Shown here one piece after another: positions 1-64,000 of a DNA stretch of 64,000 nt. Source of the DNA: Mollicutes bacterium (GTDB lineage Bacteria; Bacillota_I; Bacilli_A; Izemoplasmatales; Izemoplasmataceae); contig PWFC01000039.1 in assembly GCA_003554025.1 (NCBI GenBank), positions 62,001 to 126,000 of the forward strand. The letters are read 5' to 3'. The stretch's first letter is position 1. Every line of letters begins with the position of its first letter. The notes under the pieces were generated by a model. The model saw nothing but the letters and a program-made list of their open reading frames with translations, was not told the origin of the DNA and did no database searches. A program made the translations under genes and the position numbers.

Positions 1-1307
1 TGCTTTTTGTCTTGTTTGTCGAGACGGCGTTCATTCTTCATCAATTCGTTCTTGAAAAGAATCCACTTAAAACGGCCATTCGAAAACACCGGAACATTCT
101 AAAAAGGAATCGCCTCCGGTTCGTTTTGGATTTCGGGGTCTTAAACGTCCTTTTGAATTTGGCGTTGTACGGGTTTTACATGCTGCTTGTGCTTTTGCTT
201 GCGGCCATAGTCTTTCTCACATTCGGCCAGCAACTCGTCCTTGGCATCGTGTTGACCGTGCTTTACGCCGTTTATGTGGTTGTGGGGATTGTGGCCACGT
301 TTGTGCTCATTCCCATCAATTATGCTTTGATCTATACTTGGTATAAGCGCAGCCATCCGGAAAAACAAACGCTTCCCGAGAAAAAACAATGGTTTTCCTA
401 TCAAATGTCGCCTTTGAAAAAGTTGTGGCTGAAAAGGGCTTTCGCCCTCTTTGCGTTCGTTGCCCTAATCGTCAATTTCTTCAGCGTATACAGCGTCGTC
501 GCCGCCGACCGCAGTTCCTTGGAGTATTGGCACCATCCCGACATCATCGCACACAGAGGCGCGTCAATGGACGCGCCGGAGAACACGCTGGCGGCTTTGG
601 AAAAGGCGATTGAACAGCGTTCCGATTATGTCGAGATCGATGTGCATCTAAGCGCGGACGATGTACCGGTGCTCATGCATGATTTCACCGTTGGCAGGAC
701 GACCAACGCCGTCCGAAATTTCCGTGTCGACGAGCTTACTTTCGAACAGTTGCGCGGATTGGATGCGGGTTCTTGGTTCTCCGAGGAATTTGAAGGAGAA
801 CGAGTGCCGAGCTTGCGCGAGGCCATCGAACTCGTTGACGGCAGGGCGAAAATGTTGATTGAACTCAAACCGAGCGGCGATAAGATTGTCGAAGAGACGC
901 TCGAACTGATGGAAGCCTACGATTTGTACGACGACGCCAAAATCATGTCGTTCGACCCGGACCACCTCAGACGGGTGAAAGAAGAGAATCCCGATGTGGA
1001 AACGGTGATGCTTGTCACGCGCGTTTTCGGCAGCACCACCGCATTGATCGGCAACGACAACTACGACCATTTTGCCATTGAAGCGACTTATCTCATGGAA
1101 AACCAAAACTTGCTCGACCGCATCCATCGTAGAGACAAACTGGTTTACGTTTGGACAGTCAATTCGGAATCCCGGCTTGAAACGCTCACCGAACTCGGTG
1201 TCGACGGCATCATTACGGATGTGCCCGTTTTGGCTCGTGAAGTCGCATACCGCAAAAACACATCGACAATGATGGATGAAATTCTTCGCTATTTGTTTGC
1301 GCGATAA
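1..1307 (+). CDS. Glycerophosphodiester phosphodiesterase with N-terminal membrane domain (5' partial)
   Basis: The reading frame is open to the left edge, so the N-terminus lies outside the window. The first visible ~170 residues hold three or four hydrophobic segments of the membrane domain found on long GDPDs. The catalytic TIM-barrel follows: HRG at about residue 181 (counted from nt 12), then APENT, EIDVH and LMHD, the metal-binding and acid/base residues of the GlpQ/UgpQ family. It should hydrolyse glycerophosphodiesters or lipoteichoic-acid-type polyglycerolphosphate at the membrane, giving glycerol-3-phosphate. A bidirectional terminator directly follows and separates it from the convergent MscS gene. 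Confidence 0.9.
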   Translation, partial: LFVLFVETAFILHQFVLEKNPLKTAIRKHRNILKRNRLRFVLDFGVLNVLLNLALYGFYMLLVLLLAAIVFLTFGQQLVLGIVLTVLYAVYVVVGIVATFVLIPINYALIYTWYKRSHPEKQTLPEKKQWFSYQMSPLKKLWLKRAFALFAFVALIVNFFSVYSVVAADRSSLEYWHHPDIIAHRGASMDAPENTLAALEKAIEQRSDYVEIDVHLSADDVPVLMHDFTVGRTTNAVRNFRVDELTFEQLRGLDAGSWFSEEFEGERVPSLREAIELVDGRAKMLIELKPSGDKIVEETLELMEAYDLYDDAKIMSFDPDHLRRVKEENPDVETVMLVTRVFGSTTALIGNDNYDHFAIEATYLMENQNLLDRIHRRDKLVYVWTVNSESRLETLTELGVDGIITDVPVLAREVAYRKNTSTMMDEILRYLFAR

Positions 1308-1322
1308 AGCATCAACGTTTTA

Positions 1323-1357
1323 AAAACGCCTTTCCGTTCGGAAAGGCGTTTTCTTTT
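1323..1357. terminator. Bidirectional intrinsic terminator
   Basis: A perfect 13-bp inverted repeat (AAAACGCCTTTCC, loop GTTC) is flanked by A- and T-rich tracts. It lies between convergent GDPD and MscS genes and can end transcription from both sides. Confidence 0.85.
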
Positions 1358-2402
1358 ATTCTTTGGGTTTGTGAACGGTGACTTGTGGGAAAGGAATTTC
1401 GATGTCGTGGGCGTCGAGAATTTCTTTGATGCGCTGTCTTAACGCTCGTTCTACGCCCCATTGGGTCATGATTTTTGTCCGGGTCGCAATGCGTAGGTTG
1501 ACGCCGCTGTCGGCCAGTTCGGTGACGCCCAAAATTCTTGGATTTTCTAAAAGATTCTCATTATCTTCGCGGAGTTTCGGCAATTCTTGGCTCAATATTT
1601 CGATTGTTTTGGCGACATCTTCTTTGTAGGCGATGGAGAAATCGATGATGGCGACGGCTTCGTTGATGGAGAAGTTGGAAACCGGCGCGATGCTGCCGTT
1701 GTTGAATATGCGCACTTCGCCGCGAATGTTACGTACTCTCGTCGATTTTAAACCGATGTCGATGACTTCACCGGAGAAACCGTTGACATCGATCCAGTCG
1801 CCGACGTCGAAATGATGTTCGAAAATGATGAACAGTCCGCTGATCAAGTCGTTGATGAATTTCTGCGCGCCAAGACCGATGACCAAACCGGCGATTCCAA
1901 GACCGGCAAGCGCCGGACCGACGTTGACACCCCAAATCGCCAAAATAATCAACATAAGAATCAAACCGCCGAAATACCGAACGAGACTCAGCGTGATTTT
2001 CGAGATGGTTTTCTTGCGACGTTGGTTGGGTGTAGGCTTATTGCCGATTTTGAACAAAGTGAGTTTGATGATTTTAAACATCGCCAGTGCGATGAACAAA
2101 ACCACCAACGTAGCGATTAAGCGGGGGATGTTGGCTTCTAGGCCGCTTGTGAACCCTGCGAAGGCCTCAAGAAGATAGTCGGAAACGTCATACCCCCACA
2201 GCGATGCGACAAAACCGATGCCTATCGCAAAAAGAAGCATATACGCGGCGTAAGAGAAAACGATGGTGTGTGTCTTGATTGTGTCTTTTTGGACGTCGAA
2301 GACTTTGCGTTGCACTAAGAAAAGCACAATCAAGACAAAAGCCACAATCAAGGAAATGGCGGTCGCCCACATGGGGGAGACCATGGCAAGAAACGTTGGC
2401 AT
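1356..2402 (-). CDS. Small-conductance mechanosensitive channel, MscS family
   Basis: A 348-residue protein with two or three N-terminal membrane segments, then the pore-lining TM3 rich in Gly/Ala (GLGIAGLVIGLGAQ, about residues 165-180) and the beta domain starting VGDWIDV. This is the usual MscS architecture: an osmotic safety valve of the cytoplasmic membrane that opens under membrane tension. The ATG at 2402 has GGAGGG seven bases upstream on the minus strand, and a TAAAAT -10 element lies at about 2439-2444. It is transcribed alone. The precise paralog (MscS, YkuT or YnaI type) cannot be told. Confidence 0.9.
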   Translation of the reverse strand: MPTFLAMVSPMWATAISLIVAFVLIVLFLVQRKVFDVQKDTIKTHTIVFSYAAYMLLFAIGIGFVASLWGYDVSDYLLEAFAGFTSGLEANIPRLIATLVVLFIALAMFKIIKLTLFKIGNKPTPNQRRKKTISKITLSLVRYFGGLILMLIILAIWGVNVGPALAGLGIAGLVIGLGAQKFINDLISGLFIIFEHHFDVGDWIDVNGFSGEVIDIGLKSTRVRNIRGEVRIFNNGSIAPVSNFSINEAVAIIDFSIAYKEDVAKTIEILSQELPKLREDNENLLENPRILGVTELADSGVNLRIATRTKIMTQWGVERALRQRIKEILDAHDIEIPFPQVTVHKPKE

Positions 2403-2590
2403 TTAATCCCTCCATAGTTGTAATGAATTGTTAAATCCATTTTAACACAAAAACTCCTTACAAAGAATGTCTTTACTTGTTGAATATTGGGTGCGGTGAC
2501 AAAGAGCCGCTCATTTGTCATTGTTATTTGCAACTTGCGTCAATACATCCACAATTATCCTACTGTTGTAGAATGATTTTGAGATGAGTG

Positions 2591-2619
2591 TTGACAGAAA
2601 GAAATTTGTACGTTACATT
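2591..2619 (+). promoter_or_regulatory. Sigma-A-type promoter of the acidic lipoprotein gene
   Basis: TTGACA (2591-2596), a 17-bp spacer and TACATT (2614-2619). The predicted transcript start is near 2626, about 26 bases before the proposed ATT start codon at 2652. Confidence 0.65.
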
Positions 2620-2651
2620 GAGTTGTACTATTTTTATAAGGTGGCTAATTT

Positions 2652-3413
2652 ATTCGAAGATTCTTAGCGTTGCCAATGCTTTTGTTTGCATTGTTTTTGC
2701 TTGCCGCATGCGGCGAGGATGAACCCGACTACGACGATTTGGACGATTTTGAGGAAGACCTTCTCGAAGCGTTTGACGAGTGGGAGTCGGCCAGTCTTTA
2801 TAACGAAGTAGAGTTTGAACAACAAGGTCAAGTTCTCCAACACATGCTTTTGGGTTTACATCACGATTACGAAGAGGACGAAATCTACATGCAAGTCGAG
2901 AACTTGCTTGAAGACGAAATGACCGATTACATGTATGCGACAGAGGATGAAGTCTATCTCTTCAATACCGTTCCCAAAGAAGATGAGGACGGAGAACCGA
3001 CCGATGAGACGGAAGAACAATACATCATTGAAGACCGCGATGAGGTGGAGGGCGACATTCCAGAAATCCGGATGCTTTTGCAAAATGGTCTTCAGATGTT
3101 CCCGCGTGAAGACGAAGAAGCGGACATCGAAATTGAGGAGTTCACGTTCGAGTACGACGAAGACGAGACGACTTTTGACATACAGACTTCCATGACTTTT
3201 GAAGACGAACTCGGAGAAGAGGAAACCGTTGAATGGCGGATGCATGGCGACTTTACAGAATTCACTTTAGAAAGTCCCGATCCGAGCATGGGCGACATGA
3301 CGTTTGTCGAAAAACATTTCTTCGACGATTTTGAAGGCATCGACAAAGACCTTCACGAAGAAGTCGAGGACGACGAAAACGGAGAAGAAGAGAACGAAGA
3401 AGAACAAGAATAA
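2652..3413 (+). CDS. Acidic lipoprotein of unknown function
   Basis: Begins with a typical lipoprotein signal: two Arg, a hydrophobic core, then the lipobox LAAC followed by GEDE. The mature ~230 residues are very rich in Asp and Glu, ending in a run of Glu/Asp/Asn. I do not recognise the family; DUF-type YxeF/LptE-like folds are possible but unsupported. Start choice: AAGGTGG at 2638-2644 is seven bases from an in-frame ATT at 2652, which gives the Arg-containing n-region. The usual-start candidates TTG 2670 and ATG 2676 have no ribosome binding site and cut the n-region off. It is transcribed alone between a strong promoter and a terminator, and is probably anchored on the outer face of the membrane. 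Confidence 0.65.
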   Translation: MRRFLALPMLLFALFLLAACGEDEPDYDDLDDFEEDLLEAFDEWESASLYNEVEFEQQGQVLQHMLLGLHHDYEEDEIYMQVENLLEDEMTDYMYATEDEVYLFNTVPKEDEDGEPTDETEEQYIIEDRDEVEGDIPEIRMLLQNGLQMFPREDEEADIEIEEFTFEYDEDETTFDIQTSMTFEDELGEEETVEWRMHGDFTEFTLESPDPSMGDMTFVEKHFFDDFEGIDKDLHEEVEDDENGEEENEEEQE

Positions 3414-3449
3414 TCTTATCAATCTGGGTCTTTCATTTATAGATTGAGT

Positions 3450-3479
3450 AAAGGTTGGGGCGGCGCCCCAACCTTTTGT
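3450..3479 (+). terminator. Intrinsic terminator after the lipoprotein gene
   Basis: Inverted repeat AAAGGTTGGGGC / GCCCCAACCTTTT with loop GGC, followed by TTTTGTTTT. Confidence 0.85.
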
Positions 3480-3512
3480 TTTATAAAAACCCCATGCAAG
3501 GATTTCATGCGT

Positions 3513-3522
3513 ATGCTATAAT
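3513..3522 (+). promoter_or_regulatory. Extended -10 promoter of hpt
   Basis: TGCTATAAT ends at 3522, 30 bases before the hpt start. No good -35 element is visible. An extended -10 with a weak -35 recurs through the window. Confidence 0.55.
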
Positions 3523-3551
3523 ACAAACAAGAAATGCAAGGAGGCCTTCGC

Positions 3552-4091
3552 ATGTTGGATCGGGATATTGAAAAGGTAGTTGTCTCAAAAGACGAAATTG
3601 AAGATATATTGCTGCGTTTGAGCAAGGAATTGACCGAAGATTATGCCGGCAAGACCCCCATCATGGTGGGGCTTTTGAAAGGGTGCATTCCCTTTATGTC
3701 CGATTTGATGAAGAAACTGGATTTTCATTTGGAAGTCGGATATATGGACGTGTCTAGCTATTACGGAGGGTTGTCGGGCGATGTCGATGTGAAAATCGAG
3801 ACGGATTTGAACATGTCGGTCAAAGACCGTCATGTTTTGATTGCCGAAGACATCGTCGATTCCGGCCGTACCTTGACCGCCGTAATACGCTTGCTGAAGC
3901 ATCGCGGCGCAAAAGACGTGAAAGTGGTCACCTTGCTTGATAAGCCCGAAGGCCGCAAGGTGGACTTGAAACCCGAATACATTGGTGTAACGATTCCTAA
4001 GGTTTTCGTTGTCGGTTACGGTTTGGATTATGACGGACGCTATCGGAACCTGCCCTATGTGGGGCTTTTGAAACCCGAGATATACAGCTAA
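3552..4091 (+). CDS. hpt: Hypoxanthine phosphoribosyltransferase
   Basis: Converts hypoxanthine (and usually guanine) plus PRPP to IMP/GMP in the cytoplasm, the salvage counterpart of the purine breakdown genes at 26-46 kb. The 179-residue length is normal for the bacterial enzyme. Visible motifs are the PRPP loop VLIAEDIVDSGRT at about residues 95-107, the flexible loop with SSYYGG, and a C-terminal VGYGLDYDGRYRNLPY that holds the Asp/purine-binding residues. The ATG at 3552 is chosen because AAGGAGG lies seven to eight bases upstream; an ATG at 3534 precedes that site. Confidence 0.95.
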   Translation: MLDRDIEKVVVSKDEIEDILLRLSKELTEDYAGKTPIMVGLLKGCIPFMSDLMKKLDFHLEVGYMDVSSYYGGLSGDVDVKIETDLNMSVKDRHVLIAEDIVDSGRTLTAVIRLLKHRGAKDVKVVTLLDKPEGRKVDLKPEYIGVTIPKVFVVGYGLDYDGRYRNLPYVGLLKPEIYS

Positions 4092-4127
4092 AAAAACGGA
4101 TTGCACCGACTGTGCAATCCGTTTTTT
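4091..4127. terminator. Bidirectional terminator between hpt and the convergent gene
   Basis: A 16-bp perfect stem (AAAAAACGGATTGCAC, loop CGACT) with A/T tracts on both sides. Its right edge overlaps the stop codon of the minus-strand gene. Confidence 0.9.
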
Positions 4128-4522
4128 CATTCAATGACAAACGTGTCTTCATCAAACGCTTCGGTTTCGACCAACTGGCCGCCCTCGGTGTAGCAAAGCT
4201 TGATTTTCACGGTGTATTGCCCCTCTTCAAAGTTGTGGCGAATCGGCCATCTCCACATGCCTTCCTCGATTTGTTCTTGCGAGGAGTAGACGACCTCGTT
4301 ACCGTTTAGAACTTCGACGGTTACGTTTTCAACCACGCTTTCTTTGTCGTGAAGGCGAAAACGGAGTTGCACCGTATCGTCTTCGATTTCAATGTCGCGA
4401 ATAGAGGCTCCAAGCGTTTCGGCGAAAAAGTGGTCGTGTGCCAAAAATCCGCCGATGGTTAGCGCACCGAGAATGGCTAGGGCGATTCCGACTTGCAGCA
4501 TGCGTTTCGCCGCTAGTGCCAT
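4127..4522 (-). CDS. Small membrane-anchored protein of unknown function
   Basis: 131 residues: a short basic N-terminus, one hydrophobic helix at about residues 9-28, then a ~100-residue hydrophilic domain with alternating beta-type pattern that could be an Ig-like sandwich on the outside. No family recognised. The ATG has GGGAGGGG six to seven bases upstream on the minus strand. It lies just downstream of pyrG on the same strand (34 bases after its stop is the upstream gap), but a TATACT-like element in the gap suggests its own promoter. Confidence 0.6.
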   Translation of the reverse strand: MALAAKRMLQVGIALAILGALTIGGFLAHDHFFAETLGASIRDIEIEDDTVQLRFRLHDKESVVENVTVEVLNGNEVVYSSQEQIEEGMWRWPIRHNFEEGQYTVKIKLCYTEGGQLVETEAFDEDTFVIE

Positions 4523-4555
4523 AATTCCCCTCCCTTAGGTTATACTGACAGTATA

Positions 4556-7580
<3,025 letters not shown>

Positions 7581-7598
7581 AAAAGCCGGGCAACTTTT

Positions 7599-7626
7599 TT
7601 TACAATTACGCCTTGCATGTTATAAT
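7599..7626 (+). promoter_or_regulatory. Promoter of the first MATE gene
   Basis: TTTACA (7599-7604), 16-bp spacer, TGTTATAAT with -10 at 7621-7626, 20 bases before the start codon. Confidence 0.65.
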
Positions 7627-7645
7627 GTGTTTCGGGTGAGACATC

Positions 7646-9040
7646 ATGGACAAAACTAGTGAACAAGAACGCAGCCAAATGCTTGGCAACATGGACACAA
7701 AAAAACTTTTGTTCAAACTCGCGACGCCGGCCATCGCTGCGATGGCCTTTAACGCGCTATACAATCTGATCGATACTTTCTTTGTCGCCCGCGGAGCGGG
7801 AGAAGTGGCGATTGGAGCGCTTTCCATCGCCTATCCGATTCAAATGATTGTGTTGTCGATCGGTTTGATGATCGGCATCGGCAGCGCATCGGTTTTTTCG
7901 AGAGCCTATGGCCGCGGAGACAAGGAGTCAATGCGCAAAACGGTCAATGCGGCGTTGCTTTTGAACCTTGTTTTGTCGAGCTCAATCGCCGCCGTTTCGT
8001 ATGTGTTTATCGACGACTTGCTGTACCTTTTCGGCGCGAGAGCGGCGAATATAGGGTACGCTTACGATTATTTGAGCGTTATTTTGATTGCGCTCGTTCC
8101 ATTTTCGCTGTCGATTACGTTCAACCATTTGACGCGCGCCGAAGGACGCGCCAAAATTGCGATGATTTCTTTGATGATCGGCGCGATATTGAACATCCTT
8201 TTGGACCCGATTTTCATTTTCGATTTTGGCTTGGGCCTCGGCGTCAGAGGCGCCGCCATTGCGACGGGCATTGCCAAAACCGCCTCGTTCGCTTACATTT
8301 TGTATCAAGCCTACCGTCCCGAATCAGCGCTTCAATTGCATTTGCCCACGTTGCATAAGCCCGATTTCAAAATGGTCGGTCAGATTCTTGCCATCGGCCT
8401 TCCTTCGTTTGTGCGGGTTTCTATGGGCGGTGTGCTTGTCATCATCGTCAACAACCTCATCAACATCCATGCGGCGGAAGACGTTGCGCATGTCTACATA
8501 TCAATTTATGGCGTCATCAACAGACTTTTGCGGTTTTCTTTGATGCCCGGCTTCGGTTTGGTGCAAGGCCTGATTCCAATCGTCGGATTCAATTTCGGCG
8601 CCCAGTTTTACCGGCGATTGCATGAAGTGATCGGGTTTACCTCCAAACTGCTTTTCGGGTATTTTGCGACGGTGTTTTTGGCCGTTTTGATTTTCGCGGA
8701 GCCGCTTTTTTCCATCTTTTCAAGAGAAGGCGACGCCTTCTTTATCAGCGAAGGCGCCATGGCGTTTCGCATCGTCATCGCCGGTTTTATGTTCGTCACT
8801 TACCAAGTGATTCTTTCAAGCACCTATCAAGCCATGGGCTATCCCGTGCGCGCCTTTTTCGTATCCCTCTCGCGGAGATTTATCTTTTTCATTCCCTTGG
8901 CGTTTTTGTTTTCAAACCTTTTCGATAACGGCGTATTGGGCGTTTGGTGGACGTTTTTCGCCGCCGACTTCTTGACCGGCGTGATGTCGTTTATCGTGTT
9001 CCGCTACGAAATGCATACCTTGCGTCAACGATTTGTCTAA
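7646..9040 (+). CDS. MATE family multidrug/solute exporter
   Basis: 464 residues with about twelve membrane helices in two similar halves; MATE signatures near the N-terminus (TPAIAAMAFNALYNLIDTFF) and at the start of the second half (AIGLPSFVRV). It belongs to the NorM/DinF/MepA superfamily that exports cationic drugs or other solutes in exchange for Na+ or H+. A GGGTGAG site precedes the ATG. It is a single-gene unit with its own promoter and terminator. It differs from the second MATE gene at 56.5 kb, so the two are not a recent duplication. Substrate unknown. Confidence 0.9.
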   Translation: MDKTSEQERSQMLGNMDTKKLLFKLATPAIAAMAFNALYNLIDTFFVARGAGEVAIGALSIAYPIQMIVLSIGLMIGIGSASVFSRAYGRGDKESMRKTVNAALLLNLVLSSSIAAVSYVFIDDLLYLFGARAANIGYAYDYLSVILIALVPFSLSITFNHLTRAEGRAKIAMISLMIGAILNILLDPIFIFDFGLGLGVRGAAIATGIAKTASFAYILYQAYRPESALQLHLPTLHKPDFKMVGQILAIGLPSFVRVSMGGVLVIIVNNLINIHAAEDVAHVYISIYGVINRLLRFSLMPGFGLVQGLIPIVGFNFGAQFYRRLHEVIGFTSKLLFGYFATVFLAVLIFAEPLFSIFSREGDAFFISEGAMAFRIVIAGFMFVTYQVILSSTYQAMGYPVRAFFVSLSRRFIFFIPLAFLFSNLFDNGVLGVWWTFFAADFLTGVMSFIVFRYEMHTLRQRFV

Positions 9041-9052
9041 TATGGCTTTTTG

Positions 9053-9077
9053 AAGCGTCCTGCTCGGACGCTTTTTG
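9053..9077 (+). terminator. Intrinsic terminator after MATE gene
   Basis: Stem AAGCGTCC / GGACGCTT with loop TGCTC, then TTTTGTTT. Confidence 0.85.
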
Positions 9078-9087
9078 TTTGGCACAG

Positions 9088-9116
9088 TTGCCGTGAAAGC
9101 AACGTAGTGGTAAAAT
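9088..9116 (+). promoter_or_regulatory. Promoter of the pseudouridine operon
   Basis: TTGCCG (9088-9093), 17-bp spacer, TAAAAT (9111-9116), about 30 bases before the kinase start. Confidence 0.55.
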
Positions 9117-9149
9117 GGACTTACTACAATAACCGAGGATGTGGAGAGT

Positions 9150-10058
9150 GTGCATGTTTTGGTCATTGGCGGCGCCAACATGGATTACAAGGCGCGCTTG
9201 CAAAAAGACGCTCGCTTGAAAGAATGCAACCCCGGCCGCGTCGATGCGTTTTATGGCGGCGTCGGCCGAAACATCGCCGAAAATCTCGGCCGTTTGCACG
9301 TTCCGACGGCTTTCTTCGGCGTTTGCGGAGAAGACGCGCACGGAAGGGCGCTTGAAGGGCATCTCAAGCGCTTGGGCATTGCCGTGTATGGTCCGAAGAG
9401 TGAGAAAAGTTCCGTGTTCATGGCGGTCGTTGAAAATGACGGCGACATGATGATCGGCGTTTCCGACATGGAGGGCATGAAAAAAATTACGCCCGAATCG
9501 CTAAGAAGATACGACAAGGACATCCGAAAGGCCGAGGCCCTTGTTCTTGAATGCAACCTGCCCGAGGATGCGCTGCATCACATTTTTGAAACCTATGGAG
9601 AAAAAACGTTTTATGTCGATGGAGTCTCCGCCGCCAAGGTGCCCAAGATACGTCCCTATTTGTCCCGTATCCATACCCTCAAGCTGACCGAGCGCGAAAC
9701 GCATGAACTTTGCGGCGACATCGGAGATTTGAACGACAAGGTCTCATGGTGTTTGAAACAGGGCGTACAGCGCGTGTTCGTATCCATGGGCGAGCGCGGG
9801 TTCCTTTATCAAAGCCATGAAGGCACGCGTTTTGTAAAAGCTTTGAATGTGAACGTTTCTGAGACAAGCGGCGCCGGGGATGCGTTGATGGCCGGCATCG
9901 TGTACGCCGATTTCCACCAGATAGACCCTGTCCCTTATGCGCTTGCGGCGAGTGCGCTCGCCGTGCAGTCGGACTCGACGGTGAACCCCAAGATGTCCCC
10001 CGAAGCGCTCGAAAAAATTCTCAAGGAGTATGATTATGATCGCTTTAGACATTCATGA
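9150..10058 (+). CDS. psuK: PfkB-family kinase, probable pseudouridine kinase
   Basis: About 302 residues of the ribokinase/PfkB fold: N-terminal VIGGANMD substrate motif and C-terminal ETSGAGDALMAG, with the catalytic Asp in GAGD. It would phosphorylate pseudouridine to pseudouridine 5'-phosphate. The substrate call rests on the next gene, which encodes pseudouridine-5'-phosphate glycosidase and overlaps it by 23 bases. Start: GTG 9150 gives the family-type beginning MHVLVIGG and is 11 bases from GAGG; GTG 9141 is only two bases from it. Confidence 0.85.
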   Translation: MHVLVIGGANMDYKARLQKDARLKECNPGRVDAFYGGVGRNIAENLGRLHVPTAFFGVCGEDAHGRALEGHLKRLGIAVYGPKSEKSSVFMAVVENDGDMMIGVSDMEGMKKITPESLRRYDKDIRKAEALVLECNLPEDALHHIFETYGEKTFYVDGVSAAKVPKIRPYLSRIHTLKLTERETHELCGDIGDLNDKVSWCLKQGVQRVFVSMGERGFLYQSHEGTRFVKALNVNVSETSGAGDALMAGIVYADFHQIDPVPYALAASALAVQSDSTVNPKMSPEALEKILKEYDYDRFRHS

Positions 10059-10962
10059 AGAAGTGCAAAAAGCGTTGCGGGAAGGCAAAGCCGTCGTTGC
10101 GCTTGAATCCACCATCATTTCACACGGCATGCCGTATCCGGACAACGTCGAAATGGCGAAATCCGTCGAAGAGACGATTCGGAAACAAGGCGTCACTCCT
10201 GCGACCATCGCTATTCTGGACGGAAAGGTGAAGGTCGGTCTTACCCACGATGAGATTGTGACGCTTGGAAAGAGCGAAGAAGTCCTAAAAGCGAGCAAAA
10301 GGGACTTGGCCTATGTCATCAGCCGGAATCTTCACGCAGGCACCACGGTTTCGGCGACGATGCTGATTGCCGAACGGGCCGGCATCAAGGTTTTTGCGAC
10401 CGGCGGCATTGGCGGCGTCCACCGAAACGGGCAGAACACGTTCGACATCTCCCGCGATTTGGAAGAATTCGCCCAATCGAACGTGGCGGTGGTTTGCGCC
10501 GGCGCCAAAGCGATTTTGGACCTTCCCTTAACGATGGAATATTTAGAGACCAAAGGCGTTGAGGTCGTCGGATACAAAACCGACAAGCTGCCCGCCTTTT
10601 ATTCGAGCGAAAGCGACATCGACATTCCCCAACGCCTCGATTCCCCTTCTGAAATAGCAAAATTGATGAAAGCGAAATGGGATTTTCCGCTGAAAGGCGG
10701 ATTGGTGATCGCCAACCCCGTCCCAAAAGACAAAGAAATTCCTTACGAAACAATGCGAAGCGTCATCGAAGAAGCCCTCCTTGAGGCAAAAGACGCGGGC
10801 ATCATCGGCAAGGAAGTGACGCCTTATTTGCTTGAGAAGGTCGCAAAGAAGACGAAAGGCGCGTCTTTAGAGGCGAACATAGCCCTTGTCTTAAACAACG
10901 CGAAGTTGGCGTCCGAAATTGCCATTGCCTTTGCAAACGATGAGAAAGAGGCCTCTTTGTGA
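10036..10962 (+). CDS. psuG: Pseudouridine-5'-phosphate glycosidase
   Basis: 308 residues. It splits pseudouridine 5'-phosphate to uracil and ribose 5-phosphate, feeding uracil to upp at 23.7 kb. Family motifs visible: VALESTIISHGMPYP near the N-terminus, SATMLIAERAGIKVFATGGIGGVHR in the middle (broken here: SATMLIAERAG then VFATGGIGGVHR), and VVCAGAKAILD with the catalytic Lys. ATG 10036 is preferred to ATG 10030 because GGAG ends at 10028. The start lies inside psuK, so the two are translationally coupled. Confidence 0.95.
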   Translation: MIALDIHEEVQKALREGKAVVALESTIISHGMPYPDNVEMAKSVEETIRKQGVTPATIAILDGKVKVGLTHDEIVTLGKSEEVLKASKRDLAYVISRNLHAGTTVSATMLIAERAGIKVFATGGIGGVHRNGQNTFDISRDLEEFAQSNVAVVCAGAKAILDLPLTMEYLETKGVEVVGYKTDKLPAFYSSESDIDIPQRLDSPSEIAKLMKAKWDFPLKGGLVIANPVPKDKEIPYETMRSVIEEALLEAKDAGIIGKEVTPYLLEKVAKKTKGASLEANIALVLNNAKLASEIAIAFANDEKEASL

Positions 10963-11420
10963 GTTTGGAAATTGTGCAATCGTTTTCGGCTTTGCCGAGA
11001 AAGCGGAAAGCCGTCCGCGCGGTGGCGTTTTGCGAGGGGAAGCTGTTTTTGATGCATGTGCGCAGTTCGGACACTTACGTATTGCCCGGAGGCGGCGTCC
11101 AAAACGGAGAAACCGTTGAGGAAGCTTTGTTTCGTGAAATCAGGGAGGAAACCGGCTACAACGTGAAGAATTTTTCGTTTTGCCTGACCATCACCGAAAA
11201 ACACGAACGCTATTACCGGGAACACCATATTTACAAAGTCGTTTTGGGAAAGACGGCGCAAAAACCTTCGCCAACGGAAGAAGAGCGGAGATTGAACATC
11301 CATCCTATCAAAGTCGGTCTTTTTGAAGCCCTCGACCTTTTGGGCTTTCATCAAGGCAGTCACGAATACTCCGACGCCATCCAGACCCGGGAATTCATGG
11401 CCGTTTTGCATTCCGCATAA
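10959..11420 (+). CDS. Nudix hydrolase
   Basis: 153 residues with a full Nudix box GGGVQNGETVEEALFREIREETG split as G-x5-E-x7-REUxEExG (about residues 44-66). Such enzymes hydrolyse nucleoside diphosphates linked to another group. GTG start at 10959 overlaps the psuG stop codon by four bases, so it is the third gene of the pseudouridine operon. Its position suggests a role in handling damaged or modified nucleotides, but the substrate cannot be read from sequence. Confidence 0.85.
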   Translation: MSLEIVQSFSALPRKRKAVRAVAFCEGKLFLMHVRSSDTYVLPGGGVQNGETVEEALFREIREETGYNVKNFSFCLTITEKHERYYREHHIYKVVLGKTAQKPSPTEEERRLNIHPIKVGLFEALDLLGFHQGSHEYSDAIQTREFMAVLHSA

Positions 11421-11586
11421 TCAAGAGGTTTTCACGCCGTTTCATAGGGAAGAAATCGGAAAACAATCGAGGAAATGTGCGTATTTGTTTCGAGATTTTC
11501 CAAACATGCGATATAATGTTTGTATATACGCTATTTTGTTTTCGCTTTCCAAATCCATAAATGACTGTTCATGAGGGGTAATTTGA

Positions 11587-14500
11587 ATGGGAAACTTGCC
11601 GGATAATCTGGACTTTTATTTGTATTTCAATTTGTTCTTCTTAGCGCTTATTGCGTTGAGCATGCTCTTCGGGTTTTTGCGGGGGCTTAGAAATTCGACG
11701 TGGGCGCTTGGCGTCAGGGTATTGTTTTATGTGCTGTTCTTCGTAACGTTGACGCCGATGGCGAACTTCCTTTGGAACGCAAATCTTGATTTTGCTTTGC
11801 GCGAGCTTTCGGGCGTCGTTCCGGAGATTTCCGGCGCGAGCAGTTTGAGCGAAGCCTTGCCGGCTTATTTGCAGGCGACGCTTGGAGACAATCTCGAATC
11901 CACGCTCACCAACCCCGAATTTGTGGCCTTTACCGAAGGGTTGGCGATTTTCGTCGTCAAAATTCTTTACTTCCTCTTATATTTTACGGTGTTCAAGATT
12001 CTCTACACCCTGATCTTTTTCATCGTTCGACTGCTGGTTTTGCCCAAACGTCGCAAGAAAAAAACGTGGGCCAACCGCGGTCTTGGCGCCGCAGTCGGCT
12101 TCGCCGGCGGGCTTGTCAGCGTGTATGTTTTCTTGATTTTCTTCGGCGGTGTGATGGACATTGCCGATTCCACCGTTTCAATCATCAATATGGGCGAAGA
12201 AGAGGCCCATGCATCGGATGTGCATACGCTTTCTGAAGAATCGCAGGATCCTTTGTTTGAGTTGGACGAAGACGTCGAGGAAATCGTTGCGGCCTTGAAC
12301 GATTTCGTGGATGGATACAATCGAAACCCTTTGGTGCAAGTCGCTTTTGACATCCGTGTCACCGACGACGCGATGGAAGACGATTTGGCGCTACATCTTT
12401 ATTTGTTCGACATGATTTATTCCTTCGAGTACCGGGAACAACAGATTTCTTTCCGCAAGGAACTTTCCATCGTGGCGGAAATCACCGGCATGGTGCTTGA
12501 AAACGATTATATGGAAACGAACGATTTCGCCGACGTTTCCGGCGACGACATCCGCGCCCTTTTCAACAAGCTCTCAAAATCCGACATGTTTACCGCGATT
12601 CTTCCTTTGGGTGTTGAAATTGGAGCGGATTTTTATGATGTGGAACTCTCCGAAGACGTCAAGGACGAACTCTACTCCATTGCTTGGGACGAGGAAATTT
12701 CCCAATTGGGGGCGATCGCCGCGTTGGCCTTCGACATCGTCTACCATGCAGGCGTGTTGGAAGACGACCCGGATTATGAAACCGTTGTGTTTGACGGGGA
12801 TGAAATCCGCGACCTTTTCGGACACCTCTCCGAATCCAAACTCGTCACGCTTTCGGCTTGGGTCGCCATCGAACCCGTTTTAGAGGCGGCCGGTGAAAAC
12901 GCGCAAGCCGTTGTGAGTGTCCCCGAAGGGCTCGAATGGGAAGACGAATTCAAGGCGCTTGGCGCGTTGATCGGCGAAATCGTCGATACGGGCGTAACCC
13001 TAGGCGAACTTCAAGACGGCGATTTGAACGTGCTTTTCCAAACGCTTTCGGGCATGGATACGACCGTGGCTTTGGATTCGCTGTTGATTTCGCATGCGCT
13101 CAAAAACATTCTCTCCGGCGAAGGTGACTTTGAGGCGTTGGACATCTTGATTGTGCATGATGAGATTACTTGGTTCGACGAACTGGACGACGATGGCGAA
13201 ACCATCCTTGAAAAAGGCGAACTCCGTTATTTGCTTTTGGCGGTGAACGAACTGATGCGCGTCGCAAGCGAATTCGATTTTGACGATTTCCGCGTGGAAG
13301 ACGCCCTAAACATCGACGAACAGGCTTTTGACGCCTTGATGGATTCCGACATCCTTGCCCACACCGCGGGCAATCAAATTATGGAACTAGGCGAAGACAT
13401 GCTGACGATTCCTTCCGTCGCCAAAGCGACCATTGCCGTAAACGCCGAAGACAAAGACATTGTCAACCGCGCCGAAATCCGCAAAATTTACGACGCGGTG
13501 ATGGCGCTTGATTTCGAAGATTTGGATTTCGATGAAATCGATACAATCATTTTGGAAAGCCTCGGAACGGAAGAAGACCCCACCGTGCTCGATGAAGAAA
13601 AAGCGAACACGCTTTTGGCTTCAGACATTTTGCACGCGACGCTTTCGACGACCATTTTGGATATGACCGAAGACGAGGAAGCCGAAGATTTCCTTACCGT
13701 TCCGCATTATGCCGAAGACGATCAGGAAGTTCGCTCGATGGACACCGAAGACGACATCGAATACATCAGCCGCGATGAGTTCATCAACCTTCTTCGCGCC
13801 GTACTGGCCTTGGATCTCGGCGATTTCGACCAAATCGACGCGATCGGATTGGACAAGATTACGGCGAACATCGACATCCTGCTTGATTCGGCCATTTTGC
13901 ACGCCACGGTATCAAAACAGCTCATCGACATGTCCGACGACCCCGAAGAAGACGTTCTTATCGTGCCGTATTTCACCCAGGATAACGCTCCGATCCGCTT
14001 CACGGTCGGCAGCGGCGAAAAATCGGTCGAATACATTTTGAAAGACGAACTCGTAAGCGTGGTTGAAGCGATCGACATCATCGGCGACTTTGACGATTTC
14101 GATGATTTCGACCCCGACATAAATCTTGAAAACCTTGAAGAAGAAGAAAACCGCGATGCTGTGCTTTCTTCTTCCATCTTGCAAGCGACCATCTCCAAAC
14201 AGCTTTTCGATTTGGACGAGGATGAAACCGTAGCCATTCCCTACTATCGCGAAACGTTTGACGAAACGGACCCGGACGACGAATCGCAATGGGTCCGCAA
14301 AAGAGTCGGCGACGCGGCTGAGGGCACCGATACCGAATACATCATGCGCGACGAACTCGACAACGTTTTGGTGGCGCTTATCGCGCTTGACATGCTGGAT
14401 TTCGAAGAGTTCGAAGGCGAGTTTGAACTAGAGCGTCTTGAAGAAGAGGACAACCGCAACGACGTTCTCGCCTCCGCCATCTTGCAAGCGACCATTTCCA

Positions 14501-17500
14501 AACAGCTGATCGATTTAGAAGACGAAGGCACCGTTGTGGTTCCTTATTTCACCGAGGACTTTGACTCTGCCGACCCCGACAATTTAGACCATAAAGTGCG
14601 CCTGACTGCCGGCGTTTCCACCGACGGAAATTTCGACGACGAAGACACGAGGTTCGAATACATCCTCGCCACCGAACTCGACGCCGTTTTGCTCGGCATG
14701 ATCGCTTTGGACCTTTTGGATGTCGACGCGTTTGACGGCGACGTCGATCTCGCCGAACTCTCCGACAACGAAAAGCGCGCCGATGTGCTTTCTTCTTCCG
14801 TGTTGCAAGCGACGATTTCCAATCAACTCTTTGAACAAGAAGAGGGCGTCGATTCCACCATCGTCGTGCCCTATCTGGCCGAAGACGATCTTACGCCCAT
14901 TCGCATCCGCGTCGGCGAGGCCATAGAGGAAACCGATTTCGAGTACGTTTCCAGAGCCGAACTCGATTCGATCATCCTAGCGATGATCGCCCTTGACATT
15001 ACCGATGTCGGCGAGTTCGATGGCGATGTGGACCTTGCCGAACTTTCCGACCCCGAAAAGCGCGCCGACGTGCTTTCCTCATCCGTGCTGCAAGCGACGA
15101 TGACCGACCAGCTCTTCGACCAAGAAACCGACGGCAATATCACCGTGCCTTATTACAACGAAGACTATGACGACGACCCCGACGATGATAACACCTGGTT
15201 GCGCAAGCCGATCGGTCTTGAAAACGACGCGCGTTTCGACGATGAGGACACCCGTTTCGAATACATACTGATCAACGAACTCGATTCGATCATTTTAGCG
15301 ATGATCGCCCTTGACATCACCGATGTCACCACGTTTGACGGGAATGTCGATTTGGGCTTGCTTGAAGATCCCGCCAAACGTGCCGACGTTCTCTCTTCGG
15401 CCATCCTTCAAGCCACCATCACCGACCAAATCTACGAACAAGAAACGCTTGGCAATTTGGTGGCCCCTTATTACCGGGAAACTTTTGACGGCGACCCCGA
15501 CGATGAAGGCACTTGGGTGCGCAAACCGATCGGCCTTGATACCGACGCGCGCTTCGACGATGAGGACACTCGCTTCGAATACATTTTACGCGGCGAAATC
15601 GACGCCATGATTCTTGCGATGATTGCGCTTGACATCACCGACATCGACACTTTCGACGGCGTCGTAGACCTCGGATTGCTTGACGATGAGAACCGTCGCG
15701 AAGACGTCTTGGCCTCCGCCGTATTGCAAGCGACAATCACCGACAAAATTCTCGAACAAGCCACTTTGGACAATTTGGAAGTCCCTTACTACAAAGAAAC
15801 CTACGACGGCGATCCTGACGACGAAGATACTTGGGTGCGCAAACCGATCGGTCTTGATGCCGATGCGCGCTTTGACGATGGCGACACCCGTTTCGAATAC
15901 GTGATCAAAGATGAGATCGACGCCATGATTCTCGCGATGCTCGCCCTTGACATTACCGATATTGACGCCTTCGACGGCGTGGTGGATTTGACGTTGCTTG
16001 AAGACGAAGGCCGTCGCGACGACGTGACCGCCTCGACCGTGTTGCAAGCGACCATCACCGATCAAATCCGCGAACAAGAGACGCTTGGAAACGTCACCGT
16101 TCCGTATTATCGCGAGACTTACGACGAAGACACTCCCACCGACGAAGACACTTGGGTCCGTAAAGACAGCGGCCTATCCGCCGATAGTCGTTTCGACGAT
16201 GCCGACACCCGCTTCGAGTTCATTTTGAGCGAAGAAATCGATTCCATCATTCTCGCGATGCTCGCGCTTGACATCACCGACATCGACGATTTTGCAGGCA
16301 CCGTCGCCTTTGAAAACCTCGACGATGCCACCAAGCGCTCACACGTCCTATCCTCGGCCATCATCCAAGCGACGATGACCGACCAACTTTTCGACCTTGA
16401 AACGGCGGGCGACATCGCCTTGCCGCATTACCGCGAAACCTACGACGAAACGGACCCCGACAATGAAGCCACCTGGGTCCGCAAGATCGTCGGCGATTCG
16501 GGAGCGGGCACAGAGTTTGAGTATGTGCTCAGCGAAGAACTCGACTTGATCATCCAATCGCTCATCGTTTTGGACATCGCCGACATCGAAGCCTTTGACG
16601 GCACGGTCGGATTCGCAAACCTCGAACTCGACGCCAACCGCGAAACGGTGCTTTCATCCGCGATGATTCAAGCGACGATGACCAAACAGCTTTTCGACCT
16701 TGAAAGCGGTGGAACCCTCGATGTGCCGCATTACGACCGCCACGATACGGACCTTGTCCGCAAGAGCGTCGGCGATTCCGGCGCGGGCACCGAGTTTGAA
16801 TACATCGTCGGCGAAGAACTCGATTACGTCATCGTTGCGATGATTACGCTTGAACTCACCGACATCGACGATTTCACCGGCACCATCTCCTTAAGCGTGC
16901 TCGACGATCCCGACCCCGCCACTTACGAAGACAACCGTCACGACGTCTTGAACTCGTCGATTCTCCACGCGACCATCTCCAAACAGCTTTTCGACCTTGA
17001 CGATGGCGGCGACATCGCCTTGCCGCACTATGAATCCTACCTCACGGAGCCGGCGAACATGATGGACATCGCCCTGCGCATCTATACGGGCGACACGCTA
17101 GAAGGCACCCATTATGAATACGTGGTCTTCGACGAACTCGACCAGTTGATTAAGGTGATGAACATTCTAGGCGTCAACGACGTTCAGGATTTCGACGGTT
17201 CCATCTCCCTTTCGGCCATTGTCGCGCAAGGCCAAGTCGACGACGTCCTCGCCTCGCACATCATCCATGCGACCATCAGCGAACAGCTCACCGATCTTGA
17301 CGGCCTCAACACCATTGAAGTGCCGCACCGCGAAGAGAACAACACGACCGTCATTCGCCGTTTGATCGGCCTAAGCGTCGACGACAACTTCGACGACATA
17401 GACACCCATTTCGAATACGTCCGCCGCAACGAGATTTCCGATATGATCTACGCCTTAGACATGCTCGGCATCGACGACATCCAGACGTACGACGGCGAAA

Positions 17501-18519
17501 TCTCGCTTTCCACACTCTTTGAAGACGAAGCCAACATCGACACCTTGCTTGAATCGGCCATCTTGCAAGCGACGCTCTCGCAAAAGATGTTCGACGACAC
17601 CGGCGGCTTGCTCATCATTCCGGATGAAAACGTCAACACCGGCCAGCCTGTGCGCATCGACACCGACGACCGCGACGACAATTTCGATTTCACTTATGTC
17701 GAAAGCGGCGAGATGCGATTCATCCTCTTAGCGCTCGACCAACTCGAACTCACCGACCTTGAAAACCTCAACTTTGAACCCGCCACCATCTTCAAAGCCG
17801 GCGAAGACGATTACGAGACCGTCCTCGATTCCGCTTCATTGCAAGCGACGATCTCCGACAACATCTTAGAATTCGCCACCGACGAGACCAGCGCGCCCGC
17901 ACTCAGCACGACCTTGATTGTGACGGATTACTTCCGCGAGGCCATCGCCATCGACGGCGCAGCCGACGAACACATTGAAAAAGAAGAGCTCCGCGCATTG
18001 CTCACGGCGCTTGAGACGCTCGACATCAATTCCTTCGAAGACGACCTCGACCCGACGGTCATTCAAGGCTTAGAAGACGCCGAACTCTACGAACTCTTAG
18101 AGAGCGGCTCCATCCACATCACCTTAGACGACATGCTTCAGGCCAACGACGACGTTGAGGAGAACATCCCCGATTACGGCGCCGGCGCAACCGCGCTGAA
18201 AGACGAGTACAACGAGACCGACATCCTGTTCAAAGACGAAATTGTGGCCTTCATCAACGCCGCGGACATTCTCGGAGGCGGCGCCGCGGACTTCACCAAC
18301 GTCACCCTCGATTACAACACCATCCTCAATCTCGACGAAACCGAACGCGAGATTGTGCTCGAATCGATGATCGTCCGCGAATTCATGACCGTACCGTTAG
18401 AAGGGGCTTACTTCAATGAAACCGGAAGCGCCATCGACGATGTACACTACATGAACGAAGACAGCGCCACCTTCCTCACGAAAGACGGCGCGCTTCACGC
18501 CATCGAAACGGTCGAATAA
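11587..18519 (+). CDS. Giant membrane-anchored acidic tandem-repeat protein with CvpA-like N-terminus
   Basis: 2310 residues. Residues 1-205 have four hydrophobic segments (about 10-30, 37-58, 120-157, 178-203) in a CvpA-like pattern, with FLRGLRN after helix 1 and a KRRKKK loop before helix 4. By the positive-inside rule those loops are cytoplasmic, which puts the long C-terminal part outside. From about residue 570 to the end there are about 17 tandem units of 89-108 residues, each with ELD..ILAMIALDITDIDxFDG, then VLSSAILQATITDQLF, then VPYY and a DPDDE-type acidic linker. Central units are the most alike; residues 210-570 hold decayed versions. ATG 11587 has GAGGGG nine bases upstream. 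No enzyme domain, sortase signal or second anchor. Function unknown: adhesion, surface layer or spacer are all possible. Confidence 0.85.
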   Translation: MGNLPDNLDFYLYFNLFFLALIALSMLFGFLRGLRNSTWALGVRVLFYVLFFVTLTPMANFLWNANLDFALRELSGVVPEISGASSLSEALPAYLQATLGDNLESTLTNPEFVAFTEGLAIFVVKILYFLLYFTVFKILYTLIFFIVRLLVLPKRRKKKTWANRGLGAAVGFAGGLVSVYVFLIFFGGVMDIADSTVSIINMGEEEAHASDVHTLSEESQDPLFELDEDVEEIVAALNDFVDGYNRNPLVQVAFDIRVTDDAMEDDLALHLYLFDMIYSFEYREQQISFRKELSIVAEITGMVLENDYMETNDFADVSGDDIRALFNKLSKSDMFTAILPLGVEIGADFYDVELSEDVKDELYSIAWDEEISQLGAIAALAFDIVYHAGVLEDDPDYETVVFDGDEIRDLFGHLSESKLVTLSAWVAIEPVLEAAGENAQAVVSVPEGLEWEDEFKALGALIGEIVDTGVTLGELQDGDLNVLFQTLSGMDTTVALDSLLISHALKNILSGEGDFEALDILIVHDEITWFDELDDDGETILEKGELRYLLLAVNELMRVASEFDFDDFRVEDALNIDEQAFDALMDSDILAHTAGNQIMELGEDMLTIPSVAKATIAVNAEDKDIVNRAEIRKIYDAVMALDFEDLDFDEIDTIILESLGTEEDPTVLDEEKANTLLASDILHATLSTTILDMTEDEEAEDFLTVPHYAEDDQEVRSMDTEDDIEYISRDEFINLLRAVLALDLGDFDQIDAIGLDKITANIDILLDSAILHATVSKQLIDMSDDPEEDVLIVPYFTQDNAPIRFTVGSGEKSVEYILKDELVSVVEAIDIIGDFDDFDDFDPDINLENLEEEENRDAVLSSSILQATISKQLFDLDEDETVAIPYYRETFDETDPDDESQWVRKRVGDAAEGTDTEYIMRDELDNVLVALIALDMLDFEEFEGEFELERLEEEDNRNDVLASAILQATISKQLIDLEDEGTVVVPYFTEDFDSADPDNLDHKVRLTAGVSTDGNFDDEDTRFEYILATELDAVLLGMIALDLLDVDAFDGDVDLAELSDNEKRADVLSSSVLQATISNQLFEQEEGVDSTIVVPYLAEDDLTPIRIRVGEAIEETDFEYVSRAELDSIILAMIALDITDVGEFDGDVDLAELSDPEKRADVLSSSVLQATMTDQLFDQETDGNITVPYYNEDYDDDPDDDNTWLRKPIGLENDARFDDEDTRFEYILINELDSIILAMIALDITDVTTFDGNVDLGLLEDPAKRADVLSSAILQATITDQIYEQETLGNLVAPYYRETFDGDPDDEGTWVRKPIGLDTDARFDDEDTRFEYILRGEIDAMILAMIALDITDIDTFDGVVDLGLLDDENRREDVLASAVLQATITDKILEQATLDNLEVPYYKETYDGDPDDEDTWVRKPIGLDADARFDDGDTRFEYVIKDEIDAMILAMLALDITDIDAFDGVVDLTLLEDEGRRDDVTASTVLQATITDQIREQETLGNVTVPYYRETYDEDTPTDEDTWVRKDSGLSADSRFDDADTRFEFILSEEIDSIILAMLALDITDIDDFAGTVAFENLDDATKRSHVLSSAIIQATMTDQLFDLETAGDIALPHYRETYDETDPDNEATWVRKIVGDSGAGTEFEYVLSEELDLIIQSLIVLDIADIEAFDGTVGFANLELDANRETVLSSAMIQATMTKQLFDLESGGTLDVPHYDRHDTDLVRKSVGDSGAGTEFEYIVGEELDYVIVAMITLELTDIDDFTGTISLSVLDDPDPATYEDNRHDVLNSSILHATISKQLFDLDDGGDIALPHYESYLTEPANMMDIALRIYTGDTLEGTHYEYVVFDELDQLIKVMNILGVNDVQDFDGSISLSAIVAQGQVDDVLASHIIHATISEQLTDLDGLNTIEVPHREENNTTVIRRLIGLSVDDNFDDIDTHFEYVRRNEISDMIYALDMLGIDDIQTYDGEISLSTLFEDEANIDTLLESAILQATLSQKMFDDTGGLLIIPDENVNTGQPVRIDTDDRDDNFDFTYVESGEMRFILLALDQLELTDLENLNFEPATIFKAGEDDYETVLDSASLQATISDNILEFATDETSAPALSTTLIVTDYFREAIAIDGAADEHIEKEELRALLTALETLDINSFEDDLDPTVIQGLEDAELYELLESGSIHITLDDMLQANDDVEENIPDYGAGATALKDEYNETDILFKDEIVAFINAADILGGGAADFTNVTLDYNTILNLDETEREIVLESMIVREFMTVPLEGAYFNETGSAIDDVHYMNEDSATFLTKDGALHAIETVE
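13220..18400 (+). repeat. In-gene tandem repeat array (about 17 units of 270-320 bp)
   Basis: The conserved ILQAT/ILHAT motif recurs at approximately 13345, 13624, 13891, 14175, 14478, 14801, 15085, 15400, 15721, 16040, 16357, 16660, 16958, 17256, 17553, 17832 and 18101. Spacing is 267-323 bases, always a multiple of three, so the frame is kept. Units between about 14.7 and 16.4 kb are nearly alike also at DNA level, which indicates recent unit duplication in the middle of the array. Confidence 0.85.
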
Positions 18520-18524
18520 CCTTC

Positions 18525-18558
18525 AAAAGGACGTCTGAATTAAAAGACGTCCTTTTTT
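18525..18558 (+). terminator. Intrinsic terminator after the giant gene
   Basis: 12-bp stem AAAAGGACGTCT / AGACGTCCTTTT with an 8-base loop and a T tract. Confidence 0.85.
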
Positions 18559-18601
18559 CTTGGCCCACTCGTGGTATAATGTGATGGTAAGGAGTGGTAG
18601 G

Positions 18602-19135
18602 ATGCGTTTGTTCATCGCGATGGATTTTGACGACACCGTCAAGGAGCGGCTGAAAAAACACGTCGATTTTTTGGAAGAACACGCTGAAAAAGGAAATTTC
18701 GTGCCGAAGGACAACTTGCACGCGACGGTGATTTTTTTGGGCGAAGTGGACGCTTCAAAGGTTGACGCTCTCAAAGAAGCGATGCGTGCGCCTTCCATCC
18801 CGCCTTTGGAGGTCACCCTTACGAAAATCGGCGCCTTCAACCCGCCTCGCCCGGGCAAGATTTACTGGGTCGGCGTCGGAGAAAACCCGCTTTTGCAAGC
18901 GATGCACCGGCGGTTGAAAGACGAAGTGGAAAAACGGGGCTTTTCTGTGGATGGGCGTCCGTTCAAGCCGCACATTACGCTTGGACGAAAGGTTTCTTTG
19001 GACAAGGAACGCCACAATGAACTGACGAATCGATTCTCGCCGTTTCAGACGGTCGTTGGGTCCTTGTCCTTGATGGTTTCAGAGTTCAAAGAGGGCGGCG
19101 TGCAATACACACCGCTTTTTGTGAGGACATTATAA
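18602..19135 (+). CDS. thpR: RNA 2',3'-cyclic phosphodiesterase (2'-5' RNA ligase family)
   Basis: 177 residues with the two HxTx motifs of the 2H phosphoesterases: HATV at about residues 40-43 and HITL near residue 123. The bacterial enzymes open 2',3'-cyclic phosphates on RNA and can ligate 2'-5' tRNA halves. The ATG at 18602 has AAGGAG seven to eight bases upstream; an extended -10 TGGTATAAT is at 18572-18580. It is followed closely by a DUF1295 gene and probably co-transcribed. Confidence 0.9.
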   Translation: MRLFIAMDFDDTVKERLKKHVDFLEEHAEKGNFVPKDNLHATVIFLGEVDASKVDALKEAMRAPSIPPLEVTLTKIGAFNPPRPGKIYWVGVGENPLLQAMHRRLKDEVEKRGFSVDGRPFKPHITLGRKVSLDKERHNELTNRFSPFQTVVGSLSLMVSEFKEGGVQYTPLFVRTL

Positions 19136-19159
19136 ATACTAAGTTTTTGGAGGGTGCGC

Positions 19160-20026
19160 ATGGTTAGGACAAAAGGGTATTTGTGGATTGGAATTGTGTA
19201 TGTCGCGGCCTTTTTCGTCGCTCTTGGGGTCGCGTATTGGGCGCCGTTTGAATCGTTGATTTTAAGGGTCTTGCTGGCGGATTTGGCGGCGACGGCGCTT
19301 GTCTACGTTTTCAGTTGTTTGCTAAGGAATTCGTCGGTCTACGACCCTTATTGGAGCGTAGCGCCGCTTGTGATGGCCGTATTCTTTGTGGAACGGTTGA
19401 ACCCCGCGACGGTTTTGATGCTTGTCGTGCTCTTTTTCTGGGGAATCCGTTTGACCCTGAACTGGGCGTACACGTTCAAAGGCCTTCACGCGGAGGATTG
19501 GCGGTACGGGTATTTTCGAAAGAGGTTTCCGAGGGCCTGGCCGCTCGTCAACCTTTTTGGGATCCACTTGATGCCGACTATGGTCGTGTTTTTGGCCATG
19601 CTTCCGGTGTTTTTGTTTTTGCAAAACGCCGAAACGATTTCGGCGGTTGTAGCGTTTGGCGCTTTAATGTCGCTCTCGGCGGCGTTCGTGCAGCTAGTGG
19701 CCGATACGCAGATGCACAAGTTTCGGGCGCGCGGTGAAAAAGGCGTGAACGACGCGGGGCTTTGGCGGTATTCGCGGCATCCGAACTATTTCGGAGAGAT
19801 TTTGATGTGGTTCGGCGTTTACGTGATGATGCTTGGCGCCGTAGACGGCTATGTTTACGCCGGCATCGGCGCGGTGTTGAATTTGGCGATGTTTTTGACC
19901 ATCAGCATCCCTTTGATGGAAAAGCGCCTCTTGGCAAGAAAAGCGGATTACGCCGAATACGTTAAGACGACGAGTCCTTTGCTGCCGCTGCCAAGGAAAG
20001 ACCCGCAAAAACAAGAAGCCAACTAA
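19160..20026 (+). CDS. DUF1295 membrane protein, steroid 5-alpha-reductase/isoprenylcysteine methyltransferase-like
   Basis: 288 residues with six or seven membrane helices and the C-terminal signature NDAGLWRYSRHPNYFGEI, shared by DUF1295 proteins and related to the 5-alpha-reductase C-terminal domain, where it binds the NADPH or SAM cofactor. It is likely to modify a lipid or isoprenoid in the membrane, with the substrate unknown. ATG 19160 follows GGAGGG by five to six bases. It is 24 bases downstream of thpR. Confidence 0.8.
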   Translation: MVRTKGYLWIGIVYVAAFFVALGVAYWAPFESLILRVLLADLAATALVYVFSCLLRNSSVYDPYWSVAPLVMAVFFVERLNPATVLMLVVLFFWGIRLTLNWAYTFKGLHAEDWRYGYFRKRFPRAWPLVNLFGIHLMPTMVVFLAMLPVFLFLQNAETISAVVAFGALMSLSAAFVQLVADTQMHKFRARGEKGVNDAGLWRYSRHPNYFGEILMWFGVYVMMLGAVDGYVYAGIGAVLNLAMFLTISIPLMEKRLLARKADYAEYVKTTSPLLPLPRKDPQKQEAN

Positions 20027-20062
20027 AAACACCTTTTTGCCTTTGGGCAAGAAGGTGTTTTT
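20025..20062. terminator. Bidirectional terminator
   Basis: AAAAACACCTT / AAGGTGTTTTT outer stem with an inner TTGCC/GGCAA stem, between the convergent DUF1295 and hydrolase genes. Confidence 0.85.
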
Positions 20063-20090
20063 CCTAAAATAGATAGGTCAAATGTTCATT

Positions 20091-20975
20091 TTATCGGAGA
20101 AAATCGTTGTATAGGTCGCGGACGTTGCGGATTTCATCCACAAGCGGAGAGTGTCCCGACAGTTTCAAAATTTCCACCTTGGCGTTTTCCCCGATGGCCT
20201 TTTGGTTTTCATGGGCGATAGAAGGCGGCACGACTTTGTCGCTTTGGCCGTGGATGAAAAGCGTGGGTTGGTGGATTTTGGCGGCTTCGTCAGTCCCTTG
20301 AACCAAACCGTTGTGTTGATTTGAGATGTTGAAACGGGAAAGCGCGTAATGGATTTCGGCGATGTTTTGTTGTTTTTTCAGCGCTTCGATGTAATTTTCG
20401 TAACGTCGGTCGTGGGGTTTGTCCTTGGTGTAAAATGTGGTGTTGAGCACACGTTTTAAGGTGATCGGATTGGTTTTTCCTTGAATTTTTTTGAGCGGTT
20501 TGACAAAGGATTCCATCCCTTCAAGCGATTCGATGTAATCTTTAGAACGCACCAAGCCGAAAAGACGGCGCTTTCGGATTGGATGTCCTTGTACGCTTGC
20601 GGAGGAAAGCAACACGAGCCTTTTGACGTATTCGGGGAAATCGATGGCCATACGCATCGCCACCGCGGCGCCGAAGGACCATCCCGAAAGATGGAACCGT
20701 TTCAACGACAACGCGTCCGCGAACTCTTTTACGTCTTTGGCGAAATCTTCTACGCTCGTTGCGGGTTCGCTGTGGGTCGAATCGCCGCACCCTCGCAAGT
20801 CGAGGGCGTAAAGGGTGAATTCATCGTTCAAATGTTCGAAGAGCAAATCCCAATTTACGGACGAAGACAGGTTTCCATGCAAAAGCACAAGCGTTTTGTC
20901 GCCGCCTTTTTTCTCTCGGTAGGCAAGCGTTTCTCCGTTTGGAAGTTTGACGGTCTTCAAAATCGGAGCCTTCAT
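20091..20975 (-). CDS. Alpha/beta hydrolase
   Basis: 294 residues of the alpha/beta hydrolase fold: oxyanion HGNLSSS, nucleophile elbow GWSFGAA (Ser), acid in HGQSDKVVP (Asp) and His in GHSPLVDE near the C-terminus. A cytoplasmic esterase, lipase or C-C hydrolase of unknown substrate; no signal peptide. ATG 20975 follows GAGGTGGAGG on the minus strand; the frame could start at 20993 but has no ribosome binding site there. Confidence 0.88.
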   Translation of the reverse strand: MKAPILKTVKLPNGETLAYREKKGGDKTLVLLHGNLSSSVNWDLLFEHLNDEFTLYALDLRGCGDSTHSEPATSVEDFAKDVKEFADALSLKRFHLSGWSFGAAVAMRMAIDFPEYVKRLVLLSSASVQGHPIRKRRLFGLVRSKDYIESLEGMESFVKPLKKIQGKTNPITLKRVLNTTFYTKDKPHDRRYENYIEALKKQQNIAEIHYALSRFNISNQHNGLVQGTDEAAKIHQPTLFIHGQSDKVVPPSIAHENQKAIGENAKVEILKLSGHSPLVDEIRNVRDLYNDFLR

Positions 20976-21148
20976 GGCCTCCACCTCTTTCATCGCTTTC
21001 TACCTACTATTATACGTTCTAAAAAGCTTGTATGCAACGCAATTGAACCGCAAGCGAAGATTTCTTGCTTTTCACTAGGCGAAGGCTCTATAATAAAAGC
21101 AACGTAGGACAATGGGGGATTCTGTTGAAAAAATTGAAAAGGACGCTT

Positions 21149-22942
21149 ATGAACGCGCGCAGCGCAATGAGCGTCAAAACGCACAAAAAGCCGCGATTGT
21201 TCATCATTTTGACGATGCTTATGATCAATGTGCTGATTTTGGTGGTAGCGGCATTGATCGCCATGGCCATCGACGACAGCTTTTCCGGCTTCATCGACGC
21301 TTTTGCGCACGGCAGCGTTTTGTGGCTTTTGACGCCCAACGCCATCTTAGAACTCGAACAGCCTTCTACCTTGTTTTTGGCCGTCGCTGTTCTGATTACG
21401 GGTTTGGTGCTTTTTACGGGGACAATCATCGCCCTAGCCACCAACGCGCTCAAGGATTATTTCGACCGCAAGCGGACCACTTCGGGAAAAGTGTACTTGC
21501 AAAAGCATATTCTGATTCTCAACTGGAACAGCAAGGTGCCCGAACTGGTCGCCGATTTGCAGCATATCAAAAGCCGCAATGTGAAAGTCCTCATCCTTGC
21601 GGAAGTGGACAAGCGCCTAGCGGAGCAGGCGCTTCGAAACTCTTTGAAAAAAAGCGGTAAGAAAGACGAACTCAAAAGCCTTGACGTTTTGGTCAAAAGC
21701 GGCAATCCCTTGTCGAAGATTGAACTCCTTGAAAGCAGCATCGATACATGCGAGACCGTCATCGTCATGAACAAAAAAGTTGACGAAGTCGAGACCGAAA
21801 GACTCGGGAAAAGCGATTTGAACATCATCAAGATTCTTCTGAGCATCGGCCATCTCGGTCTATCCCGCGAGATTCCCATAGTAGCGGAAGTGAAAGACAT
21901 CGAAACGAAAGAAAAAGTCCGCACCATCAACCAATCCGTCGCCTCCCTGAAAAGTTATCGTTTGATTCCGATATGTTTTGACCGAAGGCTCGGTCAAATC
22001 ATGGCGCAAACGATCATTCAAAAAGACATAGAGGATGTATACCTAGAGCTGTTTTCCTTTTCCGGCTCGGAAATTTACCCGCTTGACGGCGTTTCTTTTG
22101 AAGATTGCATGCGATTCCATACACACGCCATTCCCATTGAGGCCATGCAAGATTATCTCTACGTCCTCGCTTCGAGCAACGCCGAAAAAAACCATCGCGA
22201 CGAACGCTTGTCCTTAAAAAAAGAAACCGTCAAAACCAATCCTTTTCACCTTAAAGTGGTGAGAGACGTCTACATCATCGGCGACAACAACAAAAGACAA
22301 TTCATCGAAGAAGCGTTTGCGGCCTATGAACGTTTGCACGGAAGTTCTTTTCAGGCGACTTGGTGGGACGAAGACGACCTTGATGGACTGTTGCGCGAAG
22401 TCGACGCGAAGGAAAAACCGGCGACACTTTTGCTTTTAAGCGAAGAAACCGAAGAGGAAGAAAAACTTGACGCAAACGTCATCAACAACCTGCTCTACAT
22501 TGAGACGCACCTAAAGCGAAACGATGTGCGCGTCATCGTCGAACTCCTTGACCCGAAAAACGATCCGCTCATCAAAGATTTCGACATTGAAAACACCATC
22601 ATCAGCAACAAAATCATCTCGCTTCTTCTAAGCAAACTCGCCTTGCATCCGCGGAGCGAACAGTTCTACGAGGACCTTTTGAGCATCGAACCCTATGAAT
22701 CCGGAAAAGACGAAGAAAGCCTTCATATCGAAAGCGCCGAAGCGGCGTTTGATGAGAGCTTTCCCTATCGCTTTGCAAGCGTCAAGTCCATGGTGCACGC
22801 CTTTTACGAAGCGTATGAGGAAAAGGCCGTGCTGATCGGCACCATTAAAGGCGACAACGTTTCCCTTTTTGGCGGCGATATGACGAAAACGCCCTTCACT
22901 CTCCAAGCTTCCGACAAACTGATATTTCTTAAATTCCAGTGA
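21149..22942 (+). CDS. CASTOR/POLLUX-like ion channel with RCK-type domains
   Basis: About 597 residues. Two hydrophobic N-terminal segments (IILTMLMINVLILVVAALIAM and LFLAVAVLITGLVLFTGTII) flank a pore-loop-like stretch; then a long cytoplasmic part with Rossmann-type RCK repeats, beginning KHILILNWNSKVPELVADL. This matches the bacterial relatives of the plant CASTOR/POLLUX channels, probably conducting K+ or Ca2+ under ligand control. TATAAT lies at 21089-21094. Start is uncertain: ATG 21149 has AAGGA five bases upstream, and TTG 21125 has GGGGGA upstream and adds eight basic residues. Confidence 0.65.
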   Translation: MNARSAMSVKTHKKPRLFIILTMLMINVLILVVAALIAMAIDDSFSGFIDAFAHGSVLWLLTPNAILELEQPSTLFLAVAVLITGLVLFTGTIIALATNALKDYFDRKRTTSGKVYLQKHILILNWNSKVPELVADLQHIKSRNVKVLILAEVDKRLAEQALRNSLKKSGKKDELKSLDVLVKSGNPLSKIELLESSIDTCETVIVMNKKVDEVETERLGKSDLNIIKILLSIGHLGLSREIPIVAEVKDIETKEKVRTINQSVASLKSYRLIPICFDRRLGQIMAQTIIQKDIEDVYLELFSFSGSEIYPLDGVSFEDCMRFHTHAIPIEAMQDYLYVLASSNAEKNHRDERLSLKKETVKTNPFHLKVVRDVYIIGDNNKRQFIEEAFAAYERLHGSSFQATWWDEDDLDGLLREVDAKEKPATLLLLSEETEEEEKLDANVINNLLYIETHLKRNDVRVIVELLDPKNDPLIKDFDIENTIISNKIISLLLSKLALHPRSEQFYEDLLSIEPYESGKDEESLHIESAEAAFDESFPYRFASVKSMVHAFYEAYEEKAVLIGTIKGDNVSLFGGDMTKTPFTLQASDKLIFLKFQ

Positions 22943-23015
22943 TTTTCGGCGTTTCCGGGAGAATCTTTCTTATTTCACTCATCAATTTTTCCAAAAATGT
23001 TCCACAAAAAAGCGC

Positions 23016-23044
23016 TTCACTTATGGCGTGAATTTTGGTAGAAT
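23016..23044 (+). promoter_or_regulatory. Promoter of the guanylate-kinase-like gene
   Basis: TTCACT, 17-bp spacer, TGG-TAGAAT (extended -10). Confidence 0.5.
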
Positions 23045-23066
23045 TAAGACACCGTGAGGTGGGCAT

Positions 23067-23600
23067 ATGTTGATTATGATTGGGGCAAGCGCGAGCGGGA
23101 AAACCGAAATCGCGAAAATACTCATCCGACAATACGGCTTTCAAAAAATGGTAACCTACACAACGCGTCCGAAACGTATGGAAGAAGAAGACGGTGTTGA
23201 TTACCATTTTTTAACGGAAGGCGAATTCCTGCAAAAACGCGCAAAGGACGAATTTGTCGAAACCGCCACCTACAACGGCCATTACTATGGGACGGCATTC
23301 AGTGAAATCCGCGCCGACCGCGTGCTGATTGTCGACCCGAAAGGCGCGAACGCGATTCATGAGAAAATCAATGGTAAAGCGGTGTTTTTCTTGCTTGAGA
23401 CGCCGAAATCCATCCGCGCGAAAAGAATGATCGCCCGCGGAGATTCGCTTGACGACATTGAGAAGCGTTTGGAAACCGACGACGTGCATTTCAACCGCTA
23501 CAACCTTCAACACATCGATTGCGTGGTCGAAACCGGCTACAAAGAACTTGAAGAACTTGCCGAAGAAATCCACGACCTTTACGAAAATCGCCGGCGCTAA
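23067..23600 (+). CDS. Guanylate kinase-like nucleotide kinase
   Basis: 177 residues with P-loop GASASGKTE at residues 6-14, the GMP-binding TYTTRPKR and GVDYHF motifs, and a C-terminal helix region. This is the guanylate kinase fold (GMP + ATP to GDP + ADP). It is slightly shorter and more divergent than typical Gmk (usually 190-205), so it may be a paralog beside a normal gmk elsewhere. ATG 23067 has GAGGTGG upstream. Confidence 0.75.
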   Translation: MLIMIGASASGKTEIAKILIRQYGFQKMVTYTTRPKRMEEEDGVDYHFLTEGEFLQKRAKDEFVETATYNGHYYGTAFSEIRADRVLIVDPKGANAIHEKINGKAVFFLLETPKSIRAKRMIARGDSLDDIEKRLETDDVHFNRYNLQHIDCVVETGYKELEELAEEIHDLYENRRR

Positions 23601-23614
23601 GCGTCGGATTTTTT
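23583..23614 (+). terminator. Probable terminator overlapping the stop codon
   Basis: AAAATC-CGGCGC paired with GCGTCG-GATTTT around the TAA stop, with one G-U pair, then T-rich sequence. Confidence 0.5.
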
Positions 23615-23633
23615 CCGAATGCGCACGCAACGC

Positions 23634-23662
23634 TTGTTATTCAAAGACTGAGTGTTTATAAT
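23634..23662 (+). promoter_or_regulatory. Promoter of upp
   Basis: TTGTTA (23634-23639), 17-bp spacer, TATAAT (23657-23662), 33 bases before upp. Confidence 0.65.
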
Positions 23663-23694
23663 GAAACTAGCATAAAACGAAGCGAGGCGATACG

Positions 23695-24318
23695 ATGAAT
23701 GCCGTTATTTACGACCATCCCCTTATCAAAAACAAAGTGGCCAAACTGCGTGATAAGAACACACCGATGCAACTCTTTCGCGAAACGACGAACGAACTCG
23801 CGGGTTTGATGTGCTATGAGGTCACCAAAGATCTGAAAACGAAAAAACAAGAGGTCGAAACTCCGCTTGAAAAGACCACTTGCGACGTCTTGGATCAAGA
23901 CGTCGTCATCGTCCCCATTCTTCGGGCCGGGCTTGGCATGGTTGATGCGGTGCAGATGCTCATCCCGCATGCAAGAGTCGGGCATATCGGCCTTTATCGT
24001 GGCGAAAACGTAAAGAATCCCAACCAATACTACGCGAAACTTCCAAACAATCTTGAGCGTTCGCTGGTTTTGCTTTTGGACCCGATGCTCGCAACGGGAG
24101 GCACCTTGAAAGCTTCGGTGGAAATCCTCAAGGCCCGCGGTGCGAAAGACATACGGTACGTTGGGATTGTAGGATGCCCCGAAGGGCTTGCCTTCATCGA
24201 AGAACATTGTCCGGACGTAAAGGTGTATTTGGCTTCGCTTGACGAAAGTCTCAATCAAGACAAATACATCGTTCCCGGTCTTGGCGACGCCGGAGACCGT
24301 CTCTTTGGAACGAAATAG
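23695..24318 (+). CDS. upp: Uracil phosphoribosyltransferase
   Basis: 207 residues, normal length. It converts uracil and PRPP to UMP. Visible: VPILRAGLGM near residue 81, the PRPP loop LLLDPMLATGGT at about 124-135, and the C-terminal uracil-binding YIVPGLGDAGDR. Takes uracil from the psuK-psuG pathway and from medium. First gene of a unit with nnr (11-base gap) and tRNA-Ser. Confidence 0.97.
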   Translation: MNAVIYDHPLIKNKVAKLRDKNTPMQLFRETTNELAGLMCYEVTKDLKTKKQEVETPLEKTTCDVLDQDVVIVPILRAGLGMVDAVQMLIPHARVGHIGLYRGENVKNPNQYYAKLPNNLERSLVLLLDPMLATGGTLKASVEILKARGAKDIRYVGIVGCPEGLAFIEEHCPDVKVYLASLDESLNQDKYIVPGLGDAGDRLFGTK

Positions 24319-24329
24319 GAGGTTGTCGA

Positions 24330-25859
24330 ATGAATTTTCCCATCCTCACGCCCGATGAGATGCGCATCGTAGACAAGAAAACCTTGAAGGTGAAAGGCAT
24401 TTCGTCGTTGGAACTGATGGAACAAGCCGTGGATGCGATGTATGCGCACATCCGGGAGAGAAAGCTGATTCGCCCTAATGACAAGGTCTTCGTGTTTGCG
24501 GGTACCGGCAACAACGGCGGGGATGGCATCGGCCTTGCCGGAAAGCTTTTGCAAGACGGTTACAACGTCCGCCTTGTCCTTGTGGGCAACATGGAATCGA
24601 TGAGCGAAGAAACACAGGCGATGCTGGAAAACGTCGCCATCGCTTCAGAGCGCATTCTTCGTCTTAGCGACGGCAAGGACGTGGAGTCTTTGCCCGATAT
24701 CGCCGCAAAAAGCGTGTTCATCGACGCCCTTTTCGGCATCGGCTTGGACAAAGAGGTGACCGGGGTCTATGCGGACGTCATCCGTTGGATCAATCGTCAG
24801 AAAGCCTTTGTGATCAGCGTCGACATCCCCTCGGGCATCAACGCCGAAAACGGTTTGAAAGAAAAACACGCGGTCCGTGCGGACCATACGGTTTCCATAC
24901 AAAATTTTAAGACTGGAAATCTTTTGCAAGATGCGTTAGACTATTCAGGAGAGTTGGTTCGTCTTGATGCGGGCATCGTAGGAGACAAAGATTTCGCGAA
25001 TCGCTTTTTGCTTGCCGACGCTACCCTGCAAGGGACGCTTCCTTGGCGCAAGCACCACACGCACAAGTACCATTACGGCAGCGTGTTGACCATTGGCGGA
25101 AGCGAAGGCATGATGGGCGCACCGAATTTGGCCGCGGAAGCGGCGCTTCGCTCGGGAACCGGCCTTTCGCGCTTGGCTCTGCCAAGAGATTGCTACGACC
25201 AGCGCGCTCCCGCGCTTTCCGACATCATGTCCGCGCCTTACGACGACGCGAACGATTTCGCCGATTTGCCGGCAAAAACCTCGGCGGTAGTTTTCGGTCC
25301 GGGCATGGGAGACATTCGTCCTATACACATCGAGATTTTGAAGCGTCTCATTCAAGAAGACGTCCCCACCCTCATCGACGCAGACGGGCTGAAGGTTTTC
25401 AAAGAAATCATGCCGACGATCGAACAATGCGAAAACGTCATATTGACGCCCCATATGGGCGAAATGGCGAAACTATTCGACACAACGCCCGCGCAAGTCA
25501 TGCGCAATCCGCTATACTATGTGAACAGCTTGATCGCCCGCTACGGGCTTTGCGTTGTCTTAAAAGGACCATGCACCATCCTTGCCGATGGCAACGTTCA
25601 GTATTTCAGCGTAAAGGGCCATCCGGGCATGGCCACCGCCGGAAGCGGAGACGTCCTCTCCGGCACAATCGCCCGATTCATGCACAACCGCTCCCCGCTT
25701 GAGGCCGCGAAAATCGGCGTGTACGTTCACGGCCTGGCCGGTGAATACGCCGCCGAATATTTCGGCGAAGAGGGAATGCTCGCTTCCGATATCATCGCGT
25801 GTTTGCCGGAAGCCGTCGCAACTTTGAAACCAAACGACTATAATTCCTTAAACGAATAG
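24330..25859 (+). CDS. nnr: Bifunctional NAD(P)H-hydrate repair enzyme
   Basis: 509 residues, two fused domains. The N-terminal YjeF_N epimerase (residues ~1-210, with FAGTGNNGGDG) interconverts R and S forms of hydrated NAD(P)H; the C-terminal dehydratase (~225-500, with GSEGMMGAPNLA and HPGMATAGSGDVLSGTIA) dehydrates the S form using ADP/ATP. The fusion is common in bacteria. AGGAGG is at the right distance before the ATG. Confidence 0.93.
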   Translation: MNFPILTPDEMRIVDKKTLKVKGISSLELMEQAVDAMYAHIRERKLIRPNDKVFVFAGTGNNGGDGIGLAGKLLQDGYNVRLVLVGNMESMSEETQAMLENVAIASERILRLSDGKDVESLPDIAAKSVFIDALFGIGLDKEVTGVYADVIRWINRQKAFVISVDIPSGINAENGLKEKHAVRADHTVSIQNFKTGNLLQDALDYSGELVRLDAGIVGDKDFANRFLLADATLQGTLPWRKHHTHKYHYGSVLTIGGSEGMMGAPNLAAEAALRSGTGLSRLALPRDCYDQRAPALSDIMSAPYDDANDFADLPAKTSAVVFGPGMGDIRPIHIEILKRLIQEDVPTLIDADGLKVFKEIMPTIEQCENVILTPHMGEMAKLFDTTPAQVMRNPLYYVNSLIARYGLCVVLKGPCTILADGNVQYFSVKGHPGMATAGSGDVLSGTIARFMHNRSPLEAAKIGVYVHGLAGEYAAEYFGEEGMLASDIIACLPEAVATLKPNDYNSLNE

Positions 25860-25864
25860 ATTCC

Positions 25865-25955
25865 GGAGGGGTACCCAAGAGGCTGAAGGGGCTGGCTTGG
25901 AAAGCTAGTAGGGCGTTAACGCGTCGCAGGGGTTCAAATCCCCTCCCCTCCGCCA
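25865..25955 (+). tRNA. tRNA-Ser (GGA anticodon)
   Basis: Acceptor GGAGGGG pairs with CCCCTCC; long variable arm typical of class II tRNA-Ser; anticodon GGA at 25899-25901 in loop TTGGAAA; T arm AGGGG/CCCCT with TTCAAAT; encoded CCA at 25953-25955. It begins five bases after the nnr stop, so it is probably processed from the upp-nnr transcript. Confidence 0.95.
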
Positions 25956-25964
25956 TTTTTTTGC

Positions 25965-26025
25965 AAAAACCGTTTCCGCAGACGAGGCTTTTTTCGCTTC
26001 GCGCTATGGAAAAAGCGGTTTTTTT
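25965..26025 (+). terminator. Probable terminator after tRNA-Ser
   Basis: Outer stem AAAAACCG / CGGTTTTT with an inner TTTCC/GGAAA and a long loop, ending in a run of seven T. A TGA-TAAAAT element (26030-26035), possibly the -10 of the purine operon, follows immediately. Confidence 0.55.
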
Positions 26026-26093
26026 ATGATAAAATATAAAGCTAACCAAAAAGGTATATTTACGCAAGCGCCATATAGAATCGAGGTGGGGGT

Positions 26094-26669
26094 ATGATTG
26101 AGGGCATCATTTTGGCCGGCGGGTATTCAAGCCGGGCTAAAAACAACAAGATGGCCTTTGAACTTGATGGGATGCCATTGATTCTTCATACCGCAAAATC
26201 CATGTCGCCGCATGTATCGCGCATCGTGATTGTCGGCGGCCATCATTATGAAGACATTGTCCGAATTTTCGATGGAATGGATCGTTGCAAGGTGGTGTAC
26301 AACCCCGATTACGACAAAGGCATGTTCTCATCCGTTCAAAAGGGCATGGAGAACACCACCGGCGACGTGTTTATCGTCCCGGGCGACATCCCCTTGATCA
26401 AACCTTCGACCTACACCGCCCTAAAAGAAGCAAAAGGAAACGTTCGCGTGCCTTCTTACAAAGGCAAAAAGGGCCATCCTCTTTTCCTCGCTCAATCGCT
26501 GCGAAAGCCGTTGTTGAAACGCGGGAAAGACGACAATCTCAAGGCGTTTCGAGACAGTTACCCATTAACGGTTGTGGATACTGAGGACGAAGGAATTCTC
26601 CTCGACGTCGACACCACAAGCGATTACGAAAAAATTAGAAATGATTTTGAAAGGGGCACAAGCGTGTGA
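26094..26669 (+). CDS. mocA: MocA-like molybdenum cofactor nucleotidyltransferase
   Basis: 191 residues of the NTP-transferase (MobA/MocA) fold: N-terminal ILAGGYSSRAKNNKM (a variant of the LAGGxSxRxGxxK nucleotide site, with Ala-Lys where Gly is usual), GDIPLI metal site and KGHPLFL. MocA makes the cytosine-dinucleotide form of the Mo cofactor used by xanthine dehydrogenase-type enzymes. First gene of the ~20-kb purine block and overlaps the next gene by four bases, supporting a role in maturing the hydroxylases encoded here. GAGGTGGGGG precedes the ATG. Confidence 0.85.
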   Translation: MIEGIILAGGYSSRAKNNKMAFELDGMPLILHTAKSMSPHVSRIVIVGGHHYEDIVRIFDGMDRCKVVYNPDYDKGMFSSVQKGMENTTGDVFIVPGDIPLIKPSTYTALKEAKGNVRVPSYKGKKGHPLFLAQSLRKPLLKRGKDDNLKAFRDSYPLTVVDTEDEGILLDVDTTSDYEKIRNDFERGTSV

Positions 26670-27469
26670 AAATCAGCAACTATCACAAGGCAAATTCGCT
26701 TCAAGACGCTTACGAAGTCTTGACCGAAAGCCGCAACCACGCCATCATCGCAGGCGGAGGCTGGCTCAAACTTTCAAGCCGTACCGTCGAGAAGGCCGTC
26801 GATTTGAGCGATTTGCCGCTCGATTACGTCAACGAAACCGAAAATGCGGTAGAAATCGGCAGCATGACACCGCTGCAAAAGATTGTTGAAAGCGAAAGCG
26901 TAAAGAGCCTTTGCAAAGGCATGCTCACGCAAGCCGTGGCGCAAATCATGGGCGTTTCGCTTCGCAATCTTGTCACCATCGGAGGCAGCGTTGTGGGGAA
27001 ATTCGGTTTTTCCGATGTTTTGACACCCTTGCTCGCCATGGAGGCGAAACTGGTGTTTTACAAACAGGGAGAAATCACTTTGACCGAGTTCATGGCTCAA
27101 AGAGGACGAACGGACGACGTTTTGGAAAAAATCGTTCTTCCCAAAACAAAAGGGACCGGATATTTCAAAAAAGTCGCCAAAACGCCGCTTGATTTTTCTA
27201 TTTTGAATCTAGCGGTTGCGGTGAGCGACGGCCATTACAAGATTGTGGTCGGTTCGCGTCCGAGTGTTGCGACCTTGTGCGAAGAAGCGATGGACTACGT
27301 CAACGGGAAAAAGACCTTGAGCGACGACGATGTCGAAAAAGCCGCAACGCTCGTTTGTGAGAACGTGAAGTTCGGCCAAAACCCCAGAGCTTCCGAGGAA
27401 TACCGGAAGGAACTCGCCTACGTCTACACCAAACGCGGCTTGAAAGAGGTGAGAGATTGTGAAAGTTAA
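26666..27469 (+). CDS. Molybdenum hydroxylase FAD subunit, set 1
   Basis: 267 residues of the CoxM/XdhB FAD-binding family: IAGGGWLKL near residue 29 and LVTIGGSVVGKFGFSD near 107 for FAD contacts, then a C-terminal CO-dehydrogenase flavoprotein domain. Both glycine motifs differ from the usual AGGTDL and GNxxxxSPAAD seen in the set 2 protein. GTG start overlaps the mocA stop. It would pass electrons from the 2Fe-2S subunit to NAD+ or another acceptor. Confidence 0.85.
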   Translation: MKISNYHKANSLQDAYEVLTESRNHAIIAGGGWLKLSSRTVEKAVDLSDLPLDYVNETENAVEIGSMTPLQKIVESESVKSLCKGMLTQAVAQIMGVSLRNLVTIGGSVVGKFGFSDVLTPLLAMEAKLVFYKQGEITLTEFMAQRGRTDDVLEKIVLPKTKGTGYFKKVAKTPLDFSILNLAVAVSDGHYKIVVGSRPSVATLCEEAMDYVNGKKTLSDDDVEKAATLVCENVKFGQNPRASEEYRKELAYVYTKRGLKEVRDCES

Positions 27470-27914
27470 CACCACCATCAACGGCATGAAACGCATTTTG
27501 GATGTGAAACCCGACGAATACTTGCTTGATACGCTCCGGCGTCACAACTACCTAAGCGTCCGCCGTGGTTGCGACACGACTAGTTGCGGCGTATGCACCA
27601 TACTGATCGACGATAAGCCCGTTCCATCCTGTGCGTTTTTGAGCGTGCGCGCCGAAGGGAAACGCATCACCACCGTTGAAGGCATTCCCAAAGAAGCGGA
27701 AAAGCTCAGCGAACACTTTGGCGCCACCGGCGCCGATCAATGCGGGTTTTGCAATCCGGGCATCGCTTTGAGCGTATACGCTCTTAAAAAAAGCCAAAAG
27801 AAAGTCACGGCCGAAACCCTGAAACACTATCTGACCGGTCACCTGTGTCGCTGCACGGGCTATCAGTCGCAACACAAGGCCATAAAAGAATATTTGGGTG
27901 ATTCGAATGAGTAA
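27459..27914 (+). CDS. Molybdenum hydroxylase 2Fe-2S subunit, set 1
   Basis: 151 residues with the eight expected cysteines: plant-ferredoxin-type cluster (GCDTTSCGVC, then a single Cys) and the helical second cluster (CGFCNPG and CRCTGY). It carries electrons from the Mo site to FAD. GTG start overlaps the FAD subunit gene by 11 bases. The stretch before the first cluster is short and lacks one Gly-rich element present in set 2 (CGEGECGAC). Confidence 0.92.
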   Translation: MKVNTTINGMKRILDVKPDEYLLDTLRRHNYLSVRRGCDTTSCGVCTILIDDKPVPSCAFLSVRAEGKRITTVEGIPKEAEKLSEHFGATGADQCGFCNPGIALSVYALKKSQKKVTAETLKHYLTGHLCRCTGYQSQHKAIKEYLGDSNE

Positions 27915-30231
27915 AAACTACAAAACGGTCAACGTGAAAACCCCGTCCATCGACGGCAAAGGCATCATGATGGGTCGCCCCGCCTACACCGAAGACCTTG
28001 CCCCTAAGGACGCATTGGTCATCAAAGTGTTGAGAAGTCCGCACGCTTTTGCGAAGATTGAGTCGATCGACACGCAAAAAGCGTCCGAACTGCCGGGCGT
28101 TGAAATCGTTCTTACACACAAGGATTTTAAGCGCAACGCCTACACCCGCGCCGGACAAGGATATCCGGAGCCTTCTCCGCACGACAAGTTCCCCCTAGAC
28201 AATTATGTCCGCTATGTCGGAGACGAAGTCGCCGCCGTTGCGGCCGTTGACGAAGAGACGGCGCTTGAGGCGCTTGACCTCATCGAAGTCGAATACAAAA
28301 AGCTCACGCCCGTCTTGGATTTTGAGAAGGCGAAAGAAAACGAATCGATCATTCATCCCGAAGAGGACATCTATGAGATGTTCCCCATCGGTTTCGACCC
28401 GAAGAAAAACGTCGCGGCCGCCTATTCTATGGAAGTTGGCGACGTTGAGAAAACCTTAAAAGAAAGCGACGTGGTGGTTGAAGATTCCTTCTACACCCAA
28501 GCGCAGGCGCATGTGATGTTAGAACCGCACACCGTGAACGCGCAAATCGACTATCAAGACCGCCTCGTGCTTTATTCCGCCACGCAAACGCCCTTTCACG
28601 TGCGTAGAATTCTCTCGCAAACGCTCGAGATTCCCCTAAGCAAAATCCGGGTCATCAAACCGCGTGTCGGCGGAGGATTTGGCGGCAAGCAGGCCCTTCA
28701 TGGCGAAATGCTCGCCGCGGCCGTAACCAAAAGAACCGGCAAACCTTCAAAACTGACTTATACGCGCAAAGAAGTTTTCGAGTCTTCCTGCACCCGCCAT
28801 CCGATGCGTATCGATATGAAAATCGGCGCCACGAAGGATGGGAAAATCACCGGAATAGACTGTTACGGGCTTTCCGACACCGGCGCGTACGGCGAACACG
28901 CCTTGACCGTATTTATGGTTACCGGTTCGAAAGTGTTGCCCCTTTACAACAAAGTCGATTCTGTCCGCTTTCACGGCGACGTCGTCTACACCAACACGGT
29001 CTCCTCGGGCGCTTACCGCGGATACGGCGCCATTCAAGGCAATTACGCTCTTGAATCCATCGTCGACATGCTTGCCGAAAAGCTAAACATGGACCCGATG
29101 GAACTACGGCAGAAGAACATGATTTTAGAAAACGAGACTTCGCCGATTTTCGAGATTATGGGCGAAGGCACCGAGGGCACCGCGATGAACATGGACAGCT
29201 GCAAGCTCGATTACTGCGTCAAGCGCGGCATGGAGCTCATCGACTATAAAAACAAATACCCGCGCCGAAAAACCGACGGCGCCAAAGTGCGCAGCATCGG
29301 CGGCGCCATCGCCATGCAAGGAAGCGGCATTCCCTACATCGACATGGGGGCCGCCATCATCAAACTAAACGACGACGGTTTTTACAACTTGATGGTCGGC
29401 GCGACCGAAATTGGCCAAGGCAGCGACACCATCCTCGCTCAGATCGCGGCCGAACAACTCGGCGTCGACGTGTCGAAAGTCGTCGTATACTCTTCCGACA
29501 CCGACCTCACGCCCTTTGATCCGGGCGCCTACGCTTCAAGCACCACCTACGTTTCGGGCAACGCCGTCCTCAAAGCCGCAAAGGAAATGCGCTCGATGGT
29601 TGTCAAAGAGGCGGCGCGTTCGCTTGAAGTCGACATCGACGACATCGAGTTCGACGGCACGACGTTTCGCGTCAAGAACCAAGAGGACACCCTCAGCCTT
29701 TCGGACCTCTCAAACCGTCTTTACTACAACGAAGACCAAAAACAGCTTGTGGCAACGGGCAGTTATTACGGCACGAAATCGCCGCCGCCTTTCATGGCCG
29801 GCTTCGTCGAAGTCGAAGTGGACCTTGAAACCGGCGAATACGACATTCTCGAATACGTAAGCGTCGTCGACTGCGGCACCACAATCAATCCCGAACTTGC
29901 CCGCGGCCAGGTTGAAGGCGGCATCGTGCAAGGCCTCGGCATGGCCGTCACCGAAGACGTTCATTACGCCAAAAACGGCAAACTGATTTCAAGCGACATG
30001 CTCAATTACAAAATCCCGACGAACCTCACCCTCAAGAAGTTGACGACCGAATTCGCCGACAGCTATGAAGAAAGCGGACCCTACGGCGCGAAATCGGTCG
30101 GCGAAATCGGCATCGACACCCCGCCCGCGGCGATCGCCAACGCGGTCTATAACGCCACCGGCGTGCGCATCAAGACTCTACCGGTCACACCCGAGAAAAT
30201 ACTAAAAGGATTAAAAGAAAAGGAGATTTAA
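27907..30231 (+). CDS. Molybdenum hydroxylase Mo-binding subunit, set 1
   Basis: 774 residues. Mo-pterin motifs: VGGGFGGKQ (residues ~255-262), GAYRGYGAIQ, EIGQGSDT, and GAKSVGE with the catalytic Glu. Aligned with mammalian xanthine oxidase (numbering from memory), the Glu802 position is Gln262 and the Arg880 position is a Gly (residue 340), both conserved in set 2. So set 1 probably acts on a different substrate: another purine, a pathway intermediate, or an aldehyde/N-heterocycle. ATG 27907 is chosen over GTG 27898 by the GGGTGAT site and family start; it overlaps the upstream gene. Confidence 0.88.
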   Translation: MSKNYKTVNVKTPSIDGKGIMMGRPAYTEDLAPKDALVIKVLRSPHAFAKIESIDTQKASELPGVEIVLTHKDFKRNAYTRAGQGYPEPSPHDKFPLDNYVRYVGDEVAAVAAVDEETALEALDLIEVEYKKLTPVLDFEKAKENESIIHPEEDIYEMFPIGFDPKKNVAAAYSMEVGDVEKTLKESDVVVEDSFYTQAQAHVMLEPHTVNAQIDYQDRLVLYSATQTPFHVRRILSQTLEIPLSKIRVIKPRVGGGFGGKQALHGEMLAAAVTKRTGKPSKLTYTRKEVFESSCTRHPMRIDMKIGATKDGKITGIDCYGLSDTGAYGEHALTVFMVTGSKVLPLYNKVDSVRFHGDVVYTNTVSSGAYRGYGAIQGNYALESIVDMLAEKLNMDPMELRQKNMILENETSPIFEIMGEGTEGTAMNMDSCKLDYCVKRGMELIDYKNKYPRRKTDGAKVRSIGGAIAMQGSGIPYIDMGAAIIKLNDDGFYNLMVGATEIGQGSDTILAQIAAEQLGVDVSKVVVYSSDTDLTPFDPGAYASSTTYVSGNAVLKAAKEMRSMVVKEAARSLEVDIDDIEFDGTTFRVKNQEDTLSLSDLSNRLYYNEDQKQLVATGSYYGTKSPPPFMAGFVEVEVDLETGEYDILEYVSVVDCGTTINPELARGQVEGGIVQGLGMAVTEDVHYAKNGKLISSDMLNYKIPTNLTLKKLTTEFADSYEESGPYGAKSVGEIGIDTPPAAIANAVYNATGVRIKTLPVTPEKILKGLKEKEI

Positions 30232-30234
30232 ACC

Positions 30235-30864
30235 ATGAACAAAAAACTCGCATTGTTGAGCACCATCGTCTTTTTCGGCGCCCTTTGGGGCGTGCTTGAA
30301 GCCACACTAGGCTATGTTTTGCATTTGATTCCCGTTCCTTTTTTGGCCGGAAGCATCATGTTCCCCTTAGCGACTCTTGTCCTGCTTTACGCATACAAGC
30401 ACACGCAATCTAGGAAAGCGCTCTTGGCCGTAGGTGTCATCGCGGCTTCCATCAAAGCGCTCAATTTCTTCATGCCCATGAACCACTGGGGCATCATCAA
30501 TCCGATGATTTCCATCGTGCTCGAGTCGCTCATGGTCGTTGCGCTCGCAAACTTTTTGGTCTCAAGAAACCTCAAGAAGCAAGCGCTTGGTTTCCTCACC
30601 GCATCGGTGGCCTGGCGCGGCGCATACCTTGTTTGGTTCGCCGTGCAGTTCGCGGCCACCGGATTCCTCGCCGAGCAAATCGGCTCTTTTGGCAACGTGT
30701 TGACGTTTGCCGTGTTCCAAGGGCTTTTCAGCGGCGCTTTGGCGTTTGCGCTTTATAAAGGTTTCGAGCTCCTTGAGACACGCAGCGCCTTAAGCCTTCG
30801 CATCCATCCCTTAGGCGCGACCTTCATGCTGACACTTGCCACCGTTTTGACCGTTATATTGTAA
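30235..30864 (+). CDS. Polytopic membrane protein, candidate purine-pathway transporter component
   Basis: 209 residues with six hydrophobic segments and little between them. GALWGVLEATLGYVLH at the N-terminus is the most conserved-looking part. The size and helix number resemble ECF-transporter substrate-binding (S) proteins, but I do not recognise a family. It sits three bases after the set 1 Mo subunit and is the only integral membrane protein in the purine block, so it is the only visible candidate for import or export of a substrate. AGGAG precedes the ATG. Confidence 0.6.
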   Translation: MNKKLALLSTIVFFGALWGVLEATLGYVLHLIPVPFLAGSIMFPLATLVLLYAYKHTQSRKALLAVGVIAASIKALNFFMPMNHWGIINPMISIVLESLMVVALANFLVSRNLKKQALGFLTASVAWRGAYLVWFAVQFAATGFLAEQIGSFGNVLTFAVFQGLFSGALAFALYKGFELLETRSALSLRIHPLGATFMLTLATVLTVIL

Positions 30865-30871
30865 AACCGAT

Positions 30872-30909
30872 GGCCAAAGTGTGCTTTATGTATGCTTTGG
30901 CCTAATTTT
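30872..30909 (+). terminator. Internal hairpin in the purine block (possible attenuator)
   Basis: GGCCAAAG (30872-30879) pairs with CTTTGGCC (30895-30902); inner bases extend the stem with wobble pairs to about 13 bp. TAATTTTTAGG follows. It lies in one of the few real gaps of the block and may lower expression of downstream genes. Confidence 0.45.
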
Positions 30910-30927
30910 TAGGAAGCAGAAAGTTGG

Positions 30928-31794
30928 ATGACAATGGAAGACGAAACTCTCTACGAACGGTTACTCCGTTATAAAAAAGAAGGCAAAGACGCCGTGTTGG
31001 TCACGGCGGTCGAGAAAAAGGGCGAAGGTCCGGTCGCCATCGGCATCAAGATGCTCGTGAGCGAAGACGACGAAGCGATCGGCACCGTCGGCGGCGGCGC
31101 GCTTGAATACCACGCCCGCGAACGGTGCAAGGACATCATCAAGAAGCGGGAAAGCAAACTTGAACGCTATTTGCTCAACGAAGAGAAAATCGAAGTCGAC
31201 AACCGTTCCGACATGACGACCCTGCCGATGAAATGCGGCGGCGTCGTGACCCTTTTTTACGAATTCATCGGCGTCAAAAACCATATTTATCTTTTCGGCG
31301 CCGGGCATGTCTCAAAGGCCTTGGGACACGTCTTGGACACCATGGATTTTCACCTGACCGTCATCGACGACCGGAAAGAAGTCTTAGACGTTTACCCTTA
31401 CGGCAACAGGCTTGTCGAAAAGCCGTTTGTGCAATTCATCGAAGAAGAAGGCATTAAAGACGGCAGTTTCGTGGTCGTTTGCACGCCGAAACACGCCAAC
31501 GATTACCACGTCATCAACAAAATCCTAGAACTTGGTCTCTCGCCCAAATACATGGGCATGCTTTGTTCGTCGGCCAAATTGAAGGATTATTTGAAAAAGA
31601 CGTACGACACCTTCGGCGAAGACGTCGATTTGAGCAATTTCTACGCGCCGATCGGCCTCGATACGGGCGGAGGAAGCCCCGAAGAGATCGCCGTTTCGAT
31701 CAGCTCCGAAATCCTAGCCGTCTCGCACGGAAAAAAAGGCCATCTTCACATGAGGGAAACCGAAAATGGTTCACATCGTTACTGGGAAGATTAA
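30928..31794 (+). CDS. XdhC/CoxI-family molybdenum hydroxylase maturation protein
   Basis: 288 residues. N-terminal domain with TVGGGALE and MKCGGVV; then a Rossmann domain with LFGAGHVSKAL (~residue 122); then GLDTGGGSPEEIAVSISSEI at the C-terminus. XdhC proteins bind the Mo cofactor, promote its sulfuration and insert it in xanthine dehydrogenase. Lies between two hydroxylase sets and can serve both. No strong ribosome binding site: AGGA is 13 bases before ATG 30928, and ATG 30934 is an alternative. Confidence 0.88.
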   Translation: MTMEDETLYERLLRYKKEGKDAVLVTAVEKKGEGPVAIGIKMLVSEDDEAIGTVGGGALEYHARERCKDIIKKRESKLERYLLNEEKIEVDNRSDMTTLPMKCGGVVTLFYEFIGVKNHIYLFGAGHVSKALGHVLDTMDFHLTVIDDRKEVLDVYPYGNRLVEKPFVQFIEEEGIKDGSFVVVCTPKHANDYHVINKILELGLSPKYMGMLCSSAKLKDYLKKTYDTFGEDVDLSNFYAPIGLDTGGGSPEEIAVSISSEILAVSHGKKGHLHMRETENGSHRYWED

Positions 31795-32257
31795 CGACCG
31801 CAAAACCACCCGCATGATCGCGCTTTACGAGCGCCTCGGCGGCGATGGGTTCGTGTCGTTAAAGACCATGAAAAACGACACCGTCCACAGCTACACCGCC
31901 CAACGTCTTTCGACCGGCGAACAAAGACTTTTGATCATCCGGGATGCCTACATGCCCGAAGATTTCAACAGCAAAGAAAACATCGGACCCTACCATTTCG
32001 AGAAAAACTGTGTCGAATGGATCGAATCGACGTTGAAGACGCTCGTTGAAGAGCGAGTCGAACCGCTCTTTTTGGACGAAGTCGGAATTTTGGAAATGCA
32101 CGACCAAGGATTCGCCAACACGGTGAAGGCCATGGTCGATTCCGGACTCGATGTGTGTTTTGCGGTACGTGAAACGTTGCTTCCGGACTTCTTGAAACAA
32201 TACGCCATCACCGATTATCGCCTCATTGAGGAGGAAAACGATGGATTTAGCCATTAA
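31766..32257 (+). CDS. THEP1-like P-loop NTPase with altered Walker A
   Basis: 163 residues. VTGKINDRKTT at the N-terminus takes the place of a P-loop (Arg where GxxxxGK[T/S] has its second Gly) and LFLDEVGILEM is a good Walker B, as in the THEP1/NTPase_1 family of nucleoside triphosphatases. Overlaps the XdhC gene by 29 bases and the next gene by 17, so it belongs to the operon. Small NTPases of this type occur in hydroxylase gene clusters, but their task is not established; a role in cofactor insertion is a guess. Confidence 0.6.
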   Translation: MVHIVTGKINDRKTTRMIALYERLGGDGFVSLKTMKNDTVHSYTAQRLSTGEQRLLIIRDAYMPEDFNSKENIGPYHFEKNCVEWIESTLKTLVEERVEPLFLDEVGILEMHDQGFANTVKAMVDSGLDVCFAVRETLLPDFLKQYAITDYRLIEEENDGFSH

Positions 32258-33548
32258 AAACGGCGACGTGTTTCTAAAAGGCGCCTTTCAGAAGACAAAC
32301 GTCTACGTCAAAGACGGGCGCATCGCCGAAATCACCGATCAAAACCTTGACGCCGAAGAAACATACGACGCTAAGGGCGCCATGGTATTGCCGGGTCTCA
32401 TCGACCCGCATGTCCATTTCGCCTTAGATTTGGGCGCGTTCGTTTCGGTCGACGATTTTTCCGCAGGTTCGAAAGCCGCCGCTTACGGCGGCGTCACGAC
32501 GTTTATCGATTTTTTAGACCCCGTCGACAACGCCGACGATTTGAAACGCGCGTTTGAAACGCGCTTGAAGGAAGCAAAAACGTCTCATCTCGACTACGCC
32601 TTTCACGCCACAATCAAAAATCCGAAAGGCGACCTTGAAACGTTTGTGCAAACGATGAAGGATTTGGGCATTCCCACGCTCAAATTTTTCACAACCTATT
32701 CCGAATCGAACAGGCGCACCTACGACAAAGACATCAAAGAACTTCTCCGACTTTCAAAAAAACACAACATCACGTTGCTCGCGCATATTGAAAACGACGA
32801 CATGATCACCATAAAGGACGAATACACCCACGAGGATTTGCCCAAGAGCCGTCCTTCAAACAGCGAAACCACAGAAGCTTTGAAACTCGCAGGTTTCGTA
32901 GAAGAAACGAACGGCACGCTCTACATGGTGCACCTAAGCAGCGGCGAAACCCTGCGGGCTCTCAAAAAGCATTATCCGCATCTTTTGAACAAGCGCTTCA
33001 TCGTCGAAAGCTGTCCGCAATATTTTGCTTTCAACGACGCTTCGCTTCGTGGCGAAAAAGGCAAACTCTTTACCTTCGCTCCGCCTTTGCGCAGCGAAGC
33101 AGACCGCAAAGCGCTTTGGGACCATTTTGACGATGTCCACACCATCGGCACCGACCATTGCGCCTTCATGAAAGCGGACAAACAAGCCTCCTCGCTAAAA
33201 GACATGCCTCTTGGCATTGGCGGCGTCGAACACTCGTTTTCCATTTTATATCGCCATTTCAAGAATTCGCTCATCGAAAAAATGAGCCTGAACAACGCCC
33301 GTGTGCATCATCTAACGCCGCGCAAAGGCGATATCGCGGTAGGCGCCGACGCCGATTTGGCAATCTTCGAAGCGAAAGACACCATAATTAAGAACAACCA
33401 CGCCGCTTCCGATTATTCGGTGTATGAAGGCCAACCTGCGGGCGCCGTTTTAAAGGCCACCATCGCCCGGGGTGCGTTCATTGTCAAAGACGGTGCGTTT
33501 TACCCCCAAAAAGGACACTTTCTCAAAAGGAGTGAAAGAAATGCCTAA
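32241..33548 (+). CDS. hydA: Dihydropyrimidinase/hydantoinase-family cyclic amidohydrolase
   Basis: 435 residues of the binuclear-zinc hydantoinase family: His57/His59 in DPHVHF, the carboxylated Lys148 in PTLKFFTTY, then His in LLAHIEND and MVHLSS, and Asp in GTDHC. It opens cyclic ureides (dihydropyrimidines, hydantoins, possibly a reduced purine ring product). In described anaerobic purine clusters the partner is HyuA/HydA. ATG 32241 has GAGGAGG upstream and starts inside the previous gene. Confidence 0.88.
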   Translation: MDLAIKNGDVFLKGAFQKTNVYVKDGRIAEITDQNLDAEETYDAKGAMVLPGLIDPHVHFALDLGAFVSVDDFSAGSKAAAYGGVTTFIDFLDPVDNADDLKRAFETRLKEAKTSHLDYAFHATIKNPKGDLETFVQTMKDLGIPTLKFFTTYSESNRRTYDKDIKELLRLSKKHNITLLAHIENDDMITIKDEYTHEDLPKSRPSNSETTEALKLAGFVEETNGTLYMVHLSSGETLRALKKHYPHLLNKRFIVESCPQYFAFNDASLRGEKGKLFTFAPPLRSEADRKALWDHFDDVHTIGTDHCAFMKADKQASSLKDMPLGIGGVEHSFSILYRHFKNSLIEKMSLNNARVHHLTPRKGDIAVGADADLAIFEAKDTIIKNNHAASDYSVYEGQPAGAVLKATIARGAFIVKDGAFYPQKGHFLKRSERNA

Positions 33549-34845
33549 AGCGATTGTCAACGCCATGGTTTACGATTTCGACCGTTTTTACGAAAACGGG
33601 TATGTCGTGTTTGACGACAAGATTCTCGCTTCCGGCGACATGAAGGACTTTAAAGAAAAGGGCCATGAGACCATCGACGGAAAAGGCCATTTGGTCATGC
33701 CTTCGCTCATCGTCGGCCATACCCATATCTATTCCACCTTCGCCCGGGGCTGGATGAACGCTTTCAAAGTGGAGAACTTCATGGACATTTTGGAAGGCCA
33801 ATGGTGGAAGCTCGACCGTAGTCTAAAGAAGGAATCCATCTATCATAGCGGCATCGTCAACGCCGTCGACCATGTCAAAAACGGCGTGACCACCATCATC
33901 GACCACCACGCCAGCGGCAGCGTCAAAGGGTCCCTTGAAACCCTCAAAAAGGCGGTCGTCGACGATGTGGGGTTGCGCGGGATGTTCGCGTTTGAAACGA
34001 GCGACCGTTTCAACGTCGACGAATGCCTCGAAGAAAACCGTTCCTTCCTCAAACGCCATCAAAACGAGACCGTCAGCGGCCATTTCGGCCTTCACGCCTC
34101 GCTTTCGCTCTCGGAAGAAACGCTAGAACGCGTCCGCGAACGCCAAGGCGATTCCCCCATCCACATTCATGTGGGCGAAAGCGTCATGGACCAAAACGAT
34201 TCTTTGAAACAATACGGCGAACGGGTCGTGACCCGTTTGCATCGTCACGGACTTTTGACCAAAGACAGCATCCTCACCCACGCGCTTCACGTCAGCGACA
34301 GCGAACGAACGCTGATTAAAGAAAACGATTGCGTCGTAGCGCTCAATCCGTCCTCGAACATGAACAACGGCGTCGGCATCCCCGATTACCCGGCGCTTCG
34401 CGAAAAGGGCGTCCGCACCATCGTCGGCAACGACGGGCTTTCCTCCTCGGTGACGACCGAGTATCTCAATCTCCTTTACGCTTCGCACGCCTTGAAAGGA
34501 ACGCCCGAAGCGATGGGGCTTGACGACATCCAAAAAATCATCGACGACACCTACGATTACGCCTCAAGACGTTTCGGCATCAAGCTCGGACGTTTCCAAA
34601 AAGGTTATGAGGCGGACTTGCTGATGCTTCCCTACACCCCGCCGACTCCGATTCACAAAGACAACGCGCTCGGCCATCTGTTCTTCGGCTGCTTCAACAG
34701 CTTCAAACCGCGCAACGTCTTTGTCGGTGGAAAAATCGTCGTAAAAGACTACGAAGTCAGCGAAACGTTGCAAAAAACCTACCAACAAGCCAAAGCGCAC
34801 GCGCAAGACCTTTGGCAAAGAATAGAAGAAGGTGAGACCTCATGA
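33541..34845 (+). CDS. ssnA: SsnA-type amidohydrolase
   Basis: 434 residues of the ATZ/TRZ aminohydrolase branch: IVGHTHIYSTFARGW near residue 58 (HxH), GLHASLSL, HVGES, THALHVS and VGNDGLSS for the metal site. SsnA is a constant companion of ygeW/ygeY/ygfK and is thought to open or deaminate a purine-ring intermediate. ATG 33541 follows AAAGGAG; the frame extends upstream into hydA without a usable start. It overlaps preA-like by four bases. Confidence 0.88.
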   Translation: MPKAIVNAMVYDFDRFYENGYVVFDDKILASGDMKDFKEKGHETIDGKGHLVMPSLIVGHTHIYSTFARGWMNAFKVENFMDILEGQWWKLDRSLKKESIYHSGIVNAVDHVKNGVTTIIDHHASGSVKGSLETLKKAVVDDVGLRGMFAFETSDRFNVDECLEENRSFLKRHQNETVSGHFGLHASLSLSEETLERVRERQGDSPIHIHVGESVMDQNDSLKQYGERVVTRLHRHGLLTKDSILTHALHVSDSERTLIKENDCVVALNPSSNMNNGVGIPDYPALREKGVRTIVGNDGLSSSVTTEYLNLLYASHALKGTPEAMGLDDIQKIIDDTYDYASRRFGIKLGRFQKGYEADLLMLPYTPPTPIHKDNALGHLFFGCFNSFKPRNVFVGGKIVVKDYEVSETLQKTYQQAKAHAQDLWQRIEEGETS

Positions 34846-35930
34846 AACTAAAGACTTCCTTTGACGGCTTAACGCTTGAAAATCCGCTCATGCCCGCATC
34901 CGGACCGCTTGTGGGCGACGCGGAGAAACTGTTTTTCATGCGTGAAGACGCCGGTTGCGGCGCCGTCGTGACCAAAACCATTTCCACCAAGGAACCCAAG
35001 ATTCCCAAACCGTGTATCTACACCGGCAAAAATTACGTCATGAACAGCGAACTGTGGAGCGAACACTCCATGGAGAAATGGATCGAGGAATTCCTCCCGG
35101 CCTATACCAAGGAAAACGACCGTCCCCTGATCATCAGCGTCGGCTATTCCAAAGAGGACATGGAAACCCTCATTCCGAAACTAGACGGCTTTGCGGACGC
35201 TTTTGAAGTTTCGACGCACTATGTGGGGACCGACCTCTCGGTCATCGGCGAAACCGTCAAAACCATCCGTTCGCTCACCAAAAAGCCGTTTTACATGAAG
35301 ATTAGCCCTCACATTCCCGACCCGGAAGGGTATGCGAAGACCATCAAAGAAGCGGGCGCAAACGGCGTTGTGGCCATAAATTCTCTCGGCCCGACCATCA
35401 ACATCAACCCCGAAAAACGCCGCATCGAATACGGCGCGGAAGACGGCTTTGTCTGGACGACGGGACCGGTGATCAAAAACCTCGCCCTCGCGACCGTCTA
35501 CAAAATCAAACAGGCCGAACCCGACCTCACGGTCTTAGGCGTTGGCGGAATCAGCACCGCCGAAGACGTCGTCGAGTTTCTCCTAGCCGGCGCAAGCGGC
35601 GTGCAAATGCTTTCGGGCGCTCTTTTAAAAGGCAAACAGCTTTACGCGAAGATCATCAAAGACCTTCCTAAGGCGCTTGAAAAGTTCGGTTTTGAAAGCG
35701 TCGAGGAAGCCATCGGCACCGATTTGACCAACGATGTCACCTACGAAGACGAACTGCCGACGCTCATCGAGGAGAAGTGCATCGAATGCATGCTCTGTGA
35801 AAAGGCCTGTCCGTATTTCGCCATCGATTTCAAAGACAAAATCACGTTCAATCCGGACAAATGTTTCAGTTGCGGCCTTTGCGTCTCGATTTGCCCCACC
35901 AACGCCATCAAAATGGATAAATTAGGGTGA
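34842..35930 (+). CDS. PreA-like dihydropyrimidine dehydrogenase subunit with 2x[4Fe-4S]
   Basis: 362 residues. A flavin-binding dihydroorotate-dehydrogenase barrel (PASGPLVGD at the start, VGVGGISTAEDVVEFLLAGASGVQ later as phosphate site) is followed by a bacterial ferredoxin domain with two CxxCxxCxxxCP motifs (CIECMLCEKACP and CFSCGLCVSICP). The family reduces the 5,6 bond of pyrimidines; here it may reduce a purine-derived ring or take electrons from ferredoxin. It sits where other purine clusters carry YgfK. No PreT-like partner is adjacent. Overlaps both neighbours by four bases. Confidence 0.85.
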   Translation: MKLKTSFDGLTLENPLMPASGPLVGDAEKLFFMREDAGCGAVVTKTISTKEPKIPKPCIYTGKNYVMNSELWSEHSMEKWIEEFLPAYTKENDRPLIISVGYSKEDMETLIPKLDGFADAFEVSTHYVGTDLSVIGETVKTIRSLTKKPFYMKISPHIPDPEGYAKTIKEAGANGVVAINSLGPTININPEKRRIEYGAEDGFVWTTGPVIKNLALATVYKIKQAEPDLTVLGVGGISTAEDVVEFLLAGASGVQMLSGALLKGKQLYAKIIKDLPKALEKFGFESVEEAIGTDLTNDVTYEDELPTLIEEKCIECMLCEKACPYFAIDFKDKITFNPDKCFSCGLCVSICPTNAIKMDKLG

Positions 35931-35935
35931 TTGCG

Positions 35936-38035
35936 ATGAAAACCAAAAAAGACATATCCGAATCCATTCGCAAAGTCGACAGCGAAGAGAAGATTTCCGG
36001 GCGCGCCCCCTATACGAGCGACATAAGCGTCGAAGGGATGCTGTATGCGAAAACCGTCCGTTCGCCCATCGCGCGGGGCGTCATCAAAAACGTCAAACTC
36101 CCCGACATGCCGGAAGGCTATTATACCGTCGACGCTTCCGACATTCCAAGCCGGAACGTCGTGTCCATGATTTATGAGGACTGGCCGGTATTCGCCGAGA
36201 AGGAAGTGAATTTCATCGGCGAACCGATCATGTTGATCGTCGGTCCGGACAAAGAAACGGTGATGAATCTCGCCGACAATGTCGAGATCGACTACGAAGA
36301 AAAAAACCCCGTGTTTGATTTTTCCAACAGCGGCGTGCGGCTGCATTTCGACAAAGGCGACGTCGTAAACGCCTTTGAAAGAGCCGCCAAAACGATTGAA
36401 TACGAATACGAAACCGGCTACCAAGAACAAGCCTACATCGAACCGCAAGGCTTTGTGGGATATATAGAAGACGGCGGATACACCCTTGTGGGGTCCATCC
36501 AGTGCCCCTATTACGTCAAAAACGCCGTGATGGACACAATGGGCGAAGACGAAGACAAAGTGCGCGTCATCCAAGCGCCCGTAGGCGGCGCCTTCGGCGG
36601 CAAGGAAGAATTTCCATCCGTCACCGCTTGCCAGTTGGCCGTCGCTTTGAAAAAGATTCAAAAACCCATCAAATTCATCTACGAACGCGAAGAGGATATG
36701 GAAACGACCACAAAACGCCATCCTTCCAAAACGAAGATGGAAGCCGCCCTCGATGAACACAACAACATCATCGGCATGCGCTCGCGCATCGGGCTTGACG
36801 GCGGCGCCTACATCGGACTCTCCGGCGTCGTCCTCTCGCGCGGCATGCTTGCGGTCACCAACGCCTACACCATCGACAATCTCGACGTCCACGGCGACGT
36901 TTTCCTGACCAACACCGTCCCTAACGGCGCCTTCCGGGGTTTTGGAGCACCGCAAATGATTTTCGCCATCGAAATGTTCATCCATCACATCGCCAAAGAC
37001 ATCGGCGAAGACCCCTACGTTTTCCGCAAGCGCCACATGGTCAAACAAGGCGACAAAACGTCAACTAGCGGTACGTTTAGAGACCCCATCATCCTAGACG
37101 ACATGATTCAAAAAGCGGTGGAAATCTCAAACTACCACGACAAAGCGAAAGCGTATGAGGACCGAGACACTTATAAAGGCATCGGCATGAGCTGGTTCTT
37201 GCATGGTTGCGGTTTCACCGGCAGCGGCGAATCCGACATCATCAAGGCGAACGTAAAGCTTAGGAAGGACGACGAAGACAACGTCCATATCCTAGTGGCC
37301 GCTGTCGATATGGGCCAAGGCCCGAAAACGACGTTCCGCAAACTCGTCGCCGACATATTGGATGTACCGATCGAACAAGTGACCTTCAACTACCCCGACA
37401 CGCGCTACGTCCCCGATTCGGGTCCGACCGTCGCCTCAAGAACGATGATGGTCGTGGGCGGATTGCTCGCTAGGGCGGCGAAGACGCTGAAAGAAGACTG
37501 GAAAGAAGGCGAAGAACAAACCGTCGTCAAACAATACGAACAACCCGATTACGTCGAATGGGACCAAGACACCATGCGAGGCGACGCGTATCCCGCCTAT
37601 TCATGGGGGGTCAACGTTGTCGAAGTGGAAGTCTCGAAAGTCACCTACGAAGTCACCGTCACAAACGCCTGGAGCATCTACGACCTCGGCAAGGCGATCG
37701 ACGAACGCATCGTCATGGGCCAAGCCGACGGCGGGCAGGCGCAAGGCATCGCGTATGGATATTTAGAAGTGATGAACCATGAAAACGGCAAGCTGAAACA
37801 AAAAAATATGACCGACTACATCATTCCGACATCCGTCGACGTTCCGAAAATGGAAAACCACATCATGGACAATCCCTACCCCTTAGGCCCTTACGGCGCC
37901 AAAGGCGTCGGCGAACTCACGCTTGTGGGCGGCGCCCCGGCGGTTGCGCTTGCCATCGAACAAGCCATCGGACGCAAGGTCCGAAAGATTCCCGCCACCC
38001 CCGAATCCATTATGGAGTTGATCGACAATGGCTAA
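35936..38035 (+). CDS. xdhA: Xanthine dehydrogenase Mo-binding subunit, set 2
   Basis: 699 residues. Motifs VGGAFGGKEE (Glu224), SRGML (Arg302), GAFRGFGAPQ, and GAKGVGE with the catalytic Glu. Glu224 and Arg302 are 78 residues apart, the same distance as bovine Glu802 and Arg880 (numbering recalled), which bind the purine; hence a genuine hypoxanthine/xanthine hydroxylase. ATG 35936 with GGGTGATTGCG before it starts inside the end of the preA-like gene region; GTG 35927 is less likely. Gene order Mo, FeS, FAD is the reverse of set 1. Confidence 0.93.
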   Translation: MKTKKDISESIRKVDSEEKISGRAPYTSDISVEGMLYAKTVRSPIARGVIKNVKLPDMPEGYYTVDASDIPSRNVVSMIYEDWPVFAEKEVNFIGEPIMLIVGPDKETVMNLADNVEIDYEEKNPVFDFSNSGVRLHFDKGDVVNAFERAAKTIEYEYETGYQEQAYIEPQGFVGYIEDGGYTLVGSIQCPYYVKNAVMDTMGEDEDKVRVIQAPVGGAFGGKEEFPSVTACQLAVALKKIQKPIKFIYEREEDMETTTKRHPSKTKMEAALDEHNNIIGMRSRIGLDGGAYIGLSGVVLSRGMLAVTNAYTIDNLDVHGDVFLTNTVPNGAFRGFGAPQMIFAIEMFIHHIAKDIGEDPYVFRKRHMVKQGDKTSTSGTFRDPIILDDMIQKAVEISNYHDKAKAYEDRDTYKGIGMSWFLHGCGFTGSGESDIIKANVKLRKDDEDNVHILVAAVDMGQGPKTTFRKLVADILDVPIEQVTFNYPDTRYVPDSGPTVASRTMMVVGGLLARAAKTLKEDWKEGEEQTVVKQYEQPDYVEWDQDTMRGDAYPAYSWGVNVVEVEVSKVTYEVTVTNAWSIYDLGKAIDERIVMGQADGGQAQGIAYGYLEVMNHENGKLKQKNMTDYIIPTSVDVPKMENHIMDNPYPLGPYGAKGVGELTLVGGAPAVALAIEQAIGRKVRKIPATPESIMELIDNG

Positions 38036-38501
38036 AGTCACTTTCACGTTGAACGGCGAATCCATCACCGTCGATGAACCGCTCAACATGCGTTTTTTGG
38101 ACATCTTGCGCATGAAACTCGGCCTCACCGGTTCAAAAGAAGGATGCGGTGAAGGCGAATGCGGCGCCTGCGCCGTCTTGATTGACGGACAACTTGTCAA
38201 TTCCTGCCTCCTTCCCCTAGGAAGCGTCGAAGGTCGAAACGTTATGACCATCGAAGGGTATCGAAAGACAAAACGCTACAAGATTTTAGAGGACGCCTTT
38301 ATTGAAGAAGGCGCCGTGCAATGCGGCATCTGCACGCCGGGGATGGTCATGGCATCTGAAAGCTTGCTGAATCAAAACCCCAAACCGAGCGAGAAGGAGA
38401 TTCGCATCGCCCTTGCGGGCAACCTTTGCCGCTGCACCGGATACGAAATGATTTTCAAAGCCGTCAAGCGCGCCGCAAAGGAAGGTGAGGGTCTATGGTG
38501 A
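38028..38501 (+). CDS. xdhC: Xanthine dehydrogenase 2Fe-2S subunit, set 2
   Basis: 157 residues with GCGEGECGAC, a single Cys (NSC), CGICTPGMV and CRCTGYE: two 2Fe-2S clusters in the classical arrangement. It relays electrons from the Mo site to FAD. Overlaps xdhA by 8 bases and the FAD subunit by 7. Confidence 0.95.
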   Translation: MAKVTFTLNGESITVDEPLNMRFLDILRMKLGLTGSKEGCGEGECGACAVLIDGQLVNSCLLPLGSVEGRNVMTIEGYRKTKRYKILEDAFIEEGAVQCGICTPGMVMASESLLNQNPKPSEKEIRIALAGNLCRCTGYEMIFKAVKRAAKEGEGLW

Positions 38502-39346
38502 AGCATGTGATCCCCAAAACCTACAAAGAAGCGCTCGAACACTTGAGCGAAGGCACCTACAAAGTATTGGCCGGCGGCACCGACCTTATGGTCAAAAACC
38601 GCTCGTGGAGCGAAACGCCGGCTCGCTTCAAGCAAGACATGCTCTACATCCACAACCTCGACGAACTTCGCTATGTCGAAGACAAAGGCGACCATCTCGC
38701 CATCGGGGCGCTGACCGATTATGAAACCCTTCTCCGCCATGAAGCCGTCCCGAAAGTTCTCAAGGATTGCCTGATTGAAATCGCCGGCCCGGCCATCCGC
38801 AAAGTCGGAACCCTCGCCGGAAACATCGGCAACGCCTCCCCGGCCGCCGACGGCGTGCTCTTGCTTTACCTTTTGGACGCGCAGCTGGTGATAGAACGAA
38901 AGGGCGCCCGTCGCGAAGCCTTGATCGACGATGTCATCACGGGCCCCGGCAAAACCACACTCTCCAACGAAGAGATGATTAAAGAAATCCGACTTCCGAA
39001 ATCGACGTTCACCAAAACACAATTCTTGAAAGTCGGAGGCCGCAAGGCCGACGCCATCTCCAAAGTCGCCTTCGCCGGCGCCGTTCGCATCGAAGATGGA
39101 ATCGTCAAAGACCTGCGCATGGCCATCGGCGCCGTCAACGTCACCGTGGTCCGCCTGCGCGAAGTGGAAAAGCTTCACACCGGCGAAACCATCAGCGCCG
39201 TGCAAGACAGCATCGTCAGCATCAAAAACGCCTACGTTCCGCACATCAAACCCATCGACGACCAGCGTTCCAACCGGGTTTATAGAAAACGCGTAGCGTT
39301 CAACATGATCGAAGATTTCATCATGAACATGCACATTCAAGACTGA
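38495..39346 (+). CDS. xdhB: Xanthine dehydrogenase FAD subunit, set 2
   Basis: 283 residues with canonical FAD motifs: VLAGGTDLMV near residue 25 and GTLAGNIGNASPAAD near 108, then the C-terminal flavoprotein domain. It completes the three-subunit enzyme that passes electrons to NAD+ or ferredoxin. Coupled to xdhC by a 7-base overlap. Confidence 0.95.
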   Translation: MVKHVIPKTYKEALEHLSEGTYKVLAGGTDLMVKNRSWSETPARFKQDMLYIHNLDELRYVEDKGDHLAIGALTDYETLLRHEAVPKVLKDCLIEIAGPAIRKVGTLAGNIGNASPAADGVLLLYLLDAQLVIERKGARREALIDDVITGPGKTTLSNEEMIKEIRLPKSTFTKTQFLKVGGRKADAISKVAFAGAVRIEDGIVKDLRMAIGAVNVTVVRLREVEKLHTGETISAVQDSIVSIKNAYVPHIKPIDDQRSNRVYRKRVAFNMIEDFIMNMHIQD

Positions 39347-39364
39347 CAAAAGAAGGTGGAATGC

Positions 39365-41074
39365 ATGAACGACAAAGAACGAATGAAAATTGCAAGAGGC
39401 GTAAAAAAAGCGGCGTTGGTTTTGAAAAACGCCCGCATCGTCAACGTGTTCACAAAGGAACTTGAAGATGGCGACATCGCGATTCAAGACGGTCTTATCG
39501 TCGGCATCGGAAAATACCGCGGAAAAGAAGAAGTCGACCTTCAAGGAAGCTATGTCGCGCCCGGATTCATCGACGGGCACGTGCACATCGAATCTTCCAT
39601 GGTGACCCCGCCTCAGTTTGCGAACATCGTCCTTCCCAAGGGCACGACCACGATCATCGCCGACCCTCATGAAATCGCCAACGTCAGCGGCAAAGAAGGC
39701 ATCCGTTACATGCTTCGAAGCAGCAAGGCTTCTTTCCTCGATGTCTTCATGATGATTCCTTCAAGCGTACCGGCCACCACGTTCGAAACGGCGGGCGCAA
39801 ATGTGAGCGTCGAAGACATCGCCGAATTGGCGCTTGAAGACGGCGTTTTGGGTCTAGGCGAAGTGATGAACTACCCCGATGTTTTAAAGGGAGAACAGAC
39901 AATCCACGACAAAATACGGCTCATGCAACCAAGGCCCATCGACGGACACGCCCCATCGCTTAAGGGCAACGATTTGAACGCTTATGCGACCGCAGGCGTG
40001 CAAACCGACCACGAATGTTCAACGGTCGAAGAAATGCTCGACCGCGTTCGCCGCGGCATGTATGTGCATCTGCGAGAAGGTTCGGTGACCCGTAACGTCC
40101 GCACTCTTTTAAAGGGTGTCACCGACAAAAACACCGAACGTCTGCTTTTTTGCACCGACGACAAGCATCCCGAAGACATCAAGGCCGAAGGCCACATCAA
40201 TTATAACGTCAACCTCGCCATCGACCACGGCATCGACCCCATCACCGCCATCAAAATGGCGACCTTGAACGCGGCAACTTGTTACAAACTCCCCCGCCAT
40301 GGCGCGATCGCGCCATCTTATTACGCGGATTTGGTGGTGTTTGACAGCCTTGAAAAGATTGAGCCCAAAGCCGTCTACAAACGCGGAACGCTCGTCGCCA
40401 AAAACAACGAACCCCTAATCGACGCGCCCACCATCAAAGACGCAACGGTCAGCGACACCGTCCACGTCGACTTAGACCGATTGGACTTCACGCTCAAGCT
40501 CAAAAAGAACACCGTGAAAATCATCGGCCTCATCAAAAACAACATCACGACAAAACGTCTGAACGAGACCGTCCTCATCGAAGACGGAGCGTATAAAAAC
40601 GACCCCGAACAAGACCTATTAAAGCTTGCCGTCGTTGAACGCCACAAAGGCAGCGGCGATTACGGTTTGGCTTTGGTCAAAGGATTCGGGCTCAAAAACG
40701 GCGCCTTGGCGATGACCATCGCCCATGATTCTCACAACCTCGTCGTTGTCGGCGATTCCGATAAAGCGATGCGTCTTGCCACCGAGAAAATCGTCGAAAT
40801 ATCGGGCGGCATCGTCCTTGTCAAAGACGGAGAAGTAGAAGACGCGCTTCAGCTAGAAATCGGAGGCATCATGACGACCAAACCGGCGTCAAAGGTCGCC
40901 GAAACCTTGAATCGCATGAAAGAAAAAGTCCGCGCGATGGGACTGAACCCCGACATCGACGACCCCTTCATCCAGCTCGCGTTCCTCTCGCTCCCCGTCA
41001 TTCCGGATTTGAAGTTGACCGACCAAGGACTCTTCGACGTCAACGCCTTTAAAATCGTACCGATAGAAGATTAA
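39365..41074 (+). CDS. ade: Adenine deaminase
   Basis: 569 residues, normal for the Ade family: N-terminal cap, GFIDGHVHIESSM metal motif, ADPHEIANVSG, and a C-terminal adenine deaminase domain. It converts adenine to hypoxanthine, the substrate for the xanthine dehydrogenase encoded upstream. Start ATG 39365 has AAGGTGG upstream; GTG 39356 overlaps that site. Confidence 0.95.
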   Translation: MNDKERMKIARGVKKAALVLKNARIVNVFTKELEDGDIAIQDGLIVGIGKYRGKEEVDLQGSYVAPGFIDGHVHIESSMVTPPQFANIVLPKGTTTIIADPHEIANVSGKEGIRYMLRSSKASFLDVFMMIPSSVPATTFETAGANVSVEDIAELALEDGVLGLGEVMNYPDVLKGEQTIHDKIRLMQPRPIDGHAPSLKGNDLNAYATAGVQTDHECSTVEEMLDRVRRGMYVHLREGSVTRNVRTLLKGVTDKNTERLLFCTDDKHPEDIKAEGHINYNVNLAIDHGIDPITAIKMATLNAATCYKLPRHGAIAPSYYADLVVFDSLEKIEPKAVYKRGTLVAKNNEPLIDAPTIKDATVSDTVHVDLDRLDFTLKLKKNTVKIIGLIKNNITTKRLNETVLIEDGAYKNDPEQDLLKLAVVERHKGSGDYGLALVKGFGLKNGALAMTIAHDSHNLVVVGDSDKAMRLATEKIVEISGGIVLVKDGEVEDALQLEIGGIMTTKPASKVAETLNRMKEKVRAMGLNPDIDDPFIQLAFLSLPVIPDLKLTDQGLFDVNAFKIVPIED

Positions 41075-41089
41075 AGAAAGCGGGATACC

Positions 41090-42340
41090 ATGGAATTCTT
41101 GACCCATTACTCTTGCACTTTGTGCGGGAGCGAATACACCCCTCCCGTAGATTTTTACACATGCCCAAAATGCGGAGAAAAAGGCATTTTGGACATCCAT
41201 TACGATTACGAACGGTTGAAAAAAACGCTGAACAAGCAATATTTTGCGGACAACACCGATTACAGCATGTGGCGCTACGAACCGCTAATGAGCGTTTCAA
41301 AAGCCCACATCGACAAAACGCTTCGCGTTGGCTGGACGCCCCATTACAAAAGCAATCAGCTTGCGAAACGTTTAAAAATGGACGCCCTTTACATCAAAGA
41401 CGAAGGGCTCAACCCGACCGGTTCCCTCAAAGACCGAGCTTCGGCCGTGGCCGTTTTGAAAGCGATGGAAAACGACAACGTCACCATCGCCTGTTCTTCG
41501 ACGGGCAACGCCGCATCGAGTTTGGCCGGAAACGCCGCACGCATGGGGCTTAAGACTGTCATTTTTGTCCCCGAACGCGCTCCAATCGGCAAACTTGCGC
41601 AGTTGCTTGCCTACGGCGCCGACGTCATCAGCGTCGAGGGCGACTACAAAGCGGCCTTTCAACTTTCGAAAGCGGCCATCGACCATTTCGGCTGGTACAA
41701 TCGCAACGCCGCGATCAATCCTCATATGGTCGAAGGCAAAAAGACGGTCGCATACGAAATCGCCGAACAATTGGATTTCGACGTGCCCGACTGGGTGGTC
41801 GTCAGCGTTGGCGACGGTTGCACCATCGCCGGGGTGTACAAAGGGTTTTACGACCTTTTCGCGATCGGCATCACCGATCGAATCCCGAAAATTCTCGGCG
41901 TTCAAAGCGAAGGGTGCGCGCCCTTCTACGAAGCGGCCAAAGAGGGACGCGAACTCATCGAGACCGACGAAAACACCATCGCCGACAGCATCGCCGTAGG
42001 CATTCCGAGAAACCCCACCAAGGCGTTAAACGCTGTAAAACGTTCCGGTGGACAATGGATCACCGTCACCGACGAACAAATCTTGGAATCGATCGTCTTG
42101 CTTGGAAAAGAAGAAGGCGTCTTCGCCGAACCGGCCGCCGCCGCGTCGATGGCGGGGCTTTTGGAGGCTCTTGAACAAAACGTCGTCTCAAGGAGAGAAC
42201 GCGTCTCGGTGATCGTAACCGGCAACGGCCTCAAAGACACGAAATCGATGGAACATTACGGAATCAAACCAAAACGGCTGAAACCCGATTTGGATCTGTT
42301 GATAGAGTACATGCAAAACAACGAAGGAGGACGAACATGA
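41090..42340 (+). CDS. Threonine synthase-like PLP enzyme with N-terminal zinc ribbon
   Basis: 416 residues, fold-type II PLP. A zinc ribbon (CTLCGS and CPKCG) at residues 9-27 precedes the catalytic domain with PLP Lys114 in GSLKDRAS and VSVGDGCT as the phosphate loop. Sequence alone would say threonine synthase, but no threonine gene is near, and it sits between ade and a second PLP enzyme in a purine-breakdown operon, in the slot of YgeX (diaminopropionate ammonia-lyase, also fold type II). It probably eliminates or deaminates an amino-acid product of ring opening. Overlaps the next gene by four bases. Confidence 0.75.
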   Translation: MEFLTHYSCTLCGSEYTPPVDFYTCPKCGEKGILDIHYDYERLKKTLNKQYFADNTDYSMWRYEPLMSVSKAHIDKTLRVGWTPHYKSNQLAKRLKMDALYIKDEGLNPTGSLKDRASAVAVLKAMENDNVTIACSSTGNAASSLAGNAARMGLKTVIFVPERAPIGKLAQLLAYGADVISVEGDYKAAFQLSKAAIDHFGWYNRNAAINPHMVEGKKTVAYEIAEQLDFDVPDWVVVSVGDGCTIAGVYKGFYDLFAIGITDRIPKILGVQSEGCAPFYEAAKEGRELIETDENTIADSIAVGIPRNPTKALNAVKRSGGQWITVTDEQILESIVLLGKEEGVFAEPAAAASMAGLLEALEQNVVSRRERVSVIVTGNGLKDTKSMEHYGIKPKRLKPDLDLLIEYMQNNEGGRT

Positions 42341-43695
42341 AAAAAAGCACCCTGGGTCCCACCTATGAGGAGATGCTGCACCCAAGCAAGTTGGACGCCT
42401 CGTTGCGCAAGCAAGCGCTTGCCGCCAAAAAGGACGAACTGGACCCGATGAACTTGTTCAACATCACTTGGAAAAAGGAAAACAACGAAGTCAACAAAGT
42501 CGTGCTTCCTAAGGCTTTGACCGGCGTCGACGCAAACATTGTCGTGATGCTCGGCAAAGATTTTCCTAGCGGTTCCCATAAAGTCGGACCCGCGTATTCG
42601 ACCTTGATCGAAGGCTATGTCGATGGCGACATCGTCCCCGGCAAACACACCATTCTTGGGCCTTCTACCGGGAATTTTGGCATTGGCGTTTCCTACATCT
42701 GCAACTTGATGGATTACGAAGCCGTCGTCATCATGCCCGACAACATGAGCAAAGAACGTTACGACCGCATCAAGGGGTACGGGGCAAAACTCGATTTGAC
42801 CCCGGGAACGGAATCGGACGTCATCTTGACGCTTGAGAAAACGCACAAGCTTTCCAAAGACCCCAAAAACGTCGCCTTGGCGCAATTCGAATTGATGCCG
42901 AATTACCGTTTTCACCGCCACGTTACGGGATATAGCGCCATCGAAGCGGTTAAGGGCGTCGGCAACGGCCGCATCGCCTGCTTCGCATCCGCTCCCGGAA
43001 GCGCGGGAACTTTGGCCGCGGGCGATCAGATCAAAAAAGAGTACCCCGAGGCGAAAATCGCCGCCTTAGAACCTTACGAATGCTCGACCCTCATGGACGG
43101 CGGGCGCGGCCAACACCGTATTGAAGGGATTGGCGACAAGATGTGCACGTTGATCCATAACGTGCTCAACACCGATTTCATCGCCCTTGTGAGCGATGAG
43201 GACGCCGTACGCGGGTTGAAAGTGTTGCGCGATGGCGTCGACGTTTTGGCCGAGTTTGGCGTCGAGAAGAAACAATTGAAAGCCATGCGCGATTTCTTCG
43301 GCGTCTCCGGCGTGTGCAACATCCTAGGCGCGATCAAAATGGCGAAATATTTGAAACTAGGCCCCGAAGACAACGTCGTCACCGTCGCGACCGACGGATT
43401 CGACCGTTACGACAGCGTGATGGAAGATTTGGAAAACCGTTATCTTGAAACCGAAGACTTCGTCTTGCGCCGTTGGTTCCGCGACATTTTCTTAAAAGCC
43501 GACACGGAAAACGTCGCCGATTACCGAAGCGCCGCGCAAAAAGAAAAACTGTTCAAGCAAAAAGAAAACGACTGGCTCAAGTTCGGCTACGAACAAGCCT
43601 ACCTCGACAAAATGAAGTCGATGGATTTCTGGGACGAGGAATACGAGAAAATCTACGAGTACAACGAAAAAATTCAAGCGCTACGAAACCATTAG
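42337..43695 (+). CDS. Fold-type-II PLP enzyme of the purine cluster (cysteine-synthase superfamily)
   Basis: 452 residues. [11 protein letters not shown] gives the PLP Lys82; GPSTGNFG is the substrate-carboxylate/Asn loop and [13 protein letters not shown] the phosphate loop. It belongs to the cysteine synthase/threonine dehydratase superfamily but is longer than cysteine synthase (~310) and has a charged C-terminal extension. I cannot assign the reaction; paired with the preceding PLP enzyme it may perform beta-elimination or replacement on 2,3-diaminopropionate-like compounds. Upstream coupling by ATGA overlap. Confidence 0.7.
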
Positions 43696-43705
43696 GAGGT
43701 ATATT

Positions 43706-44926
43706 GTGAACATAAATTTTGAAGAAATACTCAAAAAAGCGAAACACTACGAAGAAGACATGACCAAGTTTTTGCGCGACATGGTGCGCATCCCAAGCGA
43801 AAGCCAGCAAGAAAAGGACGTTATATTGCGCATCAAAGAGGAGATGGAAAAAGTCGGGTTCGACAAAATCGAAATCGATCCGATGGGCAACATCATCGGC
43901 ACCATCGGCAAAGGCAAACGTCTGATCGCGATGGATGCGCACATCGACACCGTCGGCATCGGCGAGCGCAAAAACTGGGATTTCGACCCATATGAAGGAT
44001 TCGAAGACGAAACATACATCGGCGGTCGTGGCACAAGCGACCAAGAAGGCGGCATGGCCTCGATGGTCTACGCCGGCAAAATCATCAAAGATTTCAATCT
44101 TGAAGACGATTACACGCTTTTGATCACCGGCACCGTGCAAGAAGAGGATTGCGACGGTTTGTGTTGGCAATACCTGATTGAAGAGATGGGCATCAAACCC
44201 GAGTTCGTCGTCATCACCGAACCCACATCCTGCAACATTTACCGCGGACAACGCGGCCGAATGGAAATCAAGGTTTCCACGCACGGGGTCTCTTGTCACG
44301 GCAGCGCCCCCGAACGCGGCGACAACGCCATTTTCAAAATGGCGCCGATTTTGCAGGAACTTGAAGCGTTGCACAAAGATTTGCACGACGATCCATTCCT
44401 AGGAAAAGGCACTTTGACCGTCAGCGAAATATTCTACAGTTCCCCATCACGTTGCGCCGTCGCCGATGGCTGCAGCGTCTCCATCGACCGCCGTTTGACC
44501 CACGGCGAGACTCCCGAGGGCGCGATGGATGAAATCCGCAACCTTCCTTCGGTGAAAAGCGCGGACGCAAAGGTTGAAATGTATGATTATGAAGAGCCCT
44601 CTTACACCGGTTTGGTGTATCCGACGAAGACGTATTTCCCAAGCTGGGTGTTGGAAGAAGAACACATCGCCACGCAAACACTCGTGGACGCTTACAGGGA
44701 ACTCTTCGGCGGCAAGCCGCTTGTCGATAAGTGGACCTTCTCGACAAACGGCGTCTCGATTATGGGCCGCTACGACATTCCTTGCATCGGTTTTGGCCCC
44801 GGGCACGAAAAAGAAGCGCACGCCCCGAACGAAAAGACGGAAAAAGAACACCTCGTCAAAGCCGCGGCCATGTACGCGGTCATTCCCAATCTCTATCTGA
44901 AACGCCTGGAAAAAACAAATTCATAA
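43706..44926 (+). CDS. ygeY: YgeY-type M20 family peptidase/deacylase
   Basis: 406 residues, M20 metallohydrolase: DAHIDTVG (metal His/Asp), [11 protein letters not shown] (bridging Asp), VQEEDCDG (catalytic Glu), TEPTS and a C-terminal [13 protein letters not shown]. This is the YgeY branch, always near ygeW and ssnA, and proposed to hydrolyse an amide or ureido bond of a purine ring-opening product. GTG start with AGGAGG eight bases upstream. Confidence 0.9.
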
Positions 44927-44944
44927 TAAAAAAGGAGTTATTCT

Positions 44945-45928
44945 ATGAAACCACTTTTTAAAGGAAAACACTTCATCACCCTCGAAGATTGGAAAACCGA
45001 AGAAATTGAAAAACTTTTGGAGGTAAGCGCCGACCTCAAAGAAAAGTTCAAGAACAACGAAATCACCGATTATTTGAAAAACAAGACGTCATTTTTGATG
45101 TTCTTTGAACAATCCACCCGCACCCGCAATTCCATGGAAGCCGGCATCGCGCAACTAGGCGGCCACGCAAACTTCCTAGATACCTCAACCATGCAAATCT
45201 CGCACGGCGAAACCGGCAAAGACACCGCCATCATCCTTTCAAGCTACGGACACGGCATCGCCGCGCGCAACTGTTTTTGGCGGCAAGGCAACAAGTTCTT
45301 GCGCGAGATGGCCGACAACGCCAGCGTCCCCGTGATGAACTTGCAATGCGACCTTTACCATCCGATGCAAGGCCTTGCCGACCTCATGACCATCAAAGAG
45401 GTCAAAAAGAAGACCGAAAACGTCAAGGTCTCGATCATCTGGGCTTATGCGACGAGCCACAAAAAGCCCATCAGCGTCCCTCTTACGCAGGCGCTGTTGT
45501 TCCCGCGTTTCGGCATGGAGGTAGTCCTCGCGCATCCTAAAGGCTATGAACTGCCCGAGTGGGTTTTGGAAAAAGCCCGCAAGAACGCCGAAGAAAACGG
45601 CGGCACCTTCAAAGTCACCAACGACATGGAAGAAGCGTATAAAGACGCCGACATCGTCATCCCCAAAAACTGGGGAAGCTGGGTCAGCAACCAAAGCGAC
45701 GACGTCATCGACGACATCTTAGAATCGAACAAGCACTGGAAATGCACCGAAAAAATGATGGCGCTTGCCAAGCCCGATGCGAATTATATGCACGCCCTTC
45801 CCGCCGACCGCGGCAACGAAGTGGAAGATTCCGTCATCGACGGCAAGCAATCGATCGTTTATCAAGAAGCCGAAAATCGTCTCCATACCGCCAAAGCGGT
45901 CATGGCCATGACGATGGGCGACAAGTAA
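44945..45928 (+). CDS. ygeW: YgeW-type knotted carbamoyltransferase
   Basis: 327 residues: carbamoyl-phosphate motif STRTRNS (~57-63), HPMQGLADL (~139-147) and HALPADRGNEV near the C-terminus. It belongs to the aspartate/ornithine carbamoyltransferase superfamily, YgeW branch. In purine degradation it is expected to run in the catabolic direction, moving a carbamoyl group from a ureido compound to phosphate so that carbamate kinase can make ATP. It is shorter than E. coli YgeW (about 396). No carbamate kinase gene is in this window. Last gene of the plus-strand block. Confidence 0.9.
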   Translation: MKPLFKGKHFITLEDWKTEEIEKLLEVSADLKEKFKNNEITDYLKNKTSFLMFFEQSTRTRNSMEAGIAQLGGHANFLDTSTMQISHGETGKDTAIILSSYGHGIAARNCFWRQGNKFLREMADNASVPVMNLQCDLYHPMQGLADLMTIKEVKKKTENVKVSIIWAYATSHKKPISVPLTQALLFPRFGMEVVLAHPKGYELPEWVLEKARKNAEENGGTFKVTNDMEEAYKDADIVIPKNWGSWVSNQSDDVIDDILESNKHWKCTEKMMALAKPDANYMHALPADRGNEVEDSVIDGKQSIVYQEAENRLHTAKAVMAMTMGDK

Positions 45929-45933
45929 GACAC

Positions 45934-46016
45934 AAAAAAGCGCTCCTCGCGGGCTGAACCCCAACATTGGATGCGATTTCCAATACAACGGGTAAAGCTC
46001 ACGGGAGCGCTTTTTT
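45934..46016. terminator. Long nested bidirectional terminator/structured element
   Basis: A 13-bp outer stem (AAAAAAGCGCTCC / GGAGCGCTTTTTT) encloses ~57 bases that fold further: CGCGGGCT with AGCTCACG (one mismatch, one wobble), CCC with GGG, and a hairpin ATTGGA/TCCAAT. It lies between convergent ygeW and guaD. Confidence 0.75.
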
Positions 46017-46503
46017 AATAGATTTCTTTGCCTAAGGCTTCGTATTCTCGGAAGAGTTTCAAACAGTCTTCGCGGAAATCTTCGCGGATTTCCAAAATGC
46101 TTGTGTCTTTGCAGCCGTCTTCGATGTACTTATAGATGAAGTCGTCGCGAAAGCCGATTTCATCGGCGTCTTCGGGGCGGCAACCGTAGACGATGGTTTT
46201 GATGTTCGACCAGATGATGGCGCCTAAACACATGGGACAGGGGTAGGCGGTGGTGTAGAGAATGCATCCGCTCAGATCGTGGTTGCGAATCTTTTTCGAC
46301 GCTTCGCGAATGGCGTTGATTTCGGCGTGGGCGGTGGCGTCGTGGTCGCCCAAAACCGAATTCGAGGTTACCGAAAGCACTTCGCCTTGTTCGTCGATGA
46401 CCGCGGCGCCGAAAGGGCCGCCCAAGTCTTCGTTCATGGTTTGCTTGGCGCGTTCAATGGCCAATTGCATAATCTTTTTGTCTGTAATAGTAATGCGTAT
46501 CAC
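46015..46503 (-). CDS. guaD: Guanine deaminase
   Basis: ~160 residues of the cytidine-deaminase fold: HAEINAIREA (zinc His and catalytic Glu) and PCPMCLGAI (zinc Cys pair), plus EIGFRDDFIYKYI, which matches the Bacillus GuaD C-terminal part. It converts guanine to xanthine, feeding xanthine dehydrogenase, and converges on the purine operon. Start uncertain: the first in-frame usual codon is GTG 46503, but it lies inside the ribosome binding site GAGGTG; an ATT at 46494 is six bases after that site (GAGGTG-ATACGC-ATT), the same spacing as pyrG. Confidence 0.88.
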   Translation of the reverse strand: MIRITITDKKIMQLAIERAKQTMNEDLGGPFGAAVIDEQGEVLSVTSNSVLGDHDATAHAEINAIREASKKIRNHDLSGCILYTTAYPCPMCLGAIIWSNIKTIVYGCRPEDADEIGFRDDFIYKYIEDGCKDTSILEIREDFREDCLKLFREYEALGKEIY

Positions 46504-46646
46504 CTCAACATTCAGTCTGTTACCTCAATTATACCTTTTTCAAGGGTTTTAGGCAATAATCGCAGCCATAGTCTTTACAAATAATGCTACTCACAACTTG
46601 ATATGTTTGGTATAATGGTAAAGGATTGAAGGTTTGGGAGGCGAAT

Positions 46647-47192
46647 ATGTCAAAACGGTTGATTCCTTTTACGCATCGTGTGCTTGAAGAAATCGTCACG
46701 AAAGACGATCTCGTCGTCGATGCGACCGCCGGAAACGGGCACGACACGGCGTTTTTGGCAAAACATGCCGCGCACGTTTTTGCCTTCGATGTGCAGGATG
46801 AAGCGCTCAAAAGCACGCGCACGCGGCTTGAGAAGGAAAACCTTGCCAACGTGACACTCATCCGGGATTCGCACGAAAACATCCCTTTGCACATTTACAA
46901 AGACATCAAGGCGGCGGTCTTCAACCTCGGGTACCTCCCCGGCGGCGACAAAACCTTGACCACGAAGGCTTTGACGAGCGTTCAAGCCGTGTCGAATATG
47001 CTAGAGTTGCTCGTTAAGGGCGGCGTGGTGGCGGTGACGGTGTATTTGGGGCATTCAGAAGGCAAAAACGAAGCCGATGCGCTGATGCGTTTTGCCGATA
47101 CGCTATCTGAGGAAACTTACAGAGTCAGCGTCTATAAAATTCTAAACCGAAACGAAGCGCCTTTTACCATGTTTATTGAAAAACTCAAATAG
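46647..47192 (+). CDS. mnmM: tRNA methyltransferase MnmM (YtqB family)
   Basis: 181 residues of the class I SAM fold: DATAGNGHDTAFLA (SAM loop, ~residue 26), FDVQ acidic residue and FNLGYLPGGDK catalytic motif, all as in Bacillus YtqB, the methyltransferase that forms mnm5s2U at the wobble base of tRNA. ATG 46647 has GGGAGGCGAA upstream; extended -10 TGGTATAAT at 46608-46616. Confidence 0.88.
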   Translation: MSKRLIPFTHRVLEEIVTKDDLVVDATAGNGHDTAFLAKHAAHVFAFDVQDEALKSTRTRLEKENLANVTLIRDSHENIPLHIYKDIKAAVFNLGYLPGGDKTLTTKALTSVQAVSNMLELLVKGGVVAVTVYLGHSEGKNEADALMRFADTLSEETYRVSVYKILNRNEAPFTMFIEKLK

Positions 47193-47208
47193 AAGAAGGA
47201 GAGATTGT

Positions 47209-47730
47209 ATGAAAGAACGTATCGTGGCGGCGATGCCGCTTATCAGTTTGTTGCTCTTTTTGTTTAGCGGATTGGTTTTGGAGAATTGGACCCTGGGGAT
47301 CAGCTTCTTTTTGTTGATTCCGCTTTCGGCGATTTTGCTTTCCCGCAATGTTTTCAAGCGGTTGAACCAGATGATGCCGCTAATTTCTTTGATTCTCTTT
47401 TTATGGCTTTGGCTTGGCTTTGACCTTGCCCACCCCGGATGGGTCGTCTTCTTTTTGATCCCCATCTCGAACATTCTATACAGCCATAAAGTGGATATGC
47501 GCAGTTTGGTCACGCTCCTTGTGACGATTGTTTACATCGTCTTAGGCATTGTGCTCGACGATTTTTGGCATCCCGGATGGCTGATTCTTTTGTTCATCCC
47601 AATCATCAACACCATCTTTTTCCCGAAACAGCGTATCCATATTCGTCGCAGCGGCGATTTTTTCCGTTCGACGTTTTCCGATATCATCGACGAAAAAGAA
47701 GACATCACCATCGACGAGGAAGAACGATAA
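47209..47730 (+). CDS. Membrane protein with three internal repeats
   Basis: 173 residues: six hydrophobic segments arranged as three ~48-residue repeats, each with (HPG)W(V/L)..FLIPI..IL (residues ~26, ~74 and ~123), then a basic-then-acidic cytoplasmic tail ending DIIDEKEDITIDEEER. No family recognised; the layout resembles LiaI/LiaF-type or PspC-type envelope-stress membrane proteins. GGAGAG precedes ATG 47209. 16 bases after mnmM and 13 before the SDR gene. Confidence 0.65.
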   Translation: MKERIVAAMPLISLLLFLFSGLVLENWTLGISFFLLIPLSAILLSRNVFKRLNQMMPLISLILFLWLWLGFDLAHPGWVVFFLIPISNILYSHKVDMRSLVTLLVTIVYIVLGIVLDDFWHPGWLILLFIPIINTIFFPKQRIHIRRSGDFFRSTFSDIIDEKEDITIDEEER

Positions 47731-47743
47731 AGGAGGCTCATTC

Positions 47744-48493
47744 ATGCAAGACGATGTGCTGATTGTAACAGGCGCCGCAAGCGGCTTAGGCGCCGCGAGT
47801 GCGAAACTTTTGGCCGAAGAAGGCGCTCGCATTGTCGCCGCCGATGTCGACCGCGAAGGTCTTGAGCGCGTGGTTGAAGAGATCCGTAAAAATGGCGGTG
47901 AAGCGGTGGCTTTCCCAACTGACGTTGCCAAAGCCAACGAAGTCGAAGCGCTGGTTGAGCATGCGGTCGATACCTATGGAACGCTCGATGGCATTTTCAA
48001 CAACGCCGGCATCCGCGACGGCACCCATTTCACCGAGGTCACCCCGGAAACCTATCACGAACATTTGGCAATCAACCAACATGGTGTGTATTACGGCATG
48101 CATTACGCGGCAAATAAGATGCGCGAACTGAACGTCGAAGGCGGCCGCATCGTCAACACCGCTTCCATCCGCAGCTATTTCGGAGCGAAAAAGAGTTTTC
48201 GCTACAGCGCCGCCAAAGCGGCGGTGGAAAACATGACCAAATCGGGCGCGGACGCATTGGCCGAAGACGGCATTCGCGTCACGGCGGTAGCGCCCGCTTT
48301 CATCGACACCGCGCTATTGAAGCACGTTCCCGAGGAACGCAGAAAGCGGCTTGAGAAAAAGCATCTTCGCGGTAAGATGCTGAGCGCATTAGAAGTCGCA
48401 AAAGTCGTGCGTTTCCTGTTTTCGCAGGATAGTGTCGCCATCAACGGTTCGTGCGTATTGGCCGACGACGGATTTCTCGCCATTCACGGATAA
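47744..48493 (+). CDS. Short-chain dehydrogenase/reductase
   Basis: 249 residues, classical SDR: TGAASGLGAA nucleotide loop, NNAG at ~87, catalytic Ser in NTASI, and YSAAK (Tyr-x3-Lys). NAD(P)-dependent oxidation or reduction of an unknown alcohol/ketone. Full-length; AAGGAGG precedes the ATG. Confidence 0.9.
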   Translation: MQDDVLIVTGAASGLGAASAKLLAEEGARIVAADVDREGLERVVEEIRKNGGEAVAFPTDVAKANEVEALVEHAVDTYGTLDGIFNNAGIRDGTHFTEVTPETYHEHLAINQHGVYYGMHYAANKMRELNVEGGRIVNTASIRSYFGAKKSFRYSAAKAAVENMTKSGADALAEDGIRVTAVAPAFIDTALLKHVPEERRKRLEKKHLRGKMLSALEVAKVVRFLFSQDSVAINGSCVLADDGFLAIHG

Positions 48494-48520
48494 AAGCGTT
48501 CCGAAGGGGCGCTTTTTTTT
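48492..48520 (+). terminator. Intrinsic terminator
   Basis: AAAAGCGTTCC / GGGGCGCTTTT (two wobble pairs), loop GAA, followed by T8; overlaps the SDR stop codon. Confidence 0.75.
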
Positions 48521-48576
48521 GCGTATTGACAAGCTTATCGAGCGTACGCGTGATAAAATGAATTAGAGGTGGTAGC

Positions 48577-49011
48577 ATGAAGAACGATCCGAAAGCTTTG
48601 AAAAAGCGTTTGAACAAAATGCAATACGAGGTCACGCAAAACAATGCGACGGAACCTCCCTTCCGCAACGAATATTTTGACCACGAGGCGGAAGGATTGT
48701 ATGTGGACGTTGTGAGCGGCGAACCGCTATTCAGCAGCAAAGACAAATACGACGCCGGTTGCGGCTGGCCGAGTTTCACAAAGCCGCTTGCCGACGTCGT
48801 TGAAAAAGAAGACCGCACACACGGCATGCGCCGCACGGAGGTCCGCAGCAAAAAAGCGGATTCGCATCTCGGACACGTTTTTCCAGACGGCCCGCAAGAA
48901 CGAGGCGGCCTTCGCTATTGCATCAATTCCGCCGCTTTGCGCTTCATCCCCAAAGAACGCCTTGAAGAAGAGGGTTATGGTGAATATCGCTCGATCTTCA
49001 ATGAGGAATAA
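48577..49011 (+). CDS. msrB: Peptide-methionine (R)-S-oxide reductase
   Basis: 144 residues: [18 protein letters not shown] and catalytic Cys115 in [11 protein letters not shown]. The two CxxC zinc sites of the zinc-type MsrB are not present (GEPLFSS at the first), so this is the zinc-free type. It repairs oxidised methionine. AGAGGTGG precedes the ATG. Confidence 0.95.
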
Positions 49012-49015
49012 GGGG

Positions 49016-49043
49016 TTGCAACGTTGGAGGATTATGGTATAAT
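49016..49043 (+). promoter_or_regulatory. Promoter of the diguanylate cyclase gene
   Basis: TTGCAA, 16-bp spacer, TGGTATAAT; -10 at 49038-49043. Confidence 0.6.
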
Positions 49044-49087
49044 TTTGTGATATGTCTTTACAAATCCTTACGAGGGGTGACTAGGCG

Positions 49088-50605
49088 ATGACAACTTTTC
49101 AGGGCGTCATGCTTGTGTTTGCGGCCGCGCTCAGTTTTGTGCCGGCCATCCATTTGGCTTCTTACGCCGGAAACGAACGTTTTTTGAATTTGCGCCGTTT
49201 CGTGTTTTTGATCGCCTTTTGGTCGATGTTGCTGCTCATCAAGCAAATTACTCCACAGGTCTCCTTGGCGTATCATTTGCATTTGCTCGGATATCCGCTG
49301 GTCTTTGCCATCGTTTTTTACTGCTACAAAACCATCACGGCCTTTGTGGGGGCATCTACCCCGAAATTTTTCGATTACGCCGCGGGGGCGTTTTTCTTGG
49401 TCAATTTGACGGTGGCTCTTACAAACACTTTCCATCTTTGGTTTTTGGACATCTCCCTGCAGGAAGCGTCGGCGTTAGAAGATATTGTTTTCGCCGAGGC
49501 GGGCGTTTTCTTCTTGGTGCACGCCTTTACAAGCTATGGCGTGCTCGTGTTTGCCTTGACCAGGTTTTCTAGAAACTATCGCCGTTTTCTTGCGAAAAAG
49601 CCTTATCAAAAGGCGGGCGCGCTATTTACAATCGCCATCGTTTTCACGATTATAATCAATGTGGTGCATGTGTTTTTCCTGCCGATGAACGTAGACCCCA
49701 CACACCTCACCACCGTTGCTTTTTCCTGGTTGCTTTATATGGTGGTTTATCGCAAGGATTTGCATTATGCGCTTTTGCGCGAAGGCAGGGAAACCTTGAT
49801 GGAAGAGATGCGCGAAATGTATGTTTGCATGAGCGAGACCGGCGAGATTGTCGAGGCTTCAAAAGCGTTGCTTGATCGGTTCAACCTCGAAAACCACCGC
49901 CACATCGATTCGCTCTTAGAAGAACTCGGGCAAAAGGCCATACTCTATGAAAACATCGACACTGTCCGTCAAAAAGACGCAAAGCGTCCTTATCTCTATG
50001 TGTATGAAAAAACGTTCACGCTCGAAAAATTCGACATCGTCGGACGTGTGCTGTTTTTGTACGATGAAAGCGAATTTGTGGCTTTGATCAACGAATTGGA
50101 ATATTTGAAAAACTACGATGTAATGACCAATCTATACAACCGCAACTACCTTGAGAATCTTCTCCGAAAACTGGACGCCGGTGAAGCTCAGTACGGCTTG
50201 ATTGTGACCGATTTGAACGGACTCAAGCTGATCAACGACAATTTCGGGCACCATGCGGGCGATGAGCTTTTGAAGCGGTTCGCCTCCATATTGAAAGAAG
50301 TGGCGGCCAAACAAAAAGGCACTAAGGCGTTACGCATGGGCGGCGACGAAATGCTTCTTGTCGTCCCGGATACCGATAAGAGGACGCTTGAGAAGATGGT
50401 AATCGATCTTGAAAAGCGCTGCATGCACGAAGACATTATGAAGCGCATTTCGATGGCGGCGGGGCATGCAATCCGTAAAGAAGGCGAACCTTTTGAAGCC
50501 GTGCTGCGCCGGGCGGATGTAAATTTGTACATGGCGAAAGACGCGCAGACTATGGATTATCAGGAAGCACTGTTAAAGCGAATCAAGAAAAAAAGCGACG
50601 GTTGA
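49088..50605 (+). CDS. Membrane diguanylate cyclase (7TM sensor-PAS-GGDEF)
   Basis: 505 residues. Seven hydrophobic segments (~5-230) form a 7TM sensor of the histidine-kinase-type, then a PAS-like region (~250-345), then a GGDEF domain with D-LNGLK-LINDNFGHHAGDE and the active-site loop GGDEM (~418-422). Met replaces Phe in GGDEF; catalytic Asp/Glu are kept. The inhibitory RxxD site before the loop is absent, so product feedback by c-di-GMP is not expected. Makes c-di-GMP in response to a membrane signal. Confidence 0.85.
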   Translation: MTTFQGVMLVFAAALSFVPAIHLASYAGNERFLNLRRFVFLIAFWSMLLLIKQITPQVSLAYHLHLLGYPLVFAIVFYCYKTITAFVGASTPKFFDYAAGAFFLVNLTVALTNTFHLWFLDISLQEASALEDIVFAEAGVFFLVHAFTSYGVLVFALTRFSRNYRRFLAKKPYQKAGALFTIAIVFTIIINVVHVFFLPMNVDPTHLTTVAFSWLLYMVVYRKDLHYALLREGRETLMEEMREMYVCMSETGEIVEASKALLDRFNLENHRHIDSLLEELGQKAILYENIDTVRQKDAKRPYLYVYEKTFTLEKFDIVGRVLFLYDESEFVALINELEYLKNYDVMTNLYNRNYLENLLRKLDAGEAQYGLIVTDLNGLKLINDNFGHHAGDELLKRFASILKEVAAKQKGTKALRMGGDEMLLVVPDTDKRTLEKMVIDLEKRCMHEDIMKRISMAAGHAIRKEGEPFEAVLRRADVNLYMAKDAQTMDYQEALLKRIKKKSDG

Positions 50606-50628
50606 TTAAGAACCGTCGCTATTTTTTT
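50588..50628. terminator. Bidirectional terminator
   Basis: AGCGACGGTT / AACCGTCGCT, loop GATTAAG, A tract upstream and T tract downstream, between convergent genes. Confidence 0.88.
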
Positions 50629-50631
50629 GCG

Positions 50632-52269
50632 TCAATCGAAGCAGCTGCCGCCGATGAACTCTCTTAGCAGCGAATTGTTGGGGACCTGCTCGTCGTCGAT
50701 GTCTTTGAAATATTTCAAGAACTTGATCAGGCGGTTTGCGGTGATGAAATGTTCGCTTTCGCGGGGAATTTCCATCAAGGTGTCGAGCGCATGCTTTTTC
50801 ATGATGCCCAGTTCATAAGTCAACGAACTGTTGAAGATGTAATCCGCGCCTTCTTGATGCGGATAAATCCAGCGGAACTCGCCGCGGCGCACCGACCCCC
50901 ACATGCCGATGGTCTTGCTTGCGGGCGCGTTGCGGAATTTCCGGTCGCGGACGATGCGTCTTAATAGGCGTAGATTGGTGATGTTGATGGGGTTTTGGTA
51001 GTCGACGTTGACCTGCAGTTGGGGGCTGATGAAAATCTTGTATTTTTGGTGTTGGGGAATCAGGGACGTCAAGGTTTCGTTTAGGGCGTGGATGCCTTCG
51101 ATGATGATGGGATTGTTCTCCGTGATTTGCAGTTTTTTGAACCCGGAACGGGTTTTGGTCATGAAATCGAAAATGGGGATGTCGACTTCCCGGCCTTGAA
51201 TGAGGTCGAGCATGTTTTGGTTGAACAAATCGATATCGAGCGTGTTGATGTGTTCGAGGTCGATGTTGCCGTTTTCGTCGGGTTCGATTTGGTCCCGGTC
51301 AAGGTAGTAATCGTCCAAGGAAATCATGACGGGTTGAAGGCCTTGGCTCATAAGTTCGATGCGGAGCCGGTTGGAAAAGGTCGTCTTTCCGCTTGAGGAA
51401 GGGCCGGCGATGGCGATCAAGCGTATGTCTTCGCTGTTTTCCTTGATGGTTCTGCCGATTTCCGAAAGCATTTGGTTGTGCCGCGCTTCGTTCATTTGCA
51501 CGAATTCGACGATGGAGTCGCTTTCGGCGTGGCGGTTCATCCGCGCGACCGTTTCGGCGTCGATTCTTTCCAGCCAGCGGTTGGCGTTTCGAAGCGTACG
51601 GCTGTAAATCGGCGCGTCTTCGAACTCCGGGATTTTTCCGCCTTCTTCGGCGCGAGGGTATTGAATCAAAAAGCCGGGCGGATATGTGCGCAGCACAAAT
51701 TCTTTCAAATATCCCGTCGAGGGCACCATCAGCGAATACATGTAATTGAGGTAGCCGTCGCATTCGTAGAAGTGGACGATGTCTTCGGGGCGGTATTGAA
51801 TCGCTTCGATTTTGTCGTGGTAGTTGTGCTTTTTGTAAAACTCGACGGCTTCTTCCTTGTTCATCTCGGTACGGGTGATGGGGAGGTCGAGTTCGACGAG
51901 GCGGCGCATTTCTTTTTCGAGTTCGCGCAAGATTCTGCCGATGTCGCTCGCTTTTTCTAAGTTCATGATGTGGCAGAAGACCGAGCGGGAAATGCTGTAG
52001 TTGAATTTGAAGTCGTATTCGGGGTAGAGGTTGTGAAACGCCATCGAGACAAGGTAGCGCAGGCTTGCTTCGTAGGGATAGATCGCTTCGGGATGATGAA
52101 AATCCAAAAACTCCACCGTAGCGTCGTAGTCGATCACATAATGCAATTCGCGCATGCGGTTGTTGACAAGCGCGATGAAATAGCGGCGTTTTGGGTCGTC
52201 GATTAAATCCAGCAATTTTACGGGTTTATCGAATTGTCGTTTGCTTCCTTCGATGTTCAAGGTGAACAT
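50632..52269 (-). CDS. Nucleoside (uridine) kinase with N-terminal TGS domain
   Basis: 545 residues. N-terminal TGS domain and threonyl-tRNA-synthetase editing-like region (~1-250), then a P-loop kinase domain: GPSSSGKTTFSNRL (~290) and LDDYYLDRDQIEPDE, typical uridine kinase motifs. This fusion is common in Firmicutes and predicted to be a nucleoside kinase. ATG 52269 has AAAGGAG upstream on the minus strand; the frame from 52368 includes promoter sequence (TATAAT at 52318-52313, minus strand). Confidence 0.88.
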   Translation of the reverse strand: MFTLNIEGSKRQFDKPVKLLDLIDDPKRRYFIALVNNRMRELHYVIDYDATVEFLDFHHPEAIYPYEASLRYLVSMAFHNLYPEYDFKFNYSISRSVFCHIMNLEKASDIGRILRELEKEMRRLVELDLPITRTEMNKEEAVEFYKKHNYHDKIEAIQYRPEDIVHFYECDGYLNYMYSLMVPSTGYLKEFVLRTYPPGFLIQYPRAEEGGKIPEFEDAPIYSRTLRNANRWLERIDAETVARMNRHAESDSIVEFVQMNEARHNQMLSEIGRTIKENSEDIRLIAIAGPSSSGKTTFSNRLRIELMSQGLQPVMISLDDYYLDRDQIEPDENGNIDLEHINTLDIDLFNQNMLDLIQGREVDIPIFDFMTKTRSGFKKLQITENNPIIIEGIHALNETLTSLIPQHQKYKIFISPQLQVNVDYQNPINITNLRLLRRIVRDRKFRNAPASKTIGMWGSVRRGEFRWIYPHQEGADYIFNSSLTYELGIMKKHALDTLMEIPRESEHFITANRLIKFLKYFKDIDDEQVPNNSLLREFIGGSCFD

Positions 52270-52407
52270 GGGTGATTCTCCTTTCTTGGTGAAAATACCG
52301 TTTAGTACAACTATTATACCAATAAAAGCCATTTTTTCAAGGTAGCGAGGATGCTTTTTGAAAGACATGATGGTATAATGGAATTGTTAAAGAGGAGGGG
52401 AAAACCA

Positions 52408-52734
52408 ATGGCGAAACATTTCCTTGAAAAGCTGGACGTCTTGGCGAAGGAAAAGAAGATTCGGGTTGAAATCGAAGATTTGCCGCTTTTGGTTCTATAT
52501 CACGAGGAGAACGTCTACGTTCTCAAAGACAAATGCCCACATATGCGCGCTTCGCTTTACAAAGGCACATTTGAAGACGGTGTGGTGACCTGCCGCAAGC
52601 ATGGCGCGCAAATCGACGCCAAAACCGGCGAGGTTTTGCGGAAAGCGAAAATCGGGTTTGTGCATATGCCCACCAAAAAAGCGACGACCTATCCCGCCGT
52701 GATTGAGGACGGCAAGGTTTTCGTCAAATTGTAA
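52408..52734 (+). CDS. Rieske-type 2Fe-2S protein
   Basis: 108 residues: cluster ligands Cys43, His45, Cys62 and His65 (KCPHM and TCRKHG). It is a stand-alone Rieske ferredoxin, a soluble one-electron carrier for an oxygenase, reductase or nitrite-reductase-like partner not visible here. GAGGAGGGG precedes the ATG; extended -10 TGGTATAAT at 52371-52379. Confidence 0.9.
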   Translation: MAKHFLEKLDVLAKEKKIRVEIEDLPLLVLYHEENVYVLKDKCPHMRASLYKGTFEDGVVTCRKHGAQIDAKTGEVLRKAKIGFVHMPTKKATTYPAVIEDGKVFVKL

Positions 52735-52794
52735 AAAAGGGCTTTTCATTCCCGGCGTTTCGTGTTAGAATGTTTGAGGAAAATCGCCCATCGT

Positions 52795-52871
52795 GCCGCT
52801 TTAGCTCCAACAGGTAGAGCAATTCCATGGTAAGGAAGAGGTTGCTGGTTCGAGTCCGGCAAGCGGCACCA
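52795..52871 (+). tRNA. tRNA-Thr (GGT anticodon)
   Basis: Acceptor GCCGCTT / AAGCGGC, D arm GCTC/GAGC, anticodon GGT at 52829-52831 in loop ATGGTAA, T arm GCTGG-TTCGAGT-CCGGC, encoded CCA 52869-52871. The outermost anticodon-stem pair is an A-G mismatch. Confidence 0.93.
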
Positions 52872-52882
52872 CTTTTTTCTTC

Positions 52883-52911
52883 ATGCTTGTCCGCGCAAGC
52901 ATTTTTTATTT
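52883..52911 (+). terminator. Terminator after tRNA-Thr
   Basis: ATGCTTG / CAAGCAT, loop TCCGCG, then TTTTTATTTT. Confidence 0.8.
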
Positions 52912-52931
52912 TAAGACGGGAGAGCGATACG

Positions 52932-53018
52932 ATGCTTGAAAAATACGCGCTGTTAAAAAAGATCGTGTTCATAGTGTTGACGCTTTTGCTCGTCGTGTTG
53001 TTAGCGATGATTGTTTAA
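52932..53018 (+). CDS. 28-residue single-helix membrane peptide
   Basis: ATG at 52932 preceded by GGGAGAG; encodes a short basic head (MLEKYALLKK) and one hydrophobic helix to the C-terminus (about 18 residues of Val/Leu/Ile). The stop codon is 12 bases before the SDR start, and AAAGGAGG of the SDR gene overlaps the stop. Could be a small regulatory membrane protein or a translated leader for the SDR gene. Confidence 0.55.
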   Translation: MLEKYALLKKIVFIVLTLLLVVLLAMIV

Positions 53019-53030
53019 AGGAGGATACGG

Positions 53031-53885
53031 ATGAAAAGGATATTGATCACCGGCGTCACAAGCGGCATCGGCAAAGCGTTGATGCATTACTTTTTGGACC
53101 ATGGCGAAGAAGTGATCGGCGTGGCGCGCGATGAAGAGAAAATTCAATCCCTGCGGAAAACCCTCTCTAAGAAGTATGAGAGCAAAAGGATTCATCTTTA
53201 TCGCGCAGATTTTTCGAAGATGCGCGATGTGAAAGCGATGATCGCCGAGGTTTCAAACGCTTTTTCCGACGGCCTTGACGCCCTCATCAACAACGCCGCC
53301 GTGTTTCCTCACAAAAAAAGAATCACCGAAGACGGTTTTGAGACGCAATTTCAAGTGAACCATCTTGTGCCCGCTTTGCTTTCTTTTGAAATGTTCCCCC
53401 TGCTTAAAAAACGTTTGGGGCGCATCATCACCACAAGCAGCGATTTGCACAAAAAAGCCAAATTCGACCCCGACGACCTTGAGGGGTTGAAACGTTATCA
53501 TCCCCTCAGAATATACGCAAGAACCAAACTGTACAACTTGCTTTTCACCATCGCGCTTAACGACCGTTATGGCGAAAAGATCGGCCTTCGAGCGTTTGCC
53601 GTGCATCCCGGAAAAGTCAAAACCCGCATCGGCGAAAAAGGGAAGCGCCGCCTATACGGAGCTGTTTGGCGTTTTTTTACACGCAAAGCCTTGCCACCGC
53701 ATCGTGTGGTGTTCACATATGGGCTTTTGGTCTATGAGAAGGACCCAAAAACCATCATCCCCTATTTTCATAGGGGCCAGCCGCTCCGTTATTCCGACGT
53801 CGCCTTGAACCGCGACAACGTGAACCGGCTGTTTGATGAAACCGCGGCGCTTTTAAACATCGACCCAAACGAAAAGCTTACATAA
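53031..53885 (+). CDS. Short-chain dehydrogenase/reductase (retinol-dehydrogenase-like)
   Basis: 284 residues: TGVTSGIGKA, NNAAVF, catalytic Ser in TTSSDL and YARTKLYN (Tyr-x3-Lys), as in the extended retinol dehydrogenase-like SDRs. Substrate unknown. AAAGGAGGATACGG precedes the ATG. Its last 33 bases are overlapped by the reading frame of the convergent anti-sigma gene. Confidence 0.9.
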   Translation: MKRILITGVTSGIGKALMHYFLDHGEEVIGVARDEEKIQSLRKTLSKKYESKRIHLYRADFSKMRDVKAMIAEVSNAFSDGLDALINNAAVFPHKKRITEDGFETQFQVNHLVPALLSFEMFPLLKKRLGRIITTSSDLHKKAKFDPDDLEGLKRYHPLRIYARTKLYNLLFTIALNDRYGEKIGLRAFAVHPGKVKTRIGEKGKRRLYGAVWRFFTRKALPPHRVVFTYGLLVYEKDPKTIIPYFHRGQPLRYSDVALNRDNVNRLFDETAALLNIDPNEKLT

Positions 53886-54701
53886 AAAAAAAACAGCTCT
53901 TGCGAGCTGTTTTTTACAACCCGAACGGGGGGTGTCCTGCGGTGGGCCGGGCCGTTTTGGAGATATGTCGTAGTCGTCCATGAGATCTCTCAATTGGCCG
54001 ACGGAGTATTCACTCAAAGTTTCGTAGTCGTAATCGTCGGTTTCTTCTAAGATGGCGTCGATGATGCGGCTTTTCATAACGCTGATTCCGTGTTGCTGGG
54101 CCCTTTCACGTTCCTCTTCGCCAACACCTTCACTTGAACCGCGCATCAAAGCGAAATTCGGGACACGGTCTTGCGCGACTTCGGGGAGTCTTTCCTCCAT
54201 CTTCGCGAGGTGGCGAGCTTGCAAGTCTTCGTTGTCGCTGATGACGTCAAACATCAAGTAGGGATTGTCTTCGCTTAAGTATCCGCGGTCGATGGCTTCC
54301 TCGACGAGAATGTCTATGACGTCGTCAAAAGGTTGGTTGCGCAAGTTCGAAAGGCCTTCAAGAAAGTCTTCTCCGTCTTGGTTCTCGCCGTCCAAACGTT
54401 TGACAAAGTCGTCCTCGCCGACTTCAAGTCTCAAGCTCGGGTTTATGTCCATATATACGGTAGAAGAAGCCTCGGCTTGAAACAACGGGAAGACAAAGAC
54501 AAAGGCGAGGATGAGAAGCGCCAACGTTCCACCGAACGCCAAACGGCGGTTCCAGTTGAACCCCGGCGTCTTTTTTGGTTCCGGCTGTCTTTTGTCCATA
54601 AAATCGCGGTACACCGAAGACGCTTTGATTCGCTCTTTCACATCGGGCGTTTCTTCTTTGGCATAATGGCGCAGTTTCTTTTCCATTTTTTTATCGCTCA
54701 T
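53853..54701 (-). CDS. RsgI-like anti-sigma factor (likely frameshifted at its 3' end)
   Basis: 282 residues as read. Cytoplasmic N-terminus (~1-45), one membrane helix (~55-75), then STVYMDINPSLRLEV and a later NxDG-type motif as in RsgI/DUF4179 anti-sigma factors, then an acidic helical C-terminus. It would hold the ECF sigma inactive at the membrane. ATG 54701 lies inside the sigma stop region, with AAGGAGG upstream. The final ~22 residues are translated through the shared terminator; one extra C in the G-run at 53927-53932 would give a stop at 53916-53914, next to that terminator. Confidence 0.82.
   Translation of the reverse strand: MSDKKMEKKLRHYAKEETPDVKERIKASSVYRDFMDKRQPEPKKTPGFNWNRRLAFGGTLALLILAFVFVFPLFQAEASSTVYMDINPSLRLEVGEDDFVKRLDGENQDGEDFLEGLSNLRNQPFDDVIDILVEEAIDRGYLSEDNPYLMFDVISDNEDLQARHLAKMEERLPEVAQDRVPNFALMRGSSEGVGEEERERAQQHGISVMKSRIIDAILEETDDYDYETLSEYSVGQLRDLMDDYDISPKRPGPPQDTPRSGCKKQLARAVFFLCKLFVWVDV
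53884..53916. terminator. Bidirectional terminator
   Basis: ACAGCTC / GAGCTGT, loop TTGC, with ten A upstream and T6 downstream; between the SDR gene and the sigma/anti-sigma operon. Confidence 0.85.
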
Positions 54702-55224
54702 CGAACTCGCCTCCTTCCTTGCGCATTTTCTCAAGGGCGTTTTGGTATTTCCACAACACAGTCCCAAGCGGTTTCTTCAAGTCTTCGGCGATGTCTTTGT
54801 GCTTGTCGCCCAAGACGGCGTGGCGGATGACGATGGTCTTTTCCTCTTCGTTAAGGACGTTTAAGAGCTTTTCGAGGTAATAGCGCTTTTCAAGGTCGCG
54901 GTTTTCGCTTTCGAAGAGATTGGGGTTTTCGGCGGCATCCATGGGAGTCTCTTTCTTTCTTTTGTTGTAGGCGTTGATCGCGAGTCGTTTCGCGATGGTT
55001 TTGAGCCAAGCCTTGAATTCGCCTTTTCGTTTGTAGCTTTGGATGTTTTCGATCATTTTCAAATATGTGTCTTGCATGATGTCTTCGCTAAGGGATGGGT
55101 CCTTGAGGACAAGGAGTATGGTGTAGTAGACGTCGGTTTTGGTTTCTTCATACAAACGGTCGAACGCGGTTTCGTCGCCGTTTTTGAAGGCTTCAACGAT
55201 GTTTTCGAGTTTGTTTTTGTTCAT
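54691..55224 (-). CDS. ECF-type RNA polymerase sigma factor
   Basis: 177 residues: sigma region 2 (~20-90, with SLSEDIMQDTYLKM and the DNA-melting FKAWLKTIAKRLAIN) and region 4 (~125-175, with KDIAEDLKKPLGTVLWKYQNALEKM). A stress-type alternative sigma paired with its anti-sigma, whose start overlaps the end of this gene. ATG 55224 has GAGGTG eight bases upstream. An ECF-like promoter lies just ahead, so it probably autoregulates. Confidence 0.92.
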   Translation of the reverse strand: MNKNKLENIVEAFKNGDETAFDRLYEETKTDVYYTILLVLKDPSLSEDIMQDTYLKMIENIQSYKRKGEFKAWLKTIAKRLAINAYNKRKKETPMDAAENPNLFESENRDLEKRYYLEKLLNVLNEEEKTIVIRHAVLGDKHKDIAEDLKKPLGTVLWKYQNALEKMRKEGGEFDER

Positions 55225-55267
55225 GCACTTCACCTCGCCGAGCCCTTTCACTTTTAAACAAAGAGGG

Positions 55268-55293
55268 GCGTCGTTTTATTGGAAAAAGTTGCT
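55268..55293 (-). promoter_or_regulatory. Candidate ECF autoregulatory promoter
   Basis: Minus strand GCAAC (55292-55288) and, about 14-15 bases downstream, CGACG (55273-55269), resembling the AAC -35 and CGTC -10 of ECF promoters. No sigma-A elements are evident nearby. Confidence 0.4.
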
Positions 55294-55373
55294 TGAAATA
55301 TTTTCAATCGCCTGAATCATTATTGGGAATGAAGAGAAAAAGGTGGTAAGATGGTGTTGAAAGGATGATGAAC

Positions 55374-56513
55374 ATGCGATGTGTCGCGACAACCGCTTTC
55401 GGTCTTGAAGCCGTTTTGAAGCGGGAACTTACGGGGTATGGCTTTTCAATCACAGATAGCGCGCACGGAAGGATATATTTCGAGGCAAACGTTCGCGGCA
55501 TGGTTCGGGCGAATTTGCGCTTGCGCACCGCGGAAAGGGTGTATGTCGTCTTGGGCGCAAAACGCGTGGAGACGTTCGACGAGCTTTTTGACTGGATCGA
55601 AAGCTTGCCGCTTGGAAAGTATTTGCACGAACAGGGTCAATACATCGTGAACGCGAAAAGCCACAAATCCACACTCTTTAGTGTACGTGATATTCAGTCG
55701 ATTGGCAAGAAGGCGTTGATACGGAGTTTGCAAAAATCCTACGGCACCGAGATTTTTCCCGAGACCAAAGAAAAATACGCTTTGCTCATAAACATTCAAA
55801 AAGACAACGCGGAACTTTGGCTCGATACGAGCGGAATCGCACTTCACAAACGCGGATACCGAAAACAAACCGGGAAAGCGCCTCTTAAGGAAACGTTGGC
55901 CGCGGCGCTTGTTCTTTTGAGCCATTACCATGAGACTCGAACGCTCTACGATCCATTTTGCGGGTCCGGGACCATCCCCATAGAAGCGGCGATGGTGGCG
56001 AAAAACATCGCGCCCGGATTGCACCGCCGTTTTGCTTTTCAACGATTTTTTTGGGTGTCGAAAGAAGCCTACACCATCGAACGCCGCGAAGCGCTCAAAG
56101 CCATAAAACACGAACCTATCAAACCCATCGTCGCCAGCGATTCGGACCCGGGAGCGATCGCTTCCGCCAAAGAAAACGCGGAAAAGGCCGGAGTCGACGA
56201 GGAGATTCACTTTGAAATCGCCGATTTTTCTCACCAAATTTTCTCCGAACCAGCCCCTGTTTTCATCACGAATCCGCCTTATGGGGAACGAATGGGAAAA
56301 GAAGAAGTGTCCGCTTTGTACAAAAGCGTTGGTGAAATCCTAAAGAAAAAGCCGGAGGCTTCTTTTTACATCTTGACGCCCGTAAGCGGCGTCGAACAAT
56401 TGCTTGGGAAAAAAGCGGACCGCACCAGGGTGCTGTTCAACGGTCCAATCAAAACCAGGTTGTATCAATACATCGGGCCGCCGCCTAAAATAAACGAAAA
56501 ATCCCGCACTTGA
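55374..56513 (+). CDS. RlmL/YpsC-type rRNA N2-guanine methyltransferase
   Basis: 379 residues: THUMP domain (~1-155), then a Rossmann methyltransferase domain with LYDPFCGSGTIPIEAA (SAM site, ~190) and ITNPPYGERM (catalytic NPPY, ~300). It methylates guanine N2 in 23S rRNA. ATG 55374 is chosen as the start consistent with AAAGGATG spacing; the first ATG at 55365 abuts that site. Confidence 0.9.
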   Translation: MRCVATTAFGLEAVLKRELTGYGFSITDSAHGRIYFEANVRGMVRANLRLRTAERVYVVLGAKRVETFDELFDWIESLPLGKYLHEQGQYIVNAKSHKSTLFSVRDIQSIGKKALIRSLQKSYGTEIFPETKEKYALLINIQKDNAELWLDTSGIALHKRGYRKQTGKAPLKETLAAALVLLSHYHETRTLYDPFCGSGTIPIEAAMVAKNIAPGLHRRFAFQRFFWVSKEAYTIERREALKAIKHEPIKPIVASDSDPGAIASAKENAEKAGVDEEIHFEIADFSHQIFSEPAPVFITNPPYGERMGKEEVSALYKSVGEILKKKPEASFYILTPVSGVEQLLGKKADRTRVLFNGPIKTRLYQYIGPPPKINEKSRT

Positions 56514-56514
56514 T

Positions 56515-56542
56515 GTGACAAAACGTCATAATGTGCTATAAT
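56515..56542 (+). promoter_or_regulatory. Promoter of the second MATE gene
   Basis: GTGACA (56515-56520), 16-bp spacer, TGC-TATAAT (-10 at 56537-56542). Confidence 0.7.
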
Positions 56543-56559
56543 ACTGTAGGGTGAACAAA

Positions 56560-58017
56560 ATGACAAAAGACGAACGCAGACGCTACCTTATACTCAAAGA
56601 CAAAAACATCTACAAAGGGCTGGTAATTTTGGCCCTTCCTTTAATGCTGAACAATTTGCTGAAATCGTTGCACGACATCGTCGATATGTTTTTTGTCAGT
56701 CGCATACCCGGCGTGAGCGCCGAAGCGGTATCCTCGATTCAATTGGTGTTTCCGGTGGTTTTTACCTTCTTGTCCTTAGGCATCGGCCTTTCGGTGGCCG
56801 GAGTCGCCCTCGTTTCACAGTTTGTGGGCGGCAACGATTACCCGCAAGCGCGCCATTACGCAACCCTGCTTTTTGTCATCGCGCTCTCCTTTGGCGTTGT
56901 TTTGAACGTCGCCGGTTATTTTGCGGCGCCCTATATCGTCGGCGCGATGGGGGCCGAAGGGTTCGTCTTTGAAAACGCGACCGCTTACTTGCGGATTCGC
57001 GCGTTCGAATTGCCGATATTTTTTACGTTTTTCGCGTTTATGGCCACGAGGCAAGCAAGCGGCGACACTTGGAGCCCGATGCTTGTAAGCGGCGGCGCGA
57101 TTTTGCTCAATACGGTACTTTCTCCTCTTTTCATCAGCGTCTTCGGCCTTGGCGTGCCGGGGGCGGCTTACGCAACGCTTACCAGCTATCTTGTGATTAT
57201 GCCGATCGGTGTTTTCCGCCTCTTTTACGCAAAAACCGGCGTGACCATCGACCTTCGGTTTTTAATCAAAAAACGGATGGAAGACTTGTCGGTCGCCTTA
57301 GAAGAAAAACGAAAAGCCGTTTTCAAAATATTGAAAACCGCCGCGCCGGCTTCTGTTGGGCAAGCCATCACCGCGATTGGTTTTGGGGTGATGAACGGCG
57401 TCATTTACGCTTATGGCGTCGAGACGGTCGCGGCCTTTGGCATCGGCAACCGCCTGCTTTCGATGATTTTGCATCCCGTGATGGCGATGGGGGCGATTTT
57501 GAGCGCTTACATCGGACAAAACATCGGCGCGCAAAACCCCGCAAGAGCGAAAGAAACGTTTTTGAAAACCATGAAACTGTCGGTCGGCATCATGGCGGTC
57601 GGTTCGCTCGGTTTGATTATGGTGCGCGAACCGCTGGCCAAAATTTTCCTAGGCGACAACCCCGAGGCGTTGCGCCTCACTGTCGATTACATGTACTACA
57701 TACTTTTGGGGTTGCCGTTGATGGCGGTTTTCCAAACCTTCATCGGGACTTTCAACGGCACGGCGAACACCCATTTCACTTTTGTCATGGCGGTCACGCG
57801 GCTGTGGGGATTTCGGATTCCGCTCGTCCTTCTCGCCGGATACCTTTTCCCCGAACGAGGCAGCCGCATCATCTGGGAAGTGATGCTTTTGAGCAACTTG
57901 TTGATCGCGTTGGTCGGGTTCTTGCTGTATACGCGCGTGGACTTCAAGCCGAAAGTCGACGTCAGGGAAAAAGCCGAAATCCATCCCGCCACCAAACCGC
58001 ATTTGAAAACTTCCTGA
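56560..58017 (+). CDS. MATE family multidrug/solute exporter (second)
   Basis: 485 residues with about twelve helices; LALPLMLNNLLKSLHDIVDMFF is the MATE N-terminal signature and APASVGQAITAIGFG opens the second half; a cytoplasmic loop of ~35 residues (RFLIKKRMEDLS...) separates them. Function as for other MATEs: cation-coupled export of drugs or metabolites. ATG 56560 is used; the GTG at 56551 lies in the ribosome binding site GTAGGGTGA. Confidence 0.9.
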   Translation: MTKDERRRYLILKDKNIYKGLVILALPLMLNNLLKSLHDIVDMFFVSRIPGVSAEAVSSIQLVFPVVFTFLSLGIGLSVAGVALVSQFVGGNDYPQARHYATLLFVIALSFGVVLNVAGYFAAPYIVGAMGAEGFVFENATAYLRIRAFELPIFFTFFAFMATRQASGDTWSPMLVSGGAILLNTVLSPLFISVFGLGVPGAAYATLTSYLVIMPIGVFRLFYAKTGVTIDLRFLIKKRMEDLSVALEEKRKAVFKILKTAAPASVGQAITAIGFGVMNGVIYAYGVETVAAFGIGNRLLSMILHPVMAMGAILSAYIGQNIGAQNPARAKETFLKTMKLSVGIMAVGSLGLIMVREPLAKIFLGDNPEALRLTVDYMYYILLGLPLMAVFQTFIGTFNGTANTHFTFVMAVTRLWGFRIPLVLLAGYLFPERGSRIIWEVMLLSNLLIALVGFLLYTRVDFKPKVDVREKAEIHPATKPHLKTS

Positions 58018-58038
58018 CATTCAGGGAGTTTTTTTTTA
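58006..58038 (+). terminator. Intrinsic terminator
   Basis: AAAACTTCCTGA / TCAGGGAGTTTT (one wobble), loop CAT, then T6; overlaps the stop codon. Confidence 0.8.
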
Positions 58039-58085
58039 TGAGTAAAACTTAACATCGAGGCGTATGATATATGCGAGGTGATGAA

Positions 58086-59894
58086 ATGAGAAAAATGATT
58101 GGATTGTTATCGGTATGCTTTTTGGTTTTGGCGACGGCGATGGTCTTGTCGGCCCTTGATACAAAAGCCGATGGGAAAAACCTGTTGAACCCTGCCTATT
58201 TTCAGGGCGATGCGGGAGAAAACGTCTTCTATACGAATCCCCGCCATCCTGTAACGTCCGGTGTGTACACGCTTAGTGTCCCCGCCGGTCTTGGTTCGGT
58301 GCTTTTGGTTGAAAGCGGAGGCGAAATTTTGGTAAACGAATCGGATTCGGCGTCTTTGATGTGTGACAGTGAAGACAGTGACGTTATGGTCTGCCGTCTT
58401 GAACTGACGGAAAGCGATTTTTACATGGAAATGCGTGGTGGCGCCGCGTATCAGCATTTCGGCCATTTCGGTTTGGACGGTTTTCAACTTGAAAAAGGAG
58501 AAGAGGCGACTCCTTATGAGCCGTATCAACCCAAAGACGATGTCGCTCCGGTCTTTTCGGGAAGCGGCTTCATCGTTTTGAGTTATACGGAAACGCAGAC
58601 CCTTGAAGAACTCGTCGATGCGCACGTGGGGGCTTACGATGAAATCGACGGCGATTTGAGCGATGAGATCGTCATCGCCGAAGACGGTTACTCCGAACAC
58701 TCAACGACCACCGGCGAATACGAAGCCACGTTAGAAGTGAGCGATTCTTCGGGCAACACCGCGTATTTTACGCTTGTTGTTATAGTAAAAGACGAAATCC
58801 CGCCGGTAATTACGGGGCCGGATACATTGCATGTGGATGTGGATAAGCCTCCTTTGCTTGAGGACTTGATCGACGAACATTTCCTTTTTTACGACGATTA
58901 CGACGGCGCGTTGGATGGGTATGTTGTTTATGAAGACTCCTATTCGGACGCCTTGGGGGTTTTGGGTGAAAAGTCTGTGACCATTGGCGTCGTCGACGCA
59001 AGCGGAAACGAAACGTTCAAAACGTTTAGCGTTATAGTTGAAGACGTGACGCCGCCATCGATTGTCGGCCCGAGCGCGGTTGAAATCCTTCTTTCCGAAC
59101 CGATGAGTTTTGAAGAGGTTTTGCTGTTATATGCGTTGGCCGACAATCATACGCCGGAAGAAGACATCGCTTTGTACATTCACGAGGAGAATCTAAGCGA
59201 GAACTTGGATACGCCGGGAGAATATTATTTGACGCTTCAAGCGGTCGATGCTTCCGGAAATGAAACCTTAAAGATTGTCCATGTGGACATCTTAGACGAC
59301 GTCGCTCCTGAATTAAACGGCCCCGTGAATCACCGAATCTCTTACACCGTCGAATTCGACTGGGTTCAGCTGCGCAATCAACTGTTTGTTTATGACAATG
59401 TGGACGATTTGACGGTAGACGATGTGGCGATGCGAGAACACAACGTTGTTGAGGGCGAAATCGGAAGCTACACGGTCGTTTTCGAAGTTTCGGACGCCGC
59501 AGGGAACCTAGCGTTTCACAGCGTCGTTGTCGACGTCATCGACGACGTCCCACCGGTCTTTGTCGTCGACGATCGTATCATCGTGACTGAAGGTTCATCG
59601 CTTTCAGAAGGCGAGCTGCTTTCCATCGCCTCTCAAAGCGCGACCGCGAAAACGTTTGAAGCGGTATCCTTTGAGATACTTCATGACGATTACAGCGCTT
59701 TTAAAGATACACCGGGGCTTTACAGTTACGAAATCGAAATGACAAACGAGTCCGGTGAAAAGCTTGTGCATGCGTTCGACGTTGTCGTTGAAGAACCGCA
59801 AGCTGAAAGAGGCGTGGCGGCGGTTCTATGGATCGCTTTGTGCGGACTAGGGTTGATTGGTGCAAGTTATGTGGTTTTAAAGCGTCGCGAATAA
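58086..59894 (+). CDS. Surface protein with five Ig-like repeats and C-terminal membrane anchor
   Basis: 602 residues. Signal peptide (~1-25), a ~150-residue jelly-roll-type domain ending GFQLEKGEEATPYEPY, then five ~85-residue Ig-like units (DUF5011-type), each opening with DxVxPV/PP, then a C-terminal helix (~575-595) ending KRRE. No LPxTG motif, so it is held by the helix. Likely surface adhesin or polysaccharide-binding protein. GAGGTGATGAA precedes ATG 58086. Confidence 0.85.
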   Translation: MRKMIGLLSVCFLVLATAMVLSALDTKADGKNLLNPAYFQGDAGENVFYTNPRHPVTSGVYTLSVPAGLGSVLLVESGGEILVNESDSASLMCDSEDSDVMVCRLELTESDFYMEMRGGAAYQHFGHFGLDGFQLEKGEEATPYEPYQPKDDVAPVFSGSGFIVLSYTETQTLEELVDAHVGAYDEIDGDLSDEIVIAEDGYSEHSTTTGEYEATLEVSDSSGNTAYFTLVVIVKDEIPPVITGPDTLHVDVDKPPLLEDLIDEHFLFYDDYDGALDGYVVYEDSYSDALGVLGEKSVTIGVVDASGNETFKTFSVIVEDVTPPSIVGPSAVEILLSEPMSFEEVLLLYALADNHTPEEDIALYIHEENLSENLDTPGEYYLTLQAVDASGNETLKIVHVDILDDVAPELNGPVNHRISYTVEFDWVQLRNQLFVYDNVDDLTVDDVAMREHNVVEGEIGSYTVVFEVSDAAGNLAFHSVVVDVIDDVPPVFVVDDRIIVTEGSSLSEGELLSIASQSATAKTFEAVSFEILHDDYSAFKDTPGLYSYEIEMTNESGEKLVHAFDVVVEEPQAERGVAAVLWIALCGLGLIGASYVVLKRRE

Positions 59895-59905
59895 AGCCAA
59901 AACAC

Positions 59906-59934
59906 AAGGTTGCAAAAAAATTGCAACCTTTTTT
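59906..59934 (+). terminator. Intrinsic terminator
   Basis: AAGGTTGCAA / TTGCAACCTT, loop AAAAA, then T4. Confidence 0.85.
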
Positions 59935-59943
59935 CTTGGCCTA

Positions 59944-59989
59944 TTGACAAAAAGACATGAACGTTTATAATGGTTAGGTAAAGCCTAAC
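59944..59989 (+). promoter_or_regulatory. MarR-operon promoter with palindromic operator
   Basis: TTGACA (59944-59949), 16-bp spacer, TATAAT (59966-59971), then the perfect inverted repeat GTTAGG-TAAAG-CCTAAC (59973-59989) at the expected transcript start. This placement is typical of an operator for the MarR protein encoded next. Confidence 0.75.
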
Positions 59990-60016
59990 TAAATATTGCT
60001 TTCGGGAGTGGACGTC

Positions 60017-60436
60017 ATGGATAAGGAACGTTTCCGCGAGTCCTTCAACGCATTTTTGAAAATGTATTTCAACAGTTGCCGCGAAGTCTATGAAGAATTG
60101 GATTTAAAAAACGTGAGCGATCGCCAATTCCGTTATTTGCGCGAAATCGAAAAACGCAGTTCGGTCACAATGAGCGAACTGGCTGAGATTTTCGGGCTGT
60201 CAAAGCCGACGGTCACCGAAACTGTCCGCACGTTTGAAGAGACAGGTCTCATTGTAAAAAAGAGGTGCAAAGAAGACGCGCGAGTCTACAACATCACCTT
60301 GACAGACCGCGGAAAACTGCTTGCGAAAACGAACGTCTACGAAAGCAACAAGGCGATGGAGAAAATTTTCTCCCGCTTAAACGCAGAAGAATTGCAGACC
60401 CTCGTGCGTCTGTTTGACAAAATAGGGCAGGTGTAA
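60017..60436 (+). CDS. MarR family transcriptional regulator
   Basis: 139 residues with the winged-helix core: VTMSELAEIFGLSKPTVTETVRTFEETGLI and wing KRCKEDARVYNITLTDRG. It likely represses this operon by binding the GTTAGG..CCTAAC palindrome, released by a drug or oxidant (Cys in KKRCKED could be a redox sensor). GGGAGTGG precedes ATG 60017. The ABC genes follow by 3 bases. Confidence 0.92.
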   Translation: MDKERFRESFNAFLKMYFNSCREVYEELDLKNVSDRQFRYLREIEKRSSVTMSELAEIFGLSKPTVTETVRTFEETGLIVKKRCKEDARVYNITLTDRGKLLAKTNVYESNKAMEKIFSRLNAEELQTLVRLFDKIGQV

Positions 60437-60439
60437 GAC

Positions 60440-62230
60440 ATGCTTTTTTCAAAATCCATCAACAAATATTACGTAAAATTCATCCATCTGTTCCTCCTTG
60501 GCGTAATCGCCCTGATCGTCGTCGATTTGGCGCAGCTTGAAGTGCCGATGATCATCGGGCGTCTCGTCGACGATTTGGAAGCCTTTCGCACCGGCGAAAT
60601 CACTCGTGAGGAAGCCGTTGAGGCCGTACGGAACATATTGCTTTTGCTAGTGGGCATCAGCGTGATGATCGTCATCGGCCGTTTTTCATGGAGAATCGGC
60701 ATCATGGGCGGTTCAAGAAGGATGGCGTACGAACTTCGCGACGACATGTTCTCGCACGCTTTATTGCTTTCGAACCGTTTTTACAGCGAACGCAAAGTCG
60801 GCGGGTTGATGGCGCTTTTCATCAACGACATCGAAGCCATCCGCCGTGCGGTCGGTCCCGGAATGCTGATGATGATCGACGCCATTGTTTTGGGCACGTT
60901 GGTCTTTACCCGTATGTTCTTGTTAGACGCGAGGATGACGCTAGTGCTTGTGTTGCCGCTCGTTTTGATCGCTAGCGCGGGCATTTTCATCGGCACCCGA
61001 ATGCGCCAGCGTTTCCGTCAAGCGCAAAAGGCGTTTGAAGACTTGAGCGACGTTACCCAGGAATCCCTTTCGGGCATCTCGGTGATCAAAGCGTTTGTCA
61101 AAGAAGAACTCGAAATTCTCCACTTCCTAAAAGCCAACAAAAACGCCAAAGACAAAAACATCCGCTTTGTGCGCATGCAAATGCTTCTGCAAGTCATTGT
61201 CCGCGGCATCGTTTCGTTGACGTTCGTGCTGATGATCATCTACGGCGCGCAGCTTGTAGAGATGACAAGCGGTACGGATGATCCCTTCACCGTTGGCGAC
61301 CTAGTGGCGTTCCTTTCTTATTTCGGTATGCTCATCTGGCCGATGATGGCCATTTCGATGATCATCAATGTCCGCAGCCGCGGGCGCGCTTCCTTGCAGC
61401 GCATTGAAGAGTTTTTGGACGAACCCGTTGAAATCAAGGACGAAAACGTCATCGATGTCAAAGAGATTCGTGGCGACATCGAGTTCAACCATTTATATTT
61501 CAAATATCCCGATGAAAAAGGCGAGGACTACGTCTTAAAAGACATCAGTTTCAAAATCAACGCCGGCGAGATGGTGGGCATTTTAGGGCGCACCGGCAGC
61601 GGAAAAACGAGCATCGTCGATTTGCTTTTAAGGCTTTACAACCTTGAAGAAAACCAGTTGTTGATCGACGGTTACGACATCATGCGCTTGCCGATCAAAA
61701 AGGTGCGTGAGGACATCGGATACGTTCCGCAAGACGGGTTCTTATTTTCCGATACCATCAAAAACAACATCGCCCTCGGTGTGGATTATGAAGGGCGCCA
61801 AATGGATAAAATCCAAGAAGTCGCCAAATTGAGCGACGTCCACGACAACATCGTGCAGTTCAAGCACGGCTATGAGACGGTCATCGGCGAACGGGGCGTC
61901 ACCCTAAGCGGCGGGCAAAAACAAAGGGTTTCGATTGCTCGCGCTCTAGCGAAAAATCCGCCGATTCTCATCATGGACGATTCGGTAAGCGCCGTCGATA
62001 CCTCTACAGAAGAGAAAATCCTGCGCAATTTGCGCAAAATACGCAAAGGCAAAACGACCATCATGATCGCCCACCGCATATCGACGGTCAAAAACGCGGA
62101 CAAAATCATCGTCATCGACGATGGCGAAGTGTTGGATGTGGGCACCCACGAAGAACTTTACGAACGCTGTGCCTTCTACCGCGACCTAGTCGAACGCCAA
62201 CAACTCGAAGACGAAGTGGAGGTGCAGTAA
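60440..62230 (+). CDS. Heterodimeric ABC exporter subunit, degenerate-site half (BmrC-like)
   Basis: 596 residues: six-helix exporter domain (~15-310), then NBD with Walker A GRTGSGKTS (~382), LSGGQKQR, and Walker B ILIMDDSVS in which the catalytic Glu is replaced by Asp514. This is the arrangement of BmrC/YheI-type halves, where one ATP site does not hydrolyse. Partner is the next gene. Exports drugs or lipids. Confidence 0.92.
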   Translation: MLFSKSINKYYVKFIHLFLLGVIALIVVDLAQLEVPMIIGRLVDDLEAFRTGEITREEAVEAVRNILLLLVGISVMIVIGRFSWRIGIMGGSRRMAYELRDDMFSHALLLSNRFYSERKVGGLMALFINDIEAIRRAVGPGMLMMIDAIVLGTLVFTRMFLLDARMTLVLVLPLVLIASAGIFIGTRMRQRFRQAQKAFEDLSDVTQESLSGISVIKAFVKEELEILHFLKANKNAKDKNIRFVRMQMLLQVIVRGIVSLTFVLMIIYGAQLVEMTSGTDDPFTVGDLVAFLSYFGMLIWPMMAISMIINVRSRGRASLQRIEEFLDEPVEIKDENVIDVKEIRGDIEFNHLYFKYPDEKGEDYVLKDISFKINAGEMVGILGRTGSGKTSIVDLLLRLYNLEENQLLIDGYDIMRLPIKKVREDIGYVPQDGFLFSDTIKNNIALGVDYEGRQMDKIQEVAKLSDVHDNIVQFKHGYETVIGERGVTLSGGQKQRVSIARALAKNPPILIMDDSVSAVDTSTEEKILRNLRKIRKGKTTIMIAHRISTVKNADKIIVIDDGEVLDVGTHEELYERCAFYRDLVERQQLEDEVEVQ

Positions 62231-64000
62231 ATGTACGATATCGATACGGACCAAAGACTGTACAACTATTCCGACAAAGCGATTCTGAAAAGACTCATGT
62301 CGTATGCGAAGCCTTATGTTCCCGCTTTCGTCCTCACGTTTTTCCTCATGGTGCTTTCGGTTATGTTCGCGCTGCTTGAACCTTTTATCATCGGGTTGAG
62401 CATCGATACTCTGACCGAGATTCCCATCGACACTACGTTCCTTTTCCGCATCTTGGCGTTGTTTGTCGCCTCGATCATCCTAAGCGCGCTCTTTGAATAT
62501 TTGCAGACCATCATTTTGCAAAAGACCGGGCAAACCATCATTTACAACATGCGCGAAGAGGTGTTCACCCATGTCGAGCGCCAAGACATCGAATATTTCA
62601 ACACCATCCCAACCGGGAAGCTCGTCACCCGCATCGCCAACGACACGAACACGCTCAACGAAATGTATACGAGCGTTGTCGTCAACGTCTTCCGCAATCT
62701 TTTGATGATCATCGGCATCATGACGGCGATGCTGCTTTTAAATGTGCGCCTAGCGCTTTTGGTGTTGACGGTCATTCCTTTCATTATTATCTTTTCGTTC
62801 ATTTTCCGCCGTTTCTCCCGCAAGGCGTATCGCACCGTACGGGCCAACATGTCCCGTGTCAACGGTTATCTCGCGGAACACCTTTCCGGGATGAAAGTGG
62901 TGCAAATCTTCAACAAGGAAAAAGACAAGCACCGCGAATTCGACGATAAGAACACCGAACTCAAAAACAGCGAACTGCGCGAACTCTTGGTGTTTGCCAT
63001 TTATCGTCCCACGGTGTATATGCTTTTTATGATCGCCACCATCATCATTTTCTTCTTCGGCGGCATGCAAGTCATCGCAGGAACCCTCACCGTTGGTACC
63101 TTGGTCGCGTTTTACAATTACTTGCGTCGCTTTTTCGAGCCGATTCAGCAACTGGCCGAACAATTCAACATCGTCCAGGCCGCGTTCGCTTCAAGCGAAC
63201 GCATCTTCGCCATCTTGGACAACCACCCCGAAGTGGTGGACCGTCCCGATGCGATCGAACTTGAGGAAGTCCGAGGCGAGATCGAATTCAAAAACGTTTG
63301 GTTCGCCTATAAAAAAGACGAGTGGGTCTTAAAAGACGTCAGCTTCAAAGTAAACGCCAAGGAGGCCGTGGCGTTCGTCGGCGCGACGGGCGCGGGAAAA
63401 ACGACCATTCTTGCCTTGCTGTGCCGCAATTACGACATTCAACATGGGCAAATACTCCTAGACGGCATCGACATCCGCAACATCAAAATTGCCAACTTGC
63501 GTTCCTTTATCGGACAAATGCTTCAAGACGTCTTCATGTTCAGCGGAACCATCATGTCGAACATCACATTGCGTGACGATTCGATCAGCGAAGAAGAAGT
63601 CGAACAAGCGTGCAAGTACGTCAACGCTCACCGTTTCATTGAAAAACTGCCCAACAAATACTATGAACAAGTGCGCGAACGCGGCAACAACTATTCCGCC
63701 GGCCAGCGCCAGCTCATAAGCTTTGCCCGTACGCTCGTGCATAAGCCGCGCATCATGATTCTCGATGAGGCGACGGCAAACATCGACACCGAAACCGAAG
63801 AACTGATTCAAGAATCTCTTAAGAAAATGATGAACATCGGCACCATGCTGATTGTCGCCCACCGGCTTTCCACGATTCAGCATGTCGACAACATCATCGT
63901 CTTGCAGCACGGAGAAATCATCGAACAGGGCAACCACCAAGAACTTCTCAAGCAAAAAGGCCATTATTACTACTTGTACAAATTGCAATATCAAGAACAA
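62231..64000 (+). CDS. Heterodimeric ABC exporter subunit, catalytic half (3' partial)
   Basis: 590 codons to the window edge, no stop reached; only a short C-terminal tail is missing. Six membrane helices (~35-330), Walker A GATGAGKTT, signature NYSAGQRQL (SAGQ instead of SGGQ) and Walker B IMILDEAT with catalytic Glu513 intact. It forms a heterodimer with the preceding subunit: its altered signature pairs with the degenerate Walker B of the partner. ATG 62231 directly follows the upstream stop codon. Confidence 0.92.
   Translation, partial: MYDIDTDQRLYNYSDKAILKRLMSYAKPYVPAFVLTFFLMVLSVMFALLEPFIIGLSIDTLTEIPIDTTFLFRILALFVASIILSALFEYLQTIILQKTGQTIIYNMREEVFTHVERQDIEYFNTIPTGKLVTRIANDTNTLNEMYTSVVVNVFRNLLMIIGIMTAMLLLNVRLALLVLTVIPFIIIFSFIFRRFSRKAYRTVRANMSRVNGYLAEHLSGMKVVQIFNKEKDKHREFDDKNTELKNSELRELLVFAIYRPTVYMLFMIATIIIFFFGGMQVIAGTLTVGTLVAFYNYLRRFFEPIQQLAEQFNIVQAAFASSERIFAILDNHPEVVDRPDAIELEEVRGEIEFKNVWFAYKKDEWVLKDVSFKVNAKEAVAFVGATGAGKTTILALLCRNYDIQHGQILLDGIDIRNIKIANLRSFIGQMLQDVFMFSGTIMSNITLRDDSISEEEVEQACKYVNAHRFIEKLPNKYYEQVRERGNNYSAGQRQLISFARTLVHKPRIMILDEATANIDTETEELIQESLKKMMNIGTMLIVAHRLSTIQHVDNIIVLQHGEIIEQGNHQELLKQKGHYYYLYKLQYQEQ

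Follow-up and report, generated by a model that had tools for sequence, protein, structure and literature searches.

We found that one gene of the window, by which we mean the whole 64,000-nucleotide stretch of DNA that was analysed, encodes a giant protein composed of a CvpA-like four-helix membrane head and a long array of acidic repeat units, estimated at about 21. With a probability of roughly 45%, the protein is an acidic solenoid that is held by its CvpA-like head and serves as a coat or spacer on the surface. The giant is not unique to one genome, and relatives occur throughout the order Izemoplasmatales and beyond.

The giant repeat-protein gene (11587..18519, + strand) was present as a single open frame of 2310 codons (2310 aa). 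A sigma-70-like promoter, TCGAGA-16-TATAAT, was located at 11490..11517 (+) with 10 of 12 consensus matches and is a consensus match only, promoter-grade sites numbering 7 in the region and 4.5 ± 2.5 in shuffles. A putative intrinsic terminator (AAAGGACGTC-loop-GACGTCCTTTTTT; 18525..18558, +) was spotted as a hairpin by eye and was absent from the list of the scanner, its loop being longer than the scanner's limit. With a promoter-like site and a terminator hairpin, the gene is therefore probably a single-gene unit. The GC3 of the gene was 0.67, compared with 0.58–0.68 for nine other window genes, while residues 206-2310 contained 25% D+E and 5% K+R, compared with 6–15% D+E for the same nine genes, and the cysteine count of the 2310-aa protein was 0.

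The C-terminus of the protein is FLTKDGALHAIETVE, and a conserved C-terminal motif, YMNEDSATFLT, was located at 18448..18480 (+). Among 35 C-termini of families f1, f3 and f10, 26 had the pattern [FT][LF]T in their final 25 residues, compared with 3.2% of 2000 internal windows; with a less strict pattern, the figures were 33/35 and 7.2%, respectively. A half-unit cap at the C-terminus was considered and rejected, the junction profile matching 0/47 C-termini and 17/470 shuffled ones. Neither a trypsin family nor an SLH or S-layer family was detected in the protein by Pfam, and no separate tip or binding domain was detected by Pfam or NCBIfam. When the giant was tested as a sortase-anchored wall protein, no LPxTG end was found, nor any match to the PBP transpeptidase family PF00905 in its own genome (G000). 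The genes upstream in the window's genus (PsuG, PfkB, MATE, NUDIX) provided no functional hint.

Elsewhere in the window, a candidate purine-catabolism cluster was located at 26094-41074 (+), which agrees with the diet of nucleic acids that PMC10470597 reports for the order. It includes a MocA-like protein, an XdhC-like factor, an SsnA-like aminohydrolase, a dihydroorotate-dehydrogenase-like protein, an adenine deaminase and two xanthine dehydrogenase-type molybdenum subunits (27898-30231 and 35927-38035), of which only the adenine deaminase was assigned above its cut-off. Also on the + strand, we observed a 625-aa protein at 21065-22942 with weak RCK and Castor/Pollux-like matches only, below cut-off, a guanylate-kinase-like protein of 177 aa at 23067-23600 (95.5 bits against the guanylate kinase cut-off of 160), and a 607-aa frame at 58071-59894 having no NCBIfam match at 1e-20.

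The repeats were evident in the central array as a TRF period of 318 bp (score 931) and in the protein as autocorrelation peaks at lag 106 and then 212. A first unit profile, made from ten central seed units of the window protein (93–107 aa each), identified 18 units over residues 543-2268, of which 13 had E values from 2e-20 to 6e-47; u1, u2, u3 and u17 were weaker (7e-12 to 3e-5) and u18 reached only 0.009. Since 38 of 200 ectodomain shuffles gave some match at <=0.05 (no more than 2 in any shuffle, the best at 5e-4), u18 was within noise on this profile. Using the iterated family profile, all 18 units were found at E <= 1.6e-11, namely u1-u6 (residues 543-1121; 13213..14949, +) at E <= 1.6e-14 each, u7-u10 (residues 1123-1546; 14953..16224, +), a turnover zone with adjacent units 75–76% identical, and u11-u18 (residues 1548-2267; 16228..18387, +) at E 1.6e-11 to 2e-26. 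Three diverged membrane-proximal units, n1-n3 (residues 286-541; 12442..13209, +), were connected by a profile-profile chain (n1-n2 Prob 99, n2-n3 97, n3-unit 96.6, n1-n3 81), while n1 and n2 compared directly with the unit profile gave a non-significant Prob of 4.6 and 2.2, respectively. The total would thus be about 21, i.e. 18 plus the three diverged units; the array seen in the earlier note stands, but its count of about 17 does not.

The most conserved residues of the unit profile are P67 (90%), S44 (87%) and E4 (79%), giving the core E4...S44...P67. Calcium-binding loops were considered and set aside, the profile having no strongly conserved acidic loop position (best D19, 42%). The unit was earlier said to match no known family, and this was borne out: for the whole protein, Pfam gave only GSH_synthase (E 0.018, below cut-off, over a 29-residue stretch), NCBIfam gave 0 families, and PDB sequences gave no match. 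A literature search of titles and abstract starts, with subscription papers outside its scope, revealed no such protein by name, and the word CvpA is absent from the main texts of PMC8397711, PMC10868615, PMC7761423, PMC10470597, PMC8289736 and PMC7301438, which deal with these groups.

The structure of u8-u10 (residues 1228-1546) was modelled by AlphaFold with pLDDT 87.4 and pTM 0.87, the mean pLDDT of the five models ranging from 74 to 87. The alignment used had 13 rows, all from the window protein and its sister, after two of 15 rows that were out of register had been omitted. Each modelled unit has an initial helix, short helices and one helix of 16 residues, together with short strands close to where units meet, and the main helices occupy the same places in all three units. 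The model was compared with the PDB by Foldseek (best E 1.7), with viral structure models (best E 0.52) and by VIA-align (0/217 chains at Z>=2). Given no match in the PDB or the viral models, a new fold is a possibility for the modelled unit.

The repeats had been described as most similar in the centre and decayed at both ends, a sign of continuing expansion. The similarity gradient is real, u7-u10 being 65–76% alike within the protein, and expansion in the centre was supported when the units were compared with the sister genome and genus relatives. The decayed ends proved largely wrong, since end units keep their position and identity and are common to relatives. Three further genomes of the genus have a unit 1 that is 56–64% identical to that of the window protein, and their units 1-3 pair with u1-u3. 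In L025, which belongs to another genus, the counterparts of u1-u3 are units 2-4, and those of u16-u17 are the third- and second-to-last units, at 52% identity; in L026, from a further genus, the pairing persists at the C-terminal end, but unit 4 is the best match of u1, u2 and u3 alike. The central u7-u10 reached only 34–50% against the best units of the other genus genomes or L025, and the best matches of central units were within their own protein or the sister. Each of u1-u6 and u11-u18 has a single counterpart in the sister genome, u11-u18 being 77–91% identical to sister units S3-S10, while u7-u10 have no clean one-to-one match in the sister array, which lies on two contigs with a gap between them. 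Judged from these alignments, length appears to change by gain or loss of central units, and the membrane-proximal and C-terminal units appear largely fixed. In the L038 and L036 arrays the unit spacing alternates over much of the array, between about 90 and 108 residues and about 92 and 101 residues, respectively, and unit pairs may have been duplicated together there.

The dN/dS against the sister was 0.05 for the head, which is the slowest segment (87% identity), and 0.09–0.21 for the ectodomain, with dS near saturation for much of the gene; five nearby metabolic or transport genes gave 0.06–0.19, and a sixth, NUDIX, was saturated. All parts of the giant gene are thus under purifying selection, and the values do not show the pattern expected of a fast-changing recognition surface.

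These results bear on one of the two main alternatives to the coat, the rather unlikely reading that the giant is an adhesin, whose long stalk would present a surface through which the cell attaches to particles of sediment, to extracellular DNA complexes or to other cells. The long stalk, the variable unit number and the predicted outside placement would suit an adhesin, and the closest relative with a name carries the isolate name B1Sed10, which suggests sediment. On the other side, there is no recognisable binding or tip domain, the C-terminal units are among the conserved ones, relaxed or diversifying selection was found in no segment, and DNA as well as most surfaces of minerals or cells should be repelled by a polyanion. 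The role in cell-cell contact that the earlier note had raised gained no direct support.

The whole protein was matched in 23 of 41 close genomes, its own included. At the class level, the head was matched in 73/296 genomes at E<=0.001, with 29 in the window's order and 44 outside it. The matches were mostly on long frames, and 36 of the 44 genomes outside the order had an open frame of at least 1000 aa; the other head matches there were on shorter frames, some with an internal stop or possibly cut or false. Twenty class-level loci were chosen (19 of the 44 outside the order and one of family f2), and in 16 of them the family profile detected at least three units; the ectodomains of these 20 relatives had 15–21% D+E and 4–10% K+R. 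In L089-L092, CvpA-like heads are carried on giant acidic proteins of 1670–4800 aa without a unit-profile match, and their ectodomain may be a further diverged or a different repeat; the 4800-aa protein had no Pfam match at 0.01. In a phylum-level draw, a profile of 47 heads matched 64/295 genomes at E<=1e-5, the matches listed being all within the class.

Complete proteins of the order (n=25) had 5–29 units. Listed by family, complete proteins had 8–22 units in f1 (n=10), 5–29 in f3 (n=15) and 9–23 in f10 (n=4). The protein of genome G085 has 20 units in 2342 aa, and the two of G028 have 26 and 6 units in 2941 and 955 aa, respectively. Tandem pairs of a long and a short copy were seen in 10/13 f3 loci, which are all those with enough downstream sequence. 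The short CvpA-headed paralogue is found directly downstream of the long one in L028, L029, L031, L033, L034, L036, L038 and L104-L106, and has 4–10 units, four of the ten copies being cut at the stretch or contig end. The giant had no match in G009, G011, G013 and G015, four near-complete genomes of its own family, indicating that it is not essential.

The head occupies residues 1-205 (11587..12201, +) and was recognized by hydropathy, loop charges and profile homology. Strongly hydrophobic stretches within residues 8-200 are compatible with four helices. The linker after the fourth helix (residues 192-285; 12160..12441, +) terminates in the stretch LYLFDxxxSFxYxxxxIxxRxEL, which by eye seems conserved in the alignment of the order. 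The window head reached 16.4 bits (E 0.0092) against PF02674, under the gathering score of 29.3 bits, and the genome-level search with PF02674 gave no match in its own genome G000. Among 47 heads, 31 matched PF02674 at E<=0.1 (best 1.1e-9), and a 1176-aa relative reaches 30.3 bits with pieces joined. By hhalign, the 47-head profile matched eight CvpA proteins of the same order (about 245–260 aa) at Prob 95 and E 3.9e-8 over 182 columns, with clean controls (MATE 0.06, chromate transporter 0.34), while the 27 heads of the order alone gave only Prob 82 over 104 columns. G29, G33 and G167 are invariant across the 47 heads. Since the window head is below the cut-off yet the 47-head profile matches CvpA, we regard the head as CvpA-like, a remote CvpA homologue on profile grounds rather than a strict PF02674 member, and the CvpA-like assignment of the earlier note is supported. 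Against PDB sequences the 47-head alignment gave only an adrenergic receptor chain (E 0.05), which was taken as chance. A structure of the head and first units, predicted from a two-sequence alignment, had pLDDT 35 and was unusable.

Another kind of CvpA fusion was observed in G011, G013, G015, G016 and G021 (L046, L050, L052), on frames of 776–821 aa with PF02674 over the cut-off at the N-terminus; the following ~500 residues had no Pfam match in the two proteins scanned, both of which are incomplete.

In family f3, a gene for a trypsin-like lipoprotein adjoins the giant gene in divergent orientation at 81–228 bp in all 12 loci with upstream flank (nine genera, 12 genomes); a thirteenth locus, L033, starts inside the gene. 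One of these neighbours was scanned and matched Trypsin_2 at E 9e-20, and the remaining ones were assigned by similarity. The lipobox pattern was found in 11/12 and the Asp and Ser motifs in 12/12, while the His pattern was missed in four, three of which read TNYHV by eye. The genes beyond the protease vary between loci. Similar proteases were present in 40 of 41 close genomes, with three in the window's own genome, and in the examined flanks outside f3 no protease was found beside the giant. The head of MarP is taken by us to be PF02674. According to PMC4992679, MarP joins a four-helix head to a trypsin-like protease and its C-terminal domain is in the periplasm, and because of this joining the f3 neighbourhood is suggestive of a link between protease and giant.

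As the other main alternative, the function might reside in the head itself, which would be an exporter or channel-like module with the ectodomain serving as sensor, filter or scaffold of a partner such as the lipoprotein protease, although we consider this improbable. In its favour, the head is the segment changing most slowly towards the sister and recurs across the class, export of deoxycholate was proposed for CvpA of EHEC (PMC6705877), and MarP provides the precedent of a four-helix head with a protease (PMC4992679). A plain membrane anchor would likewise evolve slowly, however, and a transporter should need neither giant length nor a strict unit pattern.

The outside placement of the repeats, as in the coat or spacer reading, is predicted from loop charges and precedent. 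Loops 31-38 (K+R 2, D+E 0) and 150-166 (K+R 7, D+E 0) are positive, while loop 63-112 (K+R 1, D+E 7) and residues 193-2310 (K+R 112, D+E 531) are negative, so that the repeats would be outside by the positive-inside rule. The charges fit an N-out, repeats-out topology, and the four helices with inside-positive loops before a ~2100-residue acidic domain, as noticed earlier, agree with hydropathy and loop charges; the exterior position of that domain, also claimed earlier, follows as a prediction of the charge rule. That the repeats are instead an internal acidic scaffold in the cytoplasm is very improbable: the outside placement is a prediction, but the two short loops are positive and the long one is negative, MarP of like layout has a periplasmic C-terminal domain (PMC4992679), and the f3 neighbour looks exported by its lipobox. 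An assembly artefact, with a false array length or a false head-repeat fusion, can practically be dismissed, for although contig breaks interrupt the array in several relatives, the sister included, the longest exact repeat of 26 nt and the contig of 155,871 bases make assembly collapse unlikely, the like architecture is present in the single-contig genomes G028, G032 and G085, and sister units pair one to one across most of the array.

The PBP transpeptidase family PF00905 was matched in 133/296 class genomes and in none of the 39 genomes of the window's order, and the ectodomain would therefore be in direct contact with the membrane. This agrees with the wall-less state that PMC10868615 and PMC8397711 report for Izemoplasmatales, though one genome of the order is reported in PMC7761423 to have most peptidoglycan genes. 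A PBP transpeptidase was present in 25 of the 73 head-matching class genomes, and the protein is thus not confined to wall-less cells. The table of head against transpeptidase (25, 48, 108, 115) gave a Fisher p of 0.04 with kinship ignored; this association with a missing transpeptidase is weak, and we do not claim the coat as a replacement of the wall.

Under the coat or spacer reading, the CvpA-like head would anchor the protein in the membrane of wall-less Izemoplasmatales, and about 21 helix-rich units of ~100 residues would stack outside the cell, past the three modelled ones, as a long, stiff and strongly negative solenoid. Such a polyanionic layer would keep neighbours, particles or large molecules away from the naked membrane and may hold cations. 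Its length would be set by gain and loss of central units, with the units at the membrane and at the C-terminus largely fixed. In f3, the giant is probably trimmed or shed by the surface serine protease of the divergent gene, or else serves that protease as a scaffold.

The way in which free-living bacteria without a wall shield and order their surface is an open question, and the giant is probably part of such a surface. It is a conserved and uncatalogued protein by which the poorly understood CvpA domain gains a plausible role in anchoring large outer domains, and its repeat unit is a possible new repeat fold. We also put forward, as a doubtful extension, that the unit is a new fold and that CvpA-headed acidic solenoids are an unrecognised envelope layer in many lineages of the class, one that predated and outlasted wall loss and whose length would depend on central turnover and, in one family, also on a dedicated protease at the surface.

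Large bacterial repeat surface proteins include wall-anchored adhesins and RTX and Ig-like stalks. The giant shares with them a long chain of similar domains, acidity and a variable copy number, and differs from them by having no Pfam repeat, a helical unit (in the model), no LPxTG end and an N-terminal membrane anchor. Wall-less bacteria have S-layer and lipoprotein coats, and like these the giant would cover a naked membrane; in contrast to them, it has no SLH or S-layer match, is held by a four-helix anchor rather than a lipid, and consists of a single repeat chain. With MarP (Rv3671c) it shares a four-helix N-terminal head followed by a further domain, which is extracytoplasmic in MarP and predicted by the charge rule to be outside in the giant, whereas in MarP the protease is in the same chain and in f3 only in a neighbouring gene, and MarP, judged from the 397-aa relative in PMC4992679, has no room for such repeats. 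With CvpA (PF02674) the head shares four helices and, in the alignment, the G-x-x-[RK]-G and x-x-G-x-x-x-G stretches, but ordinary CvpA proteins stop shortly past the helices, whereas the giant adds ~2100 residues.

What the first reader, a model, noticed from the sequence alone, without database searches (positions are those of the whole stretch)
41090..43695. Two fold-type-II PLP enzymes in the slot of YgeX
The threonine-synthase-like protein (Lys114) and the longer cysteine-synthase-superfamily protein (Lys82) overlap by four bases and sit between ade and ygeY. YgeX, the diaminopropionate ammonia-lyase of known clusters, is also fold type II but is not recognisable here. They could split one reaction in two or release ammonia from a different C3 amino acid.
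Basis: partly seen in the sequence, partly recalled or inferred. Interest (0 to 1): 0.6.

Follow-up and report, generated by a model that had tools for sequence, protein, structure and literature searches.

The report
Two-enzyme replacement in purine breakdown
In a wall-less bacterium that can break down purines without oxygen, the known last enzyme of the uric-acid pathway is missing; two neighbouring enzymes that databases call threonine synthase and cysteine synthase take its place. The same pair recurs in uric-acid gene clusters across many phyla, so an overlooked version of this pathway seems to be widespread.

Summary
Two fold-type-II PLP genes (PLP1, Lys114; PLP2, Lys82) overlap by 4 bp between ade and ygeY, in a complete reductive urate/purine cluster with no YgeX in the genome. 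PLP1 is not threonine synthase. It forms its own clade. The residues that bind O-phosphohomoserine in ThrC are replaced (R160 position never Arg in 65/65; N188 to an invariant Asp), and the genome has no homoserine dehydrogenase. PLP2 is an unnamed sister family of cysteine synthase. In the order, PLP2 tracks YgeY (42 genomes both, 1 PLP2 only, 0 YgeY only, 18 neither). In 392 genomes of the phylum, 27 of 28 PLP2 genomes have PLP1 nearby; the 28th has a real YgeX next to PLP2 instead. Haloarchaeal uric-acid plasmid clusters carry PLP1 without PLP2. PLP1 is therefore most likely an isofunctional replacement of YgeX (2,3-diaminopropionate ammonia-lyase). PLP2 is a second pathway enzyme of unproven reaction, not a half of YgeX, because it also partners true YgeX. 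Published transcriptomes of two relatives show this cluster induced, by thiosulfate and by nucleic acids; the first lists a 'threonine synthase' and a 'cysteine synthase'. No enzyme activity is shown for either protein.

The parts
41090..42340 (+). PLP1: threonine-synthase-like fold-II PLP enzyme with N-terminal Zn-ribbon-like Cys motif; proposed 2,3-diaminopropionate ammonia-lyase replacing YgeX
   Evidence: own clade, PLP Lys114, invariant R205, D242, D299-S300, R307; swaps with YgeX beside PLP2
42337..43695 (+). PLP2: cysteine-synthase-superfamily (beta-substituted alanine synthase) enzyme with C-terminal helical extension; second PLP enzyme of the pathway, substrate unproven
   Evidence: 72-78% identical in most of the order, PLP Lys82, invariant S110-T-G-N113, Q183, C249, H274, S324; D267 in 96/97
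42337..42340 (+). 4-bp overlap of PLP1 stop and PLP2 start (translational coupling likely)
   Evidence: in most loci the two genes lie from a short overlap to a few tens of bp apart
39356..41074 (+). ade, adenine deaminase
   Evidence: TIGR01178 638 bits
43706..44926 (+). ygeY, M20 ureido hydrolase of the reductive urate pathway
   Evidence: TIGR03526 708.6 bits; role from PMC12507026
44945..45928 (+). carbamoyltransferase in the ygeW slot (327 aa, OTC-like)
   Evidence: TIGR00658 270 bits, TIGR03316 194.7 bits, both below cut-off
32241..33548 (+). hyuA-like hydantoinase
   Evidence: TIGR02033 253.8 bits
33538..34845 (+). ssnA-like aminohydrolase
   Evidence: TIGR03314 362 bits
34842..35930 (+). 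uacX-like dihydroorotate-dehydrogenase-family reductase with ferredoxin domain
   Evidence: TIGR01037 150.7 bits plus ferredoxin-type matches; UacX as named in PMC12507026
35927..39346 (+). molybdenum hydroxylase subunits (702-aa large, 2Fe-2S, FAD) - candidate urate-to-yanthine reductase
   Evidence: ORFs; conserved order
46015..46503 (-). guanine-deaminase-like nucleobase deaminase
   Evidence: PF00383; conserved at cluster end in relatives

Best explanation
The locus is a reductive (anaerobic) urate/purine degradation cluster in which YgeX has been replaced by a two-gene module. PLP1 is a threonine-synthase-derived enzyme that has lost the phosphate-binding site. It most likely catalyses the terminal step, alpha,beta-elimination of ammonia from 2,3-diaminopropionate to aminoacrylate and hence pyruvate plus 2 NH3, with acidic and polar residues (D242, D299, S300) placed where ThrC binds phosphate. 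PLP2 is a beta-substituted-alanine-type enzyme that works on the same C3 pool (diaminopropionate, or its ureido precursor, or one stereoisomer of it) by beta-elimination or beta-replacement. It is needed beside either lyase and is not half of the lyase. Shown here: gene content, conservation, co-occurrence, slot swapping, altered active sites, absence of homoserine dehydrogenase. Inferred: the reaction of PLP1. Only suggested: the reaction of PLP2. My estimates: PLP1 is the YgeX replacement about 0.65; PLP2 uses diaminopropionate or a direct derivative about 0.5.
For: (1) Cluster genes match the biochemically defined pathway of Li et al. 2025, PMC12507026. (2) No YgeX in the genome or in 60 relatives. 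(3) PLP2 vs YgeY across 61 genomes: 42 both, 1, 0, 18 neither. (4) In 392 genomes PLP1 in 27, all among the 28 with PLP2 and all on the same contig; the exception carries PLP2-YgeX-ygeY-ygeW-ssnA. (5) Genomes with stand-alone PLP2 mostly have PLP1 elsewhere, or YgeX, plus SsnA. (6) Haloarchaeal plasmid clusters with SsnA-like, LLM, UacY, M20 and XDH genes have PLP1 as the PLP enzyme. (7) PLP1 forms a clade apart from ThrC of the same genomes; its ThrC phosphate ligands are replaced in 65/65. (8) No homoserine dehydrogenase in the window genome. (9) Relative zrk13 (G027, identical genome length) up-regulates a cluster with XDH, both deaminases, OTC, 'cysteine synthase', 'threonine synthase' with thiosulfate; zrk29 (G040) up-regulates its cluster with DNA/RNA.
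Against: No activity data for either protein. PLP1 keeps ThrC's Thr before the Gly-Asn loop and lacks the Asp found there in YgeX, so action on D-diaminopropionate, the isomer expected from a D-hydantoinase, is uncertain. Acididesulfobacillus carries PLP1, PLP2 and YgeX together, so PLP1 is not always a simple replacement. E. coli runs the pathway without PLP2, so PLP2's need is unexplained. The zrk13 cluster was induced by thiosulfate, not by purines, and assigning 'threonine/cysteine synthase' there to PLP1/PLP2 rests on cluster content and position. The roles of the ThrC phosphate ligands are recalled, not read here.
Confidence: 0.62

Rival explanations
1. PLP2 is a diaminopropionate racemase: the D-specific hydantoinase makes D-diaminopropionate, PLP2 epimerises it, and PLP1 eliminates ammonia from the L form.
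For: PLP1 has a ThrC-type site without the Asp that YgeX has before its Gly-Asn; YgeX acts on both isomers (PMC12507026), which would explain why YgeX of E. coli needs no partner; racemases exist in fold type II.
Against: PLP2 also pairs with YgeX proteins that keep that Asp (L213 and others). PLP2 keeps the Gln and loop layout of cysteine synthase, not of serine racemase.
Confidence: 0.15
2. PLP2 is a diaminopropionate-using cysteine or S-sulfocysteine synthase: beta-replacement with sulfide or thiosulfate joins purine breakdown to cysteine supply.
For: Sister to CysK in the tree, closest folds are beta-cyanoalanine and cysteine synthases; in zrk13 thiosulfate stimulates growth and induces a cluster containing a 'cysteine synthase'.
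Against: The genome has another CysK-like gene. The substrate loop differs (GSVKDR to GSHKVG, GAGF to GDK). No consistent sulfur genes nearby.
Confidence: 0.15
3. PLP1 and PLP2 are ordinary threonine and cysteine synthases carried along in the operon.
For: PLP1 passes the TIGR00260 thrC cut-off (228 vs 167 bits) and would be annotated so; PLP2's best NCBIfam match is cysKM.
Against: Separate clades, lost phosphate ligands, no homoserine dehydrogenase, true ThrC in addition in many PLP1 genomes; PLP2 is far below all CysK cut-offs (133.7 vs 344); near-perfect co-occurrence with the pathway.
Confidence: 0.05
4. PLP1 and PLP2 form one hetero-oligomeric lyase, each needed for a half reaction.
For: 4-bp overlap and tight pairing.
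Against: PLP1 without PLP2 in haloarchaeal clusters, PLP2 with YgeX and no PLP1 in Clostridium and G299; both keep complete PLP sites.
Confidence: 0.08

Closest known systems
YgeX, 2,3-diaminopropionate ammonia-lyase (TIGR03528)
   Same: Fold type II PLP enzyme in the same cluster slot next to ygeY/ygeW; same expected substrate
   Different: PLP1 is only 22% identical to E. coli YgeX, lies in a different clade, has an N-terminal Zn-ribbon-like domain and lacks the TDGNHG Asp
Threonine synthase ThrC (TIGR00260, PDB 6cgq, 1uim, 2d1f)
   Same: PLP1 scores above the family cut-off and shares the fold and the KDR motif
   Different: Phosphate-site residues S155, R160 and N188 (Thermus numbering) replaced by A/G, M/L/T/Q/S and Asp; own signature GWYxRN, VGDG, ADSIxxxxPR; genome lacks homoserine dehydrogenase
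Cysteine synthase CysK/CysM and beta-cyanoalanine synthase
   Same: PLP2 shares the fold, S/T-G-N loop, Gln and active-site Ser; best PDB matches
   Different: 23-30% identity; GSHKVG in place of GSVKDR, EGIGDK in place of QGIGAG; about 90-residue C-terminal helical extension; 100% supported separate clade
Reductive urate pathway clusters of E. coli and C. difficile (Li et al. 2025, PMC12507026)
   Same: xdh, ssnA, hyuA, UacX, ygeY and a carbamoyltransferase; pathway expected to end at diaminopropionate
   Different: No ygeX; PLP1 plus PLP2 instead; carbamoyltransferase is the short OTC-like form; UacX is combined with a carbamoyltransferase

Membership tests
YgeX / 2,3-diaminopropionate ammonia-lyase | match to TIGR03528 above cut-off | tested here: not met
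   PLP1: TIGR03528 not among its best 25 NCBIfam matches, PRK08206 at 71.9 vs cut-off 276; PLP2 21.3 vs 532; no match in the genome
YgeX / 2,3-diaminopropionate ammonia-lyase | Asp directly before the Gly-Asn loop (TDGNHG) | tested here: not met
   PLP1 SSTGNA, PLP2 PSTGNF; all seven YgeX or YgeX-like sequences compared keep the Asp
YgeX / 2,3-diaminopropionate ammonia-lyase | pyruvate and ammonia from diaminopropionate | not testable with these tools
   needs enzyme assay
YgeX / 2,3-diaminopropionate ammonia-lyase | cluster position with ygeY/ygeW (works like, not member of) | tested here: met
   PLP1 and YgeX interchange beside PLP2 and ygeY in L215 vs L213
Threonine synthase | TIGR00260 score above cut-off | tested here: met
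   228.4 vs 167.1 bits
Threonine synthase | O-phosphohomoserine phosphate ligands (Ser155, Arg160, Asn188 in Thermus ThrC; roles from memory) | tested here: not met
   A/G, never Arg, and a near-invariant Asp in 65 PLP1 sequences
Threonine synthase | homoserine pathway in the genome | tested here: not met
   no PF00742 in a 91.6% complete genome; control rings in 14/14
Cysteine synthase | TIGR01136/01139 above cut-off | tested here: not met
   PLP2 133.7 vs 344 and 129 vs 351
Cysteine synthase | GSVKDR lysine motif | tested here: not met
   GSHKVG; Lys82, Val83 and Gly84 invariant in 97/97
Reductive urate degradation cluster | ssnA with xdh, YgfK/UacX, hyuA, ygeY, YgeW/UacY | tested here: met
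   definition from PMC12507026
Reductive urate degradation cluster | ygeX as terminal gene | tested here: not met

The most novel reading that the evidence does not exclude
A second, widespread ending of anaerobic purine breakdown: PLP1 (a threonine-synthase descendant) is a new diaminopropionate ammonia-lyase family, and PLP2 founds a new PLP enzyme family that adds a reaction not in the published pathway (for example a diaminopropionate beta-replacement that makes cysteine, or a racemisation), in bacteria of several phyla, with PLP1 also in haloarchaea.
Probability: 0.45. Interest if true: 0.75.

Novelty: new variant of a known kind. Interest (0 to 1): 0.62.

Why it matters
The reductive urate pathway was worked out biochemically only in 2025, and its distribution was drawn by counting any PF00291 neighbour of ssnA as YgeX (PMC12507026). 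That count would hide this variant. If PLP1 is the lyase, the pathway's range (Izemoplasmatales, Erysipelotrichaceae, Peptococcaceae, Moorella, Chloroflexota, Acidobacteriota, Elusimicrobiota, Thermotogota, haloarchaea) rests largely on a different terminal enzyme, now annotated as threonine synthase; such calls inflate predictions of threonine prototrophy. PLP2 gives a conserved, assayable PLP family whose reaction would add a missing step or branch. It also gives a concrete route for how DNA-feeding wall-less sediment bacteria use purines.

Tried and rejected
PLP2 as OrtB (2-amino-4-ketopentanoate thiolase): no OrtB match in PLP2's lists; only the haloarchaeal PLP1 shows a weak one (67.7 vs 550). 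PLP2 as half of YgeX: rejected by PLP2-YgeX pairs. Neighbours of stand-alone PLP2 genes showed no shared theme, but their genomes mostly had PLP1 or YgeX and SsnA elsewhere. Literature on ThrC substrate residues and on Fn1055 was not in the open library. The tree is a quick search; the placement of long branches (TrpB, DcyD, YgeX) relative to each other is not trusted.

Full report
What is there. The window belongs to a 1.5-Mb genome (G000, 91.6% complete) in the order of the Izemoplasma-type wall-less bacteria. Two relatives were identified by exact genome length: G027 (1,958,905 bp) is Xianfuyuplasma coldseepsis zrk13 and G040 (1,808,583 bp) is Hujiaoplasma nucleasis zrk29. The two genes overlap by 4 bp and lie in an array of genes on one strand: xdh large subunit, a 209-aa membrane protein, xdhC, an NTPase, hyuA, ssnA, uacX, a second molybdenum hydroxylase (three subunits), ade, PLP1, PLP2, ygeY, a carbamoyltransferase, and a divergent deaminase. 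This is the gene set of the reductive urate pathway of Li et al. 2025 (PMC12507026), in its ferredoxin-type UacX form, except that ygeX is missing. Those authors scored YgeX in gene neighbourhoods simply as any PF00291 protein.

Conservation. In 24 relatives from two families the order ade-PLP1-PLP2-ygeY-carbamoyltransferase is unbroken wherever the contig reaches. PLP2 is 72-78% identical and PLP1 55-70% in most (94% and 85% in the closest relative). Across 61 genomes PLP2 (either subfamily) and YgeY occur together in 42, PLP2 alone in one 69% complete genome, YgeY alone in none, neither in 18 (Fisher p about 1e-14, not corrected for relatedness). YgeX is absent from all 61.

Wider distribution. 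One scan of named genomes found close PLP2 relatives in Moorella, Acididesulfobacillus, Symbiobacterium, Erysipelotrichaceae, Chloroflexota, Acidobacteriota, Elusimicrobiota, Thermotogota and others, many within urate clusters. In 392 genomes drawn from the phylum, PLP1 occurs in 27, every one of them among the 28 with PLP2 and on the same contig. The 28th genome, G299, has a YgeX (499 bits) where PLP1 would be: xdh-PLP2-YgeX-ygeY-ygeW-ssnA-ygfK. Clostridium algoriphilum and Clostridium sp. ZS2-4 have YgeX with PLP2 and no PLP1; Acididesulfobacillus has PLP1-PLP2-YgeX in a row. Genomes where PLP2 stands alone on its contig mostly carry PLP1, recognised by its motifs, and SsnA elsewhere. Symbiobacterium (PLP2, no PLP1, no SsnA match) is an exception. 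Plasmids of Haloterrigena and Haloarcula carry PLP1 with SsnA-like hydrolases, the LLM reductase, a D-aminoacylase and an M20 hydrolase, and no PLP2; a Haladaptatus plasmid has PLP1 with the D-aminoacylase, the M20 hydrolase and a dehydratase-like PLP gene. Whether the haloarchaeal chromosomes carry PLP2 was not tested.

What PLP1 is not. PLP1 passes the thrC model and would be named threonine synthase, but it forms a clade with the cluster-borne homologues and the haloarchaeal ones (SH-aLRT 98), apart from ThrC of the same genomes. Aligned with the Thermus, Mycobacterium and Bacillus enzymes, the ThrC segment NSxNPxRxEGQKT reads RNAxxNPxxxEGKKT, VGNAGN reads VGDG, and ATAIxIGNP reads ADSIxxxxPR. 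In 65 PLP1 sequences the R160 position is never Arg and the N188 position is Asp in at least 97%. That S155, R160 and N188 bind the substrate phosphate is from memory of the Thermus structure; the numbering was checked on the alignment. The genome has no homoserine dehydrogenase. A phosphate pocket that turns acidic fits a substrate with a second amino group, which is how I read it; no ligand was modelled.

What PLP2 is. PLP2 is a 100%-supported clade next to CysK. It has a confident predicted fold (pLDDT 86.7, pTM 0.90) closest to beta-cyanoalanine and cysteine synthases (TM about 0.8 by target), plus about 90 residues of C-terminal helices. It keeps the PLP lysine, the S-T-G-N loop, the Gln and the Ser typical of cysteine synthases, but has its own GSHKVG and EGIGDK motifs and an invariant Cys249 and His274 (Asp267 in 96 of 97). 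No curated model covers it. It looks catalytically complete, so it is not a dead subunit. PLP1 also models well (pLDDT 88.7, pTM 0.89).

Expression. [quoted passage not shown] In zrk29 a cluster of Fe-S, xanthine dehydrogenase, NTPase, dihydropyrimidinase and adenine deaminase genes is up-regulated by DNA plus RNA. The same genomes show the PLP1-PLP2 array at the expected place. Assigning those 'synthases' to PLP1 and PLP2 is my inference from gene content and position; the papers did not connect them to urate breakdown.

Conclusion. PLP1 most likely replaces YgeX as the diaminopropionate ammonia-lyase. PLP2 is a second, general member of the pathway in most non-enteric lineages examined; its reaction is the open question. 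It pairs with either lyase, which argues against a split reaction and against a racemase needed only by PLP1. A beta-elimination or beta-replacement on the same C3 amino acid pool is the reading I favour, weakly.

Noticed in passing
L119, L122, L123 (haloarchaeal plasmids): Urate-type clusters with PLP1 annotated thrC, D-aminoacylase and M20 hydrolase; L119 and L123 also have SsnA-like hydrolases and the LLM flavin reductase, L119 XDH and L123 a nucleobase symporter. The reductive urate pathway probably extends to haloarchaea.
   Followed up: partly
L120, L121 (Rhizobium and Bosea plasmids): The long PLP2 subfamily occurs on conjugative plasmids of legume-associated bacteria, each within about 8 kb of an M20 hydrolase; in Bosea also near RidA and a YgeX-like gene (38%). 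Possibly breakdown of plant diaminopropionate derivatives.
   Followed up: no
window 30235-30864 and 31766-32257: A 209-aa membrane protein and a PF03266 NTPase are conserved members of the purine cluster in relatives, with no assigned role in the pathway.
   Followed up: no
window 44945-45928: The carbamoyltransferase is a 327-aa OTC-like protein rather than the knotted YgeW; the related genome G031 carries a 400-aa YgeW beside the long PLP2 form, downstream of a separate regulator gene, instead.
   Followed up: partly
L110 (Desulforamulus aquiferis): PLP1, PLP2 and ygeY are each split over several frames: pseudogenes or assembly errors.
   Followed up: no
G027 (zrk13) cluster, L222: A published thiosulfate response induced this purine cluster rather than sulfur genes; the reason is unknown.
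   Followed up: partly
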